The position numbers and the translations under genes are program-made. The notes below the pieces were generated by a model that had not been told where the DNA came from, searched no databases, and saw nothing but the letters and a program-made list of their open reading frames with translations. DNA of 64,000 nt from Acididesulfobacillus acetoxydans (GTDB lineage: Bacteria; Bacillota; Desulfitobacteriia; Desulfitobacteriales; Desulfitobacteriaceae): positions 496,001 through 560,000 of the forward strand of contig NZ_LR746496.1 of the NCBI RefSeq assembly GCF_902729405.1, in the 5' to 3' direction. Positions 1-64,000 of this stretch are shown piece by piece (within the stretch, counting starts at the first letter, position 1; each line of letters opens with the position of its first letter).

Positions 1-204
1 TCCTTAAAGAATCGAAACCCGCCCTGAACCCCGTGGTTTCAACCAGAGGCAAAAGGCGGGTCTGTTCCCGGCTGAGCCACAAACCTGAGGAAACACTTGG
101 AAAGGCTGCCGGCGCGCAGGCACCTCTTGACAATATCTCCGGCTTGCGCCCTATTTCGCAAGGTGACACTGACTAAAACCGAGGTGTCCTGCGCGCTCGA
201 TTCC

Positions 205-303
205 TTTGTCGGATCGTTGGAAGCGCCGTATACCGAACGGTACGTAAGCCGTGTACGAGGGGAAGGTTCAGCTGACCAAATAATGGTCAGCCTCCTACCC
301 AAC
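205..303 (+). mobile_element. Degenerate group II intron-like 3' end (domain V/VI remnant)
   Basis: The stretch GCGCCGTATACCGAACGGTA at 220-243 resembles the domain V signature of bacterial group II introns. It includes the AGC just before the stem and a GAAC tetraloop closed by ACC/GGT. It is followed after about 30 nt by a domain VI-like hairpin, CTGACCA..TGGTCAG, and the exit CCTACCCAAC. The outer 3' arm of domain V (TAAGCCGTGT instead of the expected TACGGTGGTGT) no longer pairs, and no reverse-transcriptase ORF is visible upstream, so this would be a dead fragment. The domain V resemblance is from memory of the family, not from an alignment. Confidence 0.35.
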
Positions 304-307
304 TAGT

Positions 308-378
308 ACAGGGAAAGGGAAAGGGAAAAGGAAAGGGAAAAGGAAAAGGAGAGCGAAGCGCAAAGCGAAAGGGAAAGC
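308..378. repeat. Purine-only GGGAAA-type tract
   Basis: About 70 bases are almost entirely purine on the plus strand, made of irregular units such as GGGAAA, GGAAAA and GCGAAA. The tract lies downstream of the leftward rsmG gene. It looks like a slippage-generated low-complexity repeat. No gene is visible in 1-388. Confidence 0.6.
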
Positions 379-388
379 ACCGAAACTT

Positions 389-1108
389 TCACATCAACGG
401 CTTTTTCCCTGGGACCCCGGCTCTGCGCGGGTAACCAGCAGGCGTCTCCTTAACCTTTCGCACAAGAATCAACGCGCGGTGTTCAGCTTGCGGCCCCAAG
501 CCAAAATCCCGTATGTCTTCGATCTCCCCTCCCAACTCCGCCAAAGCCCTGCCGCTCATCGCCACCTCTTCCGCCGCCCGCGTCCCTTTTAAAGCAAAAA
601 AAAGGCCACCCCGTTTCAGAAGCGGAAGCACATACTCGAGAACCACCGGCAGTACGGCAACACCTCTCGCGGCGGCACTGTCAAATCGGCCCCGCGCTCC
701 GCCGACATACCCCAGATCTTCCGCCCGCATCTGTAAACATTCCACCTGCTTTAAACCCAGCTTTGCGCACACCGCTTTCAGAAAAGCAACTTTCTTCCCC
801 AGAGAATCCACCAACGTCACCTTCAGATCCGGCACAGCGATTTTCACCGGAATGCCGGGAAAACCGCCACCCGTACCCACGTCACAAAACCTATCGCCCA
901 ACTCGTACCCCGCCAAAACCAGAGAATCCAAAAAATGCTTCACAATCACATCGCCCACTGATGTAATCCCGGTCAAATTCACACGGGCATTCCACTCCAA
1001 CAACATCTCCGCATAAACGGAAAACTGTTCCACTTGTTCCTCATTGAGAGATAGTCCAAGTTTTCCCTCAGCCATCTCCGCCAGGCGAACCATTTCCTCA
1101 TTCCACAA
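389..1108 (-). CDS. rsmG: 16S rRNA (guanine-527-N7) methyltransferase RsmG (GidB)
   Basis: RsmG methylates N7 of G527 in 16S rRNA using S-adenosylmethionine. The 239-residue protein has the usual family length and shows the SAM-binding segment VGTGGGFPGIP near residue 98, preceded by NARVNLTGI and KHFLDSL, which are family hallmarks. I read the start as TTG at 1108, with GGGGAGG about 9 bases upstream. It overlaps the end of mnmG by 11 bp, which fits translational coupling in an mnmG-rsmG unit transcribed leftwards from the origin. The C-terminal tail is basic. Confidence 0.95.
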   Translation of the reverse strand: MWNEEMVRLAEMAEGKLGLSLNEEQVEQFSVYAEMLLEWNARVNLTGITSVGDVIVKHFLDSLVLAGYELGDRFCDVGTGGGFPGIPVKIAVPDLKVTLVDSLGKKVAFLKAVCAKLGLKQVECLQMRAEDLGYVGGARGRFDSAAARGVAVLPVVLEYVLPLLKRGGLFFALKGTRAAEEVAMSGRALAELGGEIEDIRDFGLGPQAEHRALILVRKVKETPAGYPRRAGVPGKKPLM

Positions 1109-3011
1109 ATTTTCCGCCTCCCCGCCGGACTTGTTCCAGATACACCATCAGCACCGAAACATCAGCGGGCGTCACACCCGTAATCCGCGACGCCTGCCCA
1201 AGATTCCGCGGCTGTGTCTGAGATAAACGTTCTCTCCCTTCAACCGACAGTCCCCGGATATCGGCAAAGTCGAGATTAACCGGAAGAGCGCGTTCCTCCA
1301 TCCTCAAAAATCTGCCAATCTCCAACACCTGTTTTTCGATATACCCGGCGTATTTGGTCTCCACCTCCGCCTCGGCCAAGACCTCAGCCTCCACTGTTCC
1401 CAGGTCCGGCATCAACTCCAGGATTTCCTTCACGCCAATTTCGGGCCTCCTAATCAAATCTTCCGCCTTAATTCCCGATTTCAAAGCCGAAGACCCACTC
1501 CGCGCCAACACACCGGCAACCGCATCGCTTCCGGGGCCGAAAGTCGTCCCCCGCCAAATATCCCTGACATGCTCCAATGCCTCCACCTTTTCCTGAAACC
1601 GCCTCCACCTTTCCTCCCCGACAAGCCCGACCGCTCGACCCCGTTCAGTCAGACGCAAGTCCGCGTTATCCTGCCTCAAAACCAAACGATATTCCGCACG
1701 CGAAGTCAGGACGCGATATGGCTCCACAACACCTTTCGTCACCAAATCGTCTGCCAAAACACCTATGTACCCCTCAGAGCGCTTTACTACAAATTCTTCC
1801 CTGCCCAAAACCTTCATCGCAGCGTTGATTCCCGCCAATAATCCCTGGGCCGCAGCTTCCTCATACCCGGATGTCCCATTCAGCTGACCCGCAGTAAACA
1901 GCCCTGTGATACTCCGTACCTCCAAGCCCAGAGAAAGCTGATGGGGTTTCACATAATCATATTCAATCGCGTACCCGGGACGTAACATCTTCACTCTTTC
2001 CAGCCCCGGAATACTCCGCAGAATTTGCACCTGCACATCCTCCGGCATACTTGTGGACAGTCCGGCAATATAATACTCCTCCGCCCGCGACCCCTCCGGC
2101 TCAAGAAAAATTTGATGAGCATTCCGCTCGGCGAAACGAACTACCTTGTCCTCGATGGAAGGACAATAGCGGGGGCCTATTCCCTCAATTTCTCCGCTGA
2201 ACAAAGGCGCCCTGTCCAAATTCGCCCGGATGATCTCATGAGTCTTCTCCGTAGTGTACCCCAGCCAACACGCTTCTTGCTTTGCCGGGTCCCCGCGCCA
2301 AAACTCACTCACTGTGGGCATAAACGAAAAGCGCCAAGCCTTATCATCTCCGCCTTGCCTCAGAAACTTACCGAAATCCACACTCCCGCGTTGAATCCTC
2401 GGCGGCGTACCGGTCTTAAACCGCCCCAATTCCACTCCCAGTTCTTTCAGCGACTCCGATAATCCAAGTGAAGGCATTTGCCCATTGGGTCCGCCGGCAT
2501 ACATCGCAGGACCGATGATGATCCGGCCCCTCAGATAGGTTCCGCTCGTCAGAACCACACTGGTCGCTTCAAAGCGAGCCCCCGTCCGCGTCACGACTCC
2601 AACGACCCTCTCCCCGCGCACGAGGACTTTCTCCACTACGCCTTGAACCAGACTGAGCTTCTCCTGATGCATCAGAACGTTAAGCATATTCCTCTGGTAT
2701 GCTTTCTTATCCGACTGAACCCTCAAGGCTTGTACTGCCGGCCCTTTTCCGGTATTGAGCATACGCGCCTGCAGTGAAGTTTCGTCAGCCGTGATCCCCA
2801 TCTGTCCCCCCAAGGCGTCGATCTCCCTGACGAGATGTCCTTTGCCGGGTCCCCCTACCGACGGATTGCAAGGCATATGCGCCACTGAATCCAAATTCAA
2901 AGTGACGAGCACGGTCAAGCAGCCCATACGCGCCGCGGCCAACGCCGCTTCGCAGCCGGCATGCCCGGCCCCCACAACGATTACCCCGTATTTTCCCGCC
3001 AGATACTCCAC
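1098..3011 (-). CDS. mnmG: tRNA uridine-5-carboxymethylaminomethyl modification enzyme MnmG (GidA)
   Basis: MnmG is the FAD enzyme that works with MnmE to install the cmnm5 group on wobble U34 of several tRNAs. The N-terminus carries the dinucleotide-binding motif VVGAGHAGCEAA (about residues 12-23). The family signatures CNPSVGGPGKGHL and GYAIEYDYV follow, and the helical C-terminal region contains NLDFADIRGLS. The length of 637 residues is normal. The start codon is GTG. It lies 9 bp downstream of mnmE and overlaps rsmG, so all three genes probably form one transcript. Confidence 0.96.
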   Translation of the reverse strand: MEYLAGKYGVIVVGAGHAGCEAALAAARMGCLTVLVTLNLDSVAHMPCNPSVGGPGKGHLVREIDALGGQMGITADETSLQARMLNTGKGPAVQALRVQSDKKAYQRNMLNVLMHQEKLSLVQGVVEKVLVRGERVVGVVTRTGARFEATSVVLTSGTYLRGRIIIGPAMYAGGPNGQMPSLGLSESLKELGVELGRFKTGTPPRIQRGSVDFGKFLRQGGDDKAWRFSFMPTVSEFWRGDPAKQEACWLGYTTEKTHEIIRANLDRAPLFSGEIEGIGPRYCPSIEDKVVRFAERNAHQIFLEPEGSRAEEYYIAGLSTSMPEDVQVQILRSIPGLERVKMLRPGYAIEYDYVKPHQLSLGLEVRSITGLFTAGQLNGTSGYEEAAAQGLLAGINAAMKVLGREEFVVKRSEGYIGVLADDLVTKGVVEPYRVLTSRAEYRLVLRQDNADLRLTERGRAVGLVGEERWRRFQEKVEALEHVRDIWRGTTFGPGSDAVAGVLARSGSSALKSGIKAEDLIRRPEIGVKEILELMPDLGTVEAEVLAEAEVETKYAGYIEKQVLEIGRFLRMEERALPVNLDFADIRGLSVEGRERLSQTQPRNLGQASRITGVTPADVSVLMVYLEQVRRGGGKFVE

Positions 3012-3020
3012 TCCAGCAAC

Positions 3021-4457
3021 CTACTTTCCAATACAAAATCGGTTAAAGATATCATTAATCAGAGTTTCATCGACAGAGTCCCCCGTAACCGATGAAACCT
3101 GCCTCAAGCTCTCCCTTAGGTCGACCGTCACAATGTCCCAAGGATAACCCGCATCAACCGCCGCCAAAGCTTTTACTAAGCTCTCCCGGCACCTCTCCAT
3201 GGCCGTAATATGGCGGACATTCGACAGGACAGGCCGCCGGTCCGACAACTCCGCGCCATACACCCGCCGCTTTATTTCCCGCTCCAAGTCATCAAACCCA
3301 TATCCTTCGCGAACAGAGAAGTTCAAGCAAACCCTTCTCTCCTTCCGATCCCCGCCAACCCTGCTCAGCCGAAAAGGCTCGTCGATATCGTCGTTTTCCC
3401 CGGTAGCCCCACCCCAAACACCGGAATTCCGCCGGCCGGGCAAGAGATCCGTCTTATTCCGCAGCACGACGACACGATCCCCATAAAGCGACATAACCTT
3501 CCGCTCTTCTTCAGCCGGAGCCTCACCGGCGACCGTCACCAGCAGAATAAGGTCCGCTCTTGCCAAAGCTTGCCAAGCCCGCTCAATGCCCAATCTTTCC
3601 GCCTCGCCCTCACCTTGCCTCAAACCGGCCGTATCCACTAAATGCAAAAGCACCCCACCCAAACTCGCGGACTCACGAATTTCGTCTCTTGTCGTGCCGG
3701 GCAGATCTGTGACTATCGCCCTCTCTTCCTTGAGTAAAGCGTTCATCAAGCTCGATTTTCCGGCGTTAGGACGGCCGCAAATTACGGTTATGAGACCCTC
3801 GCGCAAAATCTTCCCTGTGCCGCTCCCTTCCAGAATAGCTTCCGCTTTCTCTTTAGACTTCATTAACCGCCTTTTCAGTTCGGCCCGGTCGAGCGCTTCC
3901 ACTTCATCCTCCGGAAAATCGATTCCCGCCTCTAAAAAAGCAAGTGTCTCCAAAATAAATTCACGCAAACTTTGCACATCCCGCGAAAGTACCCCAGCCA
4001 ACTGACTGGTTGCCAACTCCCCCGCACTATCCGTCCGCGCCGCGATCACATCGACAACAGCTTCTGCTTGCGCTAAATCCAGTTTCCCTCTCAGAAAAGC
4101 CCGCTTAGTAAACTCCCCCGCTTCCGCCTCTCTCGCACCCAAACGCAAACACGCCCGAAGAATCCGCAGGGCCACGTGCACTCCCCCGTGACAGTTGACC
4201 TCGTAGACATCTTCTCCCGTATACGAAGCCGGACTCAGCATTTTTCCGATCAAGACCTGATCAATGGCCACCCCGCCTTCTTTAAACCATCCTAAATGCA
4301 GGGTATAATTTCCCCCAACCCGCCAACGCTCGGAGTTGACCGGCTCAAAACACTTCTCTATGATTTCTCCCGCCCTATCCCCGCTCAAACGAACAATGTG
4401 AACCCCGCCAACTCCCAAAGCCGTGGCTAAGGCGACAATCGTATCCTCTAATCCCAT
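3021..4457 (-). CDS. mnmE: tRNA modification GTPase MnmE (TrmE) with enlarged G domain
   Basis: MnmE is the GTPase partner of MnmG in U34 modification. Visible in order are an N-terminal folate-binding domain (HIVRLSG, CHGG), a helical domain, then the G domain with GRPNAGKSS, DLPGTTRD, DTAGLR and NKTDL, and the invariant C-terminal FCIGK. I chose the internal ATG at 4457, because MGLEDTIVALAT aligns with the family N-terminus. A longer reading from 4499 adds 14 residues but starts inside the terminator hairpin without a ribosome site. Between NKTDL and the SVREG segment there are about 30 extra residues, rich in G, R and E, which makes the protein longer than usual (478 against about 455). 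Confidence 0.94.
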   Translation of the reverse strand: MGLEDTIVALATALGVGGVHIVRLSGDRAGEIIEKCFEPVNSERWRVGGNYTLHLGWFKEGGVAIDQVLIGKMLSPASYTGEDVYEVNCHGGVHVALRILRACLRLGAREAEAGEFTKRAFLRGKLDLAQAEAVVDVIAARTDSAGELATSQLAGVLSRDVQSLREFILETLAFLEAGIDFPEDEVEALDRAELKRRLMKSKEKAEAILEGSGTGKILREGLITVICGRPNAGKSSLMNALLKEERAIVTDLPGTTRDEIRESASLGGVLLHLVDTAGLRQGEGEAERLGIERAWQALARADLILLVTVAGEAPAEEERKVMSLYGDRVVVLRNKTDLLPGRRNSGVWGGATGENDDIDEPFRLSRVGGDRKERRVCLNFSVREGYGFDDLEREIKRRVYGAELSDRRPVLSNVRHITAMERCRESLVKALAAVDAGYPWDIVTVDLRESLRQVSSVTGDSVDETLINDIFNRFCIGK

Positions 4458-4504
4458 TTCAACGCTCAATCGACCCATCTCCGTTTTACAAAAAGCCATC
4501 TAGC

Positions 4505-4530
4505 CAAAAAACCCGGCAGCGCCGGGTTTT
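4505..4530 (-). terminator. Rho-independent terminator after jag
   Basis: The inverted repeat AACCCGGC-AGC-GCCGGGTT is followed on the minus strand by TTTTTT. It ends the leftward jag transcript just before mnmE, so mnmE probably has its own promoter within 4530-4700 or depends on readthrough. The rest of 4531-4700 shows a weak GGCG..CGCC hairpin around a T8 run and no gene. Confidence 0.75.
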
Positions 4531-4700
4531 CCACTTAAGGCGGCGACGCAAACCTTTTTTTTGCGCCGTACTGCTAAAAACGTTCTTTTCTCACTATAAG
4601 GCTTCCTTTCGCCTGATCACGCTTTCCGCAAAATAAGAAAACTTCCGCCCGTCTTAATTCAACCGATCCCTAAATACCCGACCGGTCTCTTTCCCCTCAG

Positions 4701-5336
4701 TCAAAACTCGCGGCCACGCCTCAGAGATATTACCACGCGCCTGTTCGGTTCATCTCCTTCGCTAAAAGTGCTTATCCTGCTTTCATCCTGCAGCGCCGTA
4801 TGAATAATACGCCTTTCATGCGGATTCATAGGCTCCAATACAACCCGCGAACCGGTTCGTTTAACCTTCTCCGAAAGTCTCTTCGCTAAGCGTATCAGGG
4901 TCTCTTCCCGCCGCAGCCGATATCCCTCCACATCCACAACAATCCGTATTCGTTCGCCGACTCGTTTCGCCACCGCCAGATTCGTTAAGTACTGAAGCGC
5001 TTCTAAAGTTTCCCCCCGACGCCCGATCAGTATTCCCAACTCCGATCCCGATACATTTACTGACCAAAACTCCCCTCTTCTCTCCACACCGCAAACGGCC
5101 TGAACATCCATCACTTTACAGACGCTGCGAATAAAATCAAGCGCCATTTCCCCGGGGTCGTCCTCATAGGATATCCGCACTCGCGCGGCCGTCGTTCCCA
5201 ACAAACCAAACAAGCCCTTCTTTACCGGCTCTTCCAAAACTTCAATGACCGCCTTTTCCCTCTCGACTCCAAGTTCGATCAGGCCGGCAGTCACAGCATC
5301 CTCAACGGTCTTCCCGGTCTTTTCCGTAACCTTCAT
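4701..5336 (-). CDS. jag: RNA-binding protein Jag/KhpB (KH and R3H domains)
   Basis: This SpoIIIJ-associated RNA-binding protein comprises an N-terminal Jag domain (EEPVKKGLFGLLG, about residues 36-48), a KH domain (LGILIGRRGETLEALQYL, about 125-142) and a C-terminal R3H domain (MNPHERRIIHTAL). The length of 211 residues is typical. GGGGAGG precedes the ATG by about 10 bases. It follows yidC with a 33-bp gap, the conserved pairing in which Jag is co-expressed with the YidC insertase. KhpB-type proteins bind RNA and influence cell division and envelope functions. Confidence 0.93.
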   Translation of the reverse strand: MKVTEKTGKTVEDAVTAGLIELGVEREKAVIEVLEEPVKKGLFGLLGTTAARVRISYEDDPGEMALDFIRSVCKVMDVQAVCGVERRGEFWSVNVSGSELGILIGRRGETLEALQYLTNLAVAKRVGERIRIVVDVEGYRLRREETLIRLAKRLSEKVKRTGSRVVLEPMNPHERRIIHTALQDESRISTFSEGDEPNRRVVISLRRGREF

Positions 5337-5369
5337 GCCACACAGTCCTCCCCGTTTCCTATCAAACCG

Positions 5370-6023
5370 TCAAGCCTCATTCGCCTTGCCCCGGGCTAAT
5401 CTCCGGTTAATGTACAGTTGTTGAAGGACCGAAACGAAATTCATCGTCACCCAATACAAGGCCAAACCAGACGGCACGGTAGCACTAATATAACCAAACA
5501 TTAAAGGCATAAAATAGAGCATCACTTTCTGAGTCGGATCCGTCGCCGCGGTGGGACTTGAAATCCTCGTCTGCAAAAAGGTTGTTGCGGCAGCCAACAC
5601 AGGTAAGATGAAATAAGGGTCTTTCTGGGTCAAATTAAACCAGATAAAGTGCGCGCTGCCGGAATTACCATACGGAAAATGCAGCAACGCGCTGTAAAGC
5701 GACCAGAAAATAGGCAGTTGAATAATAAGAGGTAAGCAGCCGCTCATCGGATTGACATTCTGTTCCTTGTACAATTCCATGACCGCTGCCTGGGCCTTTT
5801 GGGCATCGTCTTTATATTTTTTTTGAATTTCTTTTACCTTCGGCTGTAAGTCGGCCATCTTCCGCATCGAAGCCATCTGTTTCCATGTCAACGGGTAAAT
5901 GATCGTCTTAATAATGATCGTCAATAAAATAATGGCGACACCGTAATAAGGCAGACCAACCGCAGCAGCCAGCCTGTACAATACTTCCAAGAAACTTGTC
6001 ATCCATTGCACAACGATACCCAC
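5370..6023 (-). CDS. yidC: Membrane protein insertase YidC/SpoIIIJ
   Basis: YidC inserts proteins into the cytoplasmic membrane alone or together with SecYEG. In spore formers the SpoIIIJ copy also supports forespore sigma-G activation. The 217-residue protein has the compact Gram-positive form. It carries an N-terminal transmembrane segment, the cytoplasmic loop with TWKQMASMRKM and LQPKVKEIQKKY, then MSGCLPLIIQLPIFWSLY and two to three more hydrophobic helices. The start is GTG with a strong AAGGAGGGG about 5 bases upstream. No lipoprotein-type signal peptide is visible, unlike the Bacillus homologue. Confidence 0.93.
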   Translation of the reverse strand: MGIVVQWMTSFLEVLYRLAAAVGLPYYGVAIILLTIIIKTIIYPLTWKQMASMRKMADLQPKVKEIQKKYKDDAQKAQAAVMELYKEQNVNPMSGCLPLIIQLPIFWSLYSALLHFPYGNSGSAHFIWFNLTQKDPYFILPVLAAATTFLQTRISSPTAATDPTQKVMLYFMPLMFGYISATVPSGLALYWVTMNFVSVLQQLYINRRLARGKANEA

Positions 6024-6034
6024 AAGACCCCTCC

Positions 6035-6241
6035 TTAAACTGGATCATATCCCCCCGGGTGAAAGGGGTGGCACTTCGAAATCCGCACCAGCGACTTCCA
6101 GCCACCTTTGACCAGCCCATACTTCTGCAGGGCCTGAACCGAATATTCCGAACAACTCGGATAGAAACGACAGGACGGGGGCTTCAACGGCGATACAAAT
6201 TTTTGATAAAATCGGATTAACGCGATCAATACTCTTTTCAT
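6035..6241 (-). CDS. yidD: Membrane protein insertion efficiency factor YidD
   Basis: This is a 68-residue YidD protein with the family core [12 protein letters not shown] and [13 protein letters not shown]. YidD is a small amphipathic inner-membrane protein that assists YidC. It overlaps rnpA by 4 bp and sits 11 bp before yidC, in the classic rpmH-rnpA-yidD-yidC order. Confidence 0.94.
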
Positions 6242-6579
6242 AACCTTTCCCTCTTCAAAGCCCCGCTCTTCCTCATCGCATGCACCATTGACCTTTCGAC
6301 CTCAAAGTAAGAGATCCCTTTTAAAAAGGGGCGAGCAATACAAATAACCTGCCGATCTTCGGCCAAATCGCGCCAATGACGCCTGACAACCTCCCTCATC
6401 AGACGTTTCGCCCTGTTTCTCTGAACAGCATTTCCTACCTTCTTTGAAGCGATGAATCCGTATTTCTGCTTTCCCCGGCCACAATACAAGACGACATATT
6501 TAGACGCAACACTCTTCTTGGCCCCGAATACAGCCTTGTACTCAGACTTCTTACGTAAACGCCATTTTCTCTGCAGCAT
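6238..6579 (-). CDS. rnpA: Ribonuclease P protein component
   Basis: RnpA is the basic protein subunit that helps the RNase P ribozyme bind and cleave 5' leaders of pre-tRNAs. The 113-residue protein contains the RNR motif [20 protein letters not shown] and an aromatic N-terminal cleft region. GGAGG lies 4 bases before the ATG. It is followed by yidD with a 4-bp overlap and preceded by rpmH across a 140-bp gap. Confidence 0.95.
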
Positions 6580-6719
6580 AAGGCCTCCAGCTTAACCGTT
6601 CCGTATCCCCTATTCTAACTCGAGCCGACGACTTTTAAACCGCAGCGGAGTCATTCAACCCCCGCACAAGCCCAGTTTTTCGCTGTCTTCTCAGCCAAAA
6701 AAGGCCACGCAACGCGGCC

Positions 6720-6854
6720 TTAAACTGCGAGTTTCTTTCGTCCTTTCAACCGCCTCCGCTTAATCACATTTCTTCCGTTAGGCGTGCTCATTCTGCTGAG
6801 AAAACCGTGCACTCTCTTGTGGCGCCGATTTTTCGGTTGGTAAGTTCTTTTCAT
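6720..6854 (-). CDS. rpmH: 50S ribosomal protein L34
   Basis: This short gene encodes 44 residues, beginning [20 protein letters not shown] and ending [12 protein letters not shown], which is unmistakable L34. GGAGG lies 11 bases upstream of the ATG. It is the first gene of the leftward origin-proximal set and is divergent from dnaA, with the DnaA-box region between them. Confidence 0.97.
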
Positions 6855-7071
6855 AGACCATGACACCTCCTTCAAGCCGGACAACTGGACACTCTTCACC
6901 GATTATACTCTAAGGTCTTTTTCAGTGTCAAGGGAGCAACCATCCGCCCTCGACGGCCATACCTCGCTCAACGTGACTATGCGAACAGAGATCCCGATAC
7001 CTCAAACGCGTCGCAGAACAAAGCAAGGGAAGCGCCGCCGGGCCGCACACACTAAGCCAACCCTCCCAAAC

Positions 7072-7232
7072 TGTGAATAATTTTTTCCGCTCGTCCAGCT
7101 TCATGTTGATAACTCTGGCAAAACTTGATATGATATCAACATACTCTTCACTGCATGCGCCTTTCCGCCCCGTAGTTATCCACAGGGAGATTTTTATTCA
7201 GTTATCCACAAATGTGTATAATTTGTGTATAA
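7072..7232. other. oriC: oriC, dnaA-proximal DnaA-box cluster
   Basis: There are six DnaA-box-like 9-mers in 161 bp. Perfect TTATNCACA matches lie on the plus strand at 7176-7184 and 7202-7210 (TTATCCACA). On the minus strand they lie at 7072-7080, 7213-7221 and 7224-7232 (TGTGNATAA). One single-mismatch box (TGTTGATAA) is at 7104-7112. The last three boxes are packed almost end to end just before dnaA. The arrangement matches the upstream half of a bipartite Gram-positive origin and probably also mediates DnaA autoregulation. The rest of 6855-7277 holds no gene. Confidence 0.88.
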
Positions 7233-7277
7233 CTTTTTTTTGTCGAATCCTTCAATACTTAAGGGAGGTTTTCCTTC

Positions 7278-8627
7278 ATGCCGCCCATTGCCGCCTCGCT
7301 CGATACAATTTGGCTTGAGACCCTCACGAAACTTCAAGCCGAATTATCTAAACCCAGTTTTGAAACCTGGCTCAGTTCCACCCGACTACTGGATATCCAA
7401 GACGACGAGCTAATCATAAGCGTACCCAACGAGTTTACCAAAGATTGGTTGGAAACCCGTTACGCGCCGTTAATCCGCTCTGCCATTCAACCTTTAATCG
7501 GCCGCCCTATCGGGCTTCGCTTTATCATCCCCGTTCCGAACGGCTTTACGGAAACTCATCCAGCCGACCCCGTTCCCCCCGGGCAACCCCACCCCTTTCG
7601 CTCACACCTAAACCCCAAATACTCGTTCGACACCTTTGTCATCGGCAACAGCAATCGTTTTGCCCACGCCGCCTCGCTCGCAGTCGCCGAATCGCCGTCC
7701 AAATCCTATAACCCCCTTTTCATTTATGGCGGAGTCGGGTTGGGCAAAACACACCTTATGCACGCCATAGGCAACTATGTCGTCGACCGCTTAGCGCAGA
7801 CCAGGATCCTCTATGTTTCGAGCGAAAAATTCACCAATGAAATGATCGATGCCATTCGGGAAAAGAAACAAATAGAGTTCCGCAACCATTACAGGAATGT
7901 CGATATCCTTTTAATCGACGACATCCAATTTCTGGCCGGTAAAGAAGGCACTCAGGAAGAGTTCTTTCATACTTTCAATGCCCTTTACGATGCCAATAAG
8001 CAAATTATTATTTCCTCAGACCGCCCGCCCAAAGAAATTCCTACCCTGGAAGATCGCCTCCGTTCCCGTTTCGAATGGGGCCTCATCACAGATATACAGC
8101 CTCCGGACCTGGAAACCCGCATCGCCATTCTGCGCAAGAAGGCCAAGATTGAAAACCTTCAAGTCCCCAACGAAGTGACTGTCTACATAGCGGACAAAGT
8201 CCAATCCAACATTCGCGAACTCGAAGGGGCACTCATCCGGGTCATGGCCGTCGCCTCCCTCAACTCCGTCCCAATCACACAGGAACTTGCCGCTGAGACC
8301 CTCAAGGATATCCTCCCGGCACAAGACCCCAAACAGGTCGAAATATGCACCATTCAACAAGCCGTCGCCGAATATTATCATCTCTCTTTGAGCGACTTCA
8401 AGGCCAAAAAACGCACCCGCTCCGTAGCTTTTCCCCGCCAAATCGCCATGTATTTGTCCCGCAAAATGACTGATTGCTCCCTGCCCAAAATCGGCGAGGA
8501 ATTTGGCGGCCGCGATCACACGACCGTAATCCATGCTCACGAAAAGATTCAGGAAATACTTGATAACGACCCCCAGTTCGAAAAGAAACTCTCCGAAATT
8601 ATCAGCCGCATTCAAGCTCTCTGTTAA
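7278..8627 (+). CDS. dnaA: Chromosomal replication initiator protein DnaA
   Basis: DnaA binds the flanking boxes, melts the origin and loads the helicase. The 449 residues show domain I ([12 protein letters not shown]), a variable linker with a proline-rich stretch near residues 95-107, and AAA+ domain III with Walker [10 protein letters not shown] (about 151-159) and Walker B LLIDDIQF (about 210). Domain IV carries the DNA-binding signature [21 protein letters not shown] precedes the ATG. The plus-strand composition here is C-rich like the left replichore, unlike genes further right. Confidence 0.98.
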
Positions 8628-8648
8628 AACTCCCCGGCTGACCCGCCC

Positions 8649-8773
8649 CTATCCACAGACTTTTCAACAGCCCTCATTCCAACGCCAAGCTCCCTTTGAC
8701 CACCTATCCACAAACTAACTCCGCAGACGACTTCTGCGACTAACTAAGATCTTATTATTAATGTTTATCCCCA
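8649..8773. other. oriC: oriC, dnaA-dnaN intergenic box cluster and AT-rich stretch
   Basis: Degenerate DnaA boxes CTATCCACA at 8649-8657 and 8704-8712 and TTATCCCCA at 8765-8773 each differ from TTATNCACA by one base. An AT-rich stretch at 8748-8764 lies between the second and third. This matches the dnaA-dnaN half of bipartite origins, where unwinding occurs. Which half is the unwinding site here is inferred from family knowledge. Confidence 0.7.
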
Positions 8774-8795
8774 AAACTTGCGAGGGAGGATCCCC

Positions 8796-9902
8796 ATGAA
8801 AACTCACTGCTCTAAGGACGCACTTCTCACCGGAGTCAATACCGTTCAAAAAGCCGTATCCGGCAAAAATGTCGAACCTGACCTTCAAAGTATCTTCCTC
8901 CGGGCCGAAGCGGGCAAATTAATATTCCTGGCTACCGACATGGAAATCGGAATCCGTTGTGAAGTACCCGCCGAAACAGAAACAGAGGGTACGCTCCTTC
9001 TTCCCGCTAAGCTTTTCTCAGACATCGTGCGCAAACTGCCGGATACCCAGATTACCCTTGAGAGTCAAGCAGAATCCGCCAATCTCGAATACTACCAATC
9101 CCAAATATTTCTTAAGGGTTATGACCCTGAGCAATTTCCGCTTCTTCCCGATCTCTTGGACCCCGTTTCTTTCTCCCTACCTTCTGAATCCTTCAAAACC
9201 ATGATCCGCGAAACCCTCATTGCAGCCGCACAGGAAGAAAGCCGACCCATTTTCAAAGGTTTGCTCCTGGAAATGGAGGGTTCGGTCCTGCGCCTGATCG
9301 CCACAGATACCCATCGTCTGGCCTACAGCCAGTCCGGAATCGATAACCCGAACGGGCTCGATTTTTCCGGCATTGTTCCGTCCAAGACTATGTCCGAGAT
9401 CTATCGCCTCCTTAAAGATGATGACGACTCCATAACAGTACGCTTTACGGGTTCCCACGTCTCCTTCCAATTTGGAGCCGTTCACCTGCTCACGCGCTTA
9501 ATAGAGGGGCAATTTCCCAACTATAAACAAGTTATTCCCAGTTCTTGCCGAACAAAGATCCGCCTTTTGGTCAAGGATCTTATGGAATCAGTGGAAAGAG
9601 CTTCACTTTTGGCCAGGGAGAGTTCGGCAGGGGTAAGTCTTGTTCGCTTGGAAATAAGCGGCGATCTCCTCAAAATAGAACATACAACCGATATAGGCAA
9701 AATCTCCGAGCAATTGTCTATTGAAAAAGAAGGCGCGGACATCACCATTTCTTTCAATTCAAGGTTTATTTTGGATGTTCTGCGCGTACTTCCGTCCGAC
9801 CAAATGCGTTTTGAACTCTCCGGTCCCCAGAGCGCCGCCATCATCCGTACCCCGGCAGACGAGAATTACCTCTACCTTCTCCTGCCCGTGCGTACTAACT
9901 GA
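8796..9902 (+). CDS. dnaN: DNA polymerase III sliding clamp, beta subunit
   Basis: DnaN is the ring-shaped processivity clamp of the replicative polymerase. I start it at the ATG at 8796 (MKTHCSKDALLTGV), because GGGAGGA lies 5 bases upstream; an in-frame ATG at 8778 has no such site. The resulting 368 residues are the normal length, with three clamp domains. Family motifs include FKGLLLEM, ATDTHRLA and the terminal YLLLPVRTN. It follows dnaA and is separated by 6 bp from recF. Confidence 0.97.
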   Translation: MKTHCSKDALLTGVNTVQKAVSGKNVEPDLQSIFLRAEAGKLIFLATDMEIGIRCEVPAETETEGTLLLPAKLFSDIVRKLPDTQITLESQAESANLEYYQSQIFLKGYDPEQFPLLPDLLDPVSFSLPSESFKTMIRETLIAAAQEESRPIFKGLLLEMEGSVLRLIATDTHRLAYSQSGIDNPNGLDFSGIVPSKTMSEIYRLLKDDDDSITVRFTGSHVSFQFGAVHLLTRLIEGQFPNYKQVIPSSCRTKIRLLVKDLMESVERASLLARESSAGVSLVRLEISGDLLKIEHTTDIGKISEQLSIEKEGADITISFNSRFILDVLRVLPSDQMRFELSGPQSAAIIRTPADENYLYLLLPVRTN

Positions 9903-9908
9903 CAGCCT

Positions 9909-10994
9909 ATGCGCATAAACTATTTAGCCTTAAGAAATTTCCGCAACTACATAGCCGTCGATCTTGAGTTTCCGCCCGGAACCAGTGTTTTCGCCGGTTT
10001 TAACGGCCAAGGCAAAACTAATTTGCTGGAGGGAATTTATTATCTCCTGCACGGGCGTTCATACCGGGAGGGCGAGCTAATTCGCTGGGGTGAACGTTAT
10101 TTTCATTTAGAAGGTGAATTTGCTTTAGGAGAAAGAAACATACATATCGAAGCTTACTCCCAAGGCCGGCGTAAGGTTATGAAGGTTAACGGTTCTCCCG
10201 TCCGTAAACTCTCGGAGTATCTTGGTACCGTCAATGCCGTTTCCTTTGCACCCGACGATTTAACCTTAGTCAAAGGAGGACCCTCAGAACGCAGAAAATT
10301 TCTGGACCAGCATATAGCGCAAATTCAGCCGCGCCACATTGCCATTCTAAATTCCTATAACAAAGCGCTGCAACAGAAAAACGCACTCCTGAAAACAAAC
10401 CTTACCCTTCGAGACAAACAACAACAAATTTCGCTGTGGAACGAACAATTGGTCAATTTTGGCTGCAAAATCATTGCCAACCGAATGGAACTCGTAGAAC
10501 CCCTGGCTCAATGCACCGCGGAGATTTACTCTGAAATATCGGGACGGCGCGAAAGATTCGGAATGCTTTACCGCAGTCTGGGTAAAAATGATGCCAGAGA
10601 AGCAATTGCCTTGTTTCCGTCCTTTTTGCAAGACAAACAATCCGAAGAAATAGAACGTCGTATTTCCTTCCTGGGACCCCACCGAGATGACCTGTATTTC
10701 CGGCTCGGGGATAAACCGGCCAGGCTCTATGCTTCCCAGGGACAGCAGCGTTCAATAGTTCTCAGCCTGAAGCTGGCCCAAATGCGGCTGATTAAGGATC
10801 TTAAGTCCGAATATCCTCTGCTCTTGCTTGATGATGTTCTCTCCGAACTGGATAAAGAGAGGCAGGAATTCTTGCTTTCTTTTATCCGCACTGCCAACAT
10901 TCAAACCCTTTTGACTATGACAAACGGAGAAAAATTCCCGGGTAATTCCGCGGTTTTTTATGTCGAAGAAGGAAAAATTAGGAGGAAAGTATAA
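9909..10994 (+). CDS. recF: DNA replication and repair protein RecF
   Basis: RecF is an SMC-like ATPase that, with RecO and RecR, loads RecA at gapped DNA. Visible are the N-terminal LRNFRNY, Walker A GFNGQGKTN (about residues 30-38), the ABC-type signature SQGQQRS and Walker B LLLDDVLSELD. The length of 361 residues is typical. The ribosome site is weak, and it closely follows dnaN. Its stop overlaps the remB start as TAATG, so it is probably coupled to remB. Confidence 0.96.
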   Translation: MRINYLALRNFRNYIAVDLEFPPGTSVFAGFNGQGKTNLLEGIYYLLHGRSYREGELIRWGERYFHLEGEFALGERNIHIEAYSQGRRKVMKVNGSPVRKLSEYLGTVNAVSFAPDDLTLVKGGPSERRKFLDQHIAQIQPRHIAILNSYNKALQQKNALLKTNLTLRDKQQQISLWNEQLVNFGCKIIANRMELVEPLAQCTAEIYSEISGRRERFGMLYRSLGKNDAREAIALFPSFLQDKQSEEIERRISFLGPHRDDLYFRLGDKPARLYASQGQQRSIVLSLKLAQMRLIKDLKSEYPLLLLDDVLSELDKERQEFLLSFIRTANIQTLLTMTNGEKFPGNSAVFYVEEGKIRRKV

Positions 10995-11329
10995 TGTATT
11001 TACACTTAGGTGGAGATACGGTTGTCGATCAAAAAAAAATCGTTGCTATTCTCGATCTTGATACCGCCAAGGCGGAAAATGAAGCGGGACGCTTTTTCAA
11101 AAGAAGTCAAATCACGGATTCAGAAGAAGGAGAAGATGAAGCTGTTAATTCCCTAAAAGAAGAATTTATGGACTTTGTAAATGATATAAGTGAGAGCGGT
11201 AAGCAAAAATCTCTTATAATTACTACCGACGGACATTATTTTTCGCCAATTTCTACTAGAACTCTTTTAAAACGCTCGTCTTTTTTTGAAGAAATCGAGG
11301 AAGTTAACGGAGTCAGGGAAAATTACTAA
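10994..11329 (+). CDS. remB: Extracellular matrix regulator RemB family protein (DUF370)
   Basis: This 111-residue protein begins MYLHLGGDTVV, typical of the RemB/YaaB family found between recF and gyrB in many Firmicutes. A central acidic linker follows (DSEEGEDEAVN). The C-terminal part SLIITTDGHYFSPISTRTL is also family-typical. In Bacillus the family influences biofilm-matrix expression; in this organism its role is unknown. It is the last gene before the sulfate-metabolism block, where gyrB would normally follow. Confidence 0.85.
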   Translation: MYLHLGGDTVVDQKKIVAILDLDTAKAENEAGRFFKRSQITDSEEGEDEAVNSLKEEFMDFVNDISESGKQKSLIITTDGHYFSPISTRTLLKRSSFFEEIEEVNGVRENY

Positions 11330-11413
11330 ATTCAAGGAAAACGCTCCGTAAACGCGGCCGGCAGCCGTAAATAGGCATAAAAAAGAGCTGAAATCCGGAT
11401 GTACAAATACGGG

Positions 11414-11442
11414 TTGACTTATGCCGGGTCTAAATATATACT
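11414..11442 (+). promoter_or_regulatory. Sigma-A-type promoter upstream of lysR
   Basis: TTGACT, 17 bp, TATACT. It lies about 230 bp before the LysR gene, so the transcript would have a long leader. Within the leader, AAGGAGGAAACC at about 11500 is followed by a very short reading frame (FQEKEDIIILNGSD) with an ATT at the start position. I do not annotate that frame as a gene. Nothing else is seen in 11330-11672. Confidence 0.6.
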
Positions 11443-11672
11443 GGAAATAAAGTAATTGAGAAAAATTTCTAAACTAACTATTCCAAATTGTTCCACTTCA
11501 AGGAGGAAACCATTTTTCAGGAGAAAGAGGACATTATAATTTTAAATGGTTCCGATTGAATTTTCCACGTTGGCGTACCGTGTCCGAAACGGGAAAAGAG
11601 GACTGGAAGGGGGGTGTAGTAGACGCTGAAGGCAGTGGCTGCTATTTTTGCGTTTAAAGGGGGTTGGCAGGT

Positions 11673-12656
11673 GTGTTTGAACAGAAACTTGAGGTTTTTA
11701 AGACAGTTGCCGACTGCAAAAACATTACTCTGGCGGCGAAAAAGATGCATATGAGCCAATCAAGTATCAGCCTGCAGATTCAGAGCCTTGAGGAGCAGTT
11801 TGGGGCCCGCTTTCTGGACAGAACGAACAGAGGGGTTTCCTTAACCCGTGCCGGTCATGTCTTTTATCAGTATGTTTGCAGTATCCTGGAGGTTATGGAA
11901 GAAATCCAGCAGAAAGTGACCCTGCTTTCCGAAGATAAACGGCGCTATGTAAATCTCGGCGCGACACTTACCATCGGTGAATATATCATGCCCCAAATTT
12001 TAGTTTATCTCTATAAGCAGTGGCCCGATATCAATTTTAAGACAGTGATTGCCAATACGGAGACAATCAGTCAGGGTATATTGGACCGCAAAATCCACGT
12101 CGGCTTAATCGAAGGTCCGGTTTCTCCGAACCGCCTGCTCAAGATCGAAAGTTTTTGGCGCGACGAGTTAGTGGTCGTCGTTCCTTTTCATCATCCGTGG
12201 GCAGAAAGGGACTCTATAAGCCTGGCTGAGCTCTCCAAGGAACGCTTCATTACGAGGGAAGTCGGCTCCGGGACGCGTAAGGTTACTGAGAACTACCTGA
12301 AAGAGTTGGGACTGGATCCCGGTCTTCTCAATATTTCCATGGAACTCGGCAGCACCCAGGCTATTAAACAGGTAGTCTCTGCCGGCTTAGGCATCACGGT
12401 CATTTCTTATTTGACTGTGCGTAAAGAATGTGAGCAGCGAATTTTTAAGGCTCTGCGTATCGAAGATTTTCCGCTTTGGCGGCCTTTAAATATTCTTACT
12501 TTGGAAAAAAACACCCAGTTTACCCAAAGCCAAGACGAACGTTATTTTATCGACTTCCTGCATAACCAGAAATTGCTGGCCAAAGTGCTGACCAGCAGCT
12601 ACTCCGAAGACGATATGGCCGCGGCCGGTTCCAAAATCGTGCAAATTATGAGCTAA
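11673..12656 (+). CDS. LysR-family transcriptional regulator
   Basis: The protein has an N-terminal winged helix-turn-helix with the LysR signature (ITLAAKKMHMSQSSISLQIQSL) and a periplasmic-binding-like effector domain (GATLTIGEYIMPQIL, FITREVGSGTR, GLGITVISY). I prefer the GTG at 11673 (reading MFEQKLEVFKT) because AAAGGGGG lies 9 bases upstream; a TTG at 11664 would abut it. The length of 327 residues is slightly above average. It faces qmoA across 487 bp. Some LysR proteins (CysB/CysL type) sense sulfur metabolites, so a role in controlling the neighbouring sulfate genes is plausible but unproven. Confidence 0.9.
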   Translation: MFEQKLEVFKTVADCKNITLAAKKMHMSQSSISLQIQSLEEQFGARFLDRTNRGVSLTRAGHVFYQYVCSILEVMEEIQQKVTLLSEDKRRYVNLGATLTIGEYIMPQILVYLYKQWPDINFKTVIANTETISQGILDRKIHVGLIEGPVSPNRLLKIESFWRDELVVVVPFHHPWAERDSISLAELSKERFITREVGSGTRKVTENYLKELGLDPGLLNISMELGSTQAIKQVVSAGLGITVISYLTVRKECEQRIFKALRIEDFPLWRPLNILTLEKNTQFTQSQDERYFIDFLHNQKLLAKVLTSSYSEDDMAAAGSKIVQIMS

Positions 12657-12706
12657 ACCGGGCCCGTCATATTTGACTGCCATATGATAAATTGATAGTA
12701 CGAACG

Positions 12707-12735
12707 TTGACTTACTATAGACTCAGTGCTAGTCT
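12707..12735 (+). promoter_or_regulatory. qmo promoter with conserved CTCAGTG spacer
   Basis: TTGACT, 17 bp, TAGTCT, with a TGN extension before the -10 (TGCTAGTCT). The spacer contains CTCAGTG, and CTCAGTGNTAGTCTT is shared base for base with the sat promoter at 24332-24360. The conservation exceeds normal promoter similarity, so an operator probably overlaps it. The implied leader to qmoA is about 400 bases. Confidence 0.7.
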
Positions 12736-12747
12736 TCTTCTTAGATT

Positions 12748-12773
12748 GGATTATAATCTGAATAGCTTTGTGC
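12748..12773 (+). promoter_or_regulatory. Conserved block B of the qmo leader
   Basis: This 26-bp block carries TTATAATCTGAATAG and TTTGTGC. It matches 24374-24398 upstream of sat (TTATGATTTGGATAG, TTTGTGC), and in both places it starts 13-14 bp after the -10 box. It is either a regulator site or part of a leader RNA. The region 12774-12942 shows no gene; the small ORF there is not supported. Confidence 0.55.
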
Positions 12774-12942
12774 TTTTTGTTACGTGTGATTTTCCTGTTT
12801 CTGCCGTTTCTGCCTCTTACCTTATACCGTTAAGGTATGTGCATTTCAGAAATAAACTGCGCGGATTACAGGGACTCGTGATGATAAGCACATTCCGGAA
12901 AATGAAAAAGTTTTTGGAAAAAGAGATGTAGAATACCGGTTT

Positions 12943-12964
12943 ATGTGAAAGAAATCATATTCCC
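12943..12964 (+). promoter_or_regulatory. Conserved block C (TGTGAAAGAA element) upstream of qmoA
   Basis: ATGTGAAAGAAATCATATTCC is nearly identical to the block at 24448-24468 before sat. TGTGA-N6-TCATA is an imperfect palindrome resembling TTGTGA-N6-TCACAA sites bound by Rex or HcpR/CRP-type regulators in sulfate reducers. A further hairpin, GATACC..GGTATC, occurs near 13050-13070. The stretch 12965-13143 otherwise holds only the qmoA ribosome site. Confidence 0.55.
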
Positions 12965-13143
12965 TTACTGGCAGGCGGGGGCGAGTCGCGATGTGTCAAA
13001 TAAAAAAGTGTTACCCCGGCGTGAATCTACAATCGGTCCTTCCCAGGCTCGATACCTCATAAGGGGTATCAATTTCGGGTTGTTTCTGTTAGACGGACGC
13101 TCAATCTTAGCCGGGAGTCTACGGGCATTTAGGAGGTAAAAGG

Positions 13144-14403
13144 ATGGCATTAAAAAGTATTTTAGTGGTCGGGGGAGGCATCAGCGGACTTACAGCGGCT
13201 GTGGAGGCTTCCGAGGCAGGGATTGAAGTTTATCTGGTTGAGAAAAGACCCTATCTCGGGGGAAGAGTCGCCCAGATGAACCAGTACTTTCCGAAATTAT
13301 GTCCCCCAAACTGTGGCCTGGAAATTAATTTCAGGAGAATAAAACAGAATCCGCGCATCAGAATCTTTACGTTGGCCGAGGTGGAAAAGATTGAGGGCGC
13401 GGAGGGAGATTTTACCGTGACGGTCAAAGCCAATCCCCGCTACGTCAATGAAAACTGCACGGCCTGCGGGAAATGTGCGCAAGTCTGTCCGGTGCAAAGG
13501 GAAAACGAATTTAACTACGGCTTAGGAAAGACGCCGGCCATTTTCAAGGCTCACGAGTTTGCCTTTCCCTTGAAATACGTGATCGACAATAAAGCCTGTT
13601 TGGGTACCGAATGCGGAAAATGCCTCGAAGCTTGTCAGTACCAAGCTATTGAGCTGGACATGCAGGCAAAAAGTTTCAAACTCAATGTTGGCGCCATTGT
13701 TTGGGCTACCGGTTGGGAACCTTATGACGCAGCGAAAATTGACTATTATGGTTACGGACGTTTCGAAAACGTCGTTACAAACGTGATTTTCGAGAGGCTG
13801 GCGTCTGCCAACGGGCCCACCGGCGGCAAACTTCTCCGGCCGTCCGACGGCAAAGAGCTGGAAAGCATAGCTTTTATACAATGCGCCGGTTCCCGGGACG
13901 AAAATCATCTGCCCTATTGTTCCGCGGTTTGCTGTATGGCTTCTTTGAAACAAGCGACCTATGTTAAAGCCCTTAATCCGACGGCGAAAGTCTATATGTT
14001 TTATATAGATGTCAGGGCTATGGGAAAGCACGAAGATTTCTACACCAAGGTCGCAGACGACATCACGTTGGTGAAAGGCAAAGTCGGTGAGATTTCCGAA
14101 GATCCCTCAACAAAAGATCTTACACTTCAGGTAGAAGACCAGTTAACCGGGAACATCATGAGACAAAAAGTTGATATGGTAGTTCTGGCGGCCGGAATGG
14201 TACCCGCTACCTTTGACGCTAAAGTTCCGCTTTCTGTAAGCTACGATGAAGATGGTTTTATTGCCTCCGATTCACAGCAACCCGGGATTTATGGCGCCGG
14301 CTGCGTCAAGAAACCCATGGATGTCGCATCTTCGGTTAAAGATGCCACGGCGGCCGCGCTCAAGGCCATTCAATCTACGGTGAGGAGGCAGCTCAATGGA
14401 TAA
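13144..14403 (+). CDS. qmoA: Quinone-interacting membrane-bound oxidoreductase subunit QmoA (HdrA-like flavoprotein)
   Basis: QmoA is a soluble FAD and Fe-S subunit of the Qmo complex, which passes electrons to APS reductase. The 419-residue protein has an N-terminal FAD motif (VVGGGISG, residues 8-15) and the HdrA-like CPPNC (53-57). One Cys cluster is at 105/108/111/115 and a second at 152/157/160/164. IQCAGSRDENHLPYCSAVCC follows in the middle, and the FAD-closing segment GIYGAGCVKKPMD lies near the end. TAGGAGG lies upstream of the ATG. It overlaps qmoB by 8 bp. Confidence 0.95.
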   Translation: MALKSILVVGGGISGLTAAVEASEAGIEVYLVEKRPYLGGRVAQMNQYFPKLCPPNCGLEINFRRIKQNPRIRIFTLAEVEKIEGAEGDFTVTVKANPRYVNENCTACGKCAQVCPVQRENEFNYGLGKTPAIFKAHEFAFPLKYVIDNKACLGTECGKCLEACQYQAIELDMQAKSFKLNVGAIVWATGWEPYDAAKIDYYGYGRFENVVTNVIFERLASANGPTGGKLLRPSDGKELESIAFIQCAGSRDENHLPYCSAVCCMASLKQATYVKALNPTAKVYMFYIDVRAMGKHEDFYTKVADDITLVKGKVGEISEDPSTKDLTLQVEDQLTGNIMRQKVDMVVLAAGMVPATFDAKVPLSVSYDEDGFIASDSQQPGIYGAGCVKKPMDVASSVKDATAAALKAIQSTVRRQLNG

Positions 14404-16612
14404 AAAAACCGCTGTTTATATTTGTACCGGCTGTGGAATCGGGGAATCTCTCGATATAGATGCCCTCGTTAAGGTGGCCGCAAAGGAGGGAAAAGTTCCT
14501 GTCTGCAAGACGCACGGATTTTTCTGCGGCTCCGAAGGGCTGGCTCAAATTAAAAACGACCTCGAGAACGAAGGCGTCAATTCCGTAGTCATCGCCGGTT
14601 GTTCATCACGCGTTAATTACGATGTATTTGATTTTGGTCCTTCCGTCCTTACGGAAAGAGCGAACATTAGGGAACTGGTTACCTGGACTCACCCGGCCAA
14701 TGATGAAGACACTCAAATGATGGCCGAAGACAATCTGCGCATGAGTCTGGCCAAAATAAAACATGTCGAACCGCCGGAGCCTTTTTGCGGAGAGAACATG
14801 GTAAAAACCGTCCTTGTGGTCGGAGGCGGCCTGACCGGCATTACGGCTGCTTTGGAAGCGGCGAAGACCGGATACAAAACGGTTTTGGTGGAAAAGAATC
14901 AGGCTCTGGGCGGCTGGCTGAACGGATTGCACCGGCTGGCTCCCCGCAAAGCACCCTACACGGAACCGGAGGAAGTTGACATTGCGAACAAAATAAAGGA
15001 ACTTTCCCTTTATCCGGATCTAAAAGTGTATACCGGGGCGGAAATAGAGGAAATCGCAGGCGCGCCGGGAATGTTTGAAGTCAGCATCCGCCAGGACAGC
15101 GGTATCGCGCGGGAGAGAGTCGGTTCCGTCATACTTGCCACGGGTGCCGTTCCTTATGATGCGACAAAGTTGGACCATCTTGCGTACGGCAAGTTCGACA
15201 ATGTGATTACCGCTCAGAAACTAGAAGAGCTGGCCGGCCAAGGAGAAATCGTACGTCCCGGGGACGGCAAGGCAGTTCAAAGTATTGCCTTTATCCAGTG
15301 TGCAGGCTCTCGCGATCCGGAACATCTGCCTTATTGTTCGGCGGTTTGCTGTGTGGAGTCTCTCAAGCAGGCGACTTACCTCAAGGAGCAAAATCCCGAA
15401 GCGGCGGTTTACATTTTCTATAAAGACCTGCGCGCACCCGGTGAATATGAGCGCTTGTACAAAAAGGTTCAGCAGGACGGTGTTATTTTTGTCAGGGGAG
15501 ACATTACCGGGATTGACGAGGATGATGAGAAAAACCTGATCGTCAAGGCACAAGATGTCCTTACCCAGTCGGAAATCAGTACGGAGAGCGTAGACATGGT
15601 TGTGCTGGCGACAGGAATGGTGCCGACAACAGCTTTTGGCGAAAATCCTGAGGCTCAAGGCGAGACTGAGAGTGACGACAAAGCGGCCGCGAGCGAAGTG
15701 ATCCTAAAATCCAACCTGCTCAACTTGGCTTATCGGCAAGGCCCCGAGTTACCGACCCTGAAGTATGGTTTTTCAGATTCTAATTTCATTTGTTTTCCGT
15801 ACGAGACCCGCAGAACCGGAATTTATGCGGCCGGCAGCGTCCGGGCGCCCATGGATGAGGCCTCCTGCGTGGAAGACGCGGCAGGTGCGGCCTTGAAAGC
15901 CATCCAATGCATGGAATTGAGTGACCAGGGATCGGCTGTTCACCCACGCGTATGGGATCTTTCCTTTCCGGAGTTTGCCATGCAAAGATGCACGCAATGC
16001 AAGCGTTGCACGGTGGAGTGCCCGTTTGGCGCCATCAACGAAGATGAAAAGGCCAATCCTTTGCCAAACCCGACCCGTTGCCGCAGGTGCGGGGTCTGTA
16101 TGGGAGCTTGCCCCGAGCGCATCATTTCCTTCAAAAATTATTCCGTGCCGATGATTGGCTCTATGATCAAGGCCATCGAAGTCCCCGACGAAGATGAGGA
16201 AAAACCGAGAATCTTGGTCTTTGCCTGTGAGAATGACGCTTACCCTGCCCTCGATATGGCCGGTATCAACGGGCTTCGCTATAATTCCTGGGTCCGAATC
16301 GTCCCGGTGAGGTGCCTCGGTTCAATCAACCTGGTCTGGATAGCCGATACGCTTTCCAACGGGATTGATGGGATACTCCTTCTCGGCTGCAAACACGGTG
16401 ACGATTATCAGTGCCATTTTGTCAAAGGCAGTGAGCTTGCGGAATACAGGCTGTCCAAAGTATCGGAAACCCTTGACAGGCTGTCGCTCGAGTCTGACCG
16501 GGTACGGATGGAGGAAGTCTCCATTGTGGATTATGACAAGATTCCCGCTATACTGGACAGCTTCGCCGAGAGGCTGGAAGAACTGGGTCCAAACCCCTAC
16601 AAAGGGTTCTAA
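14396..16612 (+). CDS. qmoB: Quinone-interacting oxidoreductase subunit QmoB (HdrA-like with MvhD-like domain)
   Basis: QmoB is the larger HdrA-like subunit of Qmo, at 738 residues. A short N-terminal thiol-rich domain (CTGCGIG, CKTHGFFCG) precedes an FAD motif VVGGGLTG near residue 142. The same IQCAGSRDPEHLPYCSAVCC segment as in QmoA follows. Two 4Fe-4S clusters lie near residues 532-542 and 560-572 (CTQCKRCTVECP, CRRCGVCMGACP). A C-terminal MvhD-like domain (VPVRCLGSINL, LLGCKHGDDYQCHF) is the part known to relay electrons in Hdr/Mvh systems. GGAGG lies before the ATG. Confidence 0.95.
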   Translation: MDKKTAVYICTGCGIGESLDIDALVKVAAKEGKVPVCKTHGFFCGSEGLAQIKNDLENEGVNSVVIAGCSSRVNYDVFDFGPSVLTERANIRELVTWTHPANDEDTQMMAEDNLRMSLAKIKHVEPPEPFCGENMVKTVLVVGGGLTGITAALEAAKTGYKTVLVEKNQALGGWLNGLHRLAPRKAPYTEPEEVDIANKIKELSLYPDLKVYTGAEIEEIAGAPGMFEVSIRQDSGIARERVGSVILATGAVPYDATKLDHLAYGKFDNVITAQKLEELAGQGEIVRPGDGKAVQSIAFIQCAGSRDPEHLPYCSAVCCVESLKQATYLKEQNPEAAVYIFYKDLRAPGEYERLYKKVQQDGVIFVRGDITGIDEDDEKNLIVKAQDVLTQSEISTESVDMVVLATGMVPTTAFGENPEAQGETESDDKAAASEVILKSNLLNLAYRQGPELPTLKYGFSDSNFICFPYETRRTGIYAAGSVRAPMDEASCVEDAAGAALKAIQCMELSDQGSAVHPRVWDLSFPEFAMQRCTQCKRCTVECPFGAINEDEKANPLPNPTRCRRCGVCMGACPERIISFKNYSVPMIGSMIKAIEVPDEDEEKPRILVFACENDAYPALDMAGINGLRYNSWVRIVPVRCLGSINLVWIADTLSNGIDGILLLGCKHGDDYQCHFVKGSELAEYRLSKVSETLDRLSLESDRVRMEEVSIVDYDKIPAILDSFAERLEELGPNPYKGF

Positions 16613-16639
16613 GTCCTTGAACAGCAAAGGAGCATGGTT

Positions 16640-17812
16640 ATGGATGAAATAAAGAATGTCTCTTTGGAGATGAAAGACTACATCGCTTCCTCCGGAGCGG
16701 AGACCCTCAGTTGGTGTATGCAGTGCGGTCTTTGCACCAACCTTTGTCCTTGGCGCTTGGTTCCCGGTGAGGTCAGTGAGAATTTTAACATTCGTAAGAT
16801 GCAACGCCTGGGGCAGCTCGGTTTAGAGGGTTTTGAAGAGGAAAATATTCTCTTTGCCTGTGTTACCTGCGGGATGTGTCAAATTAATTGTCCGCGAAAC
16901 GTCGAAATTATTGACAACGTCCGCTCTATGCGGAATACTACAGTTGGAGCCGGTTTTTTGCCGGCACATTTGCGACCCATTGCCGGCAGCTTGCATGCCA
17001 ACGGCAATCCCTGGTCCGGGGAGCGGGAAAAGCGGGCGGCTTGGCAAAACGGCCTGGATATTCCCGCTTTTACGGAGGACACGGAATATCTCCTGTTCGT
17101 CTGCTGTACCTCCTGTTATGACACACGCAGCCAAAAGATTGCCAAAAGTATTGTCAGACTCCTGAAGGCAGCCGGTGTGAACTTCGGTGTCTTAACGGCG
17201 GAAGAAAATTGCTGCGGTGAGTCCATACGCAAGCTTGGGGACGAGGAACTCTTCCAGAAACTGGCACAAGGGAATATCGATTTATTTAAGAGAAATGGCG
17301 TCAAAAAGATCATTACGACCTCACCCCATTGTCTCTACGCGTTTAAGAAAGATTATCCTGAATTGGGCGGGGAATTCGAGGTTATGCATTATTCGGAGGT
17401 CTTGGCTCAACTTGTCAAGGAAGGCAAACTTGCCTTTCCTGAAGAGCTAGTCAGAAAAGTAACCTTTCATGACCCATGTTACTTGGGCAGGCACAATCAG
17501 GTTTTTGACCCCCCGCGTGAGCTTATTCAGGCAATACCCGGTGTGGAGTTCGTAGAACTTGATCGCAGCAGGAATAAAAGTCTGTGCTGTGCCGGAGGCG
17601 GGGGCAGGATTTGGGCCGAAGTGCCGATGGGTGAGCGTTTTGGGGAATTGCGCATCACCGGCGCTGTCGAAAAACAAGCTGACACCTTGGTGACAGCCTG
17701 CCCTTATTGTATAATTATGTTAGACGATGCCTGCGCGGGTTTGGAAAAGGGAGATGTCCTGCAAGTCATGGAAATGTCGGAACTGCTCTGCAAGGCTTTG
17801 GACCCGAAATAG
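16640..17812 (+). CDS. HdrD-like Fe-S oxidoreductase in the QmoC position
   Basis: The 390-residue soluble protein has two N-terminal 4Fe-4S motifs (CMQCGLCTNLCP, CVTCGMCQINCP), as in HdrC, fused to two CCG domains, as in HdrB. No membrane segment is visible, so it is not a canonical QmoC. In Gram-positive sulfate reducers HdrBC-type proteins are reported to replace QmoC. I start at the ATG at 16640, 7 bases after AAAGGAG. Its CCG part closely resembles that of the membrane protein at 19786 (shared LKAAGVNF, GGEFEV, YLGR). In the first CCG domain the expected CPHC reads SPHC (Ser228), so one cluster ligand seems lost. Confidence 0.88.
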   Translation: MDEIKNVSLEMKDYIASSGAETLSWCMQCGLCTNLCPWRLVPGEVSENFNIRKMQRLGQLGLEGFEEENILFACVTCGMCQINCPRNVEIIDNVRSMRNTTVGAGFLPAHLRPIAGSLHANGNPWSGEREKRAAWQNGLDIPAFTEDTEYLLFVCCTSCYDTRSQKIAKSIVRLLKAAGVNFGVLTAEENCCGESIRKLGDEELFQKLAQGNIDLFKRNGVKKIITTSPHCLYAFKKDYPELGGEFEVMHYSEVLAQLVKEGKLAFPEELVRKVTFHDPCYLGRHNQVFDPPRELIQAIPGVEFVELDRSRNKSLCCAGGGGRIWAEVPMGERFGELRITGAVEKQADTLVTACPYCIIMLDDACAGLEKGDVLQVMEMSELLCKALDPK

Positions 17813-17948
17813 CTCCGGGCCGTGTGAAGTTCCGCGCGTGGCCAAGGGACCGAATTTGCCATTTCCCGTCTGTGGGGGGTTGACAGCCGGTGATTCTCTG
17901 CCGCCGTCCCTCCCCCGGGCAGAAAAGGAAAATTAAGGAGGATAAAGC

Positions 17949-18722
17949 ATGAACATCGTCGTGTGTGTCAAGCAAACATTCGACACCGAGGCTAAGATTG
18001 TGTTCGACAGTCAAGGCCGGATTGATCCTAATGGGGTCAATCTCATCGTCAATCCCTATGACGAATTTGCCCTTGAAGAAGGGATCCGTCTCAAAGAAAA
18101 GTTCGGCGGGACCGTCACCGCGGTCAGTATGGGCGGAGCCAGGGCTCAAGAAGCCCTGCGCACGGCCTTAGCCATGGGCGCGGATAAGGCACTCCTGGTC
18201 AGTGACCCGGCGCTTAACGATGCCGACGAGTGGGTATCCACCCAGGCCTTGGCTCAGGCCATCTCCAAGATCCCTCATGATATCATCCTGGCGGGCAGGG
18301 TCGCCATCGACGACGGTTCCAGCCAAGTCTGTGTGCGCTTGGCGGAAGAACTTCACCTGCCTTCGGTCAGCACGGTTCTCAAGTTTTCGGTTGAAGGAAA
18401 CAAAGTGACGGCGGTACGCGAAATTGACGGGGGCACGGAGACCCTTGAGGTTGAATTGCCGGTCGTACTGACCGCCCAGAAGGGCATCAACGGCAACGAA
18501 CCCCGTTATCCTTCTGTGGCCGGCATTATGAAGGCCAAAAAGAAAGAGCTCAAGACCATGACTTTGGCGGACCTCGGTCTTTCCGCATTGGAGCCGAAGA
18601 TGAAGATCTCGAAATATGACTTACCCGCACCCCGTCAGGCCGGTAAGAAAATCCCCGGTGAACCCGCCGCGGCCGCTCAGGAACTGGTCAGACTGCTGCA
18701 TGAAGAAGCTAAAGTACTGTAA
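17949..18722 (+). CDS. etfB: Electron transfer flavoprotein, beta subunit
   Basis: EtfB forms a heterodimer with EtfA and carries AMP or a second FAD. The 257 residues show NPYDEFALEEGIRLKEKFGG (about residues 36-55), VTAVSMGG and GRVAIDDGSSQVCVRLAEEL, typical of the family. AAGGAGG lies 9 bases before the ATG. It follows the HdrD-like gene by 136 bp and precedes etfA by 20 bp. Whether this ETF is of the bifurcating type cannot be decided by eye. Confidence 0.94.
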   Translation: MNIVVCVKQTFDTEAKIVFDSQGRIDPNGVNLIVNPYDEFALEEGIRLKEKFGGTVTAVSMGGARAQEALRTALAMGADKALLVSDPALNDADEWVSTQALAQAISKIPHDIILAGRVAIDDGSSQVCVRLAEELHLPSVSTVLKFSVEGNKVTAVREIDGGTETLEVELPVVLTAQKGINGNEPRYPSVAGIMKAKKKELKTMTLADLGLSALEPKMKISKYDLPAPRQAGKKIPGEPAAAAQELVRLLHEEAKVL

Positions 18723-18742
18723 GAGAAAGGAGAGGATAGACA

Positions 18743-19732
18743 ATGCCGAAAGGGATTTGGATATTTGTCGAGCAAAGAGACGGCCAGATTAGAAAAAGTT
18801 CTTTCGAATTACTGAGTGAGGGCCGTAAACTGGCCGACCAGATCGGGGAGCCGCTGGTGGGCGTTATCCTGGGACAGGGTGTTGAAACTCTGGTGAAGGC
18901 GGTTGCGGCCCAAGGTGCCGACAAAGTCATTCTTGTGGAAAATGAACAATTAAAGAATTACTCGACCGGAGCCTATACCTCGGCTCTGAACCAAGTCATC
19001 CGCAAAGGGGAGCCGCAAGCCTTTCTTATGGGCAATTCTGCCACGGGCAGGGATTTGGCGCCGCGCTTGGCGCAGAGGCTGGGAGTGGGACTCGCTTCGG
19101 ACTGCACAGGCATCGAACATGACCCGGAGAAATTCCTCGTGTTCAAACGCCCGATCTACGCCGGAAAAGCTTTCGCTTATACCGGGTCAACCGCCCGGCC
19201 CGTCCTCGCCACCATTCGCCCCAACACTTTTGCCATAGCGGCTGCGGACGAGTCACGCCAGGCGGAAGTGGAAAAGGAGACTGTCTCCGTGGATCCGGCC
19301 GATCTGAGGGCTATTATCAAAGAGGTGGCCCTCGCGACCTCAAAACGGCCCGAACTTGTCGAGGCGGACATCATCGTCTCCGGGGGCAGAGGAATGAAAG
19401 GGCCCGAGAACTTTACCATCCTGGAACAACTGGCGGACGTGATTGGCGCGGCGGTGGGCGCTTCGAGGGCTGCCGTGGACTCCGGCTGGCGCGAACAAAA
19501 ATTCCAAGTCGGGCAAACGGGTAAAACAGTTTCTCCAACCCTTTATATAGCCTGCGGGATCTCTGGGGCTATTCAACACTTAGCGGGCATGGGCTCCTCA
19601 AAATTCATTGTCGCGATCAACAAAGACCCGGAAGCTAATATTTTTAATGTTGCCAGCTACGGTATTGTGGGAGACTTGTTTGAGGTTGTGCCCCTGCTCA
19701 CGGAAGAGTTCAAGAAACTTGTCAGCGCCTAA
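18743..19732 (+). CDS. etfA: Electron transfer flavoprotein, alpha subunit
   Basis: EtfA binds the electron-transferring FAD. The 329-residue protein ends with the FAD signature region VGASRAAVDSGW, QVGQTGKTVSP and GISGAIQHLAGM (about residues 235-285). AAAGGAGAGG lies before the ATG. Position between etfB and the membrane Fe-S protein suggests that the ETF exchanges electrons with that protein and possibly with the Qmo/HdrD-like proteins upstream. No dehydrogenase for acyl-CoA or lactate is encoded nearby. Confidence 0.94.
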   Translation: MPKGIWIFVEQRDGQIRKSSFELLSEGRKLADQIGEPLVGVILGQGVETLVKAVAAQGADKVILVENEQLKNYSTGAYTSALNQVIRKGEPQAFLMGNSATGRDLAPRLAQRLGVGLASDCTGIEHDPEKFLVFKRPIYAGKAFAYTGSTARPVLATIRPNTFAIAAADESRQAEVEKETVSVDPADLRAIIKEVALATSKRPELVEADIIVSGGRGMKGPENFTILEQLADVIGAAVGASRAAVDSGWREQKFQVGQTGKTVSPTLYIACGISGAIQHLAGMGSSKFIVAINKDPEANIFNVASYGIVGDLFEVVPLLTEEFKKLVSA

Positions 19733-19785
19733 GAAGTTTCCTGGGGATGCGGTCTCGGCTAATTCAGGCGGAAGGAGGGAAAGCA

Positions 19786-21852
19786 TTGGCTACGCGGCAG
19801 CTTTACTGGAACATCGAAGGACATTACCTGATTTACCCGCTCTTCTTAATCGCTATGGTCTTTTTCGTCTACGGTTTTTACCGGCGTTACCGGCTCTGGA
19901 AATTGGGACAGCCTGAAAACCGTTGGCAGGACATCGGAGCGGGCATCAAGGACGTCCTCGTCTACGGCTTCGGGCACAAACGGATTCTGAAGGAAAAATA
20001 TCCCGGGTGGATGCATTTCTTCATTTTCTGGGGATTCGTCCTGCTTGCTTTCGCGACCGTGGTGGTTGCCTTGCAGGCGGACGCGGGATTAAACATTTTT
20101 CACGGCGCCCTTTATATTTTTATTAAGGTCACCGCAAATCTCTTCGGTCTTCTGGCCTTCCTCGGGATTCTCATGGCGGCCTGGCGGCGTTACGTCACAC
20201 GCCCGGACCGGCTCGACAACAAGCCGGACGACGGGTTCATGCTGGGGCTCATCTTCCTCATCCTGCTTACGGGTTTCTGTATTGAGGGGGTGCGGATGGC
20301 CGCGGTGCACGACCCTTGGGCAGCTTACGGATTTGTTGGCGACGGTATCGCCCATTTGCTCAGGGGAAATTTGAGCGAGGGAACCTTGCTGGGGCTGCAC
20401 CGCTTTCTCTGGTGGTTTCATCTTCTCTTGGCTATGGTGTTTATCGGCTACTTTCCGTATTCGAAGCTTTTCCACGTTATCCTCGGCCCACTCAATCAGT
20501 TTTTCCGCAAGCGCGGCCCTATCGGAATTCCGGAGCTGATCGACTTTGAAGACGAAAGTCTGGAGACCTACGGGAAAAGCAAACTGCGGGAATTCTCCTG
20601 GAAGACCCTTTTTAACACAGATGCTTGTTTGCGCTGCGGGCGCTGCCAAGACAACTGTCCCGCTTATTTAAGCGGGAAGCATCTCAACCCGAAACGGGTT
20701 ATTCAAGATATGCGCATCTATATGGAAGAGACTGGGAGTGCTCTTGAGGAGGCCAAGAAGAAACTTGCCGCTCCGGCTCAGGCCAGCGGCGAAAGCGCGG
20801 CCGCAGCCGAAGACGCGGCCGGAGAGGCCTTCACTGAAGAGGCTCTGGGTTTGCGGGCCCTCATTGGGGAAGTCATTCCGGAAGAAGACCTCTGGGCTTG
20901 TACCACCTGCCGCTCCTGTGAGGAACAGTGTCCGATTTTCGTCGAACATGTGGATAAGACCATCGACATGCGCCGGAACCTGGTACTCATGGAGAGCCGT
21001 TTTCCCTCCGAGGCTCAGCTGGCCTTTCGTAATATGGAAAACAACGGCAACCCCTGGGGCATCGGTTGGACCAGCAGAGCGGACTTTTTAACCGGTCTGG
21101 GTGTTCCGACTTATGAAGAGAACCCGGAGGCAGAAATTCTCTACTGGCCCGGTTGCTCGGGGGCTTTCGACTCACGCAACCAAAAGGTTTCGGCGGCTTT
21201 GGTCAAGCTGCTGCAGGCGGCGGGAGTAAATTTTGCCATTCTCGGTAATGCTGAGAAATGCTGCGGAGACTCCGCCCGTAAACTCGGGAATGAATACTTG
21301 TTCTACTCTTTGGCGACGGAGAATATTGAAGTGATGAAAGGTTATGGGGTCAAGAAAATTCTGACCCAATGTCCGCACTGCTTCAACATTTTGCGAAACG
21401 AGTATCCTCAGTTCGGCGGAGAATTCGAAGTGGTCCACCACACGGAATTTTTAGCGGATTTGGTGAAGTCGGGCAAACTCAAACTCAACCCGACCCCGGG
21501 GAAAACGGTTACCTATCACGACTCCTGTTATCTGGGACGATACAATAAGATCTACGCAGAGCCCCGTACTTTGCTCCGCGAAGTCGGGTTTGAGATTAAG
21601 GAAATGGCCCATCACCATGAAAAAAGCTTCTGCTGCGGCGCCGGCGGAGGACGGATGTGGCTGGAGGAAAAAGAAGGAGAACGCATCAACGTCATGCGTA
21701 CCGATGAGGCCTTGGCGGTCGGGATTGATTTGGTCGGCACGGCTTGTCCTTTCTGTCTGACCATGATCGGGGACGGTATTAACGCGAGAGGAGCCGAGGA
21801 AAAAGTCAAGGCTCTGGATATTGCGGAAATTCTGGAACAAGCCAGGGCGTAA
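19786..21852 (+). CDS. Membrane Fe-S protein, NarI-like plus HdrD-like (ETF:menaquinone oxidoreductase type)
   Basis: The N-terminal 230 residues contain about five hydrophobic segments with conserved His (GWMHFFIFWGF, LHRFLWWFHLLLA), as in haem-b NarI-like domains. Two 4Fe-4S motifs follow (CLRCGRCQDNCP, CTTCRSCEEQCP), separated by an Ala/Glu-rich linker. Two intact CCG domains complete the protein (EKCCGD with CPHC; SFCCGAGGGRMW with CPFC). This is the architecture of FadF/EMO proteins that link ETF to menaquinone. I choose the TTG at 19786, which has AAGGAGGG 6 bases upstream; the ATG at 19747 has none. Length is 688 residues. Confidence 0.85.
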   Translation: MATRQLYWNIEGHYLIYPLFLIAMVFFVYGFYRRYRLWKLGQPENRWQDIGAGIKDVLVYGFGHKRILKEKYPGWMHFFIFWGFVLLAFATVVVALQADAGLNIFHGALYIFIKVTANLFGLLAFLGILMAAWRRYVTRPDRLDNKPDDGFMLGLIFLILLTGFCIEGVRMAAVHDPWAAYGFVGDGIAHLLRGNLSEGTLLGLHRFLWWFHLLLAMVFIGYFPYSKLFHVILGPLNQFFRKRGPIGIPELIDFEDESLETYGKSKLREFSWKTLFNTDACLRCGRCQDNCPAYLSGKHLNPKRVIQDMRIYMEETGSALEEAKKKLAAPAQASGESAAAAEDAAGEAFTEEALGLRALIGEVIPEEDLWACTTCRSCEEQCPIFVEHVDKTIDMRRNLVLMESRFPSEAQLAFRNMENNGNPWGIGWTSRADFLTGLGVPTYEENPEAEILYWPGCSGAFDSRNQKVSAALVKLLQAAGVNFAILGNAEKCCGDSARKLGNEYLFYSLATENIEVMKGYGVKKILTQCPHCFNILRNEYPQFGGEFEVVHHTEFLADLVKSGKLKLNPTPGKTVTYHDSCYLGRYNKIYAEPRTLLREVGFEIKEMAHHHEKSFCCGAGGGRMWLEEKEGERINVMRTDEALAVGIDLVGTACPFCLTMIGDGINARGAEEKVKALDIAEILEQARA

Positions 21853-22112
21853 GACTGGGCGGGCGGCGCGAGCGCCGAAGTGAGGGACTGATTGAATCGG
21901 GGCCGGCGCAAGTTATCTTGTTCTTTGCTTACCCCATGGAGCAGGTATTAAGGGTTCGGGTCCGCAGTGCCCCCCGGGTTGCGGCGGACCCTGCGCCCTC
22001 CTCCCGAACATTTTTGACTGAAGGGAGAGATGCCGAAGGAGAAGGAAACGAATGAGGGAGACGGAAAGGAGATGGTGCAGCAGAAAACCCCCTTCGGGCC
22101 GCCGGTCTGTCC

Positions 22113-22141
22113 TTGGCAGCTAGGGGCTCAGTGTGGCTTAA
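22113..22141 (+). promoter_or_regulatory. Possible hppA promoter with CTCAGTG spacer
   Basis: TTGGCA, 17 bp, GCTTAA is a weak promoter, but its spacer carries CTCAGTG at almost the same place as in the qmo and sat promoters (8 instead of 9 bases after the -35). It lies about 45 bp before hppA. The remainder of 21853-22184 contains no gene that I can support. Confidence 0.35.
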
Positions 22142-22184
22142 TCTATTATATTTATTACATTGAGAAAGCGCAGGTGTCCAAGCG

Positions 22185-24197
22185 ATGCATTTAAGTTCGT
22201 ATCCGTTCTGGGGTGTAGGGGCGGGCATACTCGCCTTGATTTTCGCCGTCTATTTTGCCAGCTCGGTCCTGAAGAAGAATCCGGGCAATGCCAAAATGCA
22301 GGAGATTTCGAAAGCTATTCAAGAGGGGGCCATGGCGTTTCTAAATCGTGAGTACCGTACTCTGGTTCCCATCGTGGTTGTCATTTTCTTTATTCTCTGG
22401 TGGGGTAAGCAGTGGCCGACTGCGGTCTCGTTCCTGTGCGGTTCACTTCTGTCCGCGGTGGCGGGATATATAGGCATGAGCATCACCACCCGGGCCAATA
22501 CCCGCACAACGGAAGCGGCGCGGACGAGTTTGAATAAGGCTCTGGGCGTGTCTTTCCGCGGGGGTGCGGTCATGGGCTTGTCCGTAGCCGGTCTCGGATT
22601 ATTGGGTGTTTCGATTCTCTATCTGATCTTCAAAAGCCCTGAAATTATTAATTCCTTTGCCTTTGGCGCCAGCGCAGTTGCTCTCTTTGCCCGTGTCGGC
22701 GGGGGTATTTATACAAAAGCCGCGGATGTGGGCGCCGACCTGGTGGGTAAAGTCGAAGCCGGAATTCCGGAAGATGATCCGCGCAACCCGGCGACGATTG
22801 CGGATAACGTCGGAGATAATGTCGGGGATACCGCCGGAATGGGCGCGGACTTGTTTGAATCCTATGCTGCTTCGACGATTGCCGCTATGCTGGTCGGTTT
22901 TACGACGTATCGGACTATCAGTCAGGGTCTGCCCGGCGTGATGCTGCCTTTGCTCCTTGGAGCGGCCGGACTGGTGGCGACCATCATTGCCGCGTTCTTC
23001 GTCAGGACCGGGGAAAACGCCAATCCTCAAGGGGCTCTCAACAGGGGATTGTGGGGTACCAATATTCTAACGGCGATTGCGGCCTACGGACTCGTCCAAT
23101 GGCTTTTGCCGGCCTCTATAAGAGTACAAGGAGTTACAGTAACCCCGAACGGCGTATTTGTCGCTATTCTCGCCGGTTTGGTCGTCAACGTCCTGATCGG
23201 ACTCCTGACCGAATACTACACTTCGAACCAGAAGAAGCCGGCCCAGAGCATTGCTAAGGCGTCGGAGACAGGCGCGGCGACCAACATTATTGCCGGTCTG
23301 GCTATTGGACTGAAGAGTACGGCCCTGCCAGTGCTGGTCATCTGTGCGGCCATTTACGTTTCTTTCGCATCGGCCGGCATTTTTGGAATCGCGATGGCTG
23401 CTATGGCGATGTTGTCGACGGCGGGTATGGTCGTCGCGATCGATTCCTTCGGACCTGTTGCCGACAATGCGGGTGGCATTGCGGAGATGGCAGAACTCGA
23501 GCCCAATGTGCGTAAAACGACCGACAAGCTCGATTCGGTAGGAAATACCACGGCCGCTGTCGCCAAGGGATTCGCTATCGGCTCAGCCGCTTTGACGGCT
23601 TTGGCACTGTTCAACGCTTTTGCGGATTTGGCTCACTTGCGGACGATCAACATTTTGGTGCCGAAGACCATCATCGGCGTGTTTATAGGAGCCGCAGTTC
23701 CGTTCTTGTTCTCGTCATTCGCTATGCAGGCTGTCGGCAAAGCTGCCTTCGAGATGATTGGAGAAGTGAGACGGCAGTTTAAGGAGATCCCGGGCATTAT
23801 GGAAGGAACCGGCAAACCGGATTATCGGGCCTGTGTTGACATCTCGACGAAGGCTGCCCTGCGCGAAATGATCGTGCCCGGACTGCTGGCGGTCGTCACG
23901 CCGATTCTGGTGGGATTCCTGCTCGGGAAAGACGCCATGGGCGGATATTTGGCGGGAGGTACGGTTTCAGGGCTCTTGCTGGCTATTTTCATGGCTAACG
24001 CGGGCGGCGCCTGGGATAACGCCAAGAAGTACATTGAAGCCGGGAATCTGGGCGGGAAAGGAACTCCCACCCATGCCGCCGCGGTTATCGGTGATACCGT
24101 GGGTGATCCGTTCAAAGATACTTCCGGTCCTTCGCTGAATGCTTTGATCAAGGTTATGGGGACTATCTCACTGATTATCGCGCCGTTCTTGCACTAA
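22185..24197 (+). CDS. hppA: Membrane-bound ion-translocating pyrophosphatase
   Basis: HppA hydrolyses PPi and pumps H+ (or Na+) across the membrane. The 670 residues form many transmembrane helices with the PPi-binding signature [20 protein letters not shown] (about residues 181-200) and [14 protein letters not shown]. After GNTT (453-456) comes Ala457, where K+-independent enzymes carry Lys, so K+ dependence is expected. Its placement just before sat fits removal of the PPi released by sulfate activation, which pulls that reaction and recovers energy. The ribosome site is weak (AGGTG). Confidence 0.95.
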
Positions 24198-24331
24198 GAC
24201 GCGGAAATGAGGGCAGAGTGGGGAATATTGCGGCGCACGGATCCGCGGGACCGGAAAAACACGCTCCTGCGGGCCCGCGCCGGCCCTTCCCCACCACCTC
24301 CTCACCATTGGATAAATTCATTATAGGAATA

Positions 24332-24360
24332 TTGACTTAATATATCCTCAGTGATAGTCT
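24332..24360 (+). promoter_or_regulatory. sat promoter with conserved CTCAGTG spacer
   Basis: TTGACT, 17 bp, TAGTCT with extended TGATAGTCT. TATC-N6-GATA spans the spacer-to-minus-10 region, and CTCAGTGNTAGTCTT is shared with the qmo promoter. The start of transcription would lie near 24367, giving a leader of nearly 390 bases. Upstream (24198-24331) a long GGGGAA..TTCCCC pairing may end hppA transcription; no gene is present. Confidence 0.7.
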
Positions 24361-24373
24361 TTGCTGGGGAAGG

Positions 24374-24468
24374 GGTTATGATTTGGATAGATTTGTGCAA
24401 ATGGTAACTTCTGTCGGTAAAGAGACAGTCCCGGAATGTTGCCACACATGTGAAAGAAATCATAATCC
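24374..24468 (+). promoter_or_regulatory. sat leader: conserved blocks B and C, potentially structured
   Basis: Block B is at 24374-24398 and block C (TGTGAAAGAAATCATAATCC) at 24449-24468. They match 12748-12773 and 12943-12964 before qmoA. Here 24374-24384 can pair with 24457-24468 (11 pairs, one bulge). Inside lie possible stems 24403-24408/24438-24443 and CTGTC 24411-24415/GACAG 24424-24428. The qmo copy pairs less well, so the structure is not supported by covariation. The rest, 24469-24755, shows no further element or gene. Confidence 0.5.
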
Positions 24469-24755
24469 TTTGCGTCGGAATTTCAGCCGGATATTTTCCG
24501 TCTCATCTTCGGAGAGGCTGAGTGTGCTGCATAACCCCTAAAATCGCAATGGCTAGAGCAAGTGTCCGTGAATTTAAGGGCTGAAACTGCGGAGAGATTG
24601 AGAGAAGACGGACAAAAAATCGTGCCATGGCGGGGGTTTAATATGTTTCCCTGGTTAAGCGCCGATGCAGCATTGCGAATGGGTCATGCGAATTTTTCAG
24701 AGAAGGGGGGGTGAGAAAGAGGAGACCCAACGGTAAGAATAAGGAGGCTTGGATG

Positions 24756-25925
24756 ATGTCGAAACTCGTATCCCCGCATGGCGGAAAGCTGACACCGGTT
24801 TTGCTCCCCGAATCGGAACGGGCCGATTATATGGCCAAAGCAAAAACGTTGCCGGCGATTCGCATGACTTCCAGAGAAACTTCTGATCTTCTGATGATTG
24901 GAATGGGGGCTTTCAGCCCGCTGACAGGATTCATGGGTAAACAAGATTACGAAAGTGTAGTTGGTACAAAGCACTTGAGCAACGGACTCGCTTGGCCGAT
25001 TCCGATTACACTCTCGGTCTCGAAAGAGCAGGCTGCCGGCCTGAAAGACGGGACGGAAGCGGCTTTGGTGGATGATGAAACCGACACTTATGTCGGGATA
25101 ATGACGGTCAGTGAAAAATACGATTATGACAAAGGCAAGGAATGCCGCGAGGTCTTCTTCACGGACGACATGAAGCACCCCGGGGTGCAGAAAGTCCAGG
25201 CTCAGGGGGACGTGAACGTCGGCGGCCCGGTGGTGACCTTCAGCCAGCTGGACTATGACGTAAAATACGGCGCTTACTATGCGACTCCCGCACAAACGAG
25301 GGCCCTGTTTGATGAGAAGGGCTGGGCGACCGTTGCGGCATTTCAAACGCGGAACCCCTTGCACCGCTCGCACGAGTTCTTGTGCAAAATCGGGAATGAG
25401 GTTTGTGACGGACTGCTTATCCACCCGATCGTCGGCAAACTGAAAGAAGGTGACATCCCAGCCGAAGTGCGCCTGGAATGCTACGAGGTCTTGTTGAAGA
25501 ATTACTTCAACGCCCGGACTTCTGTCATGAGGGTCTATCCGATGGAAATGCGTTATGCCGGGCCGAGCGAAGCCATCCTGCACTCCATTTTCCGGCAGAA
25601 CTTCGGTTGCAGCCACCTGCTCGTGGGCCGCGACCACGCGGGAGTCGGGTCGTATTACACCTCCTATCAGGCGCAAGAGCTCTTCGACCAATTCAAGCCG
25701 GGAGAACTGCTTTGTCAGCCTATTAAAGTGACTTCGGCTTTCTACTGCAGTAAATGCCAGGGTATGACGACGGAGAAGACCTGTCCTCACGGCCCGGAAG
25801 ATCACTTGAACATCAGCGGCACCAAGCTGCGGGCTATGTTGGGCAGCGGAGAACTTCCTCCAAGCGAATTCAGCCGGGCTGAGGTTTTGCAAATACTGGT
25901 CCGCTACTATAAGAGTCTGCAGTAG
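24756..25925 (+). CDS. sat: Sulfate adenylyltransferase (ATP sulfurylase)
   Basis: Sat makes adenosine 5'-phosphosulfate and PPi from sulfate and ATP, the first step of sulfate respiration. The active-site motif QTRNPLHRSHE is near residue 196 and GRDHAGVG near residue 291. The Cys/His group CSKC..CPH near the C-terminus is typical of homo-oligomeric bacterial and archaeal enzymes. I start at the ATG at 24756, 8 bases after AAGGAGG; the adjacent ATG at 24753 is equally in frame. The 389 residues are the family length. No APS-kinase domain is fused, consistent with dissimilatory use. Confidence 0.97.
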   Translation: MSKLVSPHGGKLTPVLLPESERADYMAKAKTLPAIRMTSRETSDLLMIGMGAFSPLTGFMGKQDYESVVGTKHLSNGLAWPIPITLSVSKEQAAGLKDGTEAALVDDETDTYVGIMTVSEKYDYDKGKECREVFFTDDMKHPGVQKVQAQGDVNVGGPVVTFSQLDYDVKYGAYYATPAQTRALFDEKGWATVAAFQTRNPLHRSHEFLCKIGNEVCDGLLIHPIVGKLKEGDIPAEVRLECYEVLLKNYFNARTSVMRVYPMEMRYAGPSEAILHSIFRQNFGCSHLLVGRDHAGVGSYYTSYQAQELFDQFKPGELLCQPIKVTSAFYCSKCQGMTTEKTCPHGPEDHLNISGTKLRAMLGSGELPPSEFSRAEVLQILVRYYKSLQ

Positions 25926-25956
25926 GGTGAATGAGAGATCGCTAACGGGCTCGCAA

Positions 25957-25981
25957 TTGTGAAAGAACCCTCAAGTTCTTT
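25957..25981 (+). promoter_or_regulatory. TGTGAAAGAA element and small hairpin before aprB
   Basis: TTGTGAAAGAACCC lies 45 bp before aprB. It shares TGTGAAAGAA with the qmo and sat blocks. Here the element also forms AAAGAAC-CCTCAA-GTTCTTT (25962-25968 with 25975-25981). It could be a regulator half-site or an attenuating hairpin between sat and apr. I see no clear promoter between sat and aprB. Confidence 0.45.
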
Positions 25982-26012
25982 ATTAAAAATATAAATGATG
26001 GAGGTTAAAGCT

Positions 26013-26453
26013 ATGCCAAGTTTTGTTTATGCGGACAAGTGTGACGGATGCAAAGGGCAGGACAAGACTGCTTGCATGTATGTTTGCCCGAATGACTTGA
26101 TGACCCTGGACAAGGAAAGAATGAAAGCCTACAATCGGGACCCCTGGGCTTGCTGGGAATGCCTCTGCTGCGTGAAAGCCTGCCCGCAACAAGCTATGGA
26201 TATGCGCGGCTACGCCGATTTCGTGCCGATGGGCGCGTCCTGCACTCCTCTTCGGGGTTCTGACAGTATTATGTGGACGTTGAAATTCCGTAACGGTACG
26301 CTTAAACGCTTCAAATTCCCGATTCGTACGACCGAGGAAGGGACAGCGGTTCCTGACGGCGGTTACGCACAGGGCGGCGACATCAACGGTGTCGAGCTCT
26401 TTACAGAGCCGGATTCTCTGGGTTCGCCCGTGTGGAGTAAAAAAGGAGTCTGA
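26013..26453 (+). CDS. aprB: Adenylylsulfate (APS) reductase, beta subunit
   Basis: AprB is the two-[4Fe-4S] subunit that hands electrons to the FAD of AprA. The 146-residue protein begins MPSFVYADKCDGCKG. It has cluster ligands CDGC..C..C near residues 10-25 and CWECLCCVKACPQQA near 46-60, followed by the C-terminal tail that wraps AprA. GGAGG lies 8 bases before the ATG; an upstream ATG at 25995 is not needed. aprA follows after 69 bp. Confidence 0.96.
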   Translation: MPSFVYADKCDGCKGQDKTACMYVCPNDLMTLDKERMKAYNRDPWACWECLCCVKACPQQAMDMRGYADFVPMGASCTPLRGSDSIMWTLKFRNGTLKRFKFPIRTTEEGTAVPDGGYAQGGDINGVELFTEPDSLGSPVWSKKGV

Positions 26454-26522
26454 GAGAACAGGAAGGCCGATTACGCCGATTACTCGGAAATGGGAACGAA
26501 ATGAATAGGGAGGTTAATTTTC

Positions 26523-28412
26523 ATGCCGATGAATTTTGAAACCGTCGAAGTGACCACAGATCTTCTTATCGTGGGTGGAGGAATGGCGGCCTGCGGTGCT
26601 GCGGTTGAAGCATCCTACTGGGCCAAAAAGCACGGAATTAAAGTAACCCTGGTCGATAAAGCCGCCATGACACGTTCCGGCGCCGTCGGGATGGGCCTAT
26701 CGGCTATCAATGAATATATCGGGCTGACCGAAGGGGACAACACGGTCGAAGACTACGTTAAATATGTGAAATACGACCTGATGGGGGTCGCCAGGGACGA
26801 CTTGGTCGCCAGTATCGCCCGCCACGTCGACAGCTCGGTGCACTTGTTCGAAAAGTGGGGACTTCCCATTTGGCGCGGAGAAGACGGCAAGTATGTGCAC
26901 GAAGGCCGTTGGCAGCTGATGATCAACGGCGAATCCTATAAAGTCATTGTCGCTGAAGCGGCTAAGAACGCTTTGGGCGCCGAGAATGTTTACGAGAGGA
27001 TCTTCATCACCGAGCCTTTGCTGGACAATGGCCGGGTGGCCGGAGCCGTCGGCTTCAGCGTCCGCGAGAACAAATACTATGTGTTCAAAGCCAAAGCTGT
27101 GCTGGCTGCCATGGGCGGCACGGTCGGCGTGTTCAAACCGCGTTCCACCGGTGAAGGAATGGGCCGTTCCTGGTATCCTCCTTTCTCGACAGGTTCATCC
27201 ACTTATTTCACGATCAAGGCGGGCGCGGAAATGACCTCCCAGGAAGTTCGCTTCGTGCCGATCCGCTTTAAGGATGCTTACGGACCTGTCGGCGCCTGGT
27301 TCCTGCTCTTTAAGTCCAGGGCTACCAACGCTTTCGGCGAAAACTATATGGAAACACACAACGATGTGCTGGAGAAATACGGCAAGTACGGCCTGGCCAA
27401 ACCCACCCCGGCCAACCTGCGTAACTACCAGACGATGTTGGACCTCAACGCCGGCAAAGGACCTGTCTATATGAGGACAGAAGAGGCGATTGCCAACTTG
27501 GCCAAACAGTACGAAGGCGATGAGAAAGCTTTCAAAAAGAAAATGAAGACTCTGGAAGCGGAAGCTTGGGAAGACTTCCTCGATATGACGATTTCACAAG
27601 CCTTACTCTGGGCGGCTACCAACGTGCAGCCTGAAGAGAAGCCCTCGGAAATCGGGCCGACTGAACCTTACTTTATCGGTTCGCATTCCGGCGCGTCCGG
27701 CGCTTGGGTCTCCGGACCAGAAGATCTGTCAGCCGGTACGGACTACTTCTGGGGTTACGCCAACATGACGACTGTTCCCGGGTTGTTTGCCGCCGGTGAC
27801 GCTTCGGGAGCTTCGCCGCACAAATTCTCTTCAGGGTCTCTGACTGAAGGCCGGATTGCCGGTAAGTCGGCCGTTAAGTTCATCCTGGAACACAATACCC
27901 AGCCCAATGTCGACGACAAGCTTGTGGCCGGCCTGAAGGAAGAAATCTATAAGCCGTTTGCCCTTTTCGAAGAGAACAAAGGCCTGACGACCGACGAAAA
28001 CGTCAATCCGAACTATATCTTCCCGAAGATGTTTATGTTCCGGCTGCAAAAAATCATGGACGAATATGTCGGCGGCGTGAGCGCCAGCTTCTCGTTCAAC
28101 CAAACTTCGCTCGACAAAGCGATGGAACTCATCGGCTACCTGAAAGAGGATTCCTCCAAGCTGGTAGCTAGGGACCTCAACGAACTGATGCGGGTTTGGG
28201 AGAACAAGCACAGAATTTGGCAGGCCGAATCGCACGTCCGGGCGGTTGCCTTCCGCGAGGAGACCCGTTGGCCGGGCTACTACTTCCGTACGGACTTCCC
28301 GGAAATGGACGAGGAAAATTGGCACTGCTTTGTGAACATGAAGTGGGATCGCGAGACCGGCGAATGGTCAGTCTTCAAACGTCCGATCATCGATATGTTC
28401 GGCGTCGAGTAA
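26523..28412 (+). CDS. aprA: Adenylylsulfate (APS) reductase, alpha subunit
   Basis: AprA is the FAD subunit that reduces APS to sulfite and AMP. The 629 residues belong to the fumarate-reductase/succinate-dehydrogenase flavoprotein fold, with N-terminal LLIVGGGMAACGAAVEA (about residues 14-30), RSGAVGMGLSAINEYIG and the C-terminal RWPGYYFRTDFPEMD. GGGAGG lies upstream of the ATG. It forms an operon with aprB. Electrons should come from QmoAB, encoded about 10 kb upstream. Confidence 0.97.
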   Translation: MPMNFETVEVTTDLLIVGGGMAACGAAVEASYWAKKHGIKVTLVDKAAMTRSGAVGMGLSAINEYIGLTEGDNTVEDYVKYVKYDLMGVARDDLVASIARHVDSSVHLFEKWGLPIWRGEDGKYVHEGRWQLMINGESYKVIVAEAAKNALGAENVYERIFITEPLLDNGRVAGAVGFSVRENKYYVFKAKAVLAAMGGTVGVFKPRSTGEGMGRSWYPPFSTGSSTYFTIKAGAEMTSQEVRFVPIRFKDAYGPVGAWFLLFKSRATNAFGENYMETHNDVLEKYGKYGLAKPTPANLRNYQTMLDLNAGKGPVYMRTEEAIANLAKQYEGDEKAFKKKMKTLEAEAWEDFLDMTISQALLWAATNVQPEEKPSEIGPTEPYFIGSHSGASGAWVSGPEDLSAGTDYFWGYANMTTVPGLFAAGDASGASPHKFSSGSLTEGRIAGKSAVKFILEHNTQPNVDDKLVAGLKEEIYKPFALFEENKGLTTDENVNPNYIFPKMFMFRLQKIMDEYVGGVSASFSFNQTSLDKAMELIGYLKEDSSKLVARDLNELMRVWENKHRIWQAESHVRAVAFREETRWPGYYFRTDFPEMDEENWHCFVNMKWDRETGEWSVFKRPIIDMFGVE

Positions 28413-28428
28413 GTTAATCCCGAGAGGA

Positions 28429-28459
28429 GCGCGGGCCTGGCTGAGGCCGGGGCCCGCGC
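28429..28459 (+). terminator. GC-rich stem-loop after aprA
   Basis: GCGCGGGCC and GGCCCGCGC form a 9-bp stem 16 bases after the aprA stop. There is no T-run, so it may act as a transcript-stabilising 3' structure or a non-classical terminator. From 28460 to 28996 (over 500 bp) I find no gene, RNA or clear promoter. Confidence 0.45.
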
Positions 28460-28996
28460 CCTGGCAAACGATCGCGGGACCGGGAGAATATGAGTGAACT
28501 GGTTCAGATTAAGCTGAACATCACGACAGTGTCCTGTGGACAGTATCGCCGAAGCGCAAGCTTTCAAAGAATAGCTGCGCGGTGAGGATGACTTCAGAAA
28601 GGCGCGGCGAACGCGCGACGTGCCGGGGACAATAAGACCGAAGGACTGAAAATGGAAGAGTGTACGGGACGGACCGGAAAGTTATGGCTGAAACTCGGAT
28701 GCAGGATCGACAGCACCGGTTAAGATCGTTGATGAAGCGGCCCGGATAAGGGCAGAAGAGAAAGACGGACGAAGTCCGAATCGGAAAATGGGCACAGCCC
28801 GAAGAGTGAGTGGAGAGTGTACAAGCGGAACCGGGCGTGAAGTCAATGAGCGTGGTCTTTGGGTGAAGGTGTGAGGTATCCCTAAACCCGGCGCCAGGTC
28901 ACTCCCTGCCGTCTGCGAACCCAACTGTTGGCATTGGGCGGACCGCCGCCCACACGACAAGTTATGGAGTTCTTCATGAAATGGGGGGAGCTCAAG

Positions 28997-29602
28997 ATGG
29001 AAAAAAAGAAACTTGATTATAAATTGTTGCTGGAGATTTTTCTGGTATTTTTTAAGATTTCGCCGATAACCTTTGGCGGCGGATTTGCCATGATCCCTAT
29101 TATGGAAGACGTGATGGTACATAAGAAGAAGTGGATCGGCAAAGAGGAACTGGTAGACGTCTTTGCCGTCTCACAGTCGGTGCCCGGGGCCATAGCGGTC
29201 AACTCCGCGATCTTTGTCGGCTATCAGATCGCTGGGATTCCTGGGGCGCTGATCGCACTGTTGGGGATCGTGACACCGACTTTCGTCATCATTATCGCCT
29301 TAGGGGTTCTTTTTGCTTCCTTCCAGCATAATGTCCATGTCCAAGCGGCCCTGCGCGGTATCCGCCCTGTGGTCGTAGCCTTGATCGCTTCCGCCGCCTG
29401 GAAGATGAGCAAGGTATCGCTAGTTGACAAGACGTGTGTTGCTTTGTGTGCTGTTTGCGTTATCGCTCTCTTGTTGTTCAAAAGTCTCAACTTAATCTTG
29501 GTAATCATCTCGGGGGCCCTGGTGGGCATAGTTCTGGTGCAGGTGCAAAAGCTGCAGAAGCAGGCCTCAGCGCAAAAGAAAGTACGCGGTGAGAAATTAT
29601 GA
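28997..29602 (+). CDS. Chromate transporter (CHR family), first half-size subunit
   Basis: The protein carries the CHR-family signature FFKISPITFGGGFAMIP near its start, then SQSVPGAIAVNSAIFVGY and four to five hydrophobic segments. Short CHR proteins work as pairs with opposite topology. I start at the ATG at 28997, which has GGGGGGAG 6 bases upstream, giving 201 residues. It overlaps the next gene by 4 bp (ATGA). Chromate is a toxic sulfate analogue, so location beside sulfate genes makes sense, although substrates of this family are often not chromate. Confidence 0.88.
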   Translation: MEKKKLDYKLLLEIFLVFFKISPITFGGGFAMIPIMEDVMVHKKKWIGKEELVDVFAVSQSVPGAIAVNSAIFVGYQIAGIPGALIALLGIVTPTFVIIIALGVLFASFQHNVHVQAALRGIRPVVVALIASAAWKMSKVSLVDKTCVALCAVCVIALLLFKSLNLILVIISGALVGIVLVQVQKLQKQASAQKKVRGEKL

Positions 29603-30141
29603 ACGCTTTTCTGGACTTATTCATCACCTTTTTTAAGTTGGGACTCGTCAGTTTTGGCGGCGGTTACGCCATGATACCGCTTATTCAGACAGAGGTCCAA
29701 AATCACCATTGGCTGAGTATGAGCATATTTACGGACATGATAGCGATCTCGGCTATGGCGCCGGGACCGATAGCTACCAATACCGCGACCATCGTCGGCG
29801 ATAAGTGTTTAGGTTTGCCGGGTGCGGTGGTGGCCTGCCTGGCGGTCACGCTGCCTTCGCTTTTGCTTATATTGGTTATCGGTAAATTGTTTGTAAAGTT
29901 CCAAAATCATCCATTAGTGAAGGCGGCTTTTTACGGCCTCCGGCCAACAATTGTGGGGATTATTGTTTTCGCGGCGGTGAAGTTTGCCCTCAGCGACGGT
30001 ATTATCGGCGGGGGCCATCTGATTGATGTGAAAAGCGCGCTACTGCTGCTTGCTGCCATGGTTATCTTGATCAAAACTAGGTTGCACCCTGCCTACCTGA
30101 TTCTGGCGGCCGGTATCGTGGGCATGGTTATGTTTGGGTAG
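29599..30141 (+). CDS. Chromate transporter (CHR family), second half-size subunit
   Basis: The 180-residue membrane protein has the matching signature FFKLGLVSFGGGYAMIPLI and MAPGPIATNTATIVG. It is the paralogous partner of the preceding gene, with which it overlaps by 4 bp, and the two presumably form a heterodimeric anion transporter. Hydrophobic segments cover about residues 75-180. Confidence 0.88.
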   Translation: MNAFLDLFITFFKLGLVSFGGGYAMIPLIQTEVQNHHWLSMSIFTDMIAISAMAPGPIATNTATIVGDKCLGLPGAVVACLAVTLPSLLLILVIGKLFVKFQNHPLVKAAFYGLRPTIVGIIVFAAVKFALSDGIIGGGHLIDVKSALLLLAAMVILIKTRLHPAYLILAAGIVGMVMFG

Positions 30142-30312
30142 GCTGATGACGGCGCGGACCCGGGAGTGGCGGGTCAAGGGGCCGGAGGCGGGGGCACGGC
30201 GCTCCGGAAAAAATCTTTCAATCATCGTTCACGGCTGAAACGAGCACCTTTCCAGAGACATGGGGGCTGTGTTATAATCATTCTGAAAATAGCCGCGAAA
30301 GAGGTATTTCGG

Positions 30313-30963
30313 ATGAATGATTCCAAGTTTAAGGTGCTGCTCTACTCTGACGGATCTCACCAGGCTTTTTCCGCAGCCGTCTATACCGCCACCCTTTTGA
30401 AGAATACGCCCAACATGTACCTGACTGTCGTACAACTGCAGGAATGTGAGCAAGGCGGAGCCGGTACAGAGTACAGCTGGAAAGAATTAAGGCCCAAGTA
30501 CAAAAGATACTATTGGGGCTGTATCAAAGGCTCGGACTATCGTTGGATTGACACCTGGCCCGCGCGGCCGACGGAAGAGTGGATGAAACGGGTCCTCAGT
30601 GAGAGTGACGCCGAGACGCGCCGGCAATATGACGAGATATTACAGAAAACGAATGACATCTTCGCCCTGCGGGCGACGAATGTGAGCCACCAGGAATTGT
30701 GCACCAGCACCAGCGTTGCCGACGCACCGGATATTTCGGAGACGGTAGACATGATCCTTGAATACGCGACGAAGAATGCCTTTGAACTTATTATTATGGG
30801 TACGCGCGGGCTCTCATCCTTTCACGGGTTGATTCACGGGAGTCTGGCACATACTATGCTCAACAGGTCAGGGATTCCTGTACTATTGATCAAAAAGCTG
30901 CCGCAAGAGTTCATAGACAATTACTTGACGGAGGGCGGAGCTCGCAAAACGGGCGGGGTCTAA
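30313..30963 (+). CDS. Universal stress protein family, enlarged
   Basis: The UspA fold is visible as KVLLYSDGSHQ at the N-terminus and the nucleotide-binding loop MGTRGLSSFHGLIHGS near residue 165. Length is 216 residues against about 145 in typical members. The extra part, about residues 45-110, is aromatic and charged and includes YYWGCIKGSDYRW. The C-terminal LLIKKLPQEFIDNY is shared with the second Usp gene at 33376, so the two are paralogues. TATAAT at 30273-30278 suggests a promoter, with a poor -35. The function is unknown. Confidence 0.85.
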   Translation: MNDSKFKVLLYSDGSHQAFSAAVYTATLLKNTPNMYLTVVQLQECEQGGAGTEYSWKELRPKYKRYYWGCIKGSDYRWIDTWPARPTEEWMKRVLSESDAETRRQYDEILQKTNDIFALRATNVSHQELCTSTSVADAPDISETVDMILEYATKNAFELIIMGTRGLSSFHGLIHGSLAHTMLNRSGIPVLLIKKLPQEFIDNYLTEGGARKTGGV

Positions 30964-30975
30964 AAGTATTTCCTC

Positions 30976-30999
30976 GCCTTGCCGGCCCCGCGGCAAGGC
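30976..30999 (+). terminator. Stem-loop after the first usp gene
   Basis: GCCTTGCCG-GCCCCG-CGGCAAGGC is a 9-bp GC-rich stem 13 bases past the stop codon, without a T-run. It probably separates usp from the following promoter. Confidence 0.5.
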
Positions 31000-31009
31000 G
31001 CCTTGGTGA

Positions 31010-31038
31010 TTGACTTCCCGGGTAGCGCATGCTAGAAT
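31010..31038 (+). promoter_or_regulatory. Promoter of ylbF-like gene
   Basis: TTGACT, 17 bp, TAGAAT with extended TGCTAGAAT is a strong sigma-A-type match. It gives a leader of about 260 bases to the gene at 31303. A further hairpin, GTCTCG-CC-CGAGAC, lies at 31266-31279. Confidence 0.75.
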
Positions 31039-31127
31039 TCAGGACATACGGGGGCAGTATTCGTTTGATCCCGGGGTGTCCGAAGGAGGGAGCGACAGCA
31101 GTATTGGACCTGGGGGGAGCAGGTAAA

Positions 31128-31150
31128 ATGTGAAAGAACCCGCTTTCTTT
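31128..31150 (+). promoter_or_regulatory. TGTGAAAGAA element before ylbF-like gene
   Basis: TGTGAAAGAACCCGC begins at 31129, 91 bases after the -10 box. It contains AAAGAA-CCCGCT-TTCTTT (31133-31138 with 31145-31150), resembling the hairpin before aprB. Confidence 0.45.
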
Positions 31151-31302
31151 TGGAGGTTCCCGGGCCGTTCGTACGTAGGTCAAAGGTGATTGCAAGCGGG
31201 CGAGTTTCACGCGGCCGGTCTCGTGGAGTCGGCCGCAGGGTGGCGATTATACGCGGACGCAGGGAGTCTCGCCCGAGACGAGAAAGATTTGGAGGGTTAA
31301 CG

Positions 31303-31653
31303 ATGAGTCAATTTGACGAGATCATGGAGAAATGCACGGACTTGGGACAAGCGATTGCGCGTACCGCAATCTATAAAGACTTCAAAAAGACAGAGTATGA
31401 GCTTTTGCATAATCCGCAAGCGCGGAAACTTGTGGAGGATTTGCAGAAATTGCGTCAAGAAGCTTATAGGCGTCAGCTTGCCGGCGCTCCCGACAGCCCG
31501 GAGGAGCAAGAGAAAATGAAACAAATGGAGGCGGACTGTTTGAAAGATCCCCAGGTCCAACAGTCGAACAACGCCAATTTGCGCTTTCAGGAGCTGATGG
31601 AGAAGATATCCGGAAAAATTAAAGAAGGAATAAAAACAGTGGATCAGGCATAG
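31303..31653 (+). CDS. YlbF/YmcA family protein
   Basis: The 116-residue, predominantly helical, charged protein matches the YlbF/YmcA (DUF964) family by its layout: residues such as IARTAIYKDFKKTEYELLHNP, a middle region rich in Gln and Glu, and LRFQELMEKISGKIKEGI near the end. In Bacillus, YlbF and YmcA form an Fe-S-containing complex with RicT, which is also encoded in this window (57897). Here it has two Cys (11 and 78). GGAGGG lies 7 bases before the ATG. It precedes hdrC by 241 bp. Confidence 0.75.
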   Translation: MSQFDEIMEKCTDLGQAIARTAIYKDFKKTEYELLHNPQARKLVEDLQKLRQEAYRRQLAGAPDSPEEQEKMKQMEADCLKDPQVQQSNNANLRFQELMEKISGKIKEGIKTVDQA

Positions 31654-31684
31654 GCGGCCATAAGAGAACTTCATTGCGGCGATA

Positions 31685-31713
31685 TTGACCGGCTGCCTTA
31701 CGGGTGCTACGCT
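31685..31713 (+). promoter_or_regulatory. Promoter of hdrC-hdrB
   Basis: TTGACC, 17 bp, TACGCT with extended TGCTACGCT. It follows the ylbF-like gene directly, so hdrCB can be expressed separately from it. Confidence 0.55.
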
Positions 31714-31800
31714 TAAGCCACGAACAGTGGGTGCGTGAACTTCGGGGCAGCCGGCGGTTTTATCAGAAGATAGAGATCTATAGGGGATGCCAGAGAGTAA

Positions 31801-31814
31801 TTGTGAAAGAACTC
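31801..31814 (+). promoter_or_regulatory. TGTGAAAGAA element before hdrC
   Basis: TTGTGAAAGAACTC starts at 31801. The TGTGAAAGAA core starts 89 bases after the -10 box, the same spacing as in the sat leader. No second half-site or hairpin is obvious in this copy. Confidence 0.45.
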
Positions 31815-31894
31815 CCAAGCGCTTAGAAACAAGTGAAGTGAAGAAGAAGTGAGCAAAAGGTGCTGTGCGGTGGTAAAAGAAGGGGGCAATGGAG

Positions 31895-32491
31895 ATGGCG
31901 GCAGAAGTAAGTGGGTCCAAAAATGAGGGATTCGTTAACGATCTGGCGAGCCGCCTGGGGGCACTGCCTTACGGAAAGTTCAGTACGCGGTGTCTGCAGT
32001 GCGGCCTCTGTGCTACGTCATGCCCAACCTGTGAAGTTATGGACTACTCGCCTCAAAGATTGTTCGCCGTGATTAAGGAGGGCAGAGAGAACGATGTCCT
32101 GGGGGCTAACACGATGTGGATGTGCACATCATGTTATAGTTGCAAGGTCATCTGTCCATACGGCATTGCCATAGCTGACATGATGCACGACCTTAAATAC
32201 TTGGCCATTCGAACGGGAAAGTGCGAGTCGGCACAGGCACAATTCTATCTGAGCTTCTGGCGGGAGGTATATCTGCGAGGGAGATCGTTTGAAACCGGTG
32301 TACTGTTCGGTTTTTACCGCCGGCGGGGAAGAACAGGCCTTAAGGAGGCCTTGGGGCGGAGACGATTGGGGTTTAAGATGCTTTCACGCAAGCGGATCAG
32401 CCTCATTCCGCCGCGGAGCGTCAAAGATCCCGAAGCACTGCAAAGAATAATTACAAAGGCTAAAATAATGCAGAACCGAGGCGAAGTGTAA
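31895..32491 (+). CDS. hdrC: Heterodisulfide reductase subunit C-like Fe-S protein
   Basis: The HdrC-type ferredoxin carries two 4Fe-4S motifs: CLQCGLCATSCPTCE near residues 36-50 and CTSCYSCKVICPYG near 77-90. The basic C-terminal part contains an SFWREVYLRGR segment. I prefer the ATG at 31895 (AAGGGGG 8 bases upstream); the ATG at 31889 is possible. The stop overlaps the hdrB start (TAATG). No HdrA is adjacent, so its partner may be QmoA/QmoB or another flavoprotein. Confidence 0.88.
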   Translation: MAAEVSGSKNEGFVNDLASRLGALPYGKFSTRCLQCGLCATSCPTCEVMDYSPQRLFAVIKEGRENDVLGANTMWMCTSCYSCKVICPYGIAIADMMHDLKYLAIRTGKCESAQAQFYLSFWREVYLRGRSFETGVLFGFYRRRGRTGLKEALGRRRLGFKMLSRKRISLIPPRSVKDPEALQRIITKAKIMQNRGEV

Positions 32492-33363
32492 TGCGCATGA
32501 GCTATTATCCCGGTTGTTCAATGGAGAGTATCGCCGTATCTTATGCCAAGTCGCTTCTTGCTGCAGCCGAAGCGCTTGGACTGAGATTGGAGGAAATCCC
32601 GGACTGGAATTGCTGCGGCGCTTCTATCGCATCCGGCGTTGCCGGTGGTTTTGTTCAGCAAGTGTTAGTGGCCAGGAACCTGGCCTTGGCGGAAGAGATG
32701 AAACAGGACGTGCTGGTAGCTTGCAGCTCCTGCTATTTGAATCTTGCGACTGCGAATTTGCGTCTGCAAGAGGACAGCGTATATGCCGGACGGGTGAATA
32801 AGGCGTTGGCTGTCGGAGGTTTGCATTATTCGGGGAGCGTTCGAGTCAAGCGGGCAATCGATGTCATGCTGGGGGAGATCGGCCCTGGGAGGATTGAAGG
32901 TCGGGTGCAAGTGCCCTTAAAGGGACTGAAAGTCGCCGGGTACGTCGGCTGCCAAACGATGCGGGCCCATCCGGGAGATTTCGATCAGGCCGAAAGTCCG
33001 AAGGCGCTGGATAGGCTCATCCGGGCGCTTGGTGCAGAAAACGTAAACTTTGCCCGGCAGACTACCTGCTGCGGGAGTTCGCACGTGGTTCCAGCCTCTG
33101 AGGTTGTGACGGGCCAAGTTAAAGAAATTTTGGCTTCCGCCGTTGAAGCGGGGGCGGATATTATCGTTACGCTCTGTCCCCTTTGCCAGCTTAACTTAGA
33201 AACGCACCAAGAGAAAGTCAATGAGAAGTTCGGCACGGGCTATGAGATTCCGGTCCTCTTCTTCACCCAGTTGATGGCTTATGCCTTCGGGCTGCCCCCG
33301 AACACTTGGGGTTTCGAGCATATGCTTGTATCGCCGAAGATGCCGGCGCCTGCGTCCGCCTAG
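32491..33363 (+). CDS. hdrB: Heterodisulfide reductase subunit B-like protein
   Basis: The 290-residue HdrB-type protein has two CCG domains: YYPGCS, WNCCGAS and CSSCY, then GCQTM, TTCCGSSH and LCPLCQ. Such domains bind the non-cubane 4Fe-4S clusters that reduce disulfides in methanogens. It is translationally coupled to hdrC. In sulfate reducers HdrBC pairs are thought to link the cytoplasmic thiol, quinone or Qmo systems. It ends 12 bp from the convergent usp gene. Confidence 0.92.
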   Translation: MRMSYYPGCSMESIAVSYAKSLLAAAEALGLRLEEIPDWNCCGASIASGVAGGFVQQVLVARNLALAEEMKQDVLVACSSCYLNLATANLRLQEDSVYAGRVNKALAVGGLHYSGSVRVKRAIDVMLGEIGPGRIEGRVQVPLKGLKVAGYVGCQTMRAHPGDFDQAESPKALDRLIRALGAENVNFARQTTCCGSSHVVPASEVVTGQVKEILASAVEAGADIIVTLCPLCQLNLETHQEKVNEKFGTGYEIPVLFFTQLMAYAFGLPPNTWGFEHMLVSPKMPAPASA

Positions 33364-33375
33364 GCCCCAGCGGGC

Positions 33376-33909
33376 TCAGAGATCGTCAATGAACTCCTGG
33401 GGAAGCTTCTTAATCAATAACACCGGTATCATAGACTTTGTCAGCATTTCGTGGGCCAGGCTGCCAAAGAGCAGGCCTTTTAAGGAAGTGAGACCCCGTG
33501 TACCCATAATAATCAATTCACATTTATTTTTCTTGGCAAATTCAAGAATTGCGTCAACAGTGTCGCTAATACTTGCACCCGCGGGGATTACCTCGTGGGT
33601 GACTTTGAGTCCGCGTTCGGTAAATATCCGCACCGTTTTGGCGCGTATCTCGTCATAGAGCTTGTTGGTAAGGGCATCGGACTCATCAATGACGCGTTCC
33701 CTTAAGTCGGGACTGGGTGTTGTGGGCCAAGTATTGAGCCAACTGTATTCCAAGTCCGGCGCGTGCTGAGCTGCCTCTCTGGTCTGGACGACGGTTAAAC
33801 TCATACTGGGCATGTTCTTGAGCAGGGTGGCCGTATAGACAGCCGCGGAAAAAGACTGGGCGGAGCCGTCCGAATAGAGAAGAACCTTGGTCTCAAGAGA
33901 GCCTGTCAT
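33376..33909 (-). CDS. Universal stress protein family
   Basis: The 177-residue UspA-type protein has KVLLYSDGSAQSFSAAVYTATLL at the N-terminus (given here as the family's first strand and helix) and GTRGLTSLKGLLFGS as ATP-binding loop near residue 135. It is a paralogue of the gene at 30313; both share SAAVYTATLLKN and end in LLIKKLPQEFID. GGAGGAGGG precedes the ATG, and a minus-strand TATAAT is at 33947-33952. It is convergent with hdrB and divergent from gyrB. Confidence 0.88.
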   Translation of the reverse strand: MTGSLETKVLLYSDGSAQSFSAAVYTATLLKNMPSMSLTVVQTREAAQHAPDLEYSWLNTWPTTPSPDLRERVIDESDALTNKLYDEIRAKTVRIFTERGLKVTHEVIPAGASISDTVDAILEFAKKNKCELIIMGTRGLTSLKGLLFGSLAHEMLTKSMIPVLLIKKLPQEFIDDL

Positions 33910-34053
33910 ATAGAAATACCCTCCTCCTGCGTGTATCCTCGCTCATATTATAACACAACTTGCGGGGTACTCCGGCGGTATTTTTAACTCCTTCGTGCGC
34001 AAGACTGAAGGCGGGTGTGACGAACACTGGGAGAACGAATTCATGTTCGGGGA

Positions 34054-36231
<2,178 letters not shown>

Positions 36232-36251
36232 AATAAAAGGAGTGCTCGTCT

Positions 36252-38747
36252 ATGTCCCTCGAAATGCAGGGAGGAAAAGTCCTGCCGGTAGAGATTTCCA
36301 ATGAGATGAAACGGTCCTATATTGATTATGCCATGAGTGTCATCGTCGGCCGGTCGCTTCCTGATGTGCGGGACGGTCTCAAGCCGGTCCACCGTCGCAT
36401 CCTCTATACCCTTCATGAACTGGGGATGACACCCAACAAGGCCTATTCTAAATCCGCCCGCTTGGTCGGGGATTGTATGGCCAAATTCCACCCTCATGGT
36501 GATGCCGCGATTTATGATGCCGTTGTGCGCATGGCCCAGGGGTTTTCCAGCCGTTATCCTTTGATCGACGGGCACGGTAATTTCGGTTCGGTCGACGGAG
36601 ATTCGGCTGCGGCCATGCGCTACACCGAATTGAGAATGTCCAAGCTGGCCCCGTACATGTTGGCCGATCTGGACAAAGAAACCGTCGATTTCGTACCGAA
36701 CTATGACGAAAAGGAAGAGGAGCCCACCGTTTTACCGGCTAAGTTTCCCAATCTTTTGGTCAACGGTTCCGCGGGGATAGCCGTGGCCATGGCGACGAAC
36801 ATTCCTCCCCACAACCTAGGGGAGGTCATTCAAGGAACAGTCGCCTTGATTGACAATCCGGATCTCACCCTGGATGGACTTATGAACTGGATCAAAGGTC
36901 CCGATTTTCCCACCGGGGGCATTATCATGGGCACAGAGGGCATAAAAAGCGCCTACTCGACCGGAAGAGGAAATGTCAGAACCCGGGCCAGGGCAGCTAT
37001 TGAACCGATGGAGAAATCGGGCAAGAACCGGATAGTCGTTACGGAAATTCCTTTCTTGGTCAACAAAGCGAAGCTCGTCGAGCGAATCGCCGAGTTGGTG
37101 CGAGAGAAAAGACTGGACGGGGTCACAGACCTCAGGGATGAGTCGGACCGGACCGGGATGCAGATCGTCATCGAACTGAGGCGCGATGTAAATCCGCAGG
37201 TAATTCTGAATCAGCTTTACAAGCATACGTCTATGGAGGAATCGTTTGGCATTACCCTCCTCGCTCTTGTGGACGGCAAGCCGAAGGTCCTGAACCTGAA
37301 GGAAATTCTGCATCTCTTCATCGAGCATCAGAAAGAAGTCATTGTTCGGCGCACCCGTTACGATCTGAACAAAGCGGAGGCCGAAGCCCATATCCTGGAG
37401 GGTTTGCGCATCGCCCTGGACCATATCGACGAAGTGATTTCCACCATTCGCTCCTCAGCGGATGAAGGGGATGCCAAGGAAAACTTGATGAGCCGTTTCG
37501 GCTTGAGCCAAAAACAGGCACAAGCCATCGTCGATATGCGACTGAAGCGGCTGACGGGTTTGGAGAGGGAGAAGCTCGAAGAGGATTATCAGGAACTTCT
37601 CAACAAAATAGCGTATTTCCGGGCGGTTCTGGCTTCCGAGAAAATGGTGCTGGAGATCATCAAAACAGAGTTAAACGAGATCAAAGAGAAATTCGGCGAT
37701 GAAAGGCGGACCAGGATCTCCTTTGCAGACAGCAATGTGAAAATTGAGGACCTAATTGAAGAAGAAGATGTTGTCATCACGGTGACTCATGACGGCTATA
37801 TCAAACGCCTGCCTTTAAATACGTACAAGAGCCAACGGCGGGGTGGCAAAGGGGTTCACGGGATGGCCACCAAAGAAGAGGATTTTGTTGAACACTTATT
37901 CATCACCTCCACTCATCACTATCTTCTCTTCTTTACCTCACGGGGCAGAATGTTCCGGCTCAAGGCTTACGAGATACCCGAAGCGAGCCGCACGGCCAAG
38001 GGGACGGCAATCGTCAACCTGCTCAGCGTCAATTCGGATGAAACGATCACGGCGGTCTTGTCGGTGAAAGAGTTTACCGCAGAGTGCCTGATCTTCATGG
38101 CCACAAAACAGGGGATTGTCAAACGGACCCGGCTCTGCGAGTATAATTCATCCCGGCGTGACGGACTCATCGCTTTAAATCTTGACGAAGGGGACGAGTT
38201 GATTGGAGTGCGCTTGACCAAGGGCGAGGAGGACATCATCCTGGCTACTGCCGCGGGCTTGTGTATTCGTTTTCCTGAGGCGGACGTCAGGGAAATGGGC
38301 CGCACGGCTCGGGGGGTAAAAGGGATTACGCTGGCGGCCGGAGATGTGGTTGTGGGTATGGATGTGGCCGGCGAGAGCGGAGACCTTCTCACGATGACTG
38401 AGAACGGCTATGCCAAACGGAGCAACCTGACGGAATACAGGGCACAGGGGCGCGGCGGTAAAGGATTGATCGGGATGCGCGTCACCGCCAAAACCGGTCG
38501 CTTGGCAGGGGTTAAAGTGGTGCAGCCTGAGGATGAATTGATGGTGATCACGAATGACGGACTGATTACCCGCCAGGAGGTCGCCGGCATCTCCAAGCAG
38601 GGGCGGACGGCCCAAGGGGTTATGGCCATGCGCACGGACGAGGGTAAAGTCGTGGCCATAGCTAAAGTCGTCAATAAGGAAGAGGACGGCGAAACACTCG
38701 AAGCCCCGGAAGTGCCGGAAGTGCCCGATGACGGGCTCGAACAGTAA
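36252..38747 (+). CDS. gyrA: DNA gyrase subunit A
   Basis: GyrA is the DNA-cleaving subunit; the catalytic Tyr is in AAMRYTEL (Tyr124). The 831 residues include the C-terminal beta-pinwheel with a GyrA box ([11 protein letters not shown]) and an acidic tail containing [11 protein letters not shown]. In the quinolone-determining region the sequence reads [11 protein letters not shown]. Ala stands where E. coli has Ser83, a natural state in some lineages that usually lowers quinolone sensitivity. AAAGGAG lies before the ATG. Confidence 0.97.
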
Positions 38748-38748
38748 A

Positions 38749-38777
38749 TTGACAAACTTTTACCCAGGTGTTACGAT
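38749..38777 (+). promoter_or_regulatory. pdxS promoter
   Basis: TTGACA, 17 bp, TACGAT starts 2 bp after the gyrA stop and 70 bp before pdxS. pdxST therefore probably has its own transcript. Confidence 0.7.
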
Positions 38778-38818
38778 GACTTTAAATGCGACACTGGTGG
38801 CAATGAGGAGGATACAAA

Positions 38819-39703
38819 ATGTCGGAAATCGGTTCTTGGAAGGTTAAGACCGGACTGGCGGAGATGCTTAAGGGCGGGGTCATTATGGATGTGACAACCC
38901 CAGAACAAGCTAAAATAGCGGAGGAAGCCGGGGCTTGCGCCGTGATGGCCTTAGAGCGGGTTCCTTCAGATATCCGGGCTGCCGGCGGGGTGGCTCGGAT
39001 GGCGGACCCAACGATCATTCAAAGGATCATGGAGGCAGTCAGCATTCCGGTTATGGCCAAGGCGCGCATAGGCCACTTCGTCGAGGCACAAATCCTTGAG
39101 GCTTTGGGAGCAGACTACATTGACGAAAGTGAAGTTTTAACCCCGGCCGACGACATGTACCACATCGATAAGCACGCCTTTAAGGTTCCTTTCGTGTGCG
39201 GGGCCCGGAATTTGGGTGAGGCCTTGCGCAGGATCGGCGAAGGGGCGGCTATGATCCGGACTAAAGGTGAGCCGGGCACGGGGAATGTGGTGGAAGCGGT
39301 ACGTCACATGCGCACAGTCATGAGTGACATTCGCAAACTGACGACCATGCCCAAAGAGGAACTGATGACTGCGGCCAAGGAGATGGGTGCACCATATGAT
39401 TTGGTCGTCTACGTAGCGGAGAACGGCAAGCTTCCGGTCGTGAATTTTGCGGCCGGCGGCATCGCCACACCGGCCGACGCGGCGCTGATGATGCAATTGG
39501 GGGTGGACGGGATTTTCGTCGGCTCGGGTATTTTCAAATCGTCTGATCCAAAAGCGAGGGCCAAGGCGGTCGTTCTGGCGACGACCCATTTTAACGATCC
39601 CAAGACGCTGGCGGACATTTCCAAGGACTTGGGAGAGGCGATGCCCGGATTGGAAATCTCGACGATCGCCGAAAACCAGCGGATGCAGGAACGGGGCTGG
39701 TAA
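38819..39703 (+). CDS. pdxS: Pyridoxal 5'-phosphate synthase subunit PdxS
   Basis: PdxS condenses ribose 5-phosphate, glyceraldehyde 3-phosphate and ammonia into PLP. The 294-residue TIM barrel shows KGGVIMDV, the lysine-bearing [30 protein letters not shown], and [15 protein letters not shown], all strongly conserved. GAGGAGG precedes the ATG. PdxT, which supplies ammonia, follows after 3 bp. Confidence 0.98.
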
Positions 39704-39706
39704 CCG

Positions 39707-40288
39707 GTGCAAGGGAAAGTCGGAGTTCTTGCTTTGCAAGGGGCGTTTCGCGAACATCGTTTCGCGCTGGAAAGTCTGGGCTGTGACGTAACGGAAGTGC
39801 GCAAGCCCTCGGACCTGGAAGGGGTTCAAGGCTTAGTTTTACCCGGCGGGGAGAGCACCGCCATGGCGAAACTGTTGCAAAGTGACGGCTTAGGGGACAG
39901 AATTAAGCAACTGGCGGCTAAGGATCTGCCTCTGTTCGGAACGTGTGCCGGGATGATCTTGCTGGCCAAGGATATAGACGGCAGCGACCAGTACCGCTTG
40001 GGGCTGATGGATGTCACTGTGAGGCGCAATGCCTTCGGGCGCCAAATTGCCAGCTTTGAAACAGATTTGAGCGTTCCGGCCCTTGGCAGTCATCCTGTGC
40101 GGGCCGTTTTCATCCGGGCGCCGTACGTCGCCAAAGTGGCCCCGAACGTAGGGATCTTGGCGGAACATGAGGGGAAAATAGTTTTCATACGCCAGGGCAA
40201 CATGCTGGCCAGTGCTTTTCATCCCGAACTTACCCCGGATAAGCGGGTACATGAGTACTTTTTGAAGATGGTCTCAGAGTACCGGTGA
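39707..40288 (+). CDS. pdxT: Pyridoxal 5'-phosphate synthase glutaminase subunit PdxT
   Basis: PdxT hydrolyses glutamine and channels ammonia to PdxS. The 193-residue class I glutaminase has GVLALQGAFREH, the oxyanion motif PGGEST, the nucleophile in GTCAGM (Cys near residue 84) and the His/Glu pair in AFHPELTPD. The start is GTG at 39707, directly after pdxS, so it is translationally coupled. Confidence 0.97.
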   Translation: MQGKVGVLALQGAFREHRFALESLGCDVTEVRKPSDLEGVQGLVLPGGESTAMAKLLQSDGLGDRIKQLAAKDLPLFGTCAGMILLAKDIDGSDQYRLGLMDVTVRRNAFGRQIASFETDLSVPALGSHPVRAVFIRAPYVAKVAPNVGILAEHEGKIVFIRQGNMLASAFHPELTPDKRVHEYFLKMVSEYR

Positions 40289-40319
40289 ATTTCAACGCCG
40301 GAGTATCACTGTCGGGGGA

Positions 40320-40372
40320 GTACGCGGGGCCCGCTCTCATTTGTGTAAGCTTGCGGAAGTGGGAGTCTTACG
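40320..40372. repeat. Diverged copy of GTACGTGG-hairpin-CTTACG repeat
   Basis: It starts GTACGCGGGGCCCGCTCTC and ends GAAGTGGGAGTCTTACG, matching both ends of the copies at 42893 and 43133 but with about 10 extra central bases. It sits in the 162-bp pdxT-serS gap, which otherwise shows no T-box or promoter. Confidence 0.5.
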
Positions 40373-40450
40373 ATTGGAGCAAGCGCAGGCAGTGGCGGAC
40401 TTGCTTAGGAGACCTGGGGTGTAGCTTGTGAATTACATGGAGGGGTTGCT

Positions 40451-41716
40451 GTGTTAGATCTGAAGTTTGTACGCAGCCATCCGGACGCAGTCAAAGAGGC
40501 GTTGCGAAAACGTAACGCTTCCGTTAGTTTGGATGAATTTTTGCAAAAGGAAGAAGAGCGGCGCAAACTGCTTTTCCGGGTGGAAAGTCTGAAAAGCCGG
40601 CGCAATTCTGTTTCCGAGGAAGTCGGCCGCCTTAAAAAGAAGGGTGGCGATGCCGAGAACCTGATTGTGGAGATGAGGCAGGTCGGGCAGACGATCAAAG
40701 AGATGGAAGAGGAGCTTGGCGGAATTGAGCGGGAAATGGAGACGGTCCTCTACGGGATCCCCAATATCCCGCACGAGAGCGTTCCGGTGGGTCCGGACGA
40801 AAGTGCCAACGTGCAGGTCCGCTCTTGGGGAACGCCTCGAAAATTCGAATTTACTCCCCGTGCTCACTATGACATAGGCGAAGGGCTGGACATTTTGGAT
40901 TTTGCCCGAGCGGGAAAGGTGACGGGGGCGCGTTTTACTTTTTACAAAGGATTGGGCGCCAAATTGGAACGGGCCCTGATTAGTTTTATGCTGGACAGGC
41001 ATACGGCCAAAGGATATTTGGAGATTCTGCCGCCCTATATGGTGCACCGGAATTCCATGGTCGGAACCGGGCAGCTGCCAAAATTCGAAGAGGATGCCTT
41101 CAAAGTGGCGGGAACGGAGTATTTTCTCATCCCTACAGCGGAAGTGCCGGTGACCAATCTCTACCGTGACGAGATTCTCGACGGGCAGAAGCTGCCGCTT
41201 TATCATTGTGCCTACAGCGCCTGTTTTCGCTCTGAGGCCGGGTCGGCGGGCAGAGACACACGGGGTCTCATCCGCCAACACCAGTTCAACAAAGTGGAAC
41301 TGGTCAAGTTTTCTCTTCCGGAAGATTCCTATTCCGAGTTGGAAAAACTGACCCGTGATGCGGAGAGTATTTTGCAGGAGTTGGGCTTGCCTTATCGGGT
41401 CATGGCCCTGTCGACCGGGGATTTGGGTTTCACGTCGGCCAAGACCTATGACCTGGAGGTTTGGCTGCCTAGCTTCAACCTTTATCGCGAAATCTCATCC
41501 TGCAGCAATTTCGAAGATTTTCAGGCGCGCAGGGCCAACATTCGCTTTCGCAGGGAAGCCAAAGGCAAGCCGGAGTACGTGCATACTCTCAACGGAAGCG
41601 GTCTGGCGGTCGGCCGGACGGTCGCGGCTGTTCTGGAGAACTATCAGGAAGAAGACGGACGGGTACGGGTGCCCAAAGCTTTGCAGCCTTACATGGGTGT
41701 GGAATATATCGGCTGA
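40451..41716 (+). CDS. serS: Seryl-tRNA synthetase
   Basis: SerS charges serine tRNAs. The 421 residues start [18 protein letters not shown], followed by the long antiparallel coiled coil (about residues 28-105) and class II motifs: [12 protein letters not shown], motif 2 [20 protein letters not shown] and motif 3 [12 protein letters not shown]. The GTG start has GGAGGGG 6 bases upstream. Three serine tRNA genes lie within the next 3.3 kb. Confidence 0.97.
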
Positions 41717-41858
41717 CCAAGAGGCTTAGCCGCATGCTCCCGGCTTCAGCCGGCTTTAGTCCTGGGGGGGGGTTCAGCGAACCGTTCCAAGACAGTTATC
41801 GAACCCGGAGGCAATGGACGTGTCAACTCATATAAAAATCTTACCCAGAGGCAATAGA

Positions 41859-41887
41859 TTGTAAATTAGCCGGGAATGTGCTATAAT
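41859..41887 (+). promoter_or_regulatory. tRNA-Ser promoter
   Basis: TTGTAA, 17 bp, TATAAT, 20 bp before the tRNA-Ser(TGA) gene. The stretch 41717-41858 otherwise shows only a short GCTCCCGGCTTCAGCCGG hairpin. Confidence 0.75.
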
Positions 41888-41906
41888 CCAATCTGGTTGT
41901 CTATCC

Positions 41907-41995
41907 GGAGGGGTGTCCGAGCGGTTTAAGGAGCCGGTCTTGAAAACCGGTGACCCCGCAAGGGGCCGTGGGTTCGAATCCCACTCCCTCCGCCA
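41907..41995 (+). tRNA. tRNA-Ser (anticodon TGA)
   Basis: The 89-base class II tRNA has acceptor GGAGGGG/TCCCTCC with discriminator G and encoded CCA, anticodon loop CTTGAAA (TGA at 41941-41943), a long variable arm TGACCCCGCAAGGGGCC, and T-arm GTGGG-TTCGAAT-CCCAC. Confidence 0.97.
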
Positions 41996-42067
41996 GGTTC
42001 GATATTCGAGGTTCGAGACTCGGGGTTCGAGATTCGAGATTCGAGATTCGAGATTCGGGGTTCGAAT
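41996..42067. repeat. GATTCGA heptamer microsatellite after tRNA-Ser
   Basis: About ten imperfect 7-bp units of the form GATTCGA or GGTTCGA follow directly on the tRNA CCA end. The core GGTTCGA resembles the tRNA T-loop, so it may have grown by slippage from the tRNA 3' end. No gene is seen between here and 42238. Confidence 0.7.
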
Positions 42068-42238
42068 GAGAGTCGCTATGCGACAGCGGCTCTTCGCTGC
42101 TGCGGAGCTCCTAGCTTATGATGATCTTGTGGGCATGTCGGATTTTGCTTCTGTGGTTATGCCCCTGTTAAGGCCGTCAAAACTTGTCGATCAGGGGACG
42201 GGGGACGGGGGAAAAGCGCGCGGCGAAGTCAACAGTCT

Positions 42239-42315
42239 GCGCTCGTGGCTCAGCTGGATAGAGCGTCTGACTACGAATCAGAAGGTCGGGGGTTCGAATC
42301 CCTCCGAGCGCACCA
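42239..42315 (+). tRNA. tRNA-Arg (anticodon ACG)
   Basis: The 77-base tRNA has acceptor GCGCTCG/CGAGCGC, discriminator A and encoded CCA, the D-loop CAGCTGGATAG, anticodon stem CTGAC-TACGAAT... with anticodon ACG, and T-arm GGGGG-TTCGAAT-CCCTC. It is read after A34 deamination by TadA, encoded 105 bp downstream. Confidence 0.96.
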
Positions 42316-42318
42316 TAT

Positions 42319-42397
42319 GGCCTCGTAGCTCAGGTGGATAGAGCGGGGGTTTCCTAAACCCTGTCTTGCGGGGGTTCGAGTCCTCCCGGGGCCACCA
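42319..42397 (+). tRNA. tRNA-Arg (anticodon CCT)
   Basis: The 79-base tRNA has acceptor GGCCTCG/CGGGGCC and encoded CCA, anticodon loop TTCCTAA (CCT at 42353-42355), and a T-arm with TTCGAGT. It begins 3 bp after tRNA-Arg(ACG), so both are co-transcribed. Confidence 0.95.
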
Positions 42398-42419
42398 TCA
42401 AAATTCCCACGAGGTGAAC

Positions 42420-42866
42420 ATGCGCCACGAGGATTGGATGCGTTTGGCGTTGGCGGAGGCCAAGCTAGCGGCCGCGGAGGGCGAAGTTCCGATCGGTGCT
42501 CTGATCGTTTCGGAGAACAAAGTGCTCGCTCGGGTGCACAACAAAAAAGAACAGGCACAGGATCCCACGGCCCATGCCGAGATTCTCGCGATCCGCGGGG
42601 CGTCGGCAGTACTGGGGACTTGGCGGCTGGAGCGGGCGACCCTTTATGTCACCCTAGAACCGTGCGCCATGTGTGCGGGAGCTATTATTCAGGCCCGCTT
42701 GGCCCGCTTGATCTTTGGGGCGCCGGACGGCAAAGGCGGTGCTGCCGGCTCCGTCATGAACGTGCTGGACGTGAACCGCTGGAACCATCGGGTCGAGGTG
42801 CTGGGCGGGATTCTGGAGGCAGAGTGCGGGGAGGTTCTGAAAGATTTCTTTCGCCGGAAGCGCTGA
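42420..42866 (+). CDS. tadA: tRNA-specific adenosine deaminase TadA
   Basis: TadA converts A34 of tRNA-Arg(ACG) to inosine. The 148-residue cytidine-deaminase-fold protein has the catalytic HAEILAI motif (about residue 57) and zinc ligands PCAMCAGAI (about 87-95). I start at the ATG at 42420 (MRHEDWMRLAL), after GAGGTG. Its substrate tRNA is encoded immediately upstream. Confidence 0.96.
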   Translation: MRHEDWMRLALAEAKLAAAEGEVPIGALIVSENKVLARVHNKKEQAQDPTAHAEILAIRGASAVLGTWRLERATLYVTLEPCAMCAGAIIQARLARLIFGAPDGKGGAAGSVMNVLDVNRWNHRVEVLGGILEAECGEVLKDFFRRKR

Positions 42867-42892
42867 GAGGGCTGAGACTTTGGCAGGAGGGG

Positions 42893-42935
42893 GTACGTGG
42901 GACCCACTCCCGCTTGTAGAAGTGGGAGTCTTACG
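42893..42935. repeat. GTACGTGG-hairpin-CTTACG repeat, copy 2
   Basis: The 43-bp element has inverted arms ACTCCCGCTT-GTAG-AAGTGGGAGT. It differs from copy 3 (43133) at stem positions with compensating changes, so the hairpin itself is conserved. It resembles ends of IS200/IS605-type or palindrome-associated small elements; no transposase is present. Confidence 0.65.
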
Positions 42936-42957
42936 TTTTGGATACAGTTAATTATTC

Positions 42958-43051
42958 GGAGAAGTACCCAAGTGGCTGAAGGGTCCGCACTCGAAATGCG
43001 GTAGGCCTGGTTTTGCCGGGCGCAAGGGTTCAAATCCCTTCTTCTCCGCCA
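42958..43051 (+). tRNA. tRNA-Ser (anticodon CGA)
   Basis: The 94-base class II tRNA has acceptor GGAGAAG/CTTCTCC, discriminator G and CCA, anticodon stem-loop CCGCA-CTCGAAA-TGCGG (CGA), a long variable arm, and T-arm AAGGG-TTCAAAT-CCCTT. Confidence 0.96.
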
Positions 43052-43056
43052 TCATG

Positions 43057-43123
43057 GAGCTGCTAATTTTAAAGATTGGCAGCTCCTGCCATTTTAAGCG
43101 GCAAAGATTTCTGAATGATTTTG
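43057..43123. repeat. 67-bp direct repeat, left copy
   Basis: It begins GAGCTGCTAATTTTAAAG and contains GAGCTGC..GCAGCTC as a stem. It matches 43814-43880 with three substitutions. The two copies bracket the toxin-antitoxin genes. This copy starts 5 bp after a tRNA-Ser gene. Confidence 0.85.
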
Positions 43124-43132
43124 GAAAGCGCG

Positions 43133-43175
43133 GTACGTGGAACCGACGCCCACTTGTAGAAGTGGGCGTCTTACG
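43133..43175. repeat. GTACGTGG-hairpin-CTTACG repeat, copy 3
   Basis: The 43-bp element has perfect 11-bp arms GACGCCCACTT-GTAG-AAGTGGGCGTC. Compared with copy 2, a T-A pair is replaced by G-C and a G-T pair by A-T. It lies inside the segment bounded by the 67-bp repeats, just before the toxin-antitoxin promoter. Confidence 0.7.
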
Positions 43176-43178
43176 ACT

Positions 43179-43208
43179 TTGGATAGATTCTTGTAAAATG
43201 TATATAAT
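43179..43208 (+). promoter_or_regulatory. Toxin-antitoxin promoter
   Basis: TTGGAT, 18 bp, TATAAT. TGTATATA and ATGTACA flank the start region as an inverted pair, a plausible site for autorepression by the antitoxin. Confidence 0.6.
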
Positions 43209-43245
43209 AGTGTCATAATGATGTACATAGAAGGAGGCGAGGATT

Positions 43246-43512
43246 ATGCCCCAGATAAGGCCGATTACTGATTTAAGAAATACCAATGAGATTTCTGACC
43301 TTGCCCATGCCAAGAAAGAACCTATATTCATAACGAAAAATGGTTACGGTGATTTAGTTGTTATGAGCATTGAAACTTTTGATTCCATGCTGGAGGATCG
43401 TGAACTCGACGCGGCTATCGCGGGGGCCGAAGCCGAGTATACTTCCGATGACCAGCTCATAGATGCGAGAGAAGCTTTGTCGAGCTTAAAGAGAAAGCAC
43501 TTTGGAAAATAA
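43246..43512 (+). CDS. Type II antitoxin, Phd/YefM family
   Basis: The 88-residue protein has the Phd/YefM N-terminal DNA-binding fold (IRPITDLRNTNEISDLAHA, EPIFITKNGYGDLVVMSIETF). The charged C-terminal helix would cap the toxin. AAGGAGGCGAGG lies before the ATG. It overlaps the toxin gene by 11 bp. Confidence 0.9.
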   Translation: MPQIRPITDLRNTNEISDLAHAKKEPIFITKNGYGDLVVMSIETFDSMLEDRELDAAIAGAEAEYTSDDQLIDAREALSSLKRKHFGK

Positions 43513-43807
43513 ATATTCCGTAAAGTTACTGCCTCGTGCATACTGCGATTTGGACGGCATATACGAATATATCGCTGAAACGCTGAGAGAGGCAGGCATC
43601 GCCGCTAAATTGATTGACTCGTTTGAGGAAGCGATTTTGAGTCTGGAAAGTATGCCGCGGCGGGGAGCGTTGAGAAAAACCGGTGCTTATGCCAATAAGG
43701 GATATCGCCAGCTTTTCGTGGGTCATTTTACTGTGGTATACCGTGTTGCTGAAGCAAAAAAGAGAGTTCTTGTTGTTACAATACGATATTCGAAAAGCCA
43801 GTTTTAA
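43502..43807 (+). CDS. Type II toxin, RelE/ParE family
   Basis: The 101-residue protein shows the RelE/ParE pattern: VKLLPRAYCDLDGIYEYIAE at the N-terminus, SMPRRGALRK, then GYRQLFVGHFTVVYRVAEAKKRVLVVTI. RelE-type toxins cleave ribosome-bound mRNA and ParE-type toxins poison gyrase; which applies is unclear. The start is a TTG inside the antitoxin gene. The 67-bp repeat follows 7 bp after the stop. Confidence 0.87.
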   Translation: MENKYSVKLLPRAYCDLDGIYEYIAETLREAGIAAKLIDSFEEAILSLESMPRRGALRKTGAYANKGYRQLFVGHFTVVYRVAEAKKRVLVVTIRYSKSQF

Positions 43808-43813
43808 GAGGAC

Positions 43814-43880
43814 GAGCTGCTAATTTTAAAGATTGGCAGCTCCTGCCATTTTCGGCGGCAAAGATTTCTGAATGATCTTG
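43814..43880. repeat. 67-bp direct repeat, right copy
   Basis: This is the second copy of the repeat at 43057-43123, with substitutions at three positions. It runs directly into the Rhs remnant. Confidence 0.85.
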
Positions 43881-44190
43881 TGAGTTCGGTCACCGATTTT
43901 TCTTCCCTCCCGATCCAAGTCACCCGAACCTATAACAGCCGTGCCGCCCCGGCGGGCATGGGTGTCACCGGCCTCTTCGGACAAAGGAGAGCCTCTGGCC
44001 GTGAGCCTCAACCATGTCGTTGGTGGAAGGGGCAATGTGTGGTATTATTATCACGACAATGCCCATGGGGACCTGGTGGCGGTAACGGACGGGCAGGGCA
44101 ACGTCTGCCTGCAGTATGTCAATGATCCGTACGGGAACATGATCTCCGTAAAGGATGGCAGTGGCACCATAATGGAGAAGCGGCATAATA
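43877..44190 (+). pseudogene. Rhs/YD-repeat protein remnant
   Basis: Two pieces of an Rhs protein are fused out of frame. The frame from about 43880 reads SSLPIQVTRTYNSRAAP, like the RTYNS segment in Rhs N-terminal regions. After a frame change near 43980, NVWYYYHDNAHGDLVAVTD and YVNDPYGNMISVKDGSG follow, which are classic YD repeats (YYYHxDxxGxxxxxTDxxG). The large middle and the C-terminal toxin are missing, so this is the scar of an internal deletion. The second piece stops just before the DUF1003 gene. Confidence 0.82.
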
Positions 44191-44214
44191 GGCTGAAGGG
44201 GAGAAGGGAAAGCT

Positions 44215-44703
44215 ATGGATGAAGATTGCGTCAACTATGTCAAGAATTATGCGGACAGGACCGGGCGCGTCGTAGAGGAATACGAAGCGAGTATCGCCTG
44301 CAACATCGATGCCGAGTACCTCAAGAGTACGAAGTGGCCTGACCGGCTGGCGGATAGGATAGCGGCTTTCGGCGGCAGTTGGAAATTCATTATCCTTTTT
44401 AGCCTGTTTCTGCTGTCCTGGGTCATTTTGAATTCGGTCCGCTTTTTCTGGCATTTTGATCCTCCTCCCTTTATTCTGCTCAATCTCGTCCTTTCTTTCA
44501 TAGCGGCTTTTCAGGCACCGATCATTATGATGAGTCAGAACAGGCAGGCGGCCCGGGACAAACACGAGTCCGTGGTCGATTTCGCCATCAATTACAAGGC
44601 TGAAAGGGAAGTTGACGATATGCAGAGCCACCTGCACAGAATCGAAGCCCAGATAGCGGAGATTAGAGAGTTGTTAAACGCGAAGCACGACGGGGTGCCC
44701 TGA
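44215..44703 (+). CDS. DUF1003 membrane protein
   Basis: The 162-residue protein has the DUF1003 core RLADRIAAFGGSWKFIILF, WVILNSV and FDPPPFILLNLVLSFIAAFQAPIIMMSQNRQ (quoted in parts). It has two transmembrane helices (about residues 58-78 and 90-108) and a C-terminal helical tail with coiled-coil potential. Its function is unknown. GGGAAAG lies before the ATG. Confidence 0.88.
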   Translation: MDEDCVNYVKNYADRTGRVVEEYEASIACNIDAEYLKSTKWPDRLADRIAAFGGSWKFIILFSLFLLSWVILNSVRFFWHFDPPPFILLNLVLSFIAAFQAPIIMMSQNRQAARDKHESVVDFAINYKAEREVDDMQSHLHRIEAQIAEIRELLNAKHDGVP

Positions 44704-44711
44704 AAAGGCGA

Positions 44712-44782
44712 GCGGATATCCGCGGGGTGACGCGGGATGTCCGTGGGGCGGGGGACATCCGCGGGGTGATTGGAGGCCGGCG
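44712..44782. repeat. Degenerate ATCCGCGGGGTGA repeats
   Basis: Three imperfect units, GATATCCGCGGGGTGA, GATGTCCGTGGGGCG and GACATCCGCGGGGTGA, lie downstream of the DUF1003 gene. GGATGTCC..GGACATCC can pair. No function is evident, and no gene lies between 44704 and 44928. Confidence 0.5.
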
Positions 44783-44855
44783 CTTCTTGGCCCGCAGACA
44801 CCGTGCCTGGTGCATTGCGGGTCCATGATGAAGAGTCAGTGGATTGTTTTTTGGG

Positions 44856-44884
44856 TTGACTTATCGGCCCAACTCGCTTATAAT
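44856..44884 (+). promoter_or_regulatory. tRNA-Ser(GGA) promoter
   Basis: TTGACT, 17 bp, TATAAT, 45 bp before the tRNA gene. Confidence 0.8.
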
Positions 44885-44928
44885 TCATTTTGCGACTTAA
44901 ATTCTATATTTTTGATATCGACACTCGC

Positions 44929-45021
44929 GGAGAGATGGCTGAGTTGGTCGAAGGCGCTCGCCTGGAAAGCGAGTACATGGGGCAACCTGTGTCGAGGGTT
45001 CGAATCCCTCTCTCTCCGCCA
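44929..45021 (+). tRNA. tRNA-Ser (anticodon GGA)
   Basis: The 93-base class II tRNA has acceptor GGAGAGA/TCTCTCC and encoded CCA, anticodon stem-loop CTCGC-CTGGAAA-GCGAG (GGA), a long variable arm, and T-arm GAGGG-TTCGAAT-CCCTC. Confidence 0.97.
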
Positions 45022-45090
45022 CGCTTTTGCAGCCTGAGTATCCGACTTTGGCTTTTTCTTTTATTTTTCTTTATGGTATAATAAATTTGA

Positions 45091-45354
45091 CCGTGCTAGA
45101 CGGGGAGTTAGCGGTTCCTTGCACCCGCAATCCGCTGGAGCGGGGTGGAATTCCAGAGGAAGGGCAGCGCTTGTAGAGCAGTCCCGGACAGGCCGTGATG
45201 AGGCTTTGGGCTTGCGCAACAGGACTCTTCGAACTGTGTCAGGTCCTGACGGAAGCAGCACTAAGGAGTACGTCCCGTGTGCCGCAAGGGTGCCGGGGCC
45301 GAGCGGCCGGTTCAGGTAACGTCTGGAAGCGTCTGTTCGACTGATGGTGCACGG
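45091..45354 (+). ncRNA. ffs: Signal recognition particle RNA, Bacillus-type large form
   Basis: The RNA has CCGTGC at the start pairing with GCACGG at the end. It has the family 5' domain CTAGACGGGGAG and the helix 8 region TGTGTCAGGTCCTGACGGAAGCAGCA, cited here by its key parts TCAGGTC and GGAAGCAGCA. The length of about 264 bases matches the Alu-domain-containing form of Gram-positives. TATAAT at 45077-45082 supplies the promoter. The position before dnaX is conserved in Firmicutes. Confidence 0.93.
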
Positions 45355-45377
45355 TCATTAATTAATTATGAGGGAAA

Positions 45378-45399
45378 GGTGGTCTAGTACCATCTTTTT
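45378..45399 (+). terminator. Terminator after SRP RNA
   Basis: GGTGGT-CTAGT-ACCATC followed by TTTTT. The stretch from 45400 to 45708 contains an open frame without recognisable features or ribosome site, so no gene is called there. Confidence 0.7.
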
Positions 45400-45708
45400 A
45401 GCTATTCGGGCCACCTCCCGTTCGCGGCTGAGAGATTTAGCGACCGGACGCAAATTAAATACGGTGCGCTCGGCTTACCGACCCTTATCGATATACAGGG
45501 GCTTATCGATGCACTCAGGGAGCAGAAGCGGCGTCCGGATCGGCCGCCGGGACGGTGGCTCTGCGCGCGAATCCGGAGGGAACGGGCAGAGGGCGAACGG
45601 CTGGGTGTGGGGTATACGCTGCCTTGAGCAGCAGCGGGTTCCGGCTGTGAACGAGCGCAGAATTCAGCCGGCGACAGGTGTGTGAGATTTTCCGAAGGTG
45701 GAGAAATC

Positions 45709-47607
45709 ATGTCTTCATATATTGCCCTTTATCGTGAATGGCGGCCCCGGACCTTCGGGGAGATCGTCGGACAGCAGCATGTCAGCGGGACGTTGGTCAA
45801 CGCACTCAAGCTGAACAAGATTGCGCACGCTTACTTGTTCAGCGGGCCCAGGGGGACGGGAAAAACGACCACGGCTAAGATTCTGGCCAAAGCGTTGAAT
45901 TGCGAACAGCCAAAAGGGGTTGAACCGTGCAATCAATGCCCGTCGTGTCAAAGCATTGACCAAGGGAATTCGCTGGACGTGCTGGAAATAGACGCGGCTT
46001 CCAACCGCGGGATCGACGAAATCCGGGATTTGCGGGAAAAGGTGAATCTGGCGGCAGCCGGCGGTCGCTACAAGGTTTACATAATAGACGAAGTACACAT
46101 GCTGACGACCGAGGCGTTTAACGCTTTACTCAAGACCCTTGAGGACCCCCCCCGGAGTGTCGTGTTTGTATTGGCGACCACGGAAGCGCACAAAATACCT
46201 CTGACCATTTTGTCCAGGGTTCAACGCTTTGAATTTCAACGCATCCCGATAGCGGATATAGAGCGGCGGCTGCGGGAGGTGTGTTTGGCCGTCGGCCGCG
46301 CGGACGTCGAGCCCGAGGCTTTGAGGCTGATCGCCCGCCAGTCGGAAGGAGGGCTGCGTGACGCTCTCAGCATTTTGGATCAGTGCCTGCTCTCGGAAGG
46401 ACCACTCGGTGTGGAGCAGATTTATCAGAGTTTGGGCATGGTCGGTGAAACGTTTAGCGCAGATTTGATCGATGCCCTCTTGGCTGGGGACTATGCCGCC
46501 GCTTTGCGAACGATGTCGGCCGGGGTGGACCTGGGTCGTGATCCCAGGGAGATCCTGCGCGAACTTCTCGCGTATTTAAGGGAAATGCTACTGTGTCTGG
46601 CCACCGGTCAGGAAGCCCCGGTTGCCCAACATCTGCGCGGGAGAATGGCTGCTCAAAGCCGGGCAGCGGGCATGGCCAAAATGTTGGACTGGATTGGGAT
46701 TTTGCTGCAGGGGGACAGCCAGTTGAAATACGCCGGGAATGCGCGGTTGGCGGCTGAACTGCTGCTCGTTCAAACCATCTACGAAGGGGAAAACCGCGTC
46801 TCGGCCCGCACTCAGGAAATCGGACAGAGGGTAGATAAGCTGGAAGAGGAGATAGTCCGGCTCCGCGCTTCTATGTCCGGGGGAACGCTTGGCAACGGAC
46901 TGGGCGCCGGTTGGGCGAAAGCGGCCGGGCAGGGCAGTATCGGGAAAAGGGAACCTGCCGTTAAAAAAAGCGGAGCCCCCGCGGGAGAGATTCACGGAGA
47001 AGAGCAGGCGGCTTCACCTTCCGCACGAGGGGAGCCCGGGTTTTCCGGGGTCACTCTGGAGACGGTTAAGGCCCGTTGGGCCGAGGTCTTAGAGGGGGTG
47101 CGCAAACTCAAGAAGTCCACCCATGCCTTCCTCTTGGAAGGGGAACCCGGGGATCTGCAGGGCAACATCCTGACGCTTGTTTTCAAAGAAGGGTTTTCTT
47201 TCCACAGGGATAAAATTGACCGGCCCGAGAACCGGCAGACTGTGGAAAGGGTGTTGGCAGAATTATTTGGCAGCCCGTTTTCCTTGCAAAATAGAATGGA
47301 AGGGGAGTTCCGGCGCCGGGCGGCCGAGCCCGCGGGGACCGTGGGTGCGGGAGTGGAGGCCAAGACCAAAGGGCCGAACGGTACGGGCAAATTCAATAAC
47401 CGCTGTCAAGGCGGGGGTGAAGCCGTGTCTGCGGCAGAAGTAGGGGCTGAGGCCGAACCTCTGATTAAAACCGGGAGTGAAGCGAAGCCCCCGGGCCAAA
47501 GAAAAGCAGAAGGTGAATCCGGTGTCAATGGGGCACTCAGCCCGGAAGATGTGGTGCGGAAAGCACTTGATCTTTTCGGGGAGGACTTAGTAGTGGTTAA
47601 GGAATAG
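45709..47607 (+). CDS. dnaX: DNA polymerase III subunits gamma/tau
   Basis: DnaX is the clamp-loader ATPase. The ATG at 45709 reads MSSYIALYREWRPRTFGEIV, the family N-terminus. Walker A GPRGTGKTT (about residues 45-53), zinc ligands CNQCPSC, DEVHML and the sensor SRVQRFEF follow. Residues beyond about 380 form the polymerase-binding tau part, with a variable Gly/Ala/Glu-rich linker. Length is 632 residues. A run of seven A with a following GC stem at 46963 lies at the linker start, a possible slippage site. Confidence 0.96.
   Translation: MSSYIALYREWRPRTFGEIVGQQHVSGTLVNALKLNKIAHAYLFSGPRGTGKTTTAKILAKALNCEQPKGVEPCNQCPSCQSIDQGNSLDVLEIDAASNRGIDEIRDLREKVNLAAAGGRYKVYIIDEVHMLTTEAFNALLKTLEDPPRSVVFVLATTEAHKIPLTILSRVQRFEFQRIPIADIERRLREVCLAVGRADVEPEALRLIARQSEGGLRDALSILDQCLLSEGPLGVEQIYQSLGMVGETFSADLIDALLAGDYAAALRTMSAGVDLGRDPREILRELLAYLREMLLCLATGQEAPVAQHLRGRMAAQSRAAGMAKMLDWIGILLQGDSQLKYAGNARLAAELLLVQTIYEGENRVSARTQEIGQRVDKLEEEIVRLRASMSGGTLGNGLGAGWAKAAGQGSIGKREPAVKKSGAPAGEIHGEEQAASPSARGEPGFSGVTLETVKARWAEVLEGVRKLKKSTHAFLLEGEPGDLQGNILTLVFKEGFSFHRDKIDRPENRQTVERVLAELFGSPFSLQNRMEGEFRRRAAEPAGTVGAGVEAKTKGPNGTGKFNNRCQGGGEAVSAAEVGAEAEPLIKTGSEAKPPGQRKAEGESGVNGALSPEDVVRKALDLFGEDLVVVKE
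46963..46983 (+). other. Possible dnaX slippage site (A7 plus stem)
   Basis: GTT AAA AAA AGC holds seven A at codons 419-421 of dnaX, followed one base later by GCGG-AGCCC-CCGC. Shifting by one base in either direction leads to stops within about 40 or 60 codons, giving a gamma-length product. The heptamer is not the ideal A-AAA-AAG type in the reading frame, so transcriptional or weak ribosomal slippage is only possible. Confidence 0.3.
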
Positions 47608-47720
47608 GGAAAATGGGCGCCGGACTGTACAAGCTGAGCGAACCGCTCGGGCGGAAAGCTATTTTCAGGCTAGGAAGTGAACTCGTTCAACTAAAGTTGA
47701 AGTGAAGGAGCGTGTTTCGA

Positions 47721-48059
47721 ATGAGTTTTAAAGGCGGAATGGGCGGTGGCGCCAATATGGGCCAAATGTTAAAACAGGCCCAGAAATTGCAAGAGAACAT
47801 GGCGCGGGCTCAAGAGGAGCTGCAGACGCGCACGGTGGAGGCATCCGCCGGGGGCGGCGTTGTTCAAGTCGTGGTCAGCGGGAAGATGGAGCTTGAAGGA
47901 TTGACGATCAAGCCGGAAGCGGTTGACCCCGAGGACGTGGAAATGTTGGAAGACATGGTCAAAGCGGCGGTTAACGAAGGGCTGCGCAAAGCGCAGGAAA
48001 TGGTGAGCACAGAAATGGGTAAGCTGACCGGGGGACTCAAGATCCCGGGGCTTTTCTGA
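47721..48059 (+). CDS. ebfC: Nucleoid-associated protein EbfC/YbaB family
   Basis: The 112-residue DNA-binding dimer protein has a Gly/Met-rich start (MSFKGGMGGGANMGQMLKQA), a helix with QKLQENMARAQEEL and the central GGGVVQVVVSGKMELEGL. Location between dnaX and recR is conserved. AAGGAG lies about 10 bases before the ATG. Confidence 0.94.
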   Translation: MSFKGGMGGGANMGQMLKQAQKLQENMARAQEELQTRTVEASAGGGVVQVVVSGKMELEGLTIKPEAVDPEDVEMLEDMVKAAVNEGLRKAQEMVSTEMGKLTGGLKIPGLF

Positions 48060-48062
48060 GCC

Positions 48063-48659
48063 ATGAATTTCCTGTCATATCCCAGACCCCTGGCAGACCT
48101 GATAACGGCGCTCTCGCGCCTGCCCGGGATTGGCCCCAAGACGGCCGGACGCCTGGCTTTTTATCTCTTACAGGAGCCGGAGGCGGCAGAGGCGCTGGCT
48201 CAAAGCATCCGGGCGGCGAAAGAGGAAATCAGGCAGTGTTCCCTGTGCTGTAATTTTACAGACAGCGATCCTTGTGCCCTTTGTCAAAGCGACCAGCGCG
48301 ACCATTCGCTGCTGTGTGTGGTCGAACAGCCGCGCGATGTGGCCGCCCTGGAGAAGACGGGGGAGTATAAAGGCCTTTACCACGTCCTGCACGGAACTCT
48401 GTCGCCGATGGAAGGGATAGGGCCGGATCAGCTCAGGATTAAGGAGTTGTTGGGACGTCTCGAGGGCGTCAAAGAAGTGGTTATGGCTGTGAATCCCACA
48501 GTGGAAGGGGAGACGACCGCGCTCTACCTGTCCCGTCTCCTCAAGCCCATGGGTATTTTGGTCACCCGCATCGCCCACGGCTTGCCGGTCGGGGGGGATC
48601 TGGAGTATGCGGATGAAGTGACGATCGCGCGGGCCTTGGAAGGGCGCAGACAGCTTTAG
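48063..48659 (+). CDS. recR: Recombination protein RecR
   Basis: RecR acts with RecF and RecO in loading RecA at gaps. The 198 residues have the helix-hairpin-helix LPGIGPKTAGRLAF, the zinc finger CSLCCNFTDSDPCALC (about residues 58-73) and the TOPRIM segment VVEQPRDVAALE through GVKEVVMAVNPTVEG. It starts 3 bp after ebfC. Confidence 0.97.
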   Translation: MNFLSYPRPLADLITALSRLPGIGPKTAGRLAFYLLQEPEAAEALAQSIRAAKEEIRQCSLCCNFTDSDPCALCQSDQRDHSLLCVVEQPRDVAALEKTGEYKGLYHVLHGTLSPMEGIGPDQLRIKELLGRLEGVKEVVMAVNPTVEGETTALYLSRLLKPMGILVTRIAHGLPVGGDLEYADEVTIARALEGRRQL

Positions 48660-48733
48660 TTTTAGCTGAGGCCATGGTTCTGACTTGTCCCACGGCTGCA
48701 TAGGATGAAGCAGAAGGATGAGGAGGGAGTCTC

Positions 48734-48988
48734 ATGACCTTGGTCTTTTTAGGGCTGTTCATTGTTTTGTTAGTCCTTATCGGACGCTCTGCTTTGAAAA
48801 AACCGGGCCTGATTCTGCGCTTGGCGATTCATGTCCTGGGCGGAATCGTCGGGTTATGGCTTTTTGATATCTTGCTCAGTCTTGTCGGTTTCGAAATACC
48901 GATTAACCCCTTCACAATAGTGCTGGTGGGGTTTCTCGGTTTTCCAGGGGTCCTGGCGCTATCGGCTTTGCAGATATTCAAGGTTTAA
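48734..48988 (+). CDS. bofA: BofA-like pro-sigma-K processing inhibitor
   Basis: The 84-residue membrane protein has two to three hydrophobic segments, with NPFTIVLVGFLGFPGVLALSAL at the C-terminus typical of BofA. In Bacillus, BofA holds the SpoIVFB protease inactive in the outer forespore membrane until sigma-K is needed. It lies after recR as in other spore formers. GAGGAGGG precedes the ATG. Confidence 0.88.
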   Translation: MTLVFLGLFIVLLVLIGRSALKKPGLILRLAIHVLGGIVGLWLFDILLSLVGFEIPINPFTIVLVGFLGFPGVLALSALQIFKV

Positions 48989-49297
48989 AGGTCTAAGTGA
49001 GGCTGGTGTATAGATGTCGTTTTTCCGCAAGAAACGCACGAATCAAAAAGGATAGGCGGAACTTGCGAAAAATGTTTAGATTTGTGGTATAATGAATTGT
49101 GCAATTAGAGACGTTCAGAAAGCGTGACTTCTTGAAGAACTCATCCATGTCGTAGGATTAAATGGCGAATATTTGCACAAGAGGTTCGCAACCGTTCGGC
49201 GAACCCTATTTATTTTATACGCAACAAAATACGCAACAAACGGGACGGGGGCGGGATACATTATCCCTGATGCGGGAACATGTGGGGGGCCGAGATA

Positions 49298-50902
49298 GTG
49301 GAGGCAATTAAGAAGAGGACTATTTACCATGATATATTCCATTGGAAGGATTTTCGTTTGAAGGTTTTTGTCGAAGGCAGTATTATCGGCCTATTGGCCG
49401 GAATTGTAACGGTAATGTTTCGGTATTCATTGGAAGCGGCGGGGACTCTCCGCGGTCAGATATACGGCTATCTGAAAACAGGCGGCATGATACCTATCGT
49501 GGCTTGGTTTATAGTTCTTATTCTAATCGGTGTAATCGTTGGTCTCATTGTCAGGCGCGATCCCATGGCCCGTGGTAGCGGTATTCCGGAAGTAGAAGGA
49601 ATATTGGCCGGACAATTGAAAATGAAGTGGCCCAGTGTCATTGTTTCGAAATTTGTCGGAGGCGTATTAGCGATCGGGGCAGGTTTATCTCTGGGACGTG
49701 AGGGTCCCTCCATTCAGCTGGGAGCCGCAGTGGGCCAGGGGTTCAGCCGCTTGCTGGGCAGAAGGCGGATGGAAGAAAAATACTTAATAACCAGCGGGGC
49801 CAGTGCCGGCTTAGCGGCCGCTTTTAACGCCCCTCTGGCGGGCGCCATTTTTGCCTTAGAGGAAGTGCATAAGACTTTTTCCCCGGCAATTTTAATGTCG
49901 GCCGTAGCGGCTTCGCTTACTTCCGATTTTGTCACGGAATGGGTTTTCGGGATGAAGCCGATTTTCGCTTTTCCCGCTCTCGCAGTGCTGCCTTTCCGCT
50001 ATTACGGCTACCTCATAGGTTTGGGTGTAATCACCGGGCTCTTCGGAGTTTTGTTCAACCGGACTTTGGTTAAAACCTTAAACACTTATGATGCCATATC
50101 CTTTCTGCCGCGCAGCTTGCTGCCCGTTTTACCTCTCCTCGCCGGCGGTCTGCTGGGCTTGGTGCTGCCGCAAACGTTGGGTGGGGGGCATGAACTCATT
50201 AACTCTTTGGCCCGGATCCATTTCAGTCTGATGATGCTGATCGTTTTGGTCGTGGTTAAGTTCGCTTTCACTATGATTAGCTACGGGTCAGGGGTGCCGG
50301 GAGGAATCTTTCTGCCCTTATTGGTGGTCGGTGCTTTAACCGGCGATATCTACGGACATCTTATTGTGGCTTATTTTTCCGCCAATCCTCAGTATGTTAC
50401 GAACTTCATCGTCTTGGCCATGGCGGCCTATTTTGCCGCGATTGTTAAAGCACCCATTACGGGCAGTATTCTTATTACGGAAATGACAGGCTCTTTCCAA
50501 CATTTATTGGCCTTGATCGCTGTTTCCATGACGGCCTATATCGTTACGGATGTGTTAAATTCCAAACCCATCTATGAAGAATTACTGGAGCGGGTTTTGA
50601 CCAAGAAAGGGAAACGGAACCCGTCGCTGGGGGCAGAGGGGAAGAGCCCAGCTGGGGGGAAACAAGTCATTACGGAGGTTGCCGTTTGTTTGGGGTCGCA
50701 ACTTGAAGGAAAGAGAATAAAAGACGTGTCTTGGCCGGCACATTCTCTGATTGTGAGCATCCGCAGAGGTGATGAGGAAATCATACCCAACGGCAATACT
50801 CGGATTTTGGCCGGAGACAACATGTACACGCTTGTGGATGAAGCACGGCTGGGGGAGGTAAAAGCGGTGTTTCGGCATTTGGCGGGTGAGCCGGACGCCT
50901 GA
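49298..50902 (+). CDS. clcA: ClC-family chloride/proton antiporter with C-terminal TrkA-C domain
   Basis: The membrane protein shows the ClC signatures GSGIPEVE, GREGPSIQLGAAVGQG and the helix-N motif GVPGGIFLPLLVVG. The gating Glu in GREGP suggests an exchanger. The last 80 residues (ITEVAVCLGSQLEGKRI, GDNMYTLV) form a TrkA-C/RCK-like regulatory domain. I start at the GTG at 49298 with GGGGGG 8 bases upstream; an ATG at 49280 adds 6 residues. TATAAT at 49088-49093 with a distant TTGCGA may be the promoter; 48989-49279 holds no gene. Confidence 0.92.
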   Translation: MEAIKKRTIYHDIFHWKDFRLKVFVEGSIIGLLAGIVTVMFRYSLEAAGTLRGQIYGYLKTGGMIPIVAWFIVLILIGVIVGLIVRRDPMARGSGIPEVEGILAGQLKMKWPSVIVSKFVGGVLAIGAGLSLGREGPSIQLGAAVGQGFSRLLGRRRMEEKYLITSGASAGLAAAFNAPLAGAIFALEEVHKTFSPAILMSAVAASLTSDFVTEWVFGMKPIFAFPALAVLPFRYYGYLIGLGVITGLFGVLFNRTLVKTLNTYDAISFLPRSLLPVLPLLAGGLLGLVLPQTLGGGHELINSLARIHFSLMMLIVLVVVKFAFTMISYGSGVPGGIFLPLLVVGALTGDIYGHLIVAYFSANPQYVTNFIVLAMAAYFAAIVKAPITGSILITEMTGSFQHLLALIAVSMTAYIVTDVLNSKPIYEELLERVLTKKGKRNPSLGAEGKSPAGGKQVITEVAVCLGSQLEGKRIKDVSWPAHSLIVSIRRGDEEIIPNGNTRILAGDNMYTLVDEARLGEVKAVFRHLAGEPDA

Positions 50903-51029
50903 GCGAGGCGCGCCCGGGCAGCGGGGGAAAGTTTCGTTAGGTGCTGATATGGAGCGGGGGTGAATAGGGCCCTGCCCGCCCAGTACCACGTGCATAGGTC
51001 AGGCAAGCAAGCAGAAAGTCTAAGTTTTC

Positions 51030-51059
51030 GGGGTACCCTCTTTTTGGGGGTACCCCTTT
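51030..51059 (+). terminator. Stem-loop between clcA and gerAA
   Basis: GGGGTACCC and GGGTACCCC form a 9-bp stem with a T-rich loop and a TTT tail, placed to end clcA transcription. Confidence 0.6.
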
Positions 51060-51133
51060 CGCCGCACCGAATTCGGTTTGGGTGTATAAGGGAGGGGGGG
51101 CAGAGGAAGACTAAGCCGGATAGGGGGGATTGG

Positions 51134-52708
51134 ATGCGCAGTCTGTTTAGCATGTTGAAAGACCTTACGGTGAGGCCGAAAGAGCGCAGGACCCGGGCTA
51201 CTCCCCCTTTGCCGGCCGAAGAGGACTGGTCCAAACCTTTGTCCGCCCAAAAGGTGCGCAGCCTTTTGAATAAAAGCAGCGATATCATTTTCCGCGAGTT
51301 TACTTTACGCGGCAAAGAGGAAGTCACCTGTCTTTTGGTTTATGTGGACGGCCTAACAGACAAGTATATCATTGATCATTATCTCCTGAAAATCCTGATG
51401 GTGGATTTCAACGGGGAGCCGCAGCTCAGCCGGGTCACGGCGGACAATGCGCTGGATACGGTCTTTAAATTTCTGGCCCCGGCCAGTGAGGCTAAGAAAA
51501 TCAAAGAGTTGGGCGAAGCCCTGGATTCGATCCTGGGGGGAGATGCCGTCCTCTTTTTTGGGGAATATCCCCAGGCCATGGTCATCGGGGTGCGCAATTG
51601 GCCGAACCGAGGCGTATGGGAACCTGAGACTGAGGCAGTGGTGCGGGGCCCGAGGGAAGGGTTTACCGAAACTCTGCGCACGAACACCACGCTTCTGCGC
51701 CGGAAGATCAAACATCCCGCCTTCCGTTTGATTTCCCTCAAGATCGGTGAGTTGACGCGTACGGATGTGGTGGTGGCTTATATTGAAACTCTGGCCAAGC
51801 CGGATGTTGTCTCAGAGGTCCTGAAGCGCTTGAGCCGGATCAAGGTCGACGGGGTGCTGGAGTCGGCCTATATCGAAGAGATGATCGAAGATTATCCCTA
51901 TTCTCCTTTTCCCCAGATCGCTTACACGGAACGCCCGGACGTCCTGGCGGCGGATCTGCTGGAAGGGAAAGTCGGAATCATCGTGGACGGCACTCCGATT
52001 GCGCTTACAGTGCCGGTGGTCTTGGCCCAGTTTCTTCAAGTGAGCGAAGACTATTATGAGAGGGCCATGATCGTCATCCTGATCCGGTTTATCCGCTATC
52101 TCGGGGTGGCGGTGGCTTTGCTCGCTCCCAGTATCTATATCGCCGTGACCACCTTTCACCAGGAGATTTTGCCCAGTAACCTGGCGCTGAGCATCGCGGC
52201 CGGCCGGGAGGGTGTCCCTTTTTCGGCGCTTTCCGAGGCTATGATGATGACCCTGGCTTTGGAGATCCTCATGGAAGCGGGGCTGCGCTTGCCGAAACCC
52301 ATCGGTCAGACGATCGGGATTGTCGGAGCTTTGGTCTTAGGAGACGCGGCGGTCAAAGCCAGCCTGGTCAGCCCGCTCATGGTGATCATCATCGGGCTGA
52401 CGGCCATCTCGGGTTATGCGATTCCTTCTTACGATCTGGGGATTGCCGTCCGTCTGATCCGGCTGCCTATGATGATCTTGGCGGGAACGATGGGTTTTTT
52501 TGGCTTGGGACTGGGGGTTTACGCCTTGCTCATTCACCTCTTGAGCTTGCGTTCTTTTGGTTACCCTTATATGAGTCCACTTGCTCCTTTGCGTTTGCGC
52601 GCTCTCCTGCAGGATACTTTTGTCAGAACGCCTAGGTGGGGGTTGAAACACCGGCCTCACCTGCTTGACGCGGACACTGACCGCAAGAAGCCGGGAGGTA
52701 AGCGCTGA
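51134..52708 (+). CDS. gerAA: Spore germination protein GerA family, A subunit
   Basis: The A subunit of a nutrient germinant receptor has a soluble N-terminal domain of about 290 residues and then four to five membrane helices. Family motifs include LVYVDGLTDK, ESAYIEEMIEDYPYSPFPQ and LPSNLALSIAAGREGVPFSALSEAM (first and last parts). I start at the ATG at 51134 after GGGGGG, giving 524 residues. The stop overlaps the gerAB start by one base. Such receptors sit in the spore inner membrane. Confidence 0.93.
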   Translation: MRSLFSMLKDLTVRPKERRTRATPPLPAEEDWSKPLSAQKVRSLLNKSSDIIFREFTLRGKEEVTCLLVYVDGLTDKYIIDHYLLKILMVDFNGEPQLSRVTADNALDTVFKFLAPASEAKKIKELGEALDSILGGDAVLFFGEYPQAMVIGVRNWPNRGVWEPETEAVVRGPREGFTETLRTNTTLLRRKIKHPAFRLISLKIGELTRTDVVVAYIETLAKPDVVSEVLKRLSRIKVDGVLESAYIEEMIEDYPYSPFPQIAYTERPDVLAADLLEGKVGIIVDGTPIALTVPVVLAQFLQVSEDYYERAMIVILIRFIRYLGVAVALLAPSIYIAVTTFHQEILPSNLALSIAAGREGVPFSALSEAMMMTLALEILMEAGLRLPKPIGQTIGIVGALVLGDAAVKASLVSPLMVIIIGLTAISGYAIPSYDLGIAVRLIRLPMMILAGTMGFFGLGLGVYALLIHLLSLRSFGYPYMSPLAPLRLRALLQDTFVRTPRWGLKHRPHLLDADTDRKKPGGKR

Positions 52709-53799
52709 TGGAGAAGATTTCCGAGCATCAATTCACCATGGTGTGTGCGGCCGTTCTGCTGGGTACGACCTTTATCCCGGTGGGCCAGACGTCGGTGCAG
52801 GTCGCGGGCCGGGATGCCTATATGTCGGTTGTCTTGGTATATGGTTTAGCGATCCCCTGGGGTCTGATGATCTTGGCCATCACCCGGAACCATCCCGGCC
52901 AAAACCTCTTGGAGGTCACGGCTGCCCTCTTGGGGAAGTGGCCGGGGAAATTCCTGGCTTTGCTTTACACCGGGGCCGTCGGCTATTTAGGGATCCTGCT
53001 CCTGGCCAGGGTGGGCGATACCTTTCGCCGTTCGATCTTACCTCTCGTCCCAACTACGGTTATCATCGGCGGCATGATCCTCTTGGTGCTGATGCTGGCT
53101 TGGTCGGGGGTGGAAAACTTCGCCCGTTTTGCCGAGAGTGTTTTTCCCCTGGTGGTTTTTGGACTGCTCTTTACCATGGTCTTCTCCATTCCCCGCTTTG
53201 AGCCTGACGAATATCTTCCCATCCTGGAAAACGGAGTGATGCCTGTCATTTGGGGGGTAGCTAAACTTGCCTCTTACCCCATGGAATTCATTCTTTTCAT
53301 GGCTGGGGCCATCACCTTTGTGCCCCGGGAAGATGAGGGGCGGCTCAAAAAAGGGCTCTGGCGGGCCAGCGTTTTCGTCGCTTTCATCCAGGGAGCCCTG
53401 ACTTTCACGGAAGTGATGGTTTTCGGGCCGGAGGAGGCTATGCGCCTCAATTACGGCCTTTTGGCTTTGGGAAAAATGGTGGAGATTTCCCGGACGGTTT
53501 CCGGGATCGAGTCTCTTTTTTTGCTGATCTGGATGGGGGCCGAAATTATTAAGATCTGCGCTCTCTTTCTGGCGGCTTTCTGGGGAATCCGCCACCTGAG
53601 CGGCTGGAACAAAAATCTTTGGCTCTACTTGGGCTTGGCTTTGCTCTTTATGGCCGTGGCCGTACCCAGACCGGGTGGAACCGCTTTGGCTTTGCAGATC
53701 CTGCGCTTCGACGAATGGACGGTCCTGCCTCTGGCGGGATGCTGGATTCCTCTGCTCTTCCTTTTAAATGTCTGGAAAAGGAGGCGGAGACGCACATGA
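52708..53799 (+). CDS. gerAB: Spore germination protein GerA family, B subunit (endospore permease)
   Basis: The 363-residue membrane protein has about ten helices of the amino-acid/polyamine/organocation transporter fold. It begins KISEHQFTMVCAAVLLGTTF, where the helix-1 pattern is typical of GerAB. This subunit is thought to bind the germinant. The start overlaps gerAA, and the last 4 bp overlap gerAC. Confidence 0.92.
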   Translation: MEKISEHQFTMVCAAVLLGTTFIPVGQTSVQVAGRDAYMSVVLVYGLAIPWGLMILAITRNHPGQNLLEVTAALLGKWPGKFLALLYTGAVGYLGILLLARVGDTFRRSILPLVPTTVIIGGMILLVLMLAWSGVENFARFAESVFPLVVFGLLFTMVFSIPRFEPDEYLPILENGVMPVIWGVAKLASYPMEFILFMAGAITFVPREDEGRLKKGLWRASVFVAFIQGALTFTEVMVFGPEEAMRLNYGLLALGKMVEISRTVSGIESLFLLIWMGAEIIKICALFLAAFWGIRHLSGWNKNLWLYLGLALLFMAVAVPRPGGTALALQILRFDEWTVLPLAGCWIPLLFLLNVWKRRRRRT

Positions 53800-55016
53800 A
53801 AAGGCGGTTGCTCCTCGTCCTGGCCTTGATTCTTACTTTGTCCTTAGGCGGCTGTTGGGGGAAAGTCGAGGTCGACCAGCTGGGTTTTGTCTTGGCCATT
53901 GGGATCGACCCGGGGAGGAGCCCGGGCACTTATGATGTGACCTACCAGATGGGGCTGCCCAAAGCGAGCCAGGGGGGCGGCGGCAGCAACCTGGACAACA
54001 TGACCCTGACCGTCCAAGCCCGGAGCATGCGCGAGAGCGTGCAGAAGGTCTACAATATCGCCAGCCGGCGGCCCTTTGTCGGTACGGTCAAAGTCATCGT
54101 CTTGGGTGAAGACTTGGCCAAAGAAGGAGTCAACAGGATTATCGACTTCTTCCAACGCTATTATGAATTCCGGCGCACGGTTTTTCTGGTACTTGCCCAA
54201 GGTAAAGCGTCTGACCTCCTCGACGTCCAAACTCAGCATGAGAAAATGCCGGCTCTCAGCCTGCAGGGGTTTATGCAAGAAGCGGGCTCGACTTCCACCT
54301 TTCCGGTGACGCGTTTGGGGCATTATCTGACGGTCCTGGGTTCGGGCATTGAAGCTCCCGTGATTCCCGTGGCCAACCCGCTCAAATCCGGGCAGGAAGG
54401 GGTCCGCTATCAGGCCAAGACGCCCGGGCAGGCCGAGGAGGTCCACGTAGGCGGGGCGGGGGTTCTGAACGGGGATAAGTTAGTCAGTATCCTGACGGAA
54501 GAGGAAACCAGAGGTTATATGTGGCTGCAAAATGAGGTGAAACATCGTTCTATTACGGCGGAGCTCCCGGGCCACAACGGGCAGTATTTCGCCAGTGCCC
54601 GGATTATCACGACTCATACGGCTTTTCGGCTGGAACCCGACGTGAACGGCGGCTACAGCCTGCACTACACAATTACGGGAAAATGGGATCTGGATGAATT
54701 TTACGGTCCGCAAAAACGTTTAACGCCGAGCGAGTGGCTGACTACAACTGCCCCTGTAGTCAACAAGGCGTTTACCCAGGTGATCCAACAGGAATGTGAG
54801 GCGGCTTTAAGGAAAAGCCGTGAGCTAAAATTGGATTTCTTGGGCATCGGAAGGATCATAGAGGAACAGAACCCGGCCTACTGGAAAGAAATTCGCAATC
54901 ACTGGCAAGCCACTCTGCCCGATTTCCCGGTGACGGTCCATATCCGGATCGCGCCGGAAAACGCCGGTTCATCTTTTGCCCCTCCGACTAATCCTCCGGG
55001 TACGGGGCAAGACTAG
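53796..55016 (+). CDS. gerAC: Spore germination protein GerA family, C subunit (lipoprotein)
   Basis: The 406-residue protein starts MKRRLLLVLALILTLSLGGC, a lipoprotein signal with Cys20 as the lipidation site. The GerC pattern WGKVEVDQLGFVLAIGID and VPVT-type beta segments follow. I start at the ATG at 53796, overlapping gerAB. It completes an A-B-C operon. Confidence 0.93.
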   Translation: MKRRLLLVLALILTLSLGGCWGKVEVDQLGFVLAIGIDPGRSPGTYDVTYQMGLPKASQGGGGSNLDNMTLTVQARSMRESVQKVYNIASRRPFVGTVKVIVLGEDLAKEGVNRIIDFFQRYYEFRRTVFLVLAQGKASDLLDVQTQHEKMPALSLQGFMQEAGSTSTFPVTRLGHYLTVLGSGIEAPVIPVANPLKSGQEGVRYQAKTPGQAEEVHVGGAGVLNGDKLVSILTEEETRGYMWLQNEVKHRSITAELPGHNGQYFASARIITTHTAFRLEPDVNGGYSLHYTITGKWDLDEFYGPQKRLTPSEWLTTTAPVVNKAFTQVIQQECEAALRKSRELKLDFLGIGRIIEEQNPAYWKEIRNHWQATLPDFPVTVHIRIAPENAGSSFAPPTNPPGTGQD

Positions 55017-55120
55017 AGGAAGGCGTTGAAGAAGAACATTGAAGAAGAACATTGAAGAAAAGCATTGACGGGATCCGACCGGGTGACGGATTCCGGCCAG
55101 ACAGGAGGCGGAGGTTCGGT

Positions 55121-55330
55121 ATGAAGGCAGAGGTATATCCTGTTTGCCGCCAATGCGGGGAGGTCCCCCGCTGCGGTTTATTTGACGGGTTTCGTATTCA
55201 CGGGCGCTTTTTTTGCACAGAGTGCCAGGAACGCTTGCTTAGCGCGGAGATCGGGTCCCCTTTTTACCTGGAGATGGCGGCGGGGTTGAAAGAAGCGTTA
55301 CGGCAGAAGCGCAGCGGCGGCGGTTTCTGA
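55121..55330 (+). CDS. Anti-sigma-G factor Gin (CsfB) family
   Basis: The 69-residue zinc-binding protein has CRQCGEVPRCGLFDGFRIHG..FCTECQE, the Gin pattern of two Cys-x2-Cys pairs around a short beta region. Gin inhibits sigma-G (and sigma-E) at the wrong time or place during sporulation. The ATG at 55121 has GGAGGCGGAGG upstream. Position before the Orn/Lys decarboxylase gene matches csfB in Bacillus. From 55331 to 55604 I see only a possible TACAAT -10 box. Confidence 0.8.
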   Translation: MKAEVYPVCRQCGEVPRCGLFDGFRIHGRFFCTECQERLLSAEIGSPFYLEMAAGLKEALRQKRSGGGF

Positions 55331-55604
55331 ACGGTCCTTACTTGCCTTGTGACTATTCGAGGGTTAAGAAGTTCTGGAAAAGGCGGGTTCCGTTGAGCGC
55401 AGCGCACGCTTTCCGCGAGGGACGGTTCGCTTAGCCAGCCCGGCAATCACTTTTGCGCGATGGGGACTTACTCTCGTATAGTTGCCCCGCTTGAGGCGGA
55501 AGGTGGGGTTTCCCGGTTGCCGGCGGATGAAATATGACTCAATCTGTGATACAATAAAACGAGGTGATTCCCCAAAGTGATTCCCCGGGACAGGGGGTTG
55601 TCCG

Positions 55605-57023
55605 GTGTCGGCTCTGGATAAAGCACTGAAACATTACCTGGAACAAGGGTACCGCTCTTTCCATACCCCCGGGCATAAGGGGAAGCGGGAGTTTTTCGCG
55701 GATTGGGATTTTCCGGGTTGGGACTTGACGGAACTACCCGGGCTAGACCGGCTGCACTGTGCCGAAGGGGTTGTTGCGCGGGCCCAGAGGCGGGTGGCCG
55801 AGATATTCGGCGCCGAGGAGAGCTATTTTCTGGTTAACGGCGCCACGGTGGGTAACCAGGCTATGTTCTTAGCTCTGGCCGAGCCCCGGGGGAAAGTGCT
55901 CATCCAGCGGCAGGCTCATCGTTCTGTGATGTCCGCCCTGGTTCTGAGCGGACAGATGCCCGAATATCTGCCGGGGGTTGTGCATCCTGATTTTAATCTG
56001 CCGTTGGGTGTGGACTGCCAAGGGGGCCTGTCCTGCCTGCGGGGGACGAGCGTCTGGCATTTTACTTACCCGAGTTATTTCGGGACAACGATGGATTTGG
56101 GCTTTTTTCTGCAGGAAAGGGAACGGAATTTTCCGGATCTGCCCGTCCTGGTCGATCAAGCGCACGGCGCCCATTATGTGCATGATTTTTTTCCGGCCAG
56201 TGCGTTAAAACTGGGGGCGGATCTTGTCCTGCACAGCAGTCACAAGACTTTGAGCGCCCTTACCCAAGCGGCGCTCCTGCACGTTCAAGGGCAGCGGGTC
56301 AGCCGCAGCCGGGTGCGTCAGGCTCTTGAGCTCTTGGAAACGTCGAGTCCCAGTTATCTGCTAATGGCTTCTTTGGCCAGGGCGGCGGAATTTGCCCGGG
56401 TCAGGGAGCGCTGGCTGAGGCTCCGGGAAGAAGTGGACTCATTGAGGCGGCGGGTGCGGGGACTGCGCCTGCTGACAGCCGCCGATGCCGGGAGTTACGG
56501 TATCGAAGAGGTGGACTGGTCCAAGATCCTGGTGAATACAAGGCCCATTGGGTTAAGGGCAGCGGAATGTGTCGAAATCTTACGCCGGGAGTACCACATC
56601 GAACCGGAACTTTGGGATGAAGAGAATATTCTCTTTGTCTTGGGGATCGGGAACAGCCCGGACGAAGTCAGAGCCCTGAGTATAGGCTTGCAAGCATTGG
56701 TCCGAAGAGCGGCCGCGGGTGGATTCAAAACGGCTGCGAGAGCCGAGTTAACGGATCCTTTGCTCTTCTTACCGCCCTATCCTCCCCAGCGCTGTTCTCC
56801 CCGGGACGCGTTTTTGGCTCCCAAGCGCCAAGTTCACTTGAGGGACGCCTTGGGACGAATTTCCGCCGAGAGCGTTTCTCCTTATCCGCCGGGGATTCCG
56901 CTGATCGTCATGGGGGAAGAAATTACGCCGCCGGTGCTGGAGGTTCTGGAGCGGCCGGATATTCACTGGCAAGGCTGGGAAGATTTTGCCGGCAAAAAGA
57001 TTTGGGTTTTGGACGGGGTGTAA
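55605..57023 (+). CDS. Orn/Lys/Arg decarboxylase family PLP enzyme (YaaO-like)
   Basis: The PLP fold-type I enzyme shows FHTPGHKG near residue 20, GATVGNQAMFLAL, VDQAHGAHY and the Schiff-base lysine in HSSHKTLSALTQAA. The C-terminal domain has LRDALGRISAESVSPYPPGIP. Length is 472 residues, the short Bacillus YaaO/SpeA type. Substrate (arginine or lysine) cannot be told. The GTG start follows AGGGGG. Its place before holB is conserved. Confidence 0.92.
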   Translation: MSALDKALKHYLEQGYRSFHTPGHKGKREFFADWDFPGWDLTELPGLDRLHCAEGVVARAQRRVAEIFGAEESYFLVNGATVGNQAMFLALAEPRGKVLIQRQAHRSVMSALVLSGQMPEYLPGVVHPDFNLPLGVDCQGGLSCLRGTSVWHFTYPSYFGTTMDLGFFLQERERNFPDLPVLVDQAHGAHYVHDFFPASALKLGADLVLHSSHKTLSALTQAALLHVQGQRVSRSRVRQALELLETSSPSYLLMASLARAAEFARVRERWLRLREEVDSLRRRVRGLRLLTAADAGSYGIEEVDWSKILVNTRPIGLRAAECVEILRREYHIEPELWDEENILFVLGIGNSPDEVRALSIGLQALVRRAAAGGFKTAARAELTDPLLFLPPYPPQRCSPRDAFLAPKRQVHLRDALGRISAESVSPYPPGIPLIVMGEEITPPVLEVLERPDIHWQGWEDFAGKKIWVLDGV

Positions 57024-57025
57024 GG

Positions 57026-57904
57026 ATGGAACCTCAGCCTGCTTTTTGGGAAAAGGCGGCTTACAAAGGCCGGTTGAGCCATTTGTTGCTCTTCCACGGG
57101 GGAAGCGCCGGGACGCGGCGGAGCGCGGCTTTGCGTCTGGCCCGTATTTTGAATTGTTTAGGGCCGCAGGATGAGAGGCCCTGCGAGGTCTGCTCGGCTT
57201 GCCGCAGGATTCTTTCGGGTCATCATCCCGACGTAACGGTCATGGGGCCGCAGAAGGCATCCCTTGGAATCGAACAGGTTTTGGCTTGGCAGGAGAAAAT
57301 TTACCGCAAACCTTATGAAGGGAAGTTTAAAGTTTTTCTACTGGAAGAGGCGGATTTGCTGACCGTTCCGGCCGCCAACGCTTTGCTGAAAGTCATTGAG
57401 GAGCCGCCGCCGGTCACCGTCATTGTTCTCAGCGCGCAAAATCAGGAAAGTCTTTTACCGACGGTTCGCAGCAGGGCCCAAAGCATCTATTTCCCGCCGC
57501 CGGGTTTAACGGAGTGGGCCGGGCTGCGGGGAGAGGGAAGTAAGGAAGAGGCTGCCGAAGCTTTTCGGCTCGGCGGCGGCACGGCCGCTTTGGCGGAACG
57601 GATCCTGGCCTTGGGGGTGGACAATGTCCGCTCCTGGCTTGGGCGCTATCGCCAAGCCGTGGCAGCGGGTGATTTTTTGCGGCTGTTTCCCCTGTTCCCG
57701 TTGGAGAAAGAGCAGGCCGTGGTTTATTTGCAGGTCATGGCTGTCCGGATCACCGCCGGGCTGCCGGAGGGCCGTTACCCGGCGGCAAGCTTGCCCCCCA
57801 TTCGCCGGGCTCTGGACAACATCCGGCGGCAGGCCAATCCCCGCCTGGTTTTGGAAGTTTTGGCCTTGGAACTGTTCCAAGAAGGAGGAATTCAGGGTGG
57901 TTGA
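57026..57904 (+). CDS. holB: DNA polymerase III delta-prime subunit
   Basis: The 292-residue clamp-loader subunit has the zinc module CEVCSACRRILSGHHPDV and LLEEADLLTVPAANALLKVIEEPP. As usual for delta-prime, the nucleotide loop (HGGSAGTRRSAAL) lacks a proper Walker A lysine. It starts 2 bp after the decarboxylase gene and overlaps ricT by 8 bp. In Bacillus, tmk and yaaQR lie here; they are absent. Confidence 0.92.
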   Translation: MEPQPAFWEKAAYKGRLSHLLLFHGGSAGTRRSAALRLARILNCLGPQDERPCEVCSACRRILSGHHPDVTVMGPQKASLGIEQVLAWQEKIYRKPYEGKFKVFLLEEADLLTVPAANALLKVIEEPPPVTVIVLSAQNQESLLPTVRSRAQSIYFPPPGLTEWAGLRGEGSKEEAAEAFRLGGGTAALAERILALGVDNVRSWLGRYRQAVAAGDFLRLFPLFPLEKEQAVVYLQVMAVRITAGLPEGRYPAASLPPIRRALDNIRRQANPRLVLEVLALELFQEGGIQGG

Positions 57905-58889
57905 GGTGGTGGGAGTCCGTTTTAAAGCCGCGGGCAAGATATATTACTTTTCTCCGGGGGAATTGGAACTTTCGGCCTCCGACAAGGCGATCGTCGAGAC
58001 GGCCAGAGGGGTCGAGTTTGGGGAAATTGTCATTCCCCCGCGCCGGGTCGAGGACGAGGAGTTGGTTCTTCCCCTTAAACAGGTGATCCGTAAAGCCACT
58101 GCCGAGGACGAACGGATTCTGGAAGCAAATCGGAGCAAAGAAAAAGACGCCTTTCAAATCTGTTTGCACAAGATTGCCGACCATGGTCTGCCTATGAAGT
58201 TGATAGATGTCGAATACACTTTTGACGGCAATAAGATTATCTTTTCTTTTACCGCGGAAGGCAGAGTAGACTTCCGCGAGCTTGTCAAGGATCTGGCGGC
58301 GGTTTTTCGCACCCGGATCGAACTGCGCCAGATTGGGGTGAGAGATGAGGCCAAGATGCTGGGCGGGGTGGGCTCCTGTGGCAGGGTGCTTTGCTGTGCT
58401 TCGTTCTTGGGGGATTTTGAGCCGGTTTCCATCCGCATGGCCAAAGACCAAAAACTTTCGCTCAATCCGACGAAGATTTCCGGCATTTGCGGCCGTCTTA
58501 TGTGCTGCCTCAAATACGAAAATGACTGCTATGGGTGTTGCGCGGACAGAGAACCGGCCCCCGCTTTTCCCAATCAGGATGCTTATTTCAGCGCGGAGGG
58601 AGAAGGGGATGAGGTTCGTCCCGCCCTGGCCAAGCCGGAGCGGGTTCCTCACGGGGCCGGTTTTGGGACGAGGACGCGGGCCAATGACAAACACGGTGAA
58701 AAGTACAATGATAAGCGCGAAGATAAGCGCATCGACAGGCAGGAGGATAAGCGCGGCGACAAGCAGACGGACAGACATGAGCTTAAGCAGGAGGCCAAAA
58801 AAACCGTTCCTGCCGGCGTGCAGGTCTCCGCTCCGCGGTCCCCTCACCGGAAAGGAGAAAAGGCGAAAGGAAAGAGTGAGCGGGTATGA
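57897..58889 (+). CDS. ricT: RicT (YaaT), PSP1-domain regulator
   Basis: The PSP1 domain includes EFGEIVIPPR and DFRELVKDLAAVFRTRIELRQIG. Cys-rich segments GSCGRVLCC and ICGRLMCCLKYENDCYGCC follow; these cysteines carry the Fe-S clusters in the RicA-RicF-RicT complex that tunes RNase Y processing and development. The GTG at 57897 has AAGGAGG 8 bases upstream. The C-terminal 70 residues are an unusual DKR/DKQ/DRQ-rich charged tail not needed by the family. It overlaps yabA by 4 bp. Confidence 0.9.
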   Translation: MVEVVGVRFKAAGKIYYFSPGELELSASDKAIVETARGVEFGEIVIPPRRVEDEELVLPLKQVIRKATAEDERILEANRSKEKDAFQICLHKIADHGLPMKLIDVEYTFDGNKIIFSFTAEGRVDFRELVKDLAAVFRTRIELRQIGVRDEAKMLGGVGSCGRVLCCASFLGDFEPVSIRMAKDQKLSLNPTKISGICGRLMCCLKYENDCYGCCADREPAPAFPNQDAYFSAEGEGDEVRPALAKPERVPHGAGFGTRTRANDKHGEKYNDKREDKRIDRQEDKRGDKQTDRHELKQEAKKTVPAGVQVSAPRSPHRKGEKAKGKSERV

Positions 58890-59197
58890 GCCAATTGACT
58901 CAGGCCATCAGCGAGGTCCAGGAGCGGCTTGGCTCTTTACAGGACGAAATCGAACGCCTGAAGCGCTATGTTGAGGCGCTGGAGGAGGAGAACATCCGTC
59001 TGAAACGGGAATTGTGCGCCGTCCCCGAACAGGAAACCAACCGGGTGATAGCCAATGCGGAGCGGCTGCAGGGTGTCGGACGCGAAAACCTGATGAAGTT
59101 GTACAGAGAAGGATTTCACGTCTGCCACCTGCATTTCGGACAGCCCTTGGAGGACGGTGATTGTCTGTTTTGCAGGGCATTTTTGCGGAGAGACTAA
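58886..59197 (+). CDS. yabA: Replication initiation control protein YabA
   Basis: YabA binds DnaA and DnaN and restrains over-initiation. The 103-residue protein has an N-terminal leucine-zipper coiled coil (VQERLGSLQDEIERLKRYV and onwards) and a C-terminal zinc module HVCHLHFGQP..DCLFC. Neighbours ricT and rsmI are as in Bacillus. Confidence 0.92.
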   Translation: MSQLTQAISEVQERLGSLQDEIERLKRYVEALEEENIRLKRELCAVPEQETNRVIANAERLQGVGRENLMKLYREGFHVCHLHFGQPLEDGDCLFCRAFLRRD

Positions 59198-59258
59198 AAC
59201 GGATTAAGGCGAGCTAAAACGGCTCACAACGGATTAAACGGCCTGAGGAGAGTGGCCC

Positions 59259-60095
59259 ATGCCGGAGAAAGGGAAGCTTTTTGTCTGTGCGACGCCGATT
59301 GGGAATTTGGGGGACATCACTCTGCGGGTACTCGATACTTTGCGGGCAGTGGATTTGATAGCGGCGGAGGATACCCGTCACTCCCGCAAGCTGCTTCAAC
59401 ATTACGAAATTGAGACGCCGCTCACAAGTTACCACGAACATAACGAAAAAGGCAAAGCCCGGAGCTTGCTCGCTCGCCTCAGGGCAGGACAGCAGATAGC
59501 GCTGATCTCTGACGCGGGTATGCCCGGAATATCCGACCCGGGGGCGGAAATCATCTCTCTGTGCTATGAGGAGCAAATCGCGGTAGATGTTTTGCCGGGG
59601 GCCAATGCCGCTTTGACAGGCCTTGTTTTGAGCGGGCTCCCGGCGGAGCGCTTCGCTTTTGTGGGTTTTTTGCCTGCGGCCGCCGCGGAGCGCAGGCGCG
59701 AGTTAGAGAAGTTCGTCCGGCTTCCCCTGACCCTCGTCTTTTATGAAGCGCCGCACCGTCTGGCGGAGAGTTTGACGGATATGCTGGCCGCCTTGGGAGA
59801 ACGGCAGGCGGCCGTGGTCCGGGAACTGACGAAAGTGTACCAGACCGTGCATAGGGGGACTCTTAAAAGCCTGGCCGAGGATTTTTCCGAAAATCCGCCC
59901 AGAGGGGAGTGTTGTGTATTTGTCGAGCCGTGTACACCGGAGGTCCGGGCAGGGGGTCCGGCGGAGTGGCGGCGGGAAGTCGAGGCCAGGATGGCTCTGG
60001 GATTGTCTCCGCAAGAGGCGATGAAGGAAGTGGCCAAAGACTACGGAACTAGCAAACGGGAGGTCTATCGGGCGGTTCTGGCTGGGAAGAGGTGA
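59259..60095 (+). CDS. rsmI: 16S rRNA (cytidine-1402-2'-O) methyltransferase RsmI
   Basis: RsmI methylates the ribose of C1402 in 16S rRNA. The 278-residue SAM-dependent tetrapyrrole-methylase-fold protein has LFVCATPIGNLGDITLRVLD, AEDTRHSRKLL, SDAGMPGISDPG and GFLPAAAAERR. The C-terminal helix-turn-helix-like end (DYGTSKREVYRAV) is also typical. GAGGAG lies before the ATG. Confidence 0.96.
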   Translation: MPEKGKLFVCATPIGNLGDITLRVLDTLRAVDLIAAEDTRHSRKLLQHYEIETPLTSYHEHNEKGKARSLLARLRAGQQIALISDAGMPGISDPGAEIISLCYEEQIAVDVLPGANAALTGLVLSGLPAERFAFVGFLPAAAAERRRELEKFVRLPLTLVFYEAPHRLAESLTDMLAALGERQAAVVRELTKVYQTVHRGTLKSLAEDFSENPPRGECCVFVEPCTPEVRAGGPAEWRREVEARMALGLSPQEAMKEVAKDYGTSKREVYRAVLAGKR

Positions 60096-60346
60096 GGGGC
60101 CGAGCCGAAAGAGGGATCTCCTCTCGGTAATTGCCCTAAGGCCTTTGCATACTCCGCATCGTCTAAATTTACCGCAGCGTAGAAGGTTTGGGAGCGGGGT
60201 GGAACCGGCAAGGCGGTGCGCCGCGTCCGGTGAACGGTTTTGCCTGAGCCGAAGAGGGTGGGCCTGGAGTCAGGGAAATTGCGGGAGTTATTGAGGCAGG
60301 AGGCATAAAGAGCGGGGGTTTTTGGGCCGGAAGACATGAAGACATG

Positions 60347-60373
60347 AAGAAAGGAAGGTTATTGCAACCTTCC
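60347..60373 (-). terminator. Terminator of abrB
   Basis: GGAAGGTT-GCAAT-AACCTTCC followed by TTTCTTC on the minus strand, about 90 bp past the abrB stop. No gene is visible in 60096-60346. Confidence 0.55.
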
Positions 60374-60460
60374 CGCAAGCATCGCCCAATCGCCCAGTCT
60401 TCAGCTGTCACACAGTCCGATTCTCCCGGCCGGAGGAGCCTGATGATAAGCTTATGTAGG

Positions 60461-60742
60461 TTAGATGACCTCGGTGTCCTCCGTATCGGGGTTGAAGCGA
60501 ATGGATTCGCCCATGGCAATGGCGCATTCACGGCAAACGTTTTTTCCGTGAAAAACTTGGACATCGCTGGCATTACCACAAAAAACACAAGCGGGCTCAT
60601 ATTTTTTGAGGATAATCTTTTCCTGATCGACATAGATTTCGAGCGCGTCTTTTTCATCGATGCCCAGAGTCCTTCTCAGTTCGATTGGAAGCACGACCCG
60701 GCCTAACTCATCGACTTTTCTCACGATTCCGGTTGATTTCAT
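60461..60742 (-). CDS. abrB: AbrB/SpoVT-family transition-state regulator with zinc-ribbon-like C-terminus
   Basis: The N-terminal swapped-hairpin DNA-binding domain reads MKSTGIVRKVDELGRVVLPI and LEIYVDQEKIILKKY. The C-terminal part has CVFCGNASDV..VCREC, a four-cysteine ribbon seen in many clostridial AbrB proteins. I start at the ATG at 60742; a reading from 60778 adds 12 residues before the conserved MKSTG. Length is 93 residues. It is divergent from metG, as in Bacillus. Confidence 0.92.
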   Translation of the reverse strand: MKSTGIVRKVDELGRVVLPIELRRTLGIDEKDALEIYVDQEKIILKKYEPACVFCGNASDVQVFHGKNVCRECAIAMGESIRFNPDTEDTEVI

Positions 60743-60792
60743 CACACAACAACACTCCTCATCAACAACTTTCGACACGAACCTACAACCTT

Positions 60793-60821
60793 ATGATACC
60801 AACGGTTCCATTAAAAGTCAA
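60793..60821 (-). promoter_or_regulatory. abrB promoter
   Basis: On the minus strand TTGACT, 17 bp, TATCAT, about 50 bp before the abrB start. Confidence 0.7.
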
Positions 60822-60955
60822 CATGTTTTTCCCGACTGTGGTTTTTGTATAGGGACTGGGTAATGCTGGGTATACTGGCAAAGATCAACCCAGGCAAGCA
60901 CAATCATGCGGAGGAGGTGTGGGCGTTTTTCTGCCGAAAGTCGCCCGGTGTTTTT

Positions 60956-62992
60956 ATGAAGTTTTATCTTACCACACCGATTTTTTACCCGAATTCTAAC
61001 CCGCATATCGGGACGGCCTACACCACCATCGCGGCGGATGCCTTGGCCCGTTATCACCGCTTGCGGGGAGATGATGTTTTTTTCTTGACCGGAACGGATG
61101 AAAATGCCCAAAAGATCGTACGTACCGCCGAGGAACGTCATACGGATCCCAAGGATTATGTGGATGGGGTGGTGAAGAGTTTTCAAAGGCTGTGGCAGCA
61201 GTTGGACATTTCTTATGATGATTTTATCCGGACTACGGAGGAGAGGCACCACGGGGTAGTGCAGCGGATTTTCACCCGGCTTTTTGAGCAGGGGGACATT
61301 TACAAGTCGGAATATGTCGGTTGGTATTGCACCCCTTGCGAGACATTCTGGACGGAAAGCAAGCTGGTTGACGGGCGCTGCCCGAATCCGGACTGCGGCC
61401 GTGAGGTAGAGCTTCTGAAAGAAGAGAGCTACTTTTTCCGTTTGTCCAAGTACCAAGACGCTCTGCTGCAACACATTCGGGAGCATCCGGAGTTTATCCA
61501 ACCGTTATCCAGGCGTAATGAGATGATTCGTTTTATCGAGGGGGGCTTGGAGGATCTCTGTGTTTCCCGCACCACCTTCTCCTGGGGAATACAGGTTCCG
61601 TTCGATCGGGGGCATGTGGTATATGTTTGGTTGGATGCCTTAATTAACTACATTTCCGCTTTGGGGTACCCGGAAGGCGAAAAATACCGGCATTACTGGC
61701 CGGCTGATCTGCACCTGATGGGCAAAGACATCGTGCGTTTTCACGCGGTGATTTGGCCCATCATCCTTTTGGCCCTGGGGCTTCCGCTGCCTAAGGCGGT
61801 TTATGGGCACGGCTGGTTTCTGGGCAAGGAAGGCGGAAAGATTTCCAAGTCCCGCGGAAACGTGCAGGACGCCTTTGAGCTTATCAGGCGTTATGGCTCA
61901 GATGCAATCCGTTATTTTCTCCTGCGCGAGATGCAGGCGGGCACGGATGGGATTTACGCTGAAGACAAGCTGGTGGAAAAGATCAACAGTGATCTGGCCA
62001 ATGACTTGGGCAACTTTGTCTCCCGGAGTCTGGCGATGCTGGTAAAATACCGGAACGGAGTGGTTCCCGTCCCCGGTGAGGACGGTCCTTGGGAGATTGA
62101 ATTGAAGAATCTGGTTACAGAGGTCCGCCTGGGGGTAGAAGAAGAGATGGCTGGGTTTAATCCGGCGGGTGCCCTCGAGCAGATTTGGCGTTTTGTGGCC
62201 CGTTGCAATAAGTATGTCGACGAGACCGCTCCCTGGGTCTTAGCCAAAAAGGCGGAAGCACAGGGGCGTCTGGATCACGTTCTCAACACGTTTGCGCAGT
62301 GTGTCCGGCTGCTGGCTATCTTTACCGCTCCATTCATGCCCGGCTTGCCGCCCAGGATCGCGGCCCTGCTGGGCAGTTCGGAGGCGGAGTTGATTGATTG
62401 GGAAGGGCTTTCCCGCTGGCAGGCTTTAAAACCCGGAACGAAGGTTGAGAAGGGTGAGCCGCTTTTTCCCCGGGTGGATATGTCTGATTGGGTGAGTCGG
62501 GAAGAGGCTGGGGAGCCGGCCCGGCCTGCCGCCGGGAGCGGCTCCGGCGGGGACGAGCGCGGGAGGGATTTGGATTTAGGAGGAAGACCGGTGGAAGAAA
62601 TTAAGATTGCAGCCAATTGTGCGGAGGTTGAGCCGGTTGAGCCGGCACCCGTTTTCGAACCCATTAAAGAAGAAATTACCATTGACGAGTTTGCCCGCCT
62701 GGACTTTCGGGTGGCCAGAGTGCTGACAGCCGAAAAAGTGGAAAAGACCGATAAACTGCTCAAACTGGAGATCGAAATAGCGGGAGAGGTGCGGACGATT
62801 GTTTCGGGTATCGCGCTCTACTATCGCCCGGAGGAACTGGTGGGGAAACACGTGATCGTCGTCGCCAATCTCAAGCCCGCCAAATTGAGGGGGATTGTGT
62901 CACAGGGCATGATCTTGGCGGCTTCTCACGCCGGAGAACTGGAGGTCTTAACGGTTAATCCGAAAATTCCGGGGGGTGCGCGGGTGAAATGA
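60956..62992 (+). CDS. metG: Methionyl-tRNA synthetase
   Basis: MetRS charges methionine tRNAs. The 678 residues show FYLTTPIFYPNSNPHIGTAY, the zinc knuckle CTPCETFW..CPNPDC (about residues 127-147), and the KMSKS-type loop KISKSRGN. A C-terminal tRNA-binding domain (DFRVARVLTAEKVEKTDKLL) is preceded by a Gly/Glu-rich linker. The ATG at 60956 fits the family start but has no clear ribosome site; GGAGGAGG lies about 40 bases further upstream. It overlaps tatD by 4 bp. Confidence 0.96.
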   Translation: MKFYLTTPIFYPNSNPHIGTAYTTIAADALARYHRLRGDDVFFLTGTDENAQKIVRTAEERHTDPKDYVDGVVKSFQRLWQQLDISYDDFIRTTEERHHGVVQRIFTRLFEQGDIYKSEYVGWYCTPCETFWTESKLVDGRCPNPDCGREVELLKEESYFFRLSKYQDALLQHIREHPEFIQPLSRRNEMIRFIEGGLEDLCVSRTTFSWGIQVPFDRGHVVYVWLDALINYISALGYPEGEKYRHYWPADLHLMGKDIVRFHAVIWPIILLALGLPLPKAVYGHGWFLGKEGGKISKSRGNVQDAFELIRRYGSDAIRYFLLREMQAGTDGIYAEDKLVEKINSDLANDLGNFVSRSLAMLVKYRNGVVPVPGEDGPWEIELKNLVTEVRLGVEEEMAGFNPAGALEQIWRFVARCNKYVDETAPWVLAKKAEAQGRLDHVLNTFAQCVRLLAIFTAPFMPGLPPRIAALLGSSEAELIDWEGLSRWQALKPGTKVEKGEPLFPRVDMSDWVSREEAGEPARPAAGSGSGGDERGRDLDLGGRPVEEIKIAANCAEVEPVEPAPVFEPIKEEITIDEFARLDFRVARVLTAEKVEKTDKLLKLEIEIAGEVRTIVSGIALYYRPEELVGKHVIVVANLKPAKLRGIVSQGMILAASHAGELEVLTVNPKIPGGARVK

Positions 62993-63765
62993 TTTGGGAT
63001 ACGCATGCTCATTTGGACGATGCGCGTTTCCGGGGGGATTTCCGCGAGACAGTGGCGCGGGCCCAGGCGGCCGGGGTCTATCGTATCCTCAATCCGGGCT
63101 ATGACTTGCCCTCATCCCGGGCCGCCGCAGAGTTAGCGTCCAAAACCCCGTTTATCTGGGCAGCGGTTGGAATTCACCCTCATGATGCCGAAGGCGCGGA
63201 CCAAGAGGTCTGGGATGAGCTGATCAAGCTGGCTAAGCAACCGAAAGTGGTGGCTTGGGGTGAGATCGGTTTGGATTATTACCGGGACCTTTCTCCCCGC
63301 CGGGTGCAAAAGGAGGTCTTTATCCGGCAGATAGAATTGGCTAACGGTTTGGGCTTGCCGATTATTGTTCACAACCGAGATGCCCATCAGGATGTCCTGA
63401 CTGTGGTCAAGGAATATCCGCCGGAGAAGGCCGGGGTTTTTCACGTCTACTCAGGTTCTTGGGAAATGGCCAAGGAATTGCTCGCTTTGGGCTTTTATCT
63501 TTCTTTCGGAGGCCCCTTGACTTATAAAAACGCCAGACAGGTGCTGGAAGTGGCGAAAAATGTGCCGTCCGACCGCTTCATGGTTGAGACGGATTCACCT
63601 TATCTTACGCCTGAACCTTACCGGGGAAAGCGCAATGAACCCGCTTATGTGCGCCGAGTGGTTGAGCGTTTGGCTGAGGTGAGAGGTGAGTCCCCGGAGA
63701 AAATTGCTTCCCAGGCGGCGAAGAATGCGGGCAGGCTGTTCGGAATCCCCGACACTGAGGGTTAA
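62989..63765 (+). CDS. tatD: TatD-family metal-dependent deoxyribonuclease
   Basis: The TIM-barrel nuclease of 258 residues has DTHAHLDD, VGIHPHDA, GEIGLDYYRD, VHNRDAH and ETDSPYLTPEPYRGKRNEP, the metal-site motifs of the family. It is the Bacillus YabD homologue by sequence and position after metG. Confidence 0.95.
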   Translation: MIWDTHAHLDDARFRGDFRETVARAQAAGVYRILNPGYDLPSSRAAAELASKTPFIWAAVGIHPHDAEGADQEVWDELIKLAKQPKVVAWGEIGLDYYRDLSPRRVQKEVFIRQIELANGLGLPIIVHNRDAHQDVLTVVKEYPPEKAGVFHVYSGSWEMAKELLALGFYLSFGGPLTYKNARQVLEVAKNVPSDRFMVETDSPYLTPEPYRGKRNEPAYVRRVVERLAEVRGESPEKIASQAAKNAGRLFGIPDTEG

Positions 63766-63791
63766 ACCCCGGTGCCGGGGTTCTTTTTTTT
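63765..63791 (+). terminator. Rho-independent terminator after tatD
   Basis: AACCCCGG-TG-CCGGGGTT followed by C and eight T, overlapping the tatD stop region. Confidence 0.88.
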
Positions 63792-63866
63792 GCCCTTCGC
63801 GCATAGAAATCTTTGGGGATCGGCGACAATTCTTTGTTTTGACGACTGAAGAAAGGAGGGGCAATT

Positions 63867-64000
63867 ATGTATTCTCTGCCTATCAGCACCTATACGGATT
63901 ACTGGCGAACGACCAAGCTTTGGAGTACTTATTTCGGCACCGCCATAGCCCTGGTAGCGGGAACGGGTTTTCTGGGGACGTTGAGTAAAGCCGGAGTTCC
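63867..64000 (+). CDS. Start of a membrane/secreted protein cut by the window edge, possibly YabE-like
   Basis: An ATG with AAAGGAGGGG 7 bases upstream opens a frame to the window end, 44 codons. It reads MYSLPISTYTDYWRTTKLWS and then a hydrophobic stretch with YFGTAIALVAGTGFLG. In Bacillus the gene after yabD is yabE (DUF348/G5/3D cell-wall protein) with a similar N-terminal anchor. This identification rests on position only. Confidence 0.55.
   Translation, partial: MYSLPISTYTDYWRTTKLWSTYFGTAIALVAGTGFLGTLSKAGV

Follow-up and report, generated by a model that had tools for sequence, protein, structure and literature searches.

Rex binds the operator TTGTGAA-N4-TTCACAA, with the half-site TTGTGAA, and was reportedly described by Christensen in 2015 as a repressor of sat in Desulfovibrio vulgaris. 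Two papers report, respectively, that Rex represses sat in D. vulgaris (PMC7531388), and that in Desulfovibrio HcpR is predicted to have sites of the form TTGTGA-N6-TCACAA ahead of sat and apsAB, the -10 box being overlapped by the site (PMC545781); the first-pass annotation of the DNA described here likewise named Rex control of sat in Desulfovibrio. The tuning of sulfate activation, a step costly in ATP, seems little studied in Gram-positive sulfate reducers, and the literature found on these bacteria, as far as titles and abstracts tell, held nothing on an element of the kind described below. Switches of this sort have precedents elsewhere; what looks new here is the position in leaders and the set of genes.

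The window (64,000 nucleotides of Acididesulfobacillus acetoxydans, NZ_LR746496.1, positions 496,001 to 560,000, forward strand) contains five copies of the decamer TGTGAAAGAA (0.13 expected; five reached in 0 of 100 shuffles), which lie in the gaps upstream of qmoA, sat, aprB, ylbF and hdrC, every copy in the sense direction (Table 1). The first-pass annotation had all five positions and strands right, as well as their intergenic, sense placement; the span it gave, 24374-31811, omits the copy at 12944. The copy at 31802 overlaps a 207-aa antisense ORF over ylbF and hdrC, which is regarded as spurious. The genome holds 13 + 7 = 20 copies (reversed word, 13), 5 of them in a stretch that makes up 1.4% of its length (binomial tail 7e-6); of the 15 outside the window, 11 fall within long ORFs and 4 do not. 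The bare decamer is thus close to background elsewhere and clustered in the window, and the genome scan and the count of copies in genes against promoters, both proposed in the first-pass annotation, gave no equal density elsewhere, the outcome it had named as speaking against its proposal. The longer form TGTGAAAGA-N11-YTT has eight exact genomic matches: the five window sites, one other, and two sites before an MFS gene outside the window, which extend the original five.

Table 1 Positions in the window of the repeated element, the associated genes and the promoter-like blocks. The name qmoA rests on the first-pass annotation, gene order and length; the start codon of the ylbF-like gene (ATG 31303) is our choice.
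Feature	Positions	Strand	Remarks
Element before qmoA	12944..12966	+	TGTGAAAGAAATCATATTCCCTT; 18-bp dyad ATGTGA-AAGAAA-TCATAT from 12943
Element before sat	24449..24471	+	TGTGAAAGAAATCATAATCCTTT; CEB3 copy identical
Element between sat and aprB	25958..25980	+	TGTGAAAGAACCCTCAAGTTCTT; CEB3 copy identical; 32 nt past sat stop codon
Element before ylbF-like gene	31129..31151	+	TGTGAAAGAACCCGCTTTCTTTT; conserved island, flanks diverged
Element before hdrC-like gene	31802..31824	+	TGTGAAAGAACTCCCAAGCGCTT; TTGTGA-N6-TCCCAA, 1 mismatch to TTGTGA-N6-TCACAA
qmoA-like gene, 419 aa	13144..14403	+	HdrA-/TfrB-like by NCBIfam, below cut-offs
qmoB-like gene	14396..16612	+	downstream of qmoA-like gene
qmoC-like gene	16634..17812	+	downstream of qmoA-like gene
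sat, sulfate adenylyltransferase	24756..25925	+	NF003166, 524 bits, above cut-off
aprB (26013-26453) and aprA (26523-28412)	26013..28412	+	TIGR02060, TIGR02061, above cut-off
YlbF/YmcA-family gene	31303..31653	+	PF06133
hdrC-like gene (31889-32491) and CCG-domain gene (32491-33363)	31889..33363	+	
qmoA promoter-like block	12707..12735	+	TTGACT-N17-TAGTCT, TG before second hexamer
sat promoter-like block	24332..24360	+	TTGACT-N17-TAGTCT; kept in CEB3
ylbF-like gene, putative promoter	31010..31038	+	TTGACT-N17-TAGAAT, extended -10; consensus scan 10/12; kept in CEB3
hdrC-like gene promoter-like block	31685..31713	+	TTGACC-N17-TACGCT; largely kept in CEB3

The repeated word upstream of the sulfate-respiration genes is real and conserved. 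The sister genome CEB3 has counterparts of all five copies of the window and of both MFS copies (one MFS copy differs inside), the ylbF and hdrC elements being conserved islands within diverged flanks, and in g6, a neighbouring genus (Desulfosporosinus group), 14 genomes have the 18-bp form ATGTGA-N6-TCATAT upstream of qmoA; this conservation supports the earlier proposal that sulfate metabolism has a common regulatory element. Across an alignment of 15 qmoA leaders (made without L153 of genome G030, nearly identical to L151), 16 of the 18 columns of the dyad do not vary, and the two that do lie in the N6 core. Among 61 genomes TGTGAAAGNANTCATA has 19 matches (reversed control, 0), of which 16 lie before qmoA, 2 before sat and 1 elsewhere; in g6 this exact form stands before qmoA only, and of the 18 g6 genomes that encode a QmoA orthologue 5 lack it, which counts against the reading preferred below. 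In the g6 qmoA upstream comparison L124 was taken from the wrong start codon, L126 has almost no upstream sequence and the partial gene L134 was excluded. Seven 20-kb g6 loci showed no exact decamer common to three intergenic places, save for one A-rich word in L070; when the sat leader was aligned with 18 further g6 and Desulfotomaculum-like loci (one short), nothing corresponding to the element was seen, and QmoA was not found in viral contigs. A LysR gene (11664-12656) precedes qmoA in the window; it is not a conserved qmoA neighbour in the genome of L071, where a 3-hydroxyisobutyrate-dehydrogenase-like gene takes its place.

By its letters, the seven-site element is a lopsided inverted repeat of apparent CRP/FNR or Rex geometry. 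The left half is exact in 7 of 7 sites; the right halves agree with TCACAW at 28 of 42 letters at N6, the best of 22 offsets (average of the other 21, 12). The continuation as a dyad, ascribed at first to the copies before qmoA and sat, is not limited to them, the N6 right halves in the window being TCATAT, TCATAA, CCTCAA, CCGCTT (poor) and TCCCAA. Measured against TTGTGA-N6-TCACAA, the hdrC site has 1 mismatch and the sat, aprB and MFS2 sites 2 each; the poor right halves at ylbF (3/6) and at one MFS site (2/6) speak against the preferred reading. The right arm of the Rex operator TTGTGAA-N4-TTCACAA is not kept at the seven decamer sites; the dsr site described below differs from that operator by 1 mismatch. 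The suggested likeness to Rex and HcpR palindromes is supported as to geometry; Rex itself, the right half being degenerate, would be a candidate. YTT at positions 21-23, common to all seven sites, is unpredicted by a CRP/Rex dyad, and all seven share one orientation, which a symmetric operator would not require.

The qmoA promoter-like block is kept in CEB3 and in 14 g6 genomes. From the second hexamer to the element there are 88 bases at sat and hdrC, 90 at ylbF, 100 and 207 at the MFS sites, and at qmoA 208 here, 138 in CEB3 and 93-131 in g6. The element thus stands 88-208 nt past the conserved promoter-like blocks, which would be the promoters actually used, and not at the promoter itself, where the Desulfovibrio sites are predicted. 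The qmoA, sat and hdrC blocks are absent from the list of a consensus promoter scan, a point against the preferred reading; at sat the scan proposes TTGCCA-16-CATAAT (24439-24466). No promoter block was recognised by eye for the aprB element, which therefore probably lies inside a sat-apr transcript.

Compared with the HcpR regulon (CRP/FNR family), the half-site, the N6 spacing and the targets sat and apr are alike; here, however, one half alone is well preserved, the site stands far downstream of the blocks, qmo, hdrC, ylbF and the MFS gene are also marked, and the host belongs to the Bacillota. If the conserved blocks are the promoters, no site overlaps a promoter or lies just upstream of one, as an HcpR or CRP/FNR site would. 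Rex control of sat in D. vulgaris shares the half-site TTGTGAA, the target sat and the presence of Rex genes, whereas here the right half TTCACAA is mostly lost, the position is another and a second Rex has a disrupted NAD-binding motif. A position so far past the promoter is not usual for either Rex or HcpR, a further point against the reading preferred below.

Most likely a switch protein docks at the word, downstream of each promoter. More specifically, and with about even confidence, we read the decamer as an operator for a Rex or CRP/FNR-type regulator acting within leaders. On this reading the decamer supplies the strong half-site of WTGTGA-N6-(degenerate TCACAW), an operator that a dimeric regulator of either kind would bind; such operators would mark most of the dissimilatory sulfate reduction transcription units seen here, in this genus. 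Since they sit within the leader downstream of the promoter-like blocks, repression of elongation (a roadblock) or repression with looping would be likelier than blocked promoter entry. Rex would be the most likely regulator, through an ordinary copy and the second one, and an HcpR-like CRP/FNR protein a close alternative; protein binding, the identity of the protein and repression we infer from sequence.

The same leaders could carry a motif that works as RNA, a hairpin AUGUGA-AAGWAW-UCAUAU or a landing site for an sRNA or protein, controlling translation, stability or elongation. This agrees with sites at least 88 nt past the second hexamer wherever a block was found, with the sense direction of all seven, with the aprB copy probably being within a transcript, with the sole mismatch of the qmoA dyad (G3 vs T16), which would form a G-U pair, and with MFS2, which by eye keeps G-U where aprB has A-U and C-G. 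Folding of the sat, aprB, ylbF, hdrC, MFS and 15 qmoA leaders, however, gave no common structure around the element (AUGUGA/UCAUAU paired in 7 of 15 qmoA leaders; AAAGAAC/GUUCUUU in aprB; hdrC and ylbF different), and a right half that fits best at precisely N6 would be expected of a dyad in DNA; we consider an RNA element rather unlikely. Rfam searches returned tRNA, SRP RNA and chance matches only: window positions 12000-34000 at E<=1 gave one such chance hit, to a human lncRNA family (E 0.95), and nothing at gathering in L089.

That the word belongs to a second promoter, as an activator site or as the spacer of a promoter with its -10 at CATAAT/CATATT, is doubtful. The scan result over the sat site would suit it, as would the frequent role of CRP/FNR proteins as activators and one genomic palindrome with activator-like spacing; yet the 15 qmoA leaders hold no conserved -10-like sequence downstream of the element, CATAWT is missing from the aprB, ylbF, hdrC and MFS sites, and an aprB start about 41 nt past the site centre would leave the ribosome site with hardly any leader ahead of it. 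A leader peptide, T-GTG-AAA-GAR being read as Met-Lys-Glu, is very improbable: GTG AAA GAA/GAG does open a frame at all seven sites, and a change from GAA to GAG falls on the third codon position, but by eye no upstream ribosome-binding site is conserved, the g6 changes GAA to GTA and ATC to TTC are not third-position, and the conserved TT at 22-23 spans two codons. Equally improbable is a chance cluster, or block duplication without regulatory meaning. The sat and qmoA leaders are alike over several blocks, and both sites may therefore be copies of one another; against this stand the 0.13 copies expected and the binomial tail already given, the flanks of aprB, ylbF and hdrC, unrelated by eye, and the keeping of the element amid diverged flanks and in another genus. 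A CcpA-cre site was considered and dropped by eye, as was an alternative-sigma promoter (no second box in common).

Among candidate regulators, rex is present as two genes in each of both genomes of this genus and as one in each of four g6 genomes. The two (PF06971) both score above the NF003993 cut-off and VRKDLAYFGEFGT is kept in both; the NAD-binding motif of the second is disrupted in both genomes of the genus. The window's genome also has 16 matches to PF13545 (CRP/FNR) at E<=1e-3, 10 over the cut-off, HcpR itself not being singled out. Two points weigh against the preferred operator reading: rexB lies near the SulP permease gene (sulP) in the window's genome and not in the CEB3 stretch, and in peatland sulfate reducers including Desulfosporosinus rex transcripts were low and similar in oxic and anoxic phases, according to a metatranscriptome study (PMC11451228). 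It is conceivable, if improbable, that the duplicated Rex with its disrupted NAD-binding glycine motif took over the lopsided operator, a directional leader roadblock then controlling sat, apr, qmo, hdr and perhaps sulP and dsr by a non-NADH signal. Leader placement and the change in the second Rex would both be novelties within a known kind of control; with a conserved operator whose positions are given, and with candidates for the regulator, the question can be put to gel shifts and reporters.

The full palindrome TTGTGA-N6-TCACAA, whose scan had also been suggested, is at chance in the window at <=3 mismatches (27 matches vs 20.9 expected; 15 of 100 shuffles reach 27) and in excess in the genome at <=2 mismatches (124 per strand vs 82 reversed); the small excess in CEB3 (140 vs 125, <=2 mismatches) tells against the preferred reading. 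At dsrAB, likewise named for checking, the decamer is absent and the dsr operon leader carries the fuller palindrome TTGTGAACTGATTCACCA, which in the window's genome and in CEB3 alike follows a TTGACA-N17-TAGTCT block at a distance of 66 nt; 16 other dsr leaders (one only 216 bases; dsrA start not placeable in L248) have no palindrome within 2 mismatches, which tells against the preferred reading. Palindromes with 1 mismatch lie upstream of dsr, sulP and a Usp gene, the sulP site beginning 4 nt and the usp site 2 nt after a -10-like hexamer. They resemble the decamer sites in TTGTGA-N6-TCAC and in nearby promoter-like blocks, and differ in that no AAGAA core or common YTT tail was noted. Among the genomic matches to TTGTGA-N6-TCACAA, some resemble sites for CRP/FNR activators, again a point against the preferred reading; one example is that at 1477923, 20 nt before a TATAAT upstream of an MFS gene.

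The decamer TGTGAAAGAA, which the first-pass annotation had placed before qmoA, sat, aprB, a ylbF-like gene and an hdrC-like gene, is found in the window at these five places only (0.13 copies expected). Within the genome of A. acetoxydans, a single contig of 4.52 Mb of which the window takes up bases 496001-560000, it occurs 20 times (reversed word, 13), the five window copies giving a binomial tail of 7e-6; the 15 outside the window lie within long open reading frames (11) or outside them (4), which bears out the claimed association. Sat, AprA and AprB score above the NCBIfam cut-offs. The scores of the qmo genes, with HdrA- and TfrB-like models, stay below cut-off, and their naming as qmoABC therefore rests on gene order, length and the first-pass annotation.

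Aligned without gaps, the five sites agree in TGTGAAAGAA, in the C of position 13, and in the TT of positions 22–23. The pattern TGTGAAAGA-N11-YTT has eight exact matches in A. acetoxydans (the five window sites, two before an MFS transporter gene, and 4250974) and nine in the sister genome Peptococcaceae bacterium CEB3 (nearest relative compared; Sat identity 97%), seven of these at corresponding places. In alignments of the two genomes the element is uninterrupted, and amid the diverged flanks of the ylbF and hdrC gaps it is conspicuous; one MFS site varies internally (GAGAGATTATTCG vs GAGATTTTATTCG) with both ends kept. With up to one mismatch, the pattern is about as frequent as its reverse (51 vs 49 in A. 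acetoxydans, 78 vs 79 in CEB3), and weight is therefore given to exact matches only. Agreement with TCACAW (W, A or T) was counted at every spacing after TGTGA: at N6 the seven A. acetoxydans sites, of which sat and qmoA are possibly non-independent, agree in 28 of 42 letters, against 21 letters at the next best offset and a mean of 12 over the other 21 offsets. Right halves are poor at ylbF (3/6) and MFS1 (2/6). The N6 peak suggests that the sites are inverted repeats, degenerate and with a single strong half.

TGTGAAAGNANTCATA has 19 matches in 61 genomes (reversed control, 0): 16 before qmoA, two before sat (A. acetoxydans, CEB3), and one elsewhere (locus L147). The 16 belong to A. acetoxydans, CEB3, and 14 genomes of the neighbouring genus g6 (Desulfosporosinus group), the site in genome G024, at a contig end, being assigned by its leader and start codon, and the others by QmoA coordinates as well. 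QmoA orthologues (E < 1e-200) are present in 18 g6 genomes, 13 with the element before a qmoA; exact matches to TGTGAAAGNANTCATA are absent from the available sequence of the QmoA-positive G019, G031, G032, G034, and G035, and G006 and G014 have two qmoA copies and one match each. Across 15 qmoA leaders (L153 left out), 16 of the 18 columns of ATGTGAAAGnAnTCATAT are invariant. When seven g6 loci of 20 kb around sat were scanned with a matrix, the qmoA site was top-scoring in five (scores 15.4–35.6), the lowest of these scores being no better than the weak matches in L065 and L066 (17.0 and 15.7), the loci of the qmoA copies that lack the site. No site was seen upstream of g6 sat or aprB in this or a second scan; the second gave one antisense match in locus L029, inside sat. 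The g6 sat leaders (among L028–L038) are long and conserved, with hairpin-like blocks; those in L029 and L036 have no Rfam match.

All units but aprB, whose element lies 32 nt past the sat stop codon, have a conserved upstream block of TTGAC-N18 and a -10-like hexamer TAnnnT. From hexamer to element the distance is 88 bases for sat and hdrC, 90 for ylbF, 100 and 207 for MFS; for qmoA it is 208 (A. acetoxydans), 138 (CEB3), and 93–131 (g6). The ylbF block passes a consensus promoter scan (10/12); the sat, qmoA, and hdrC blocks are not listed by it, and at sat the proposed promoter spans the element instead. Strong conservation of the qmoA block in two genera leads us to trust these blocks as predicted promoters of the units. 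Predicted Desulfovibrio HcpR sites, in contrast, overlap the -10 box (PMC545781, passage cited). In 12 of 15 qmoA leaders a further block, TTGTGCnnnTnnTTAC, stands downstream of the promoter-like block and ahead of the element; a similar one, TTTGTGCAAATGGTAAC, occurs in the sat leader.

Features located in this analysis. Positions are those of the sequence named.
Feature	Sequence	Position	Remarks
MFS1, MFS2 element sites	A. acetoxydans genome	1110870; 1110977	before MFS transporter gene
dsr palindrome	A. acetoxydans dsr operon leader	511 nt before dsrA	TTGTGAACTGATTCACCA; 66 nt after TTGACA-N17-TAGTCT block
SulP palindrome	A. acetoxydans		TTGTGAGCACAATCACAT; sulfate permease gene, TIGR00815 above cut-off
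Usp palindrome	A. acetoxydans	upstream of gene	one mismatch
PALP palindrome	A. acetoxydans	~900 bp before gene	one mismatch; PALP-family, cysteine-synthase-like gene
MFS-gene palindrome	A. acetoxydans	20 nt before TATAAT	mechanical ORF start overlaps
RexB	L264 (A. acetoxydans rexB stretch)	9308-9976	55–56% identity to A. acetoxydans RexA (both RexB)
RexB	L268 (CEB3 rexB stretch)	7637-8302	
TTGTGCnnnTnnTTAC block	window	12767-12783	qmoA leader
TTTGTGCAAATGGTAAC block	window	24392-24408	sat leader
Two chromate-transporter half genes, Usp-like gene	window	28928-30963	between aprA and ylbF
Five tRNA matches, large SRP RNA	window	41907-45354	
Structured RNA, ~130 nt	L151 (g6 locus)	1606-1735	3' part of qmoA leader; 10 other leaders (alignment A2)

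The fuller palindrome TTGTGA-N6-TCACAA (up to two mismatches, per strand) occurs 124 times in A. acetoxydans (reversed, 82) and 140 times in CEB3 (125). One-mismatch places number 12 in A. acetoxydans: four in long open reading frames (54731, 158580, 2657688, 2785161), six before hdrC, dsr, sulP, Usp, PALP-family, and MFS genes, and the remaining two at 555410 and 4012315. CCTATAGACAC is common to the sulP and usp upstream regions; a spacing of 20 nt before TATAAT, as at the MFS gene, is that of CRP/FNR activators. The first-pass annotation had also pointed to dsrAB: the A. acetoxydans dsr leader does carry a one-mismatch palindrome (counterpart in CEB3, TTGTGAACCGATTCACCA). In 16 dsr leaders of other genomes, TTGTGAA-N4-TTCACAA (up to two mismatches) is absent (L236, 216 bases only; L248 left out). 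Five g6 dsr leaders (L240, L241, L243, L246, L247) have a different palindrome, TAGTGTTAATTTACACAA, 245–310 nt before dsrA; near variants occur in L238 and L242.

Two Rex DNA-binding domain genes are present in A. acetoxydans and in CEB3, one each in genomes G020, G022, G006, and G017. Between the ordinary copy, RexA, and the second, RexB, the segment VRKDLAYFGEFGT is unchanged; VGLGNLG of RexA is IGEPG (A. acetoxydans) or VGEPG (CEB3) in RexB, so that the GxGxxG motif is lost (stretch two residues shorter overall, gap placement aligner-dependent). The GxGxxG loop of Rex binds NAD(H). PDB Rex structures match both A. acetoxydans proteins. Here rexB lies ~900 bp downstream of sulP; no sulP was seen in the CEB3 rexB stretch. 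CRP/FNR domains give 16 matches in A. acetoxydans at E<=1e-3, 10 above cut-off. With Rex genes present and CRP/FNR domains many, both families remain candidates, and we hypothesize that the regulator of the element belongs to one of them.

In the passages cited, HcpR sites TTGTGA-N6-TCACAA were predicted before Desulfovibrio sat and apsAB (Rodionov and others 2004; PMC545781); HcpR1 binds the sat promoter with low affinity, sat expression being unchanged, and Rex binding sites are identical to those of HcpR1 (PMC5701242); D. vulgaris sat is repressed by Rex (PMC7531388, citing Christensen 2015); rex is present in five peatland sulfate reducers including Desulfosporosinus bins, its transcription low and similar in both conditions, oxic and anoxic (PMC11451228). 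The main text of PMC10949509, on Acididesulfobacillus, lacks qmo, Rex, promoter, and sat as whole words.

A dimeric repressor on an operator deep in the leader would halt polymerase during elongation, or form a loop with the promoter; such a model explains neither the uniform orientation of the sites nor their AAGA core and YTT tail. The main rival is that the element acts at the RNA level, but no common fold was found. The element is real and conserved, a putative operator family of known kind, unusual in its placement.

The structured RNA of the g6 qmoA leaders has three hairpins with conserved loops AAAGCAAAU and UGCUAUAAGG; its one Rfam match is a chance one (human lncRNA family, other strand, E 0.83). 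Of 100 genomes searched with its model, 39 have copies (E<=1e-3, rough E-values), at most six in any one; CEB3 has one and A. acetoxydans none. Ten of the 36 copies with the following gene read precede qmoA-like starts; others precede NicO nickel transporter, acyl-CoA dehydrogenase, cyclopropane-synthase-like, pterin-binding enzyme, and DUF6951 genes (identities from 10 genes tested). Over 43 copies, in an alignment fitted to the model, 15 of 27 pairs vary on both sides (shuffles, 5.1); the RNA is a candidate riboswitch or dispersed element. At locus L071, ylbF directly follows aprA.
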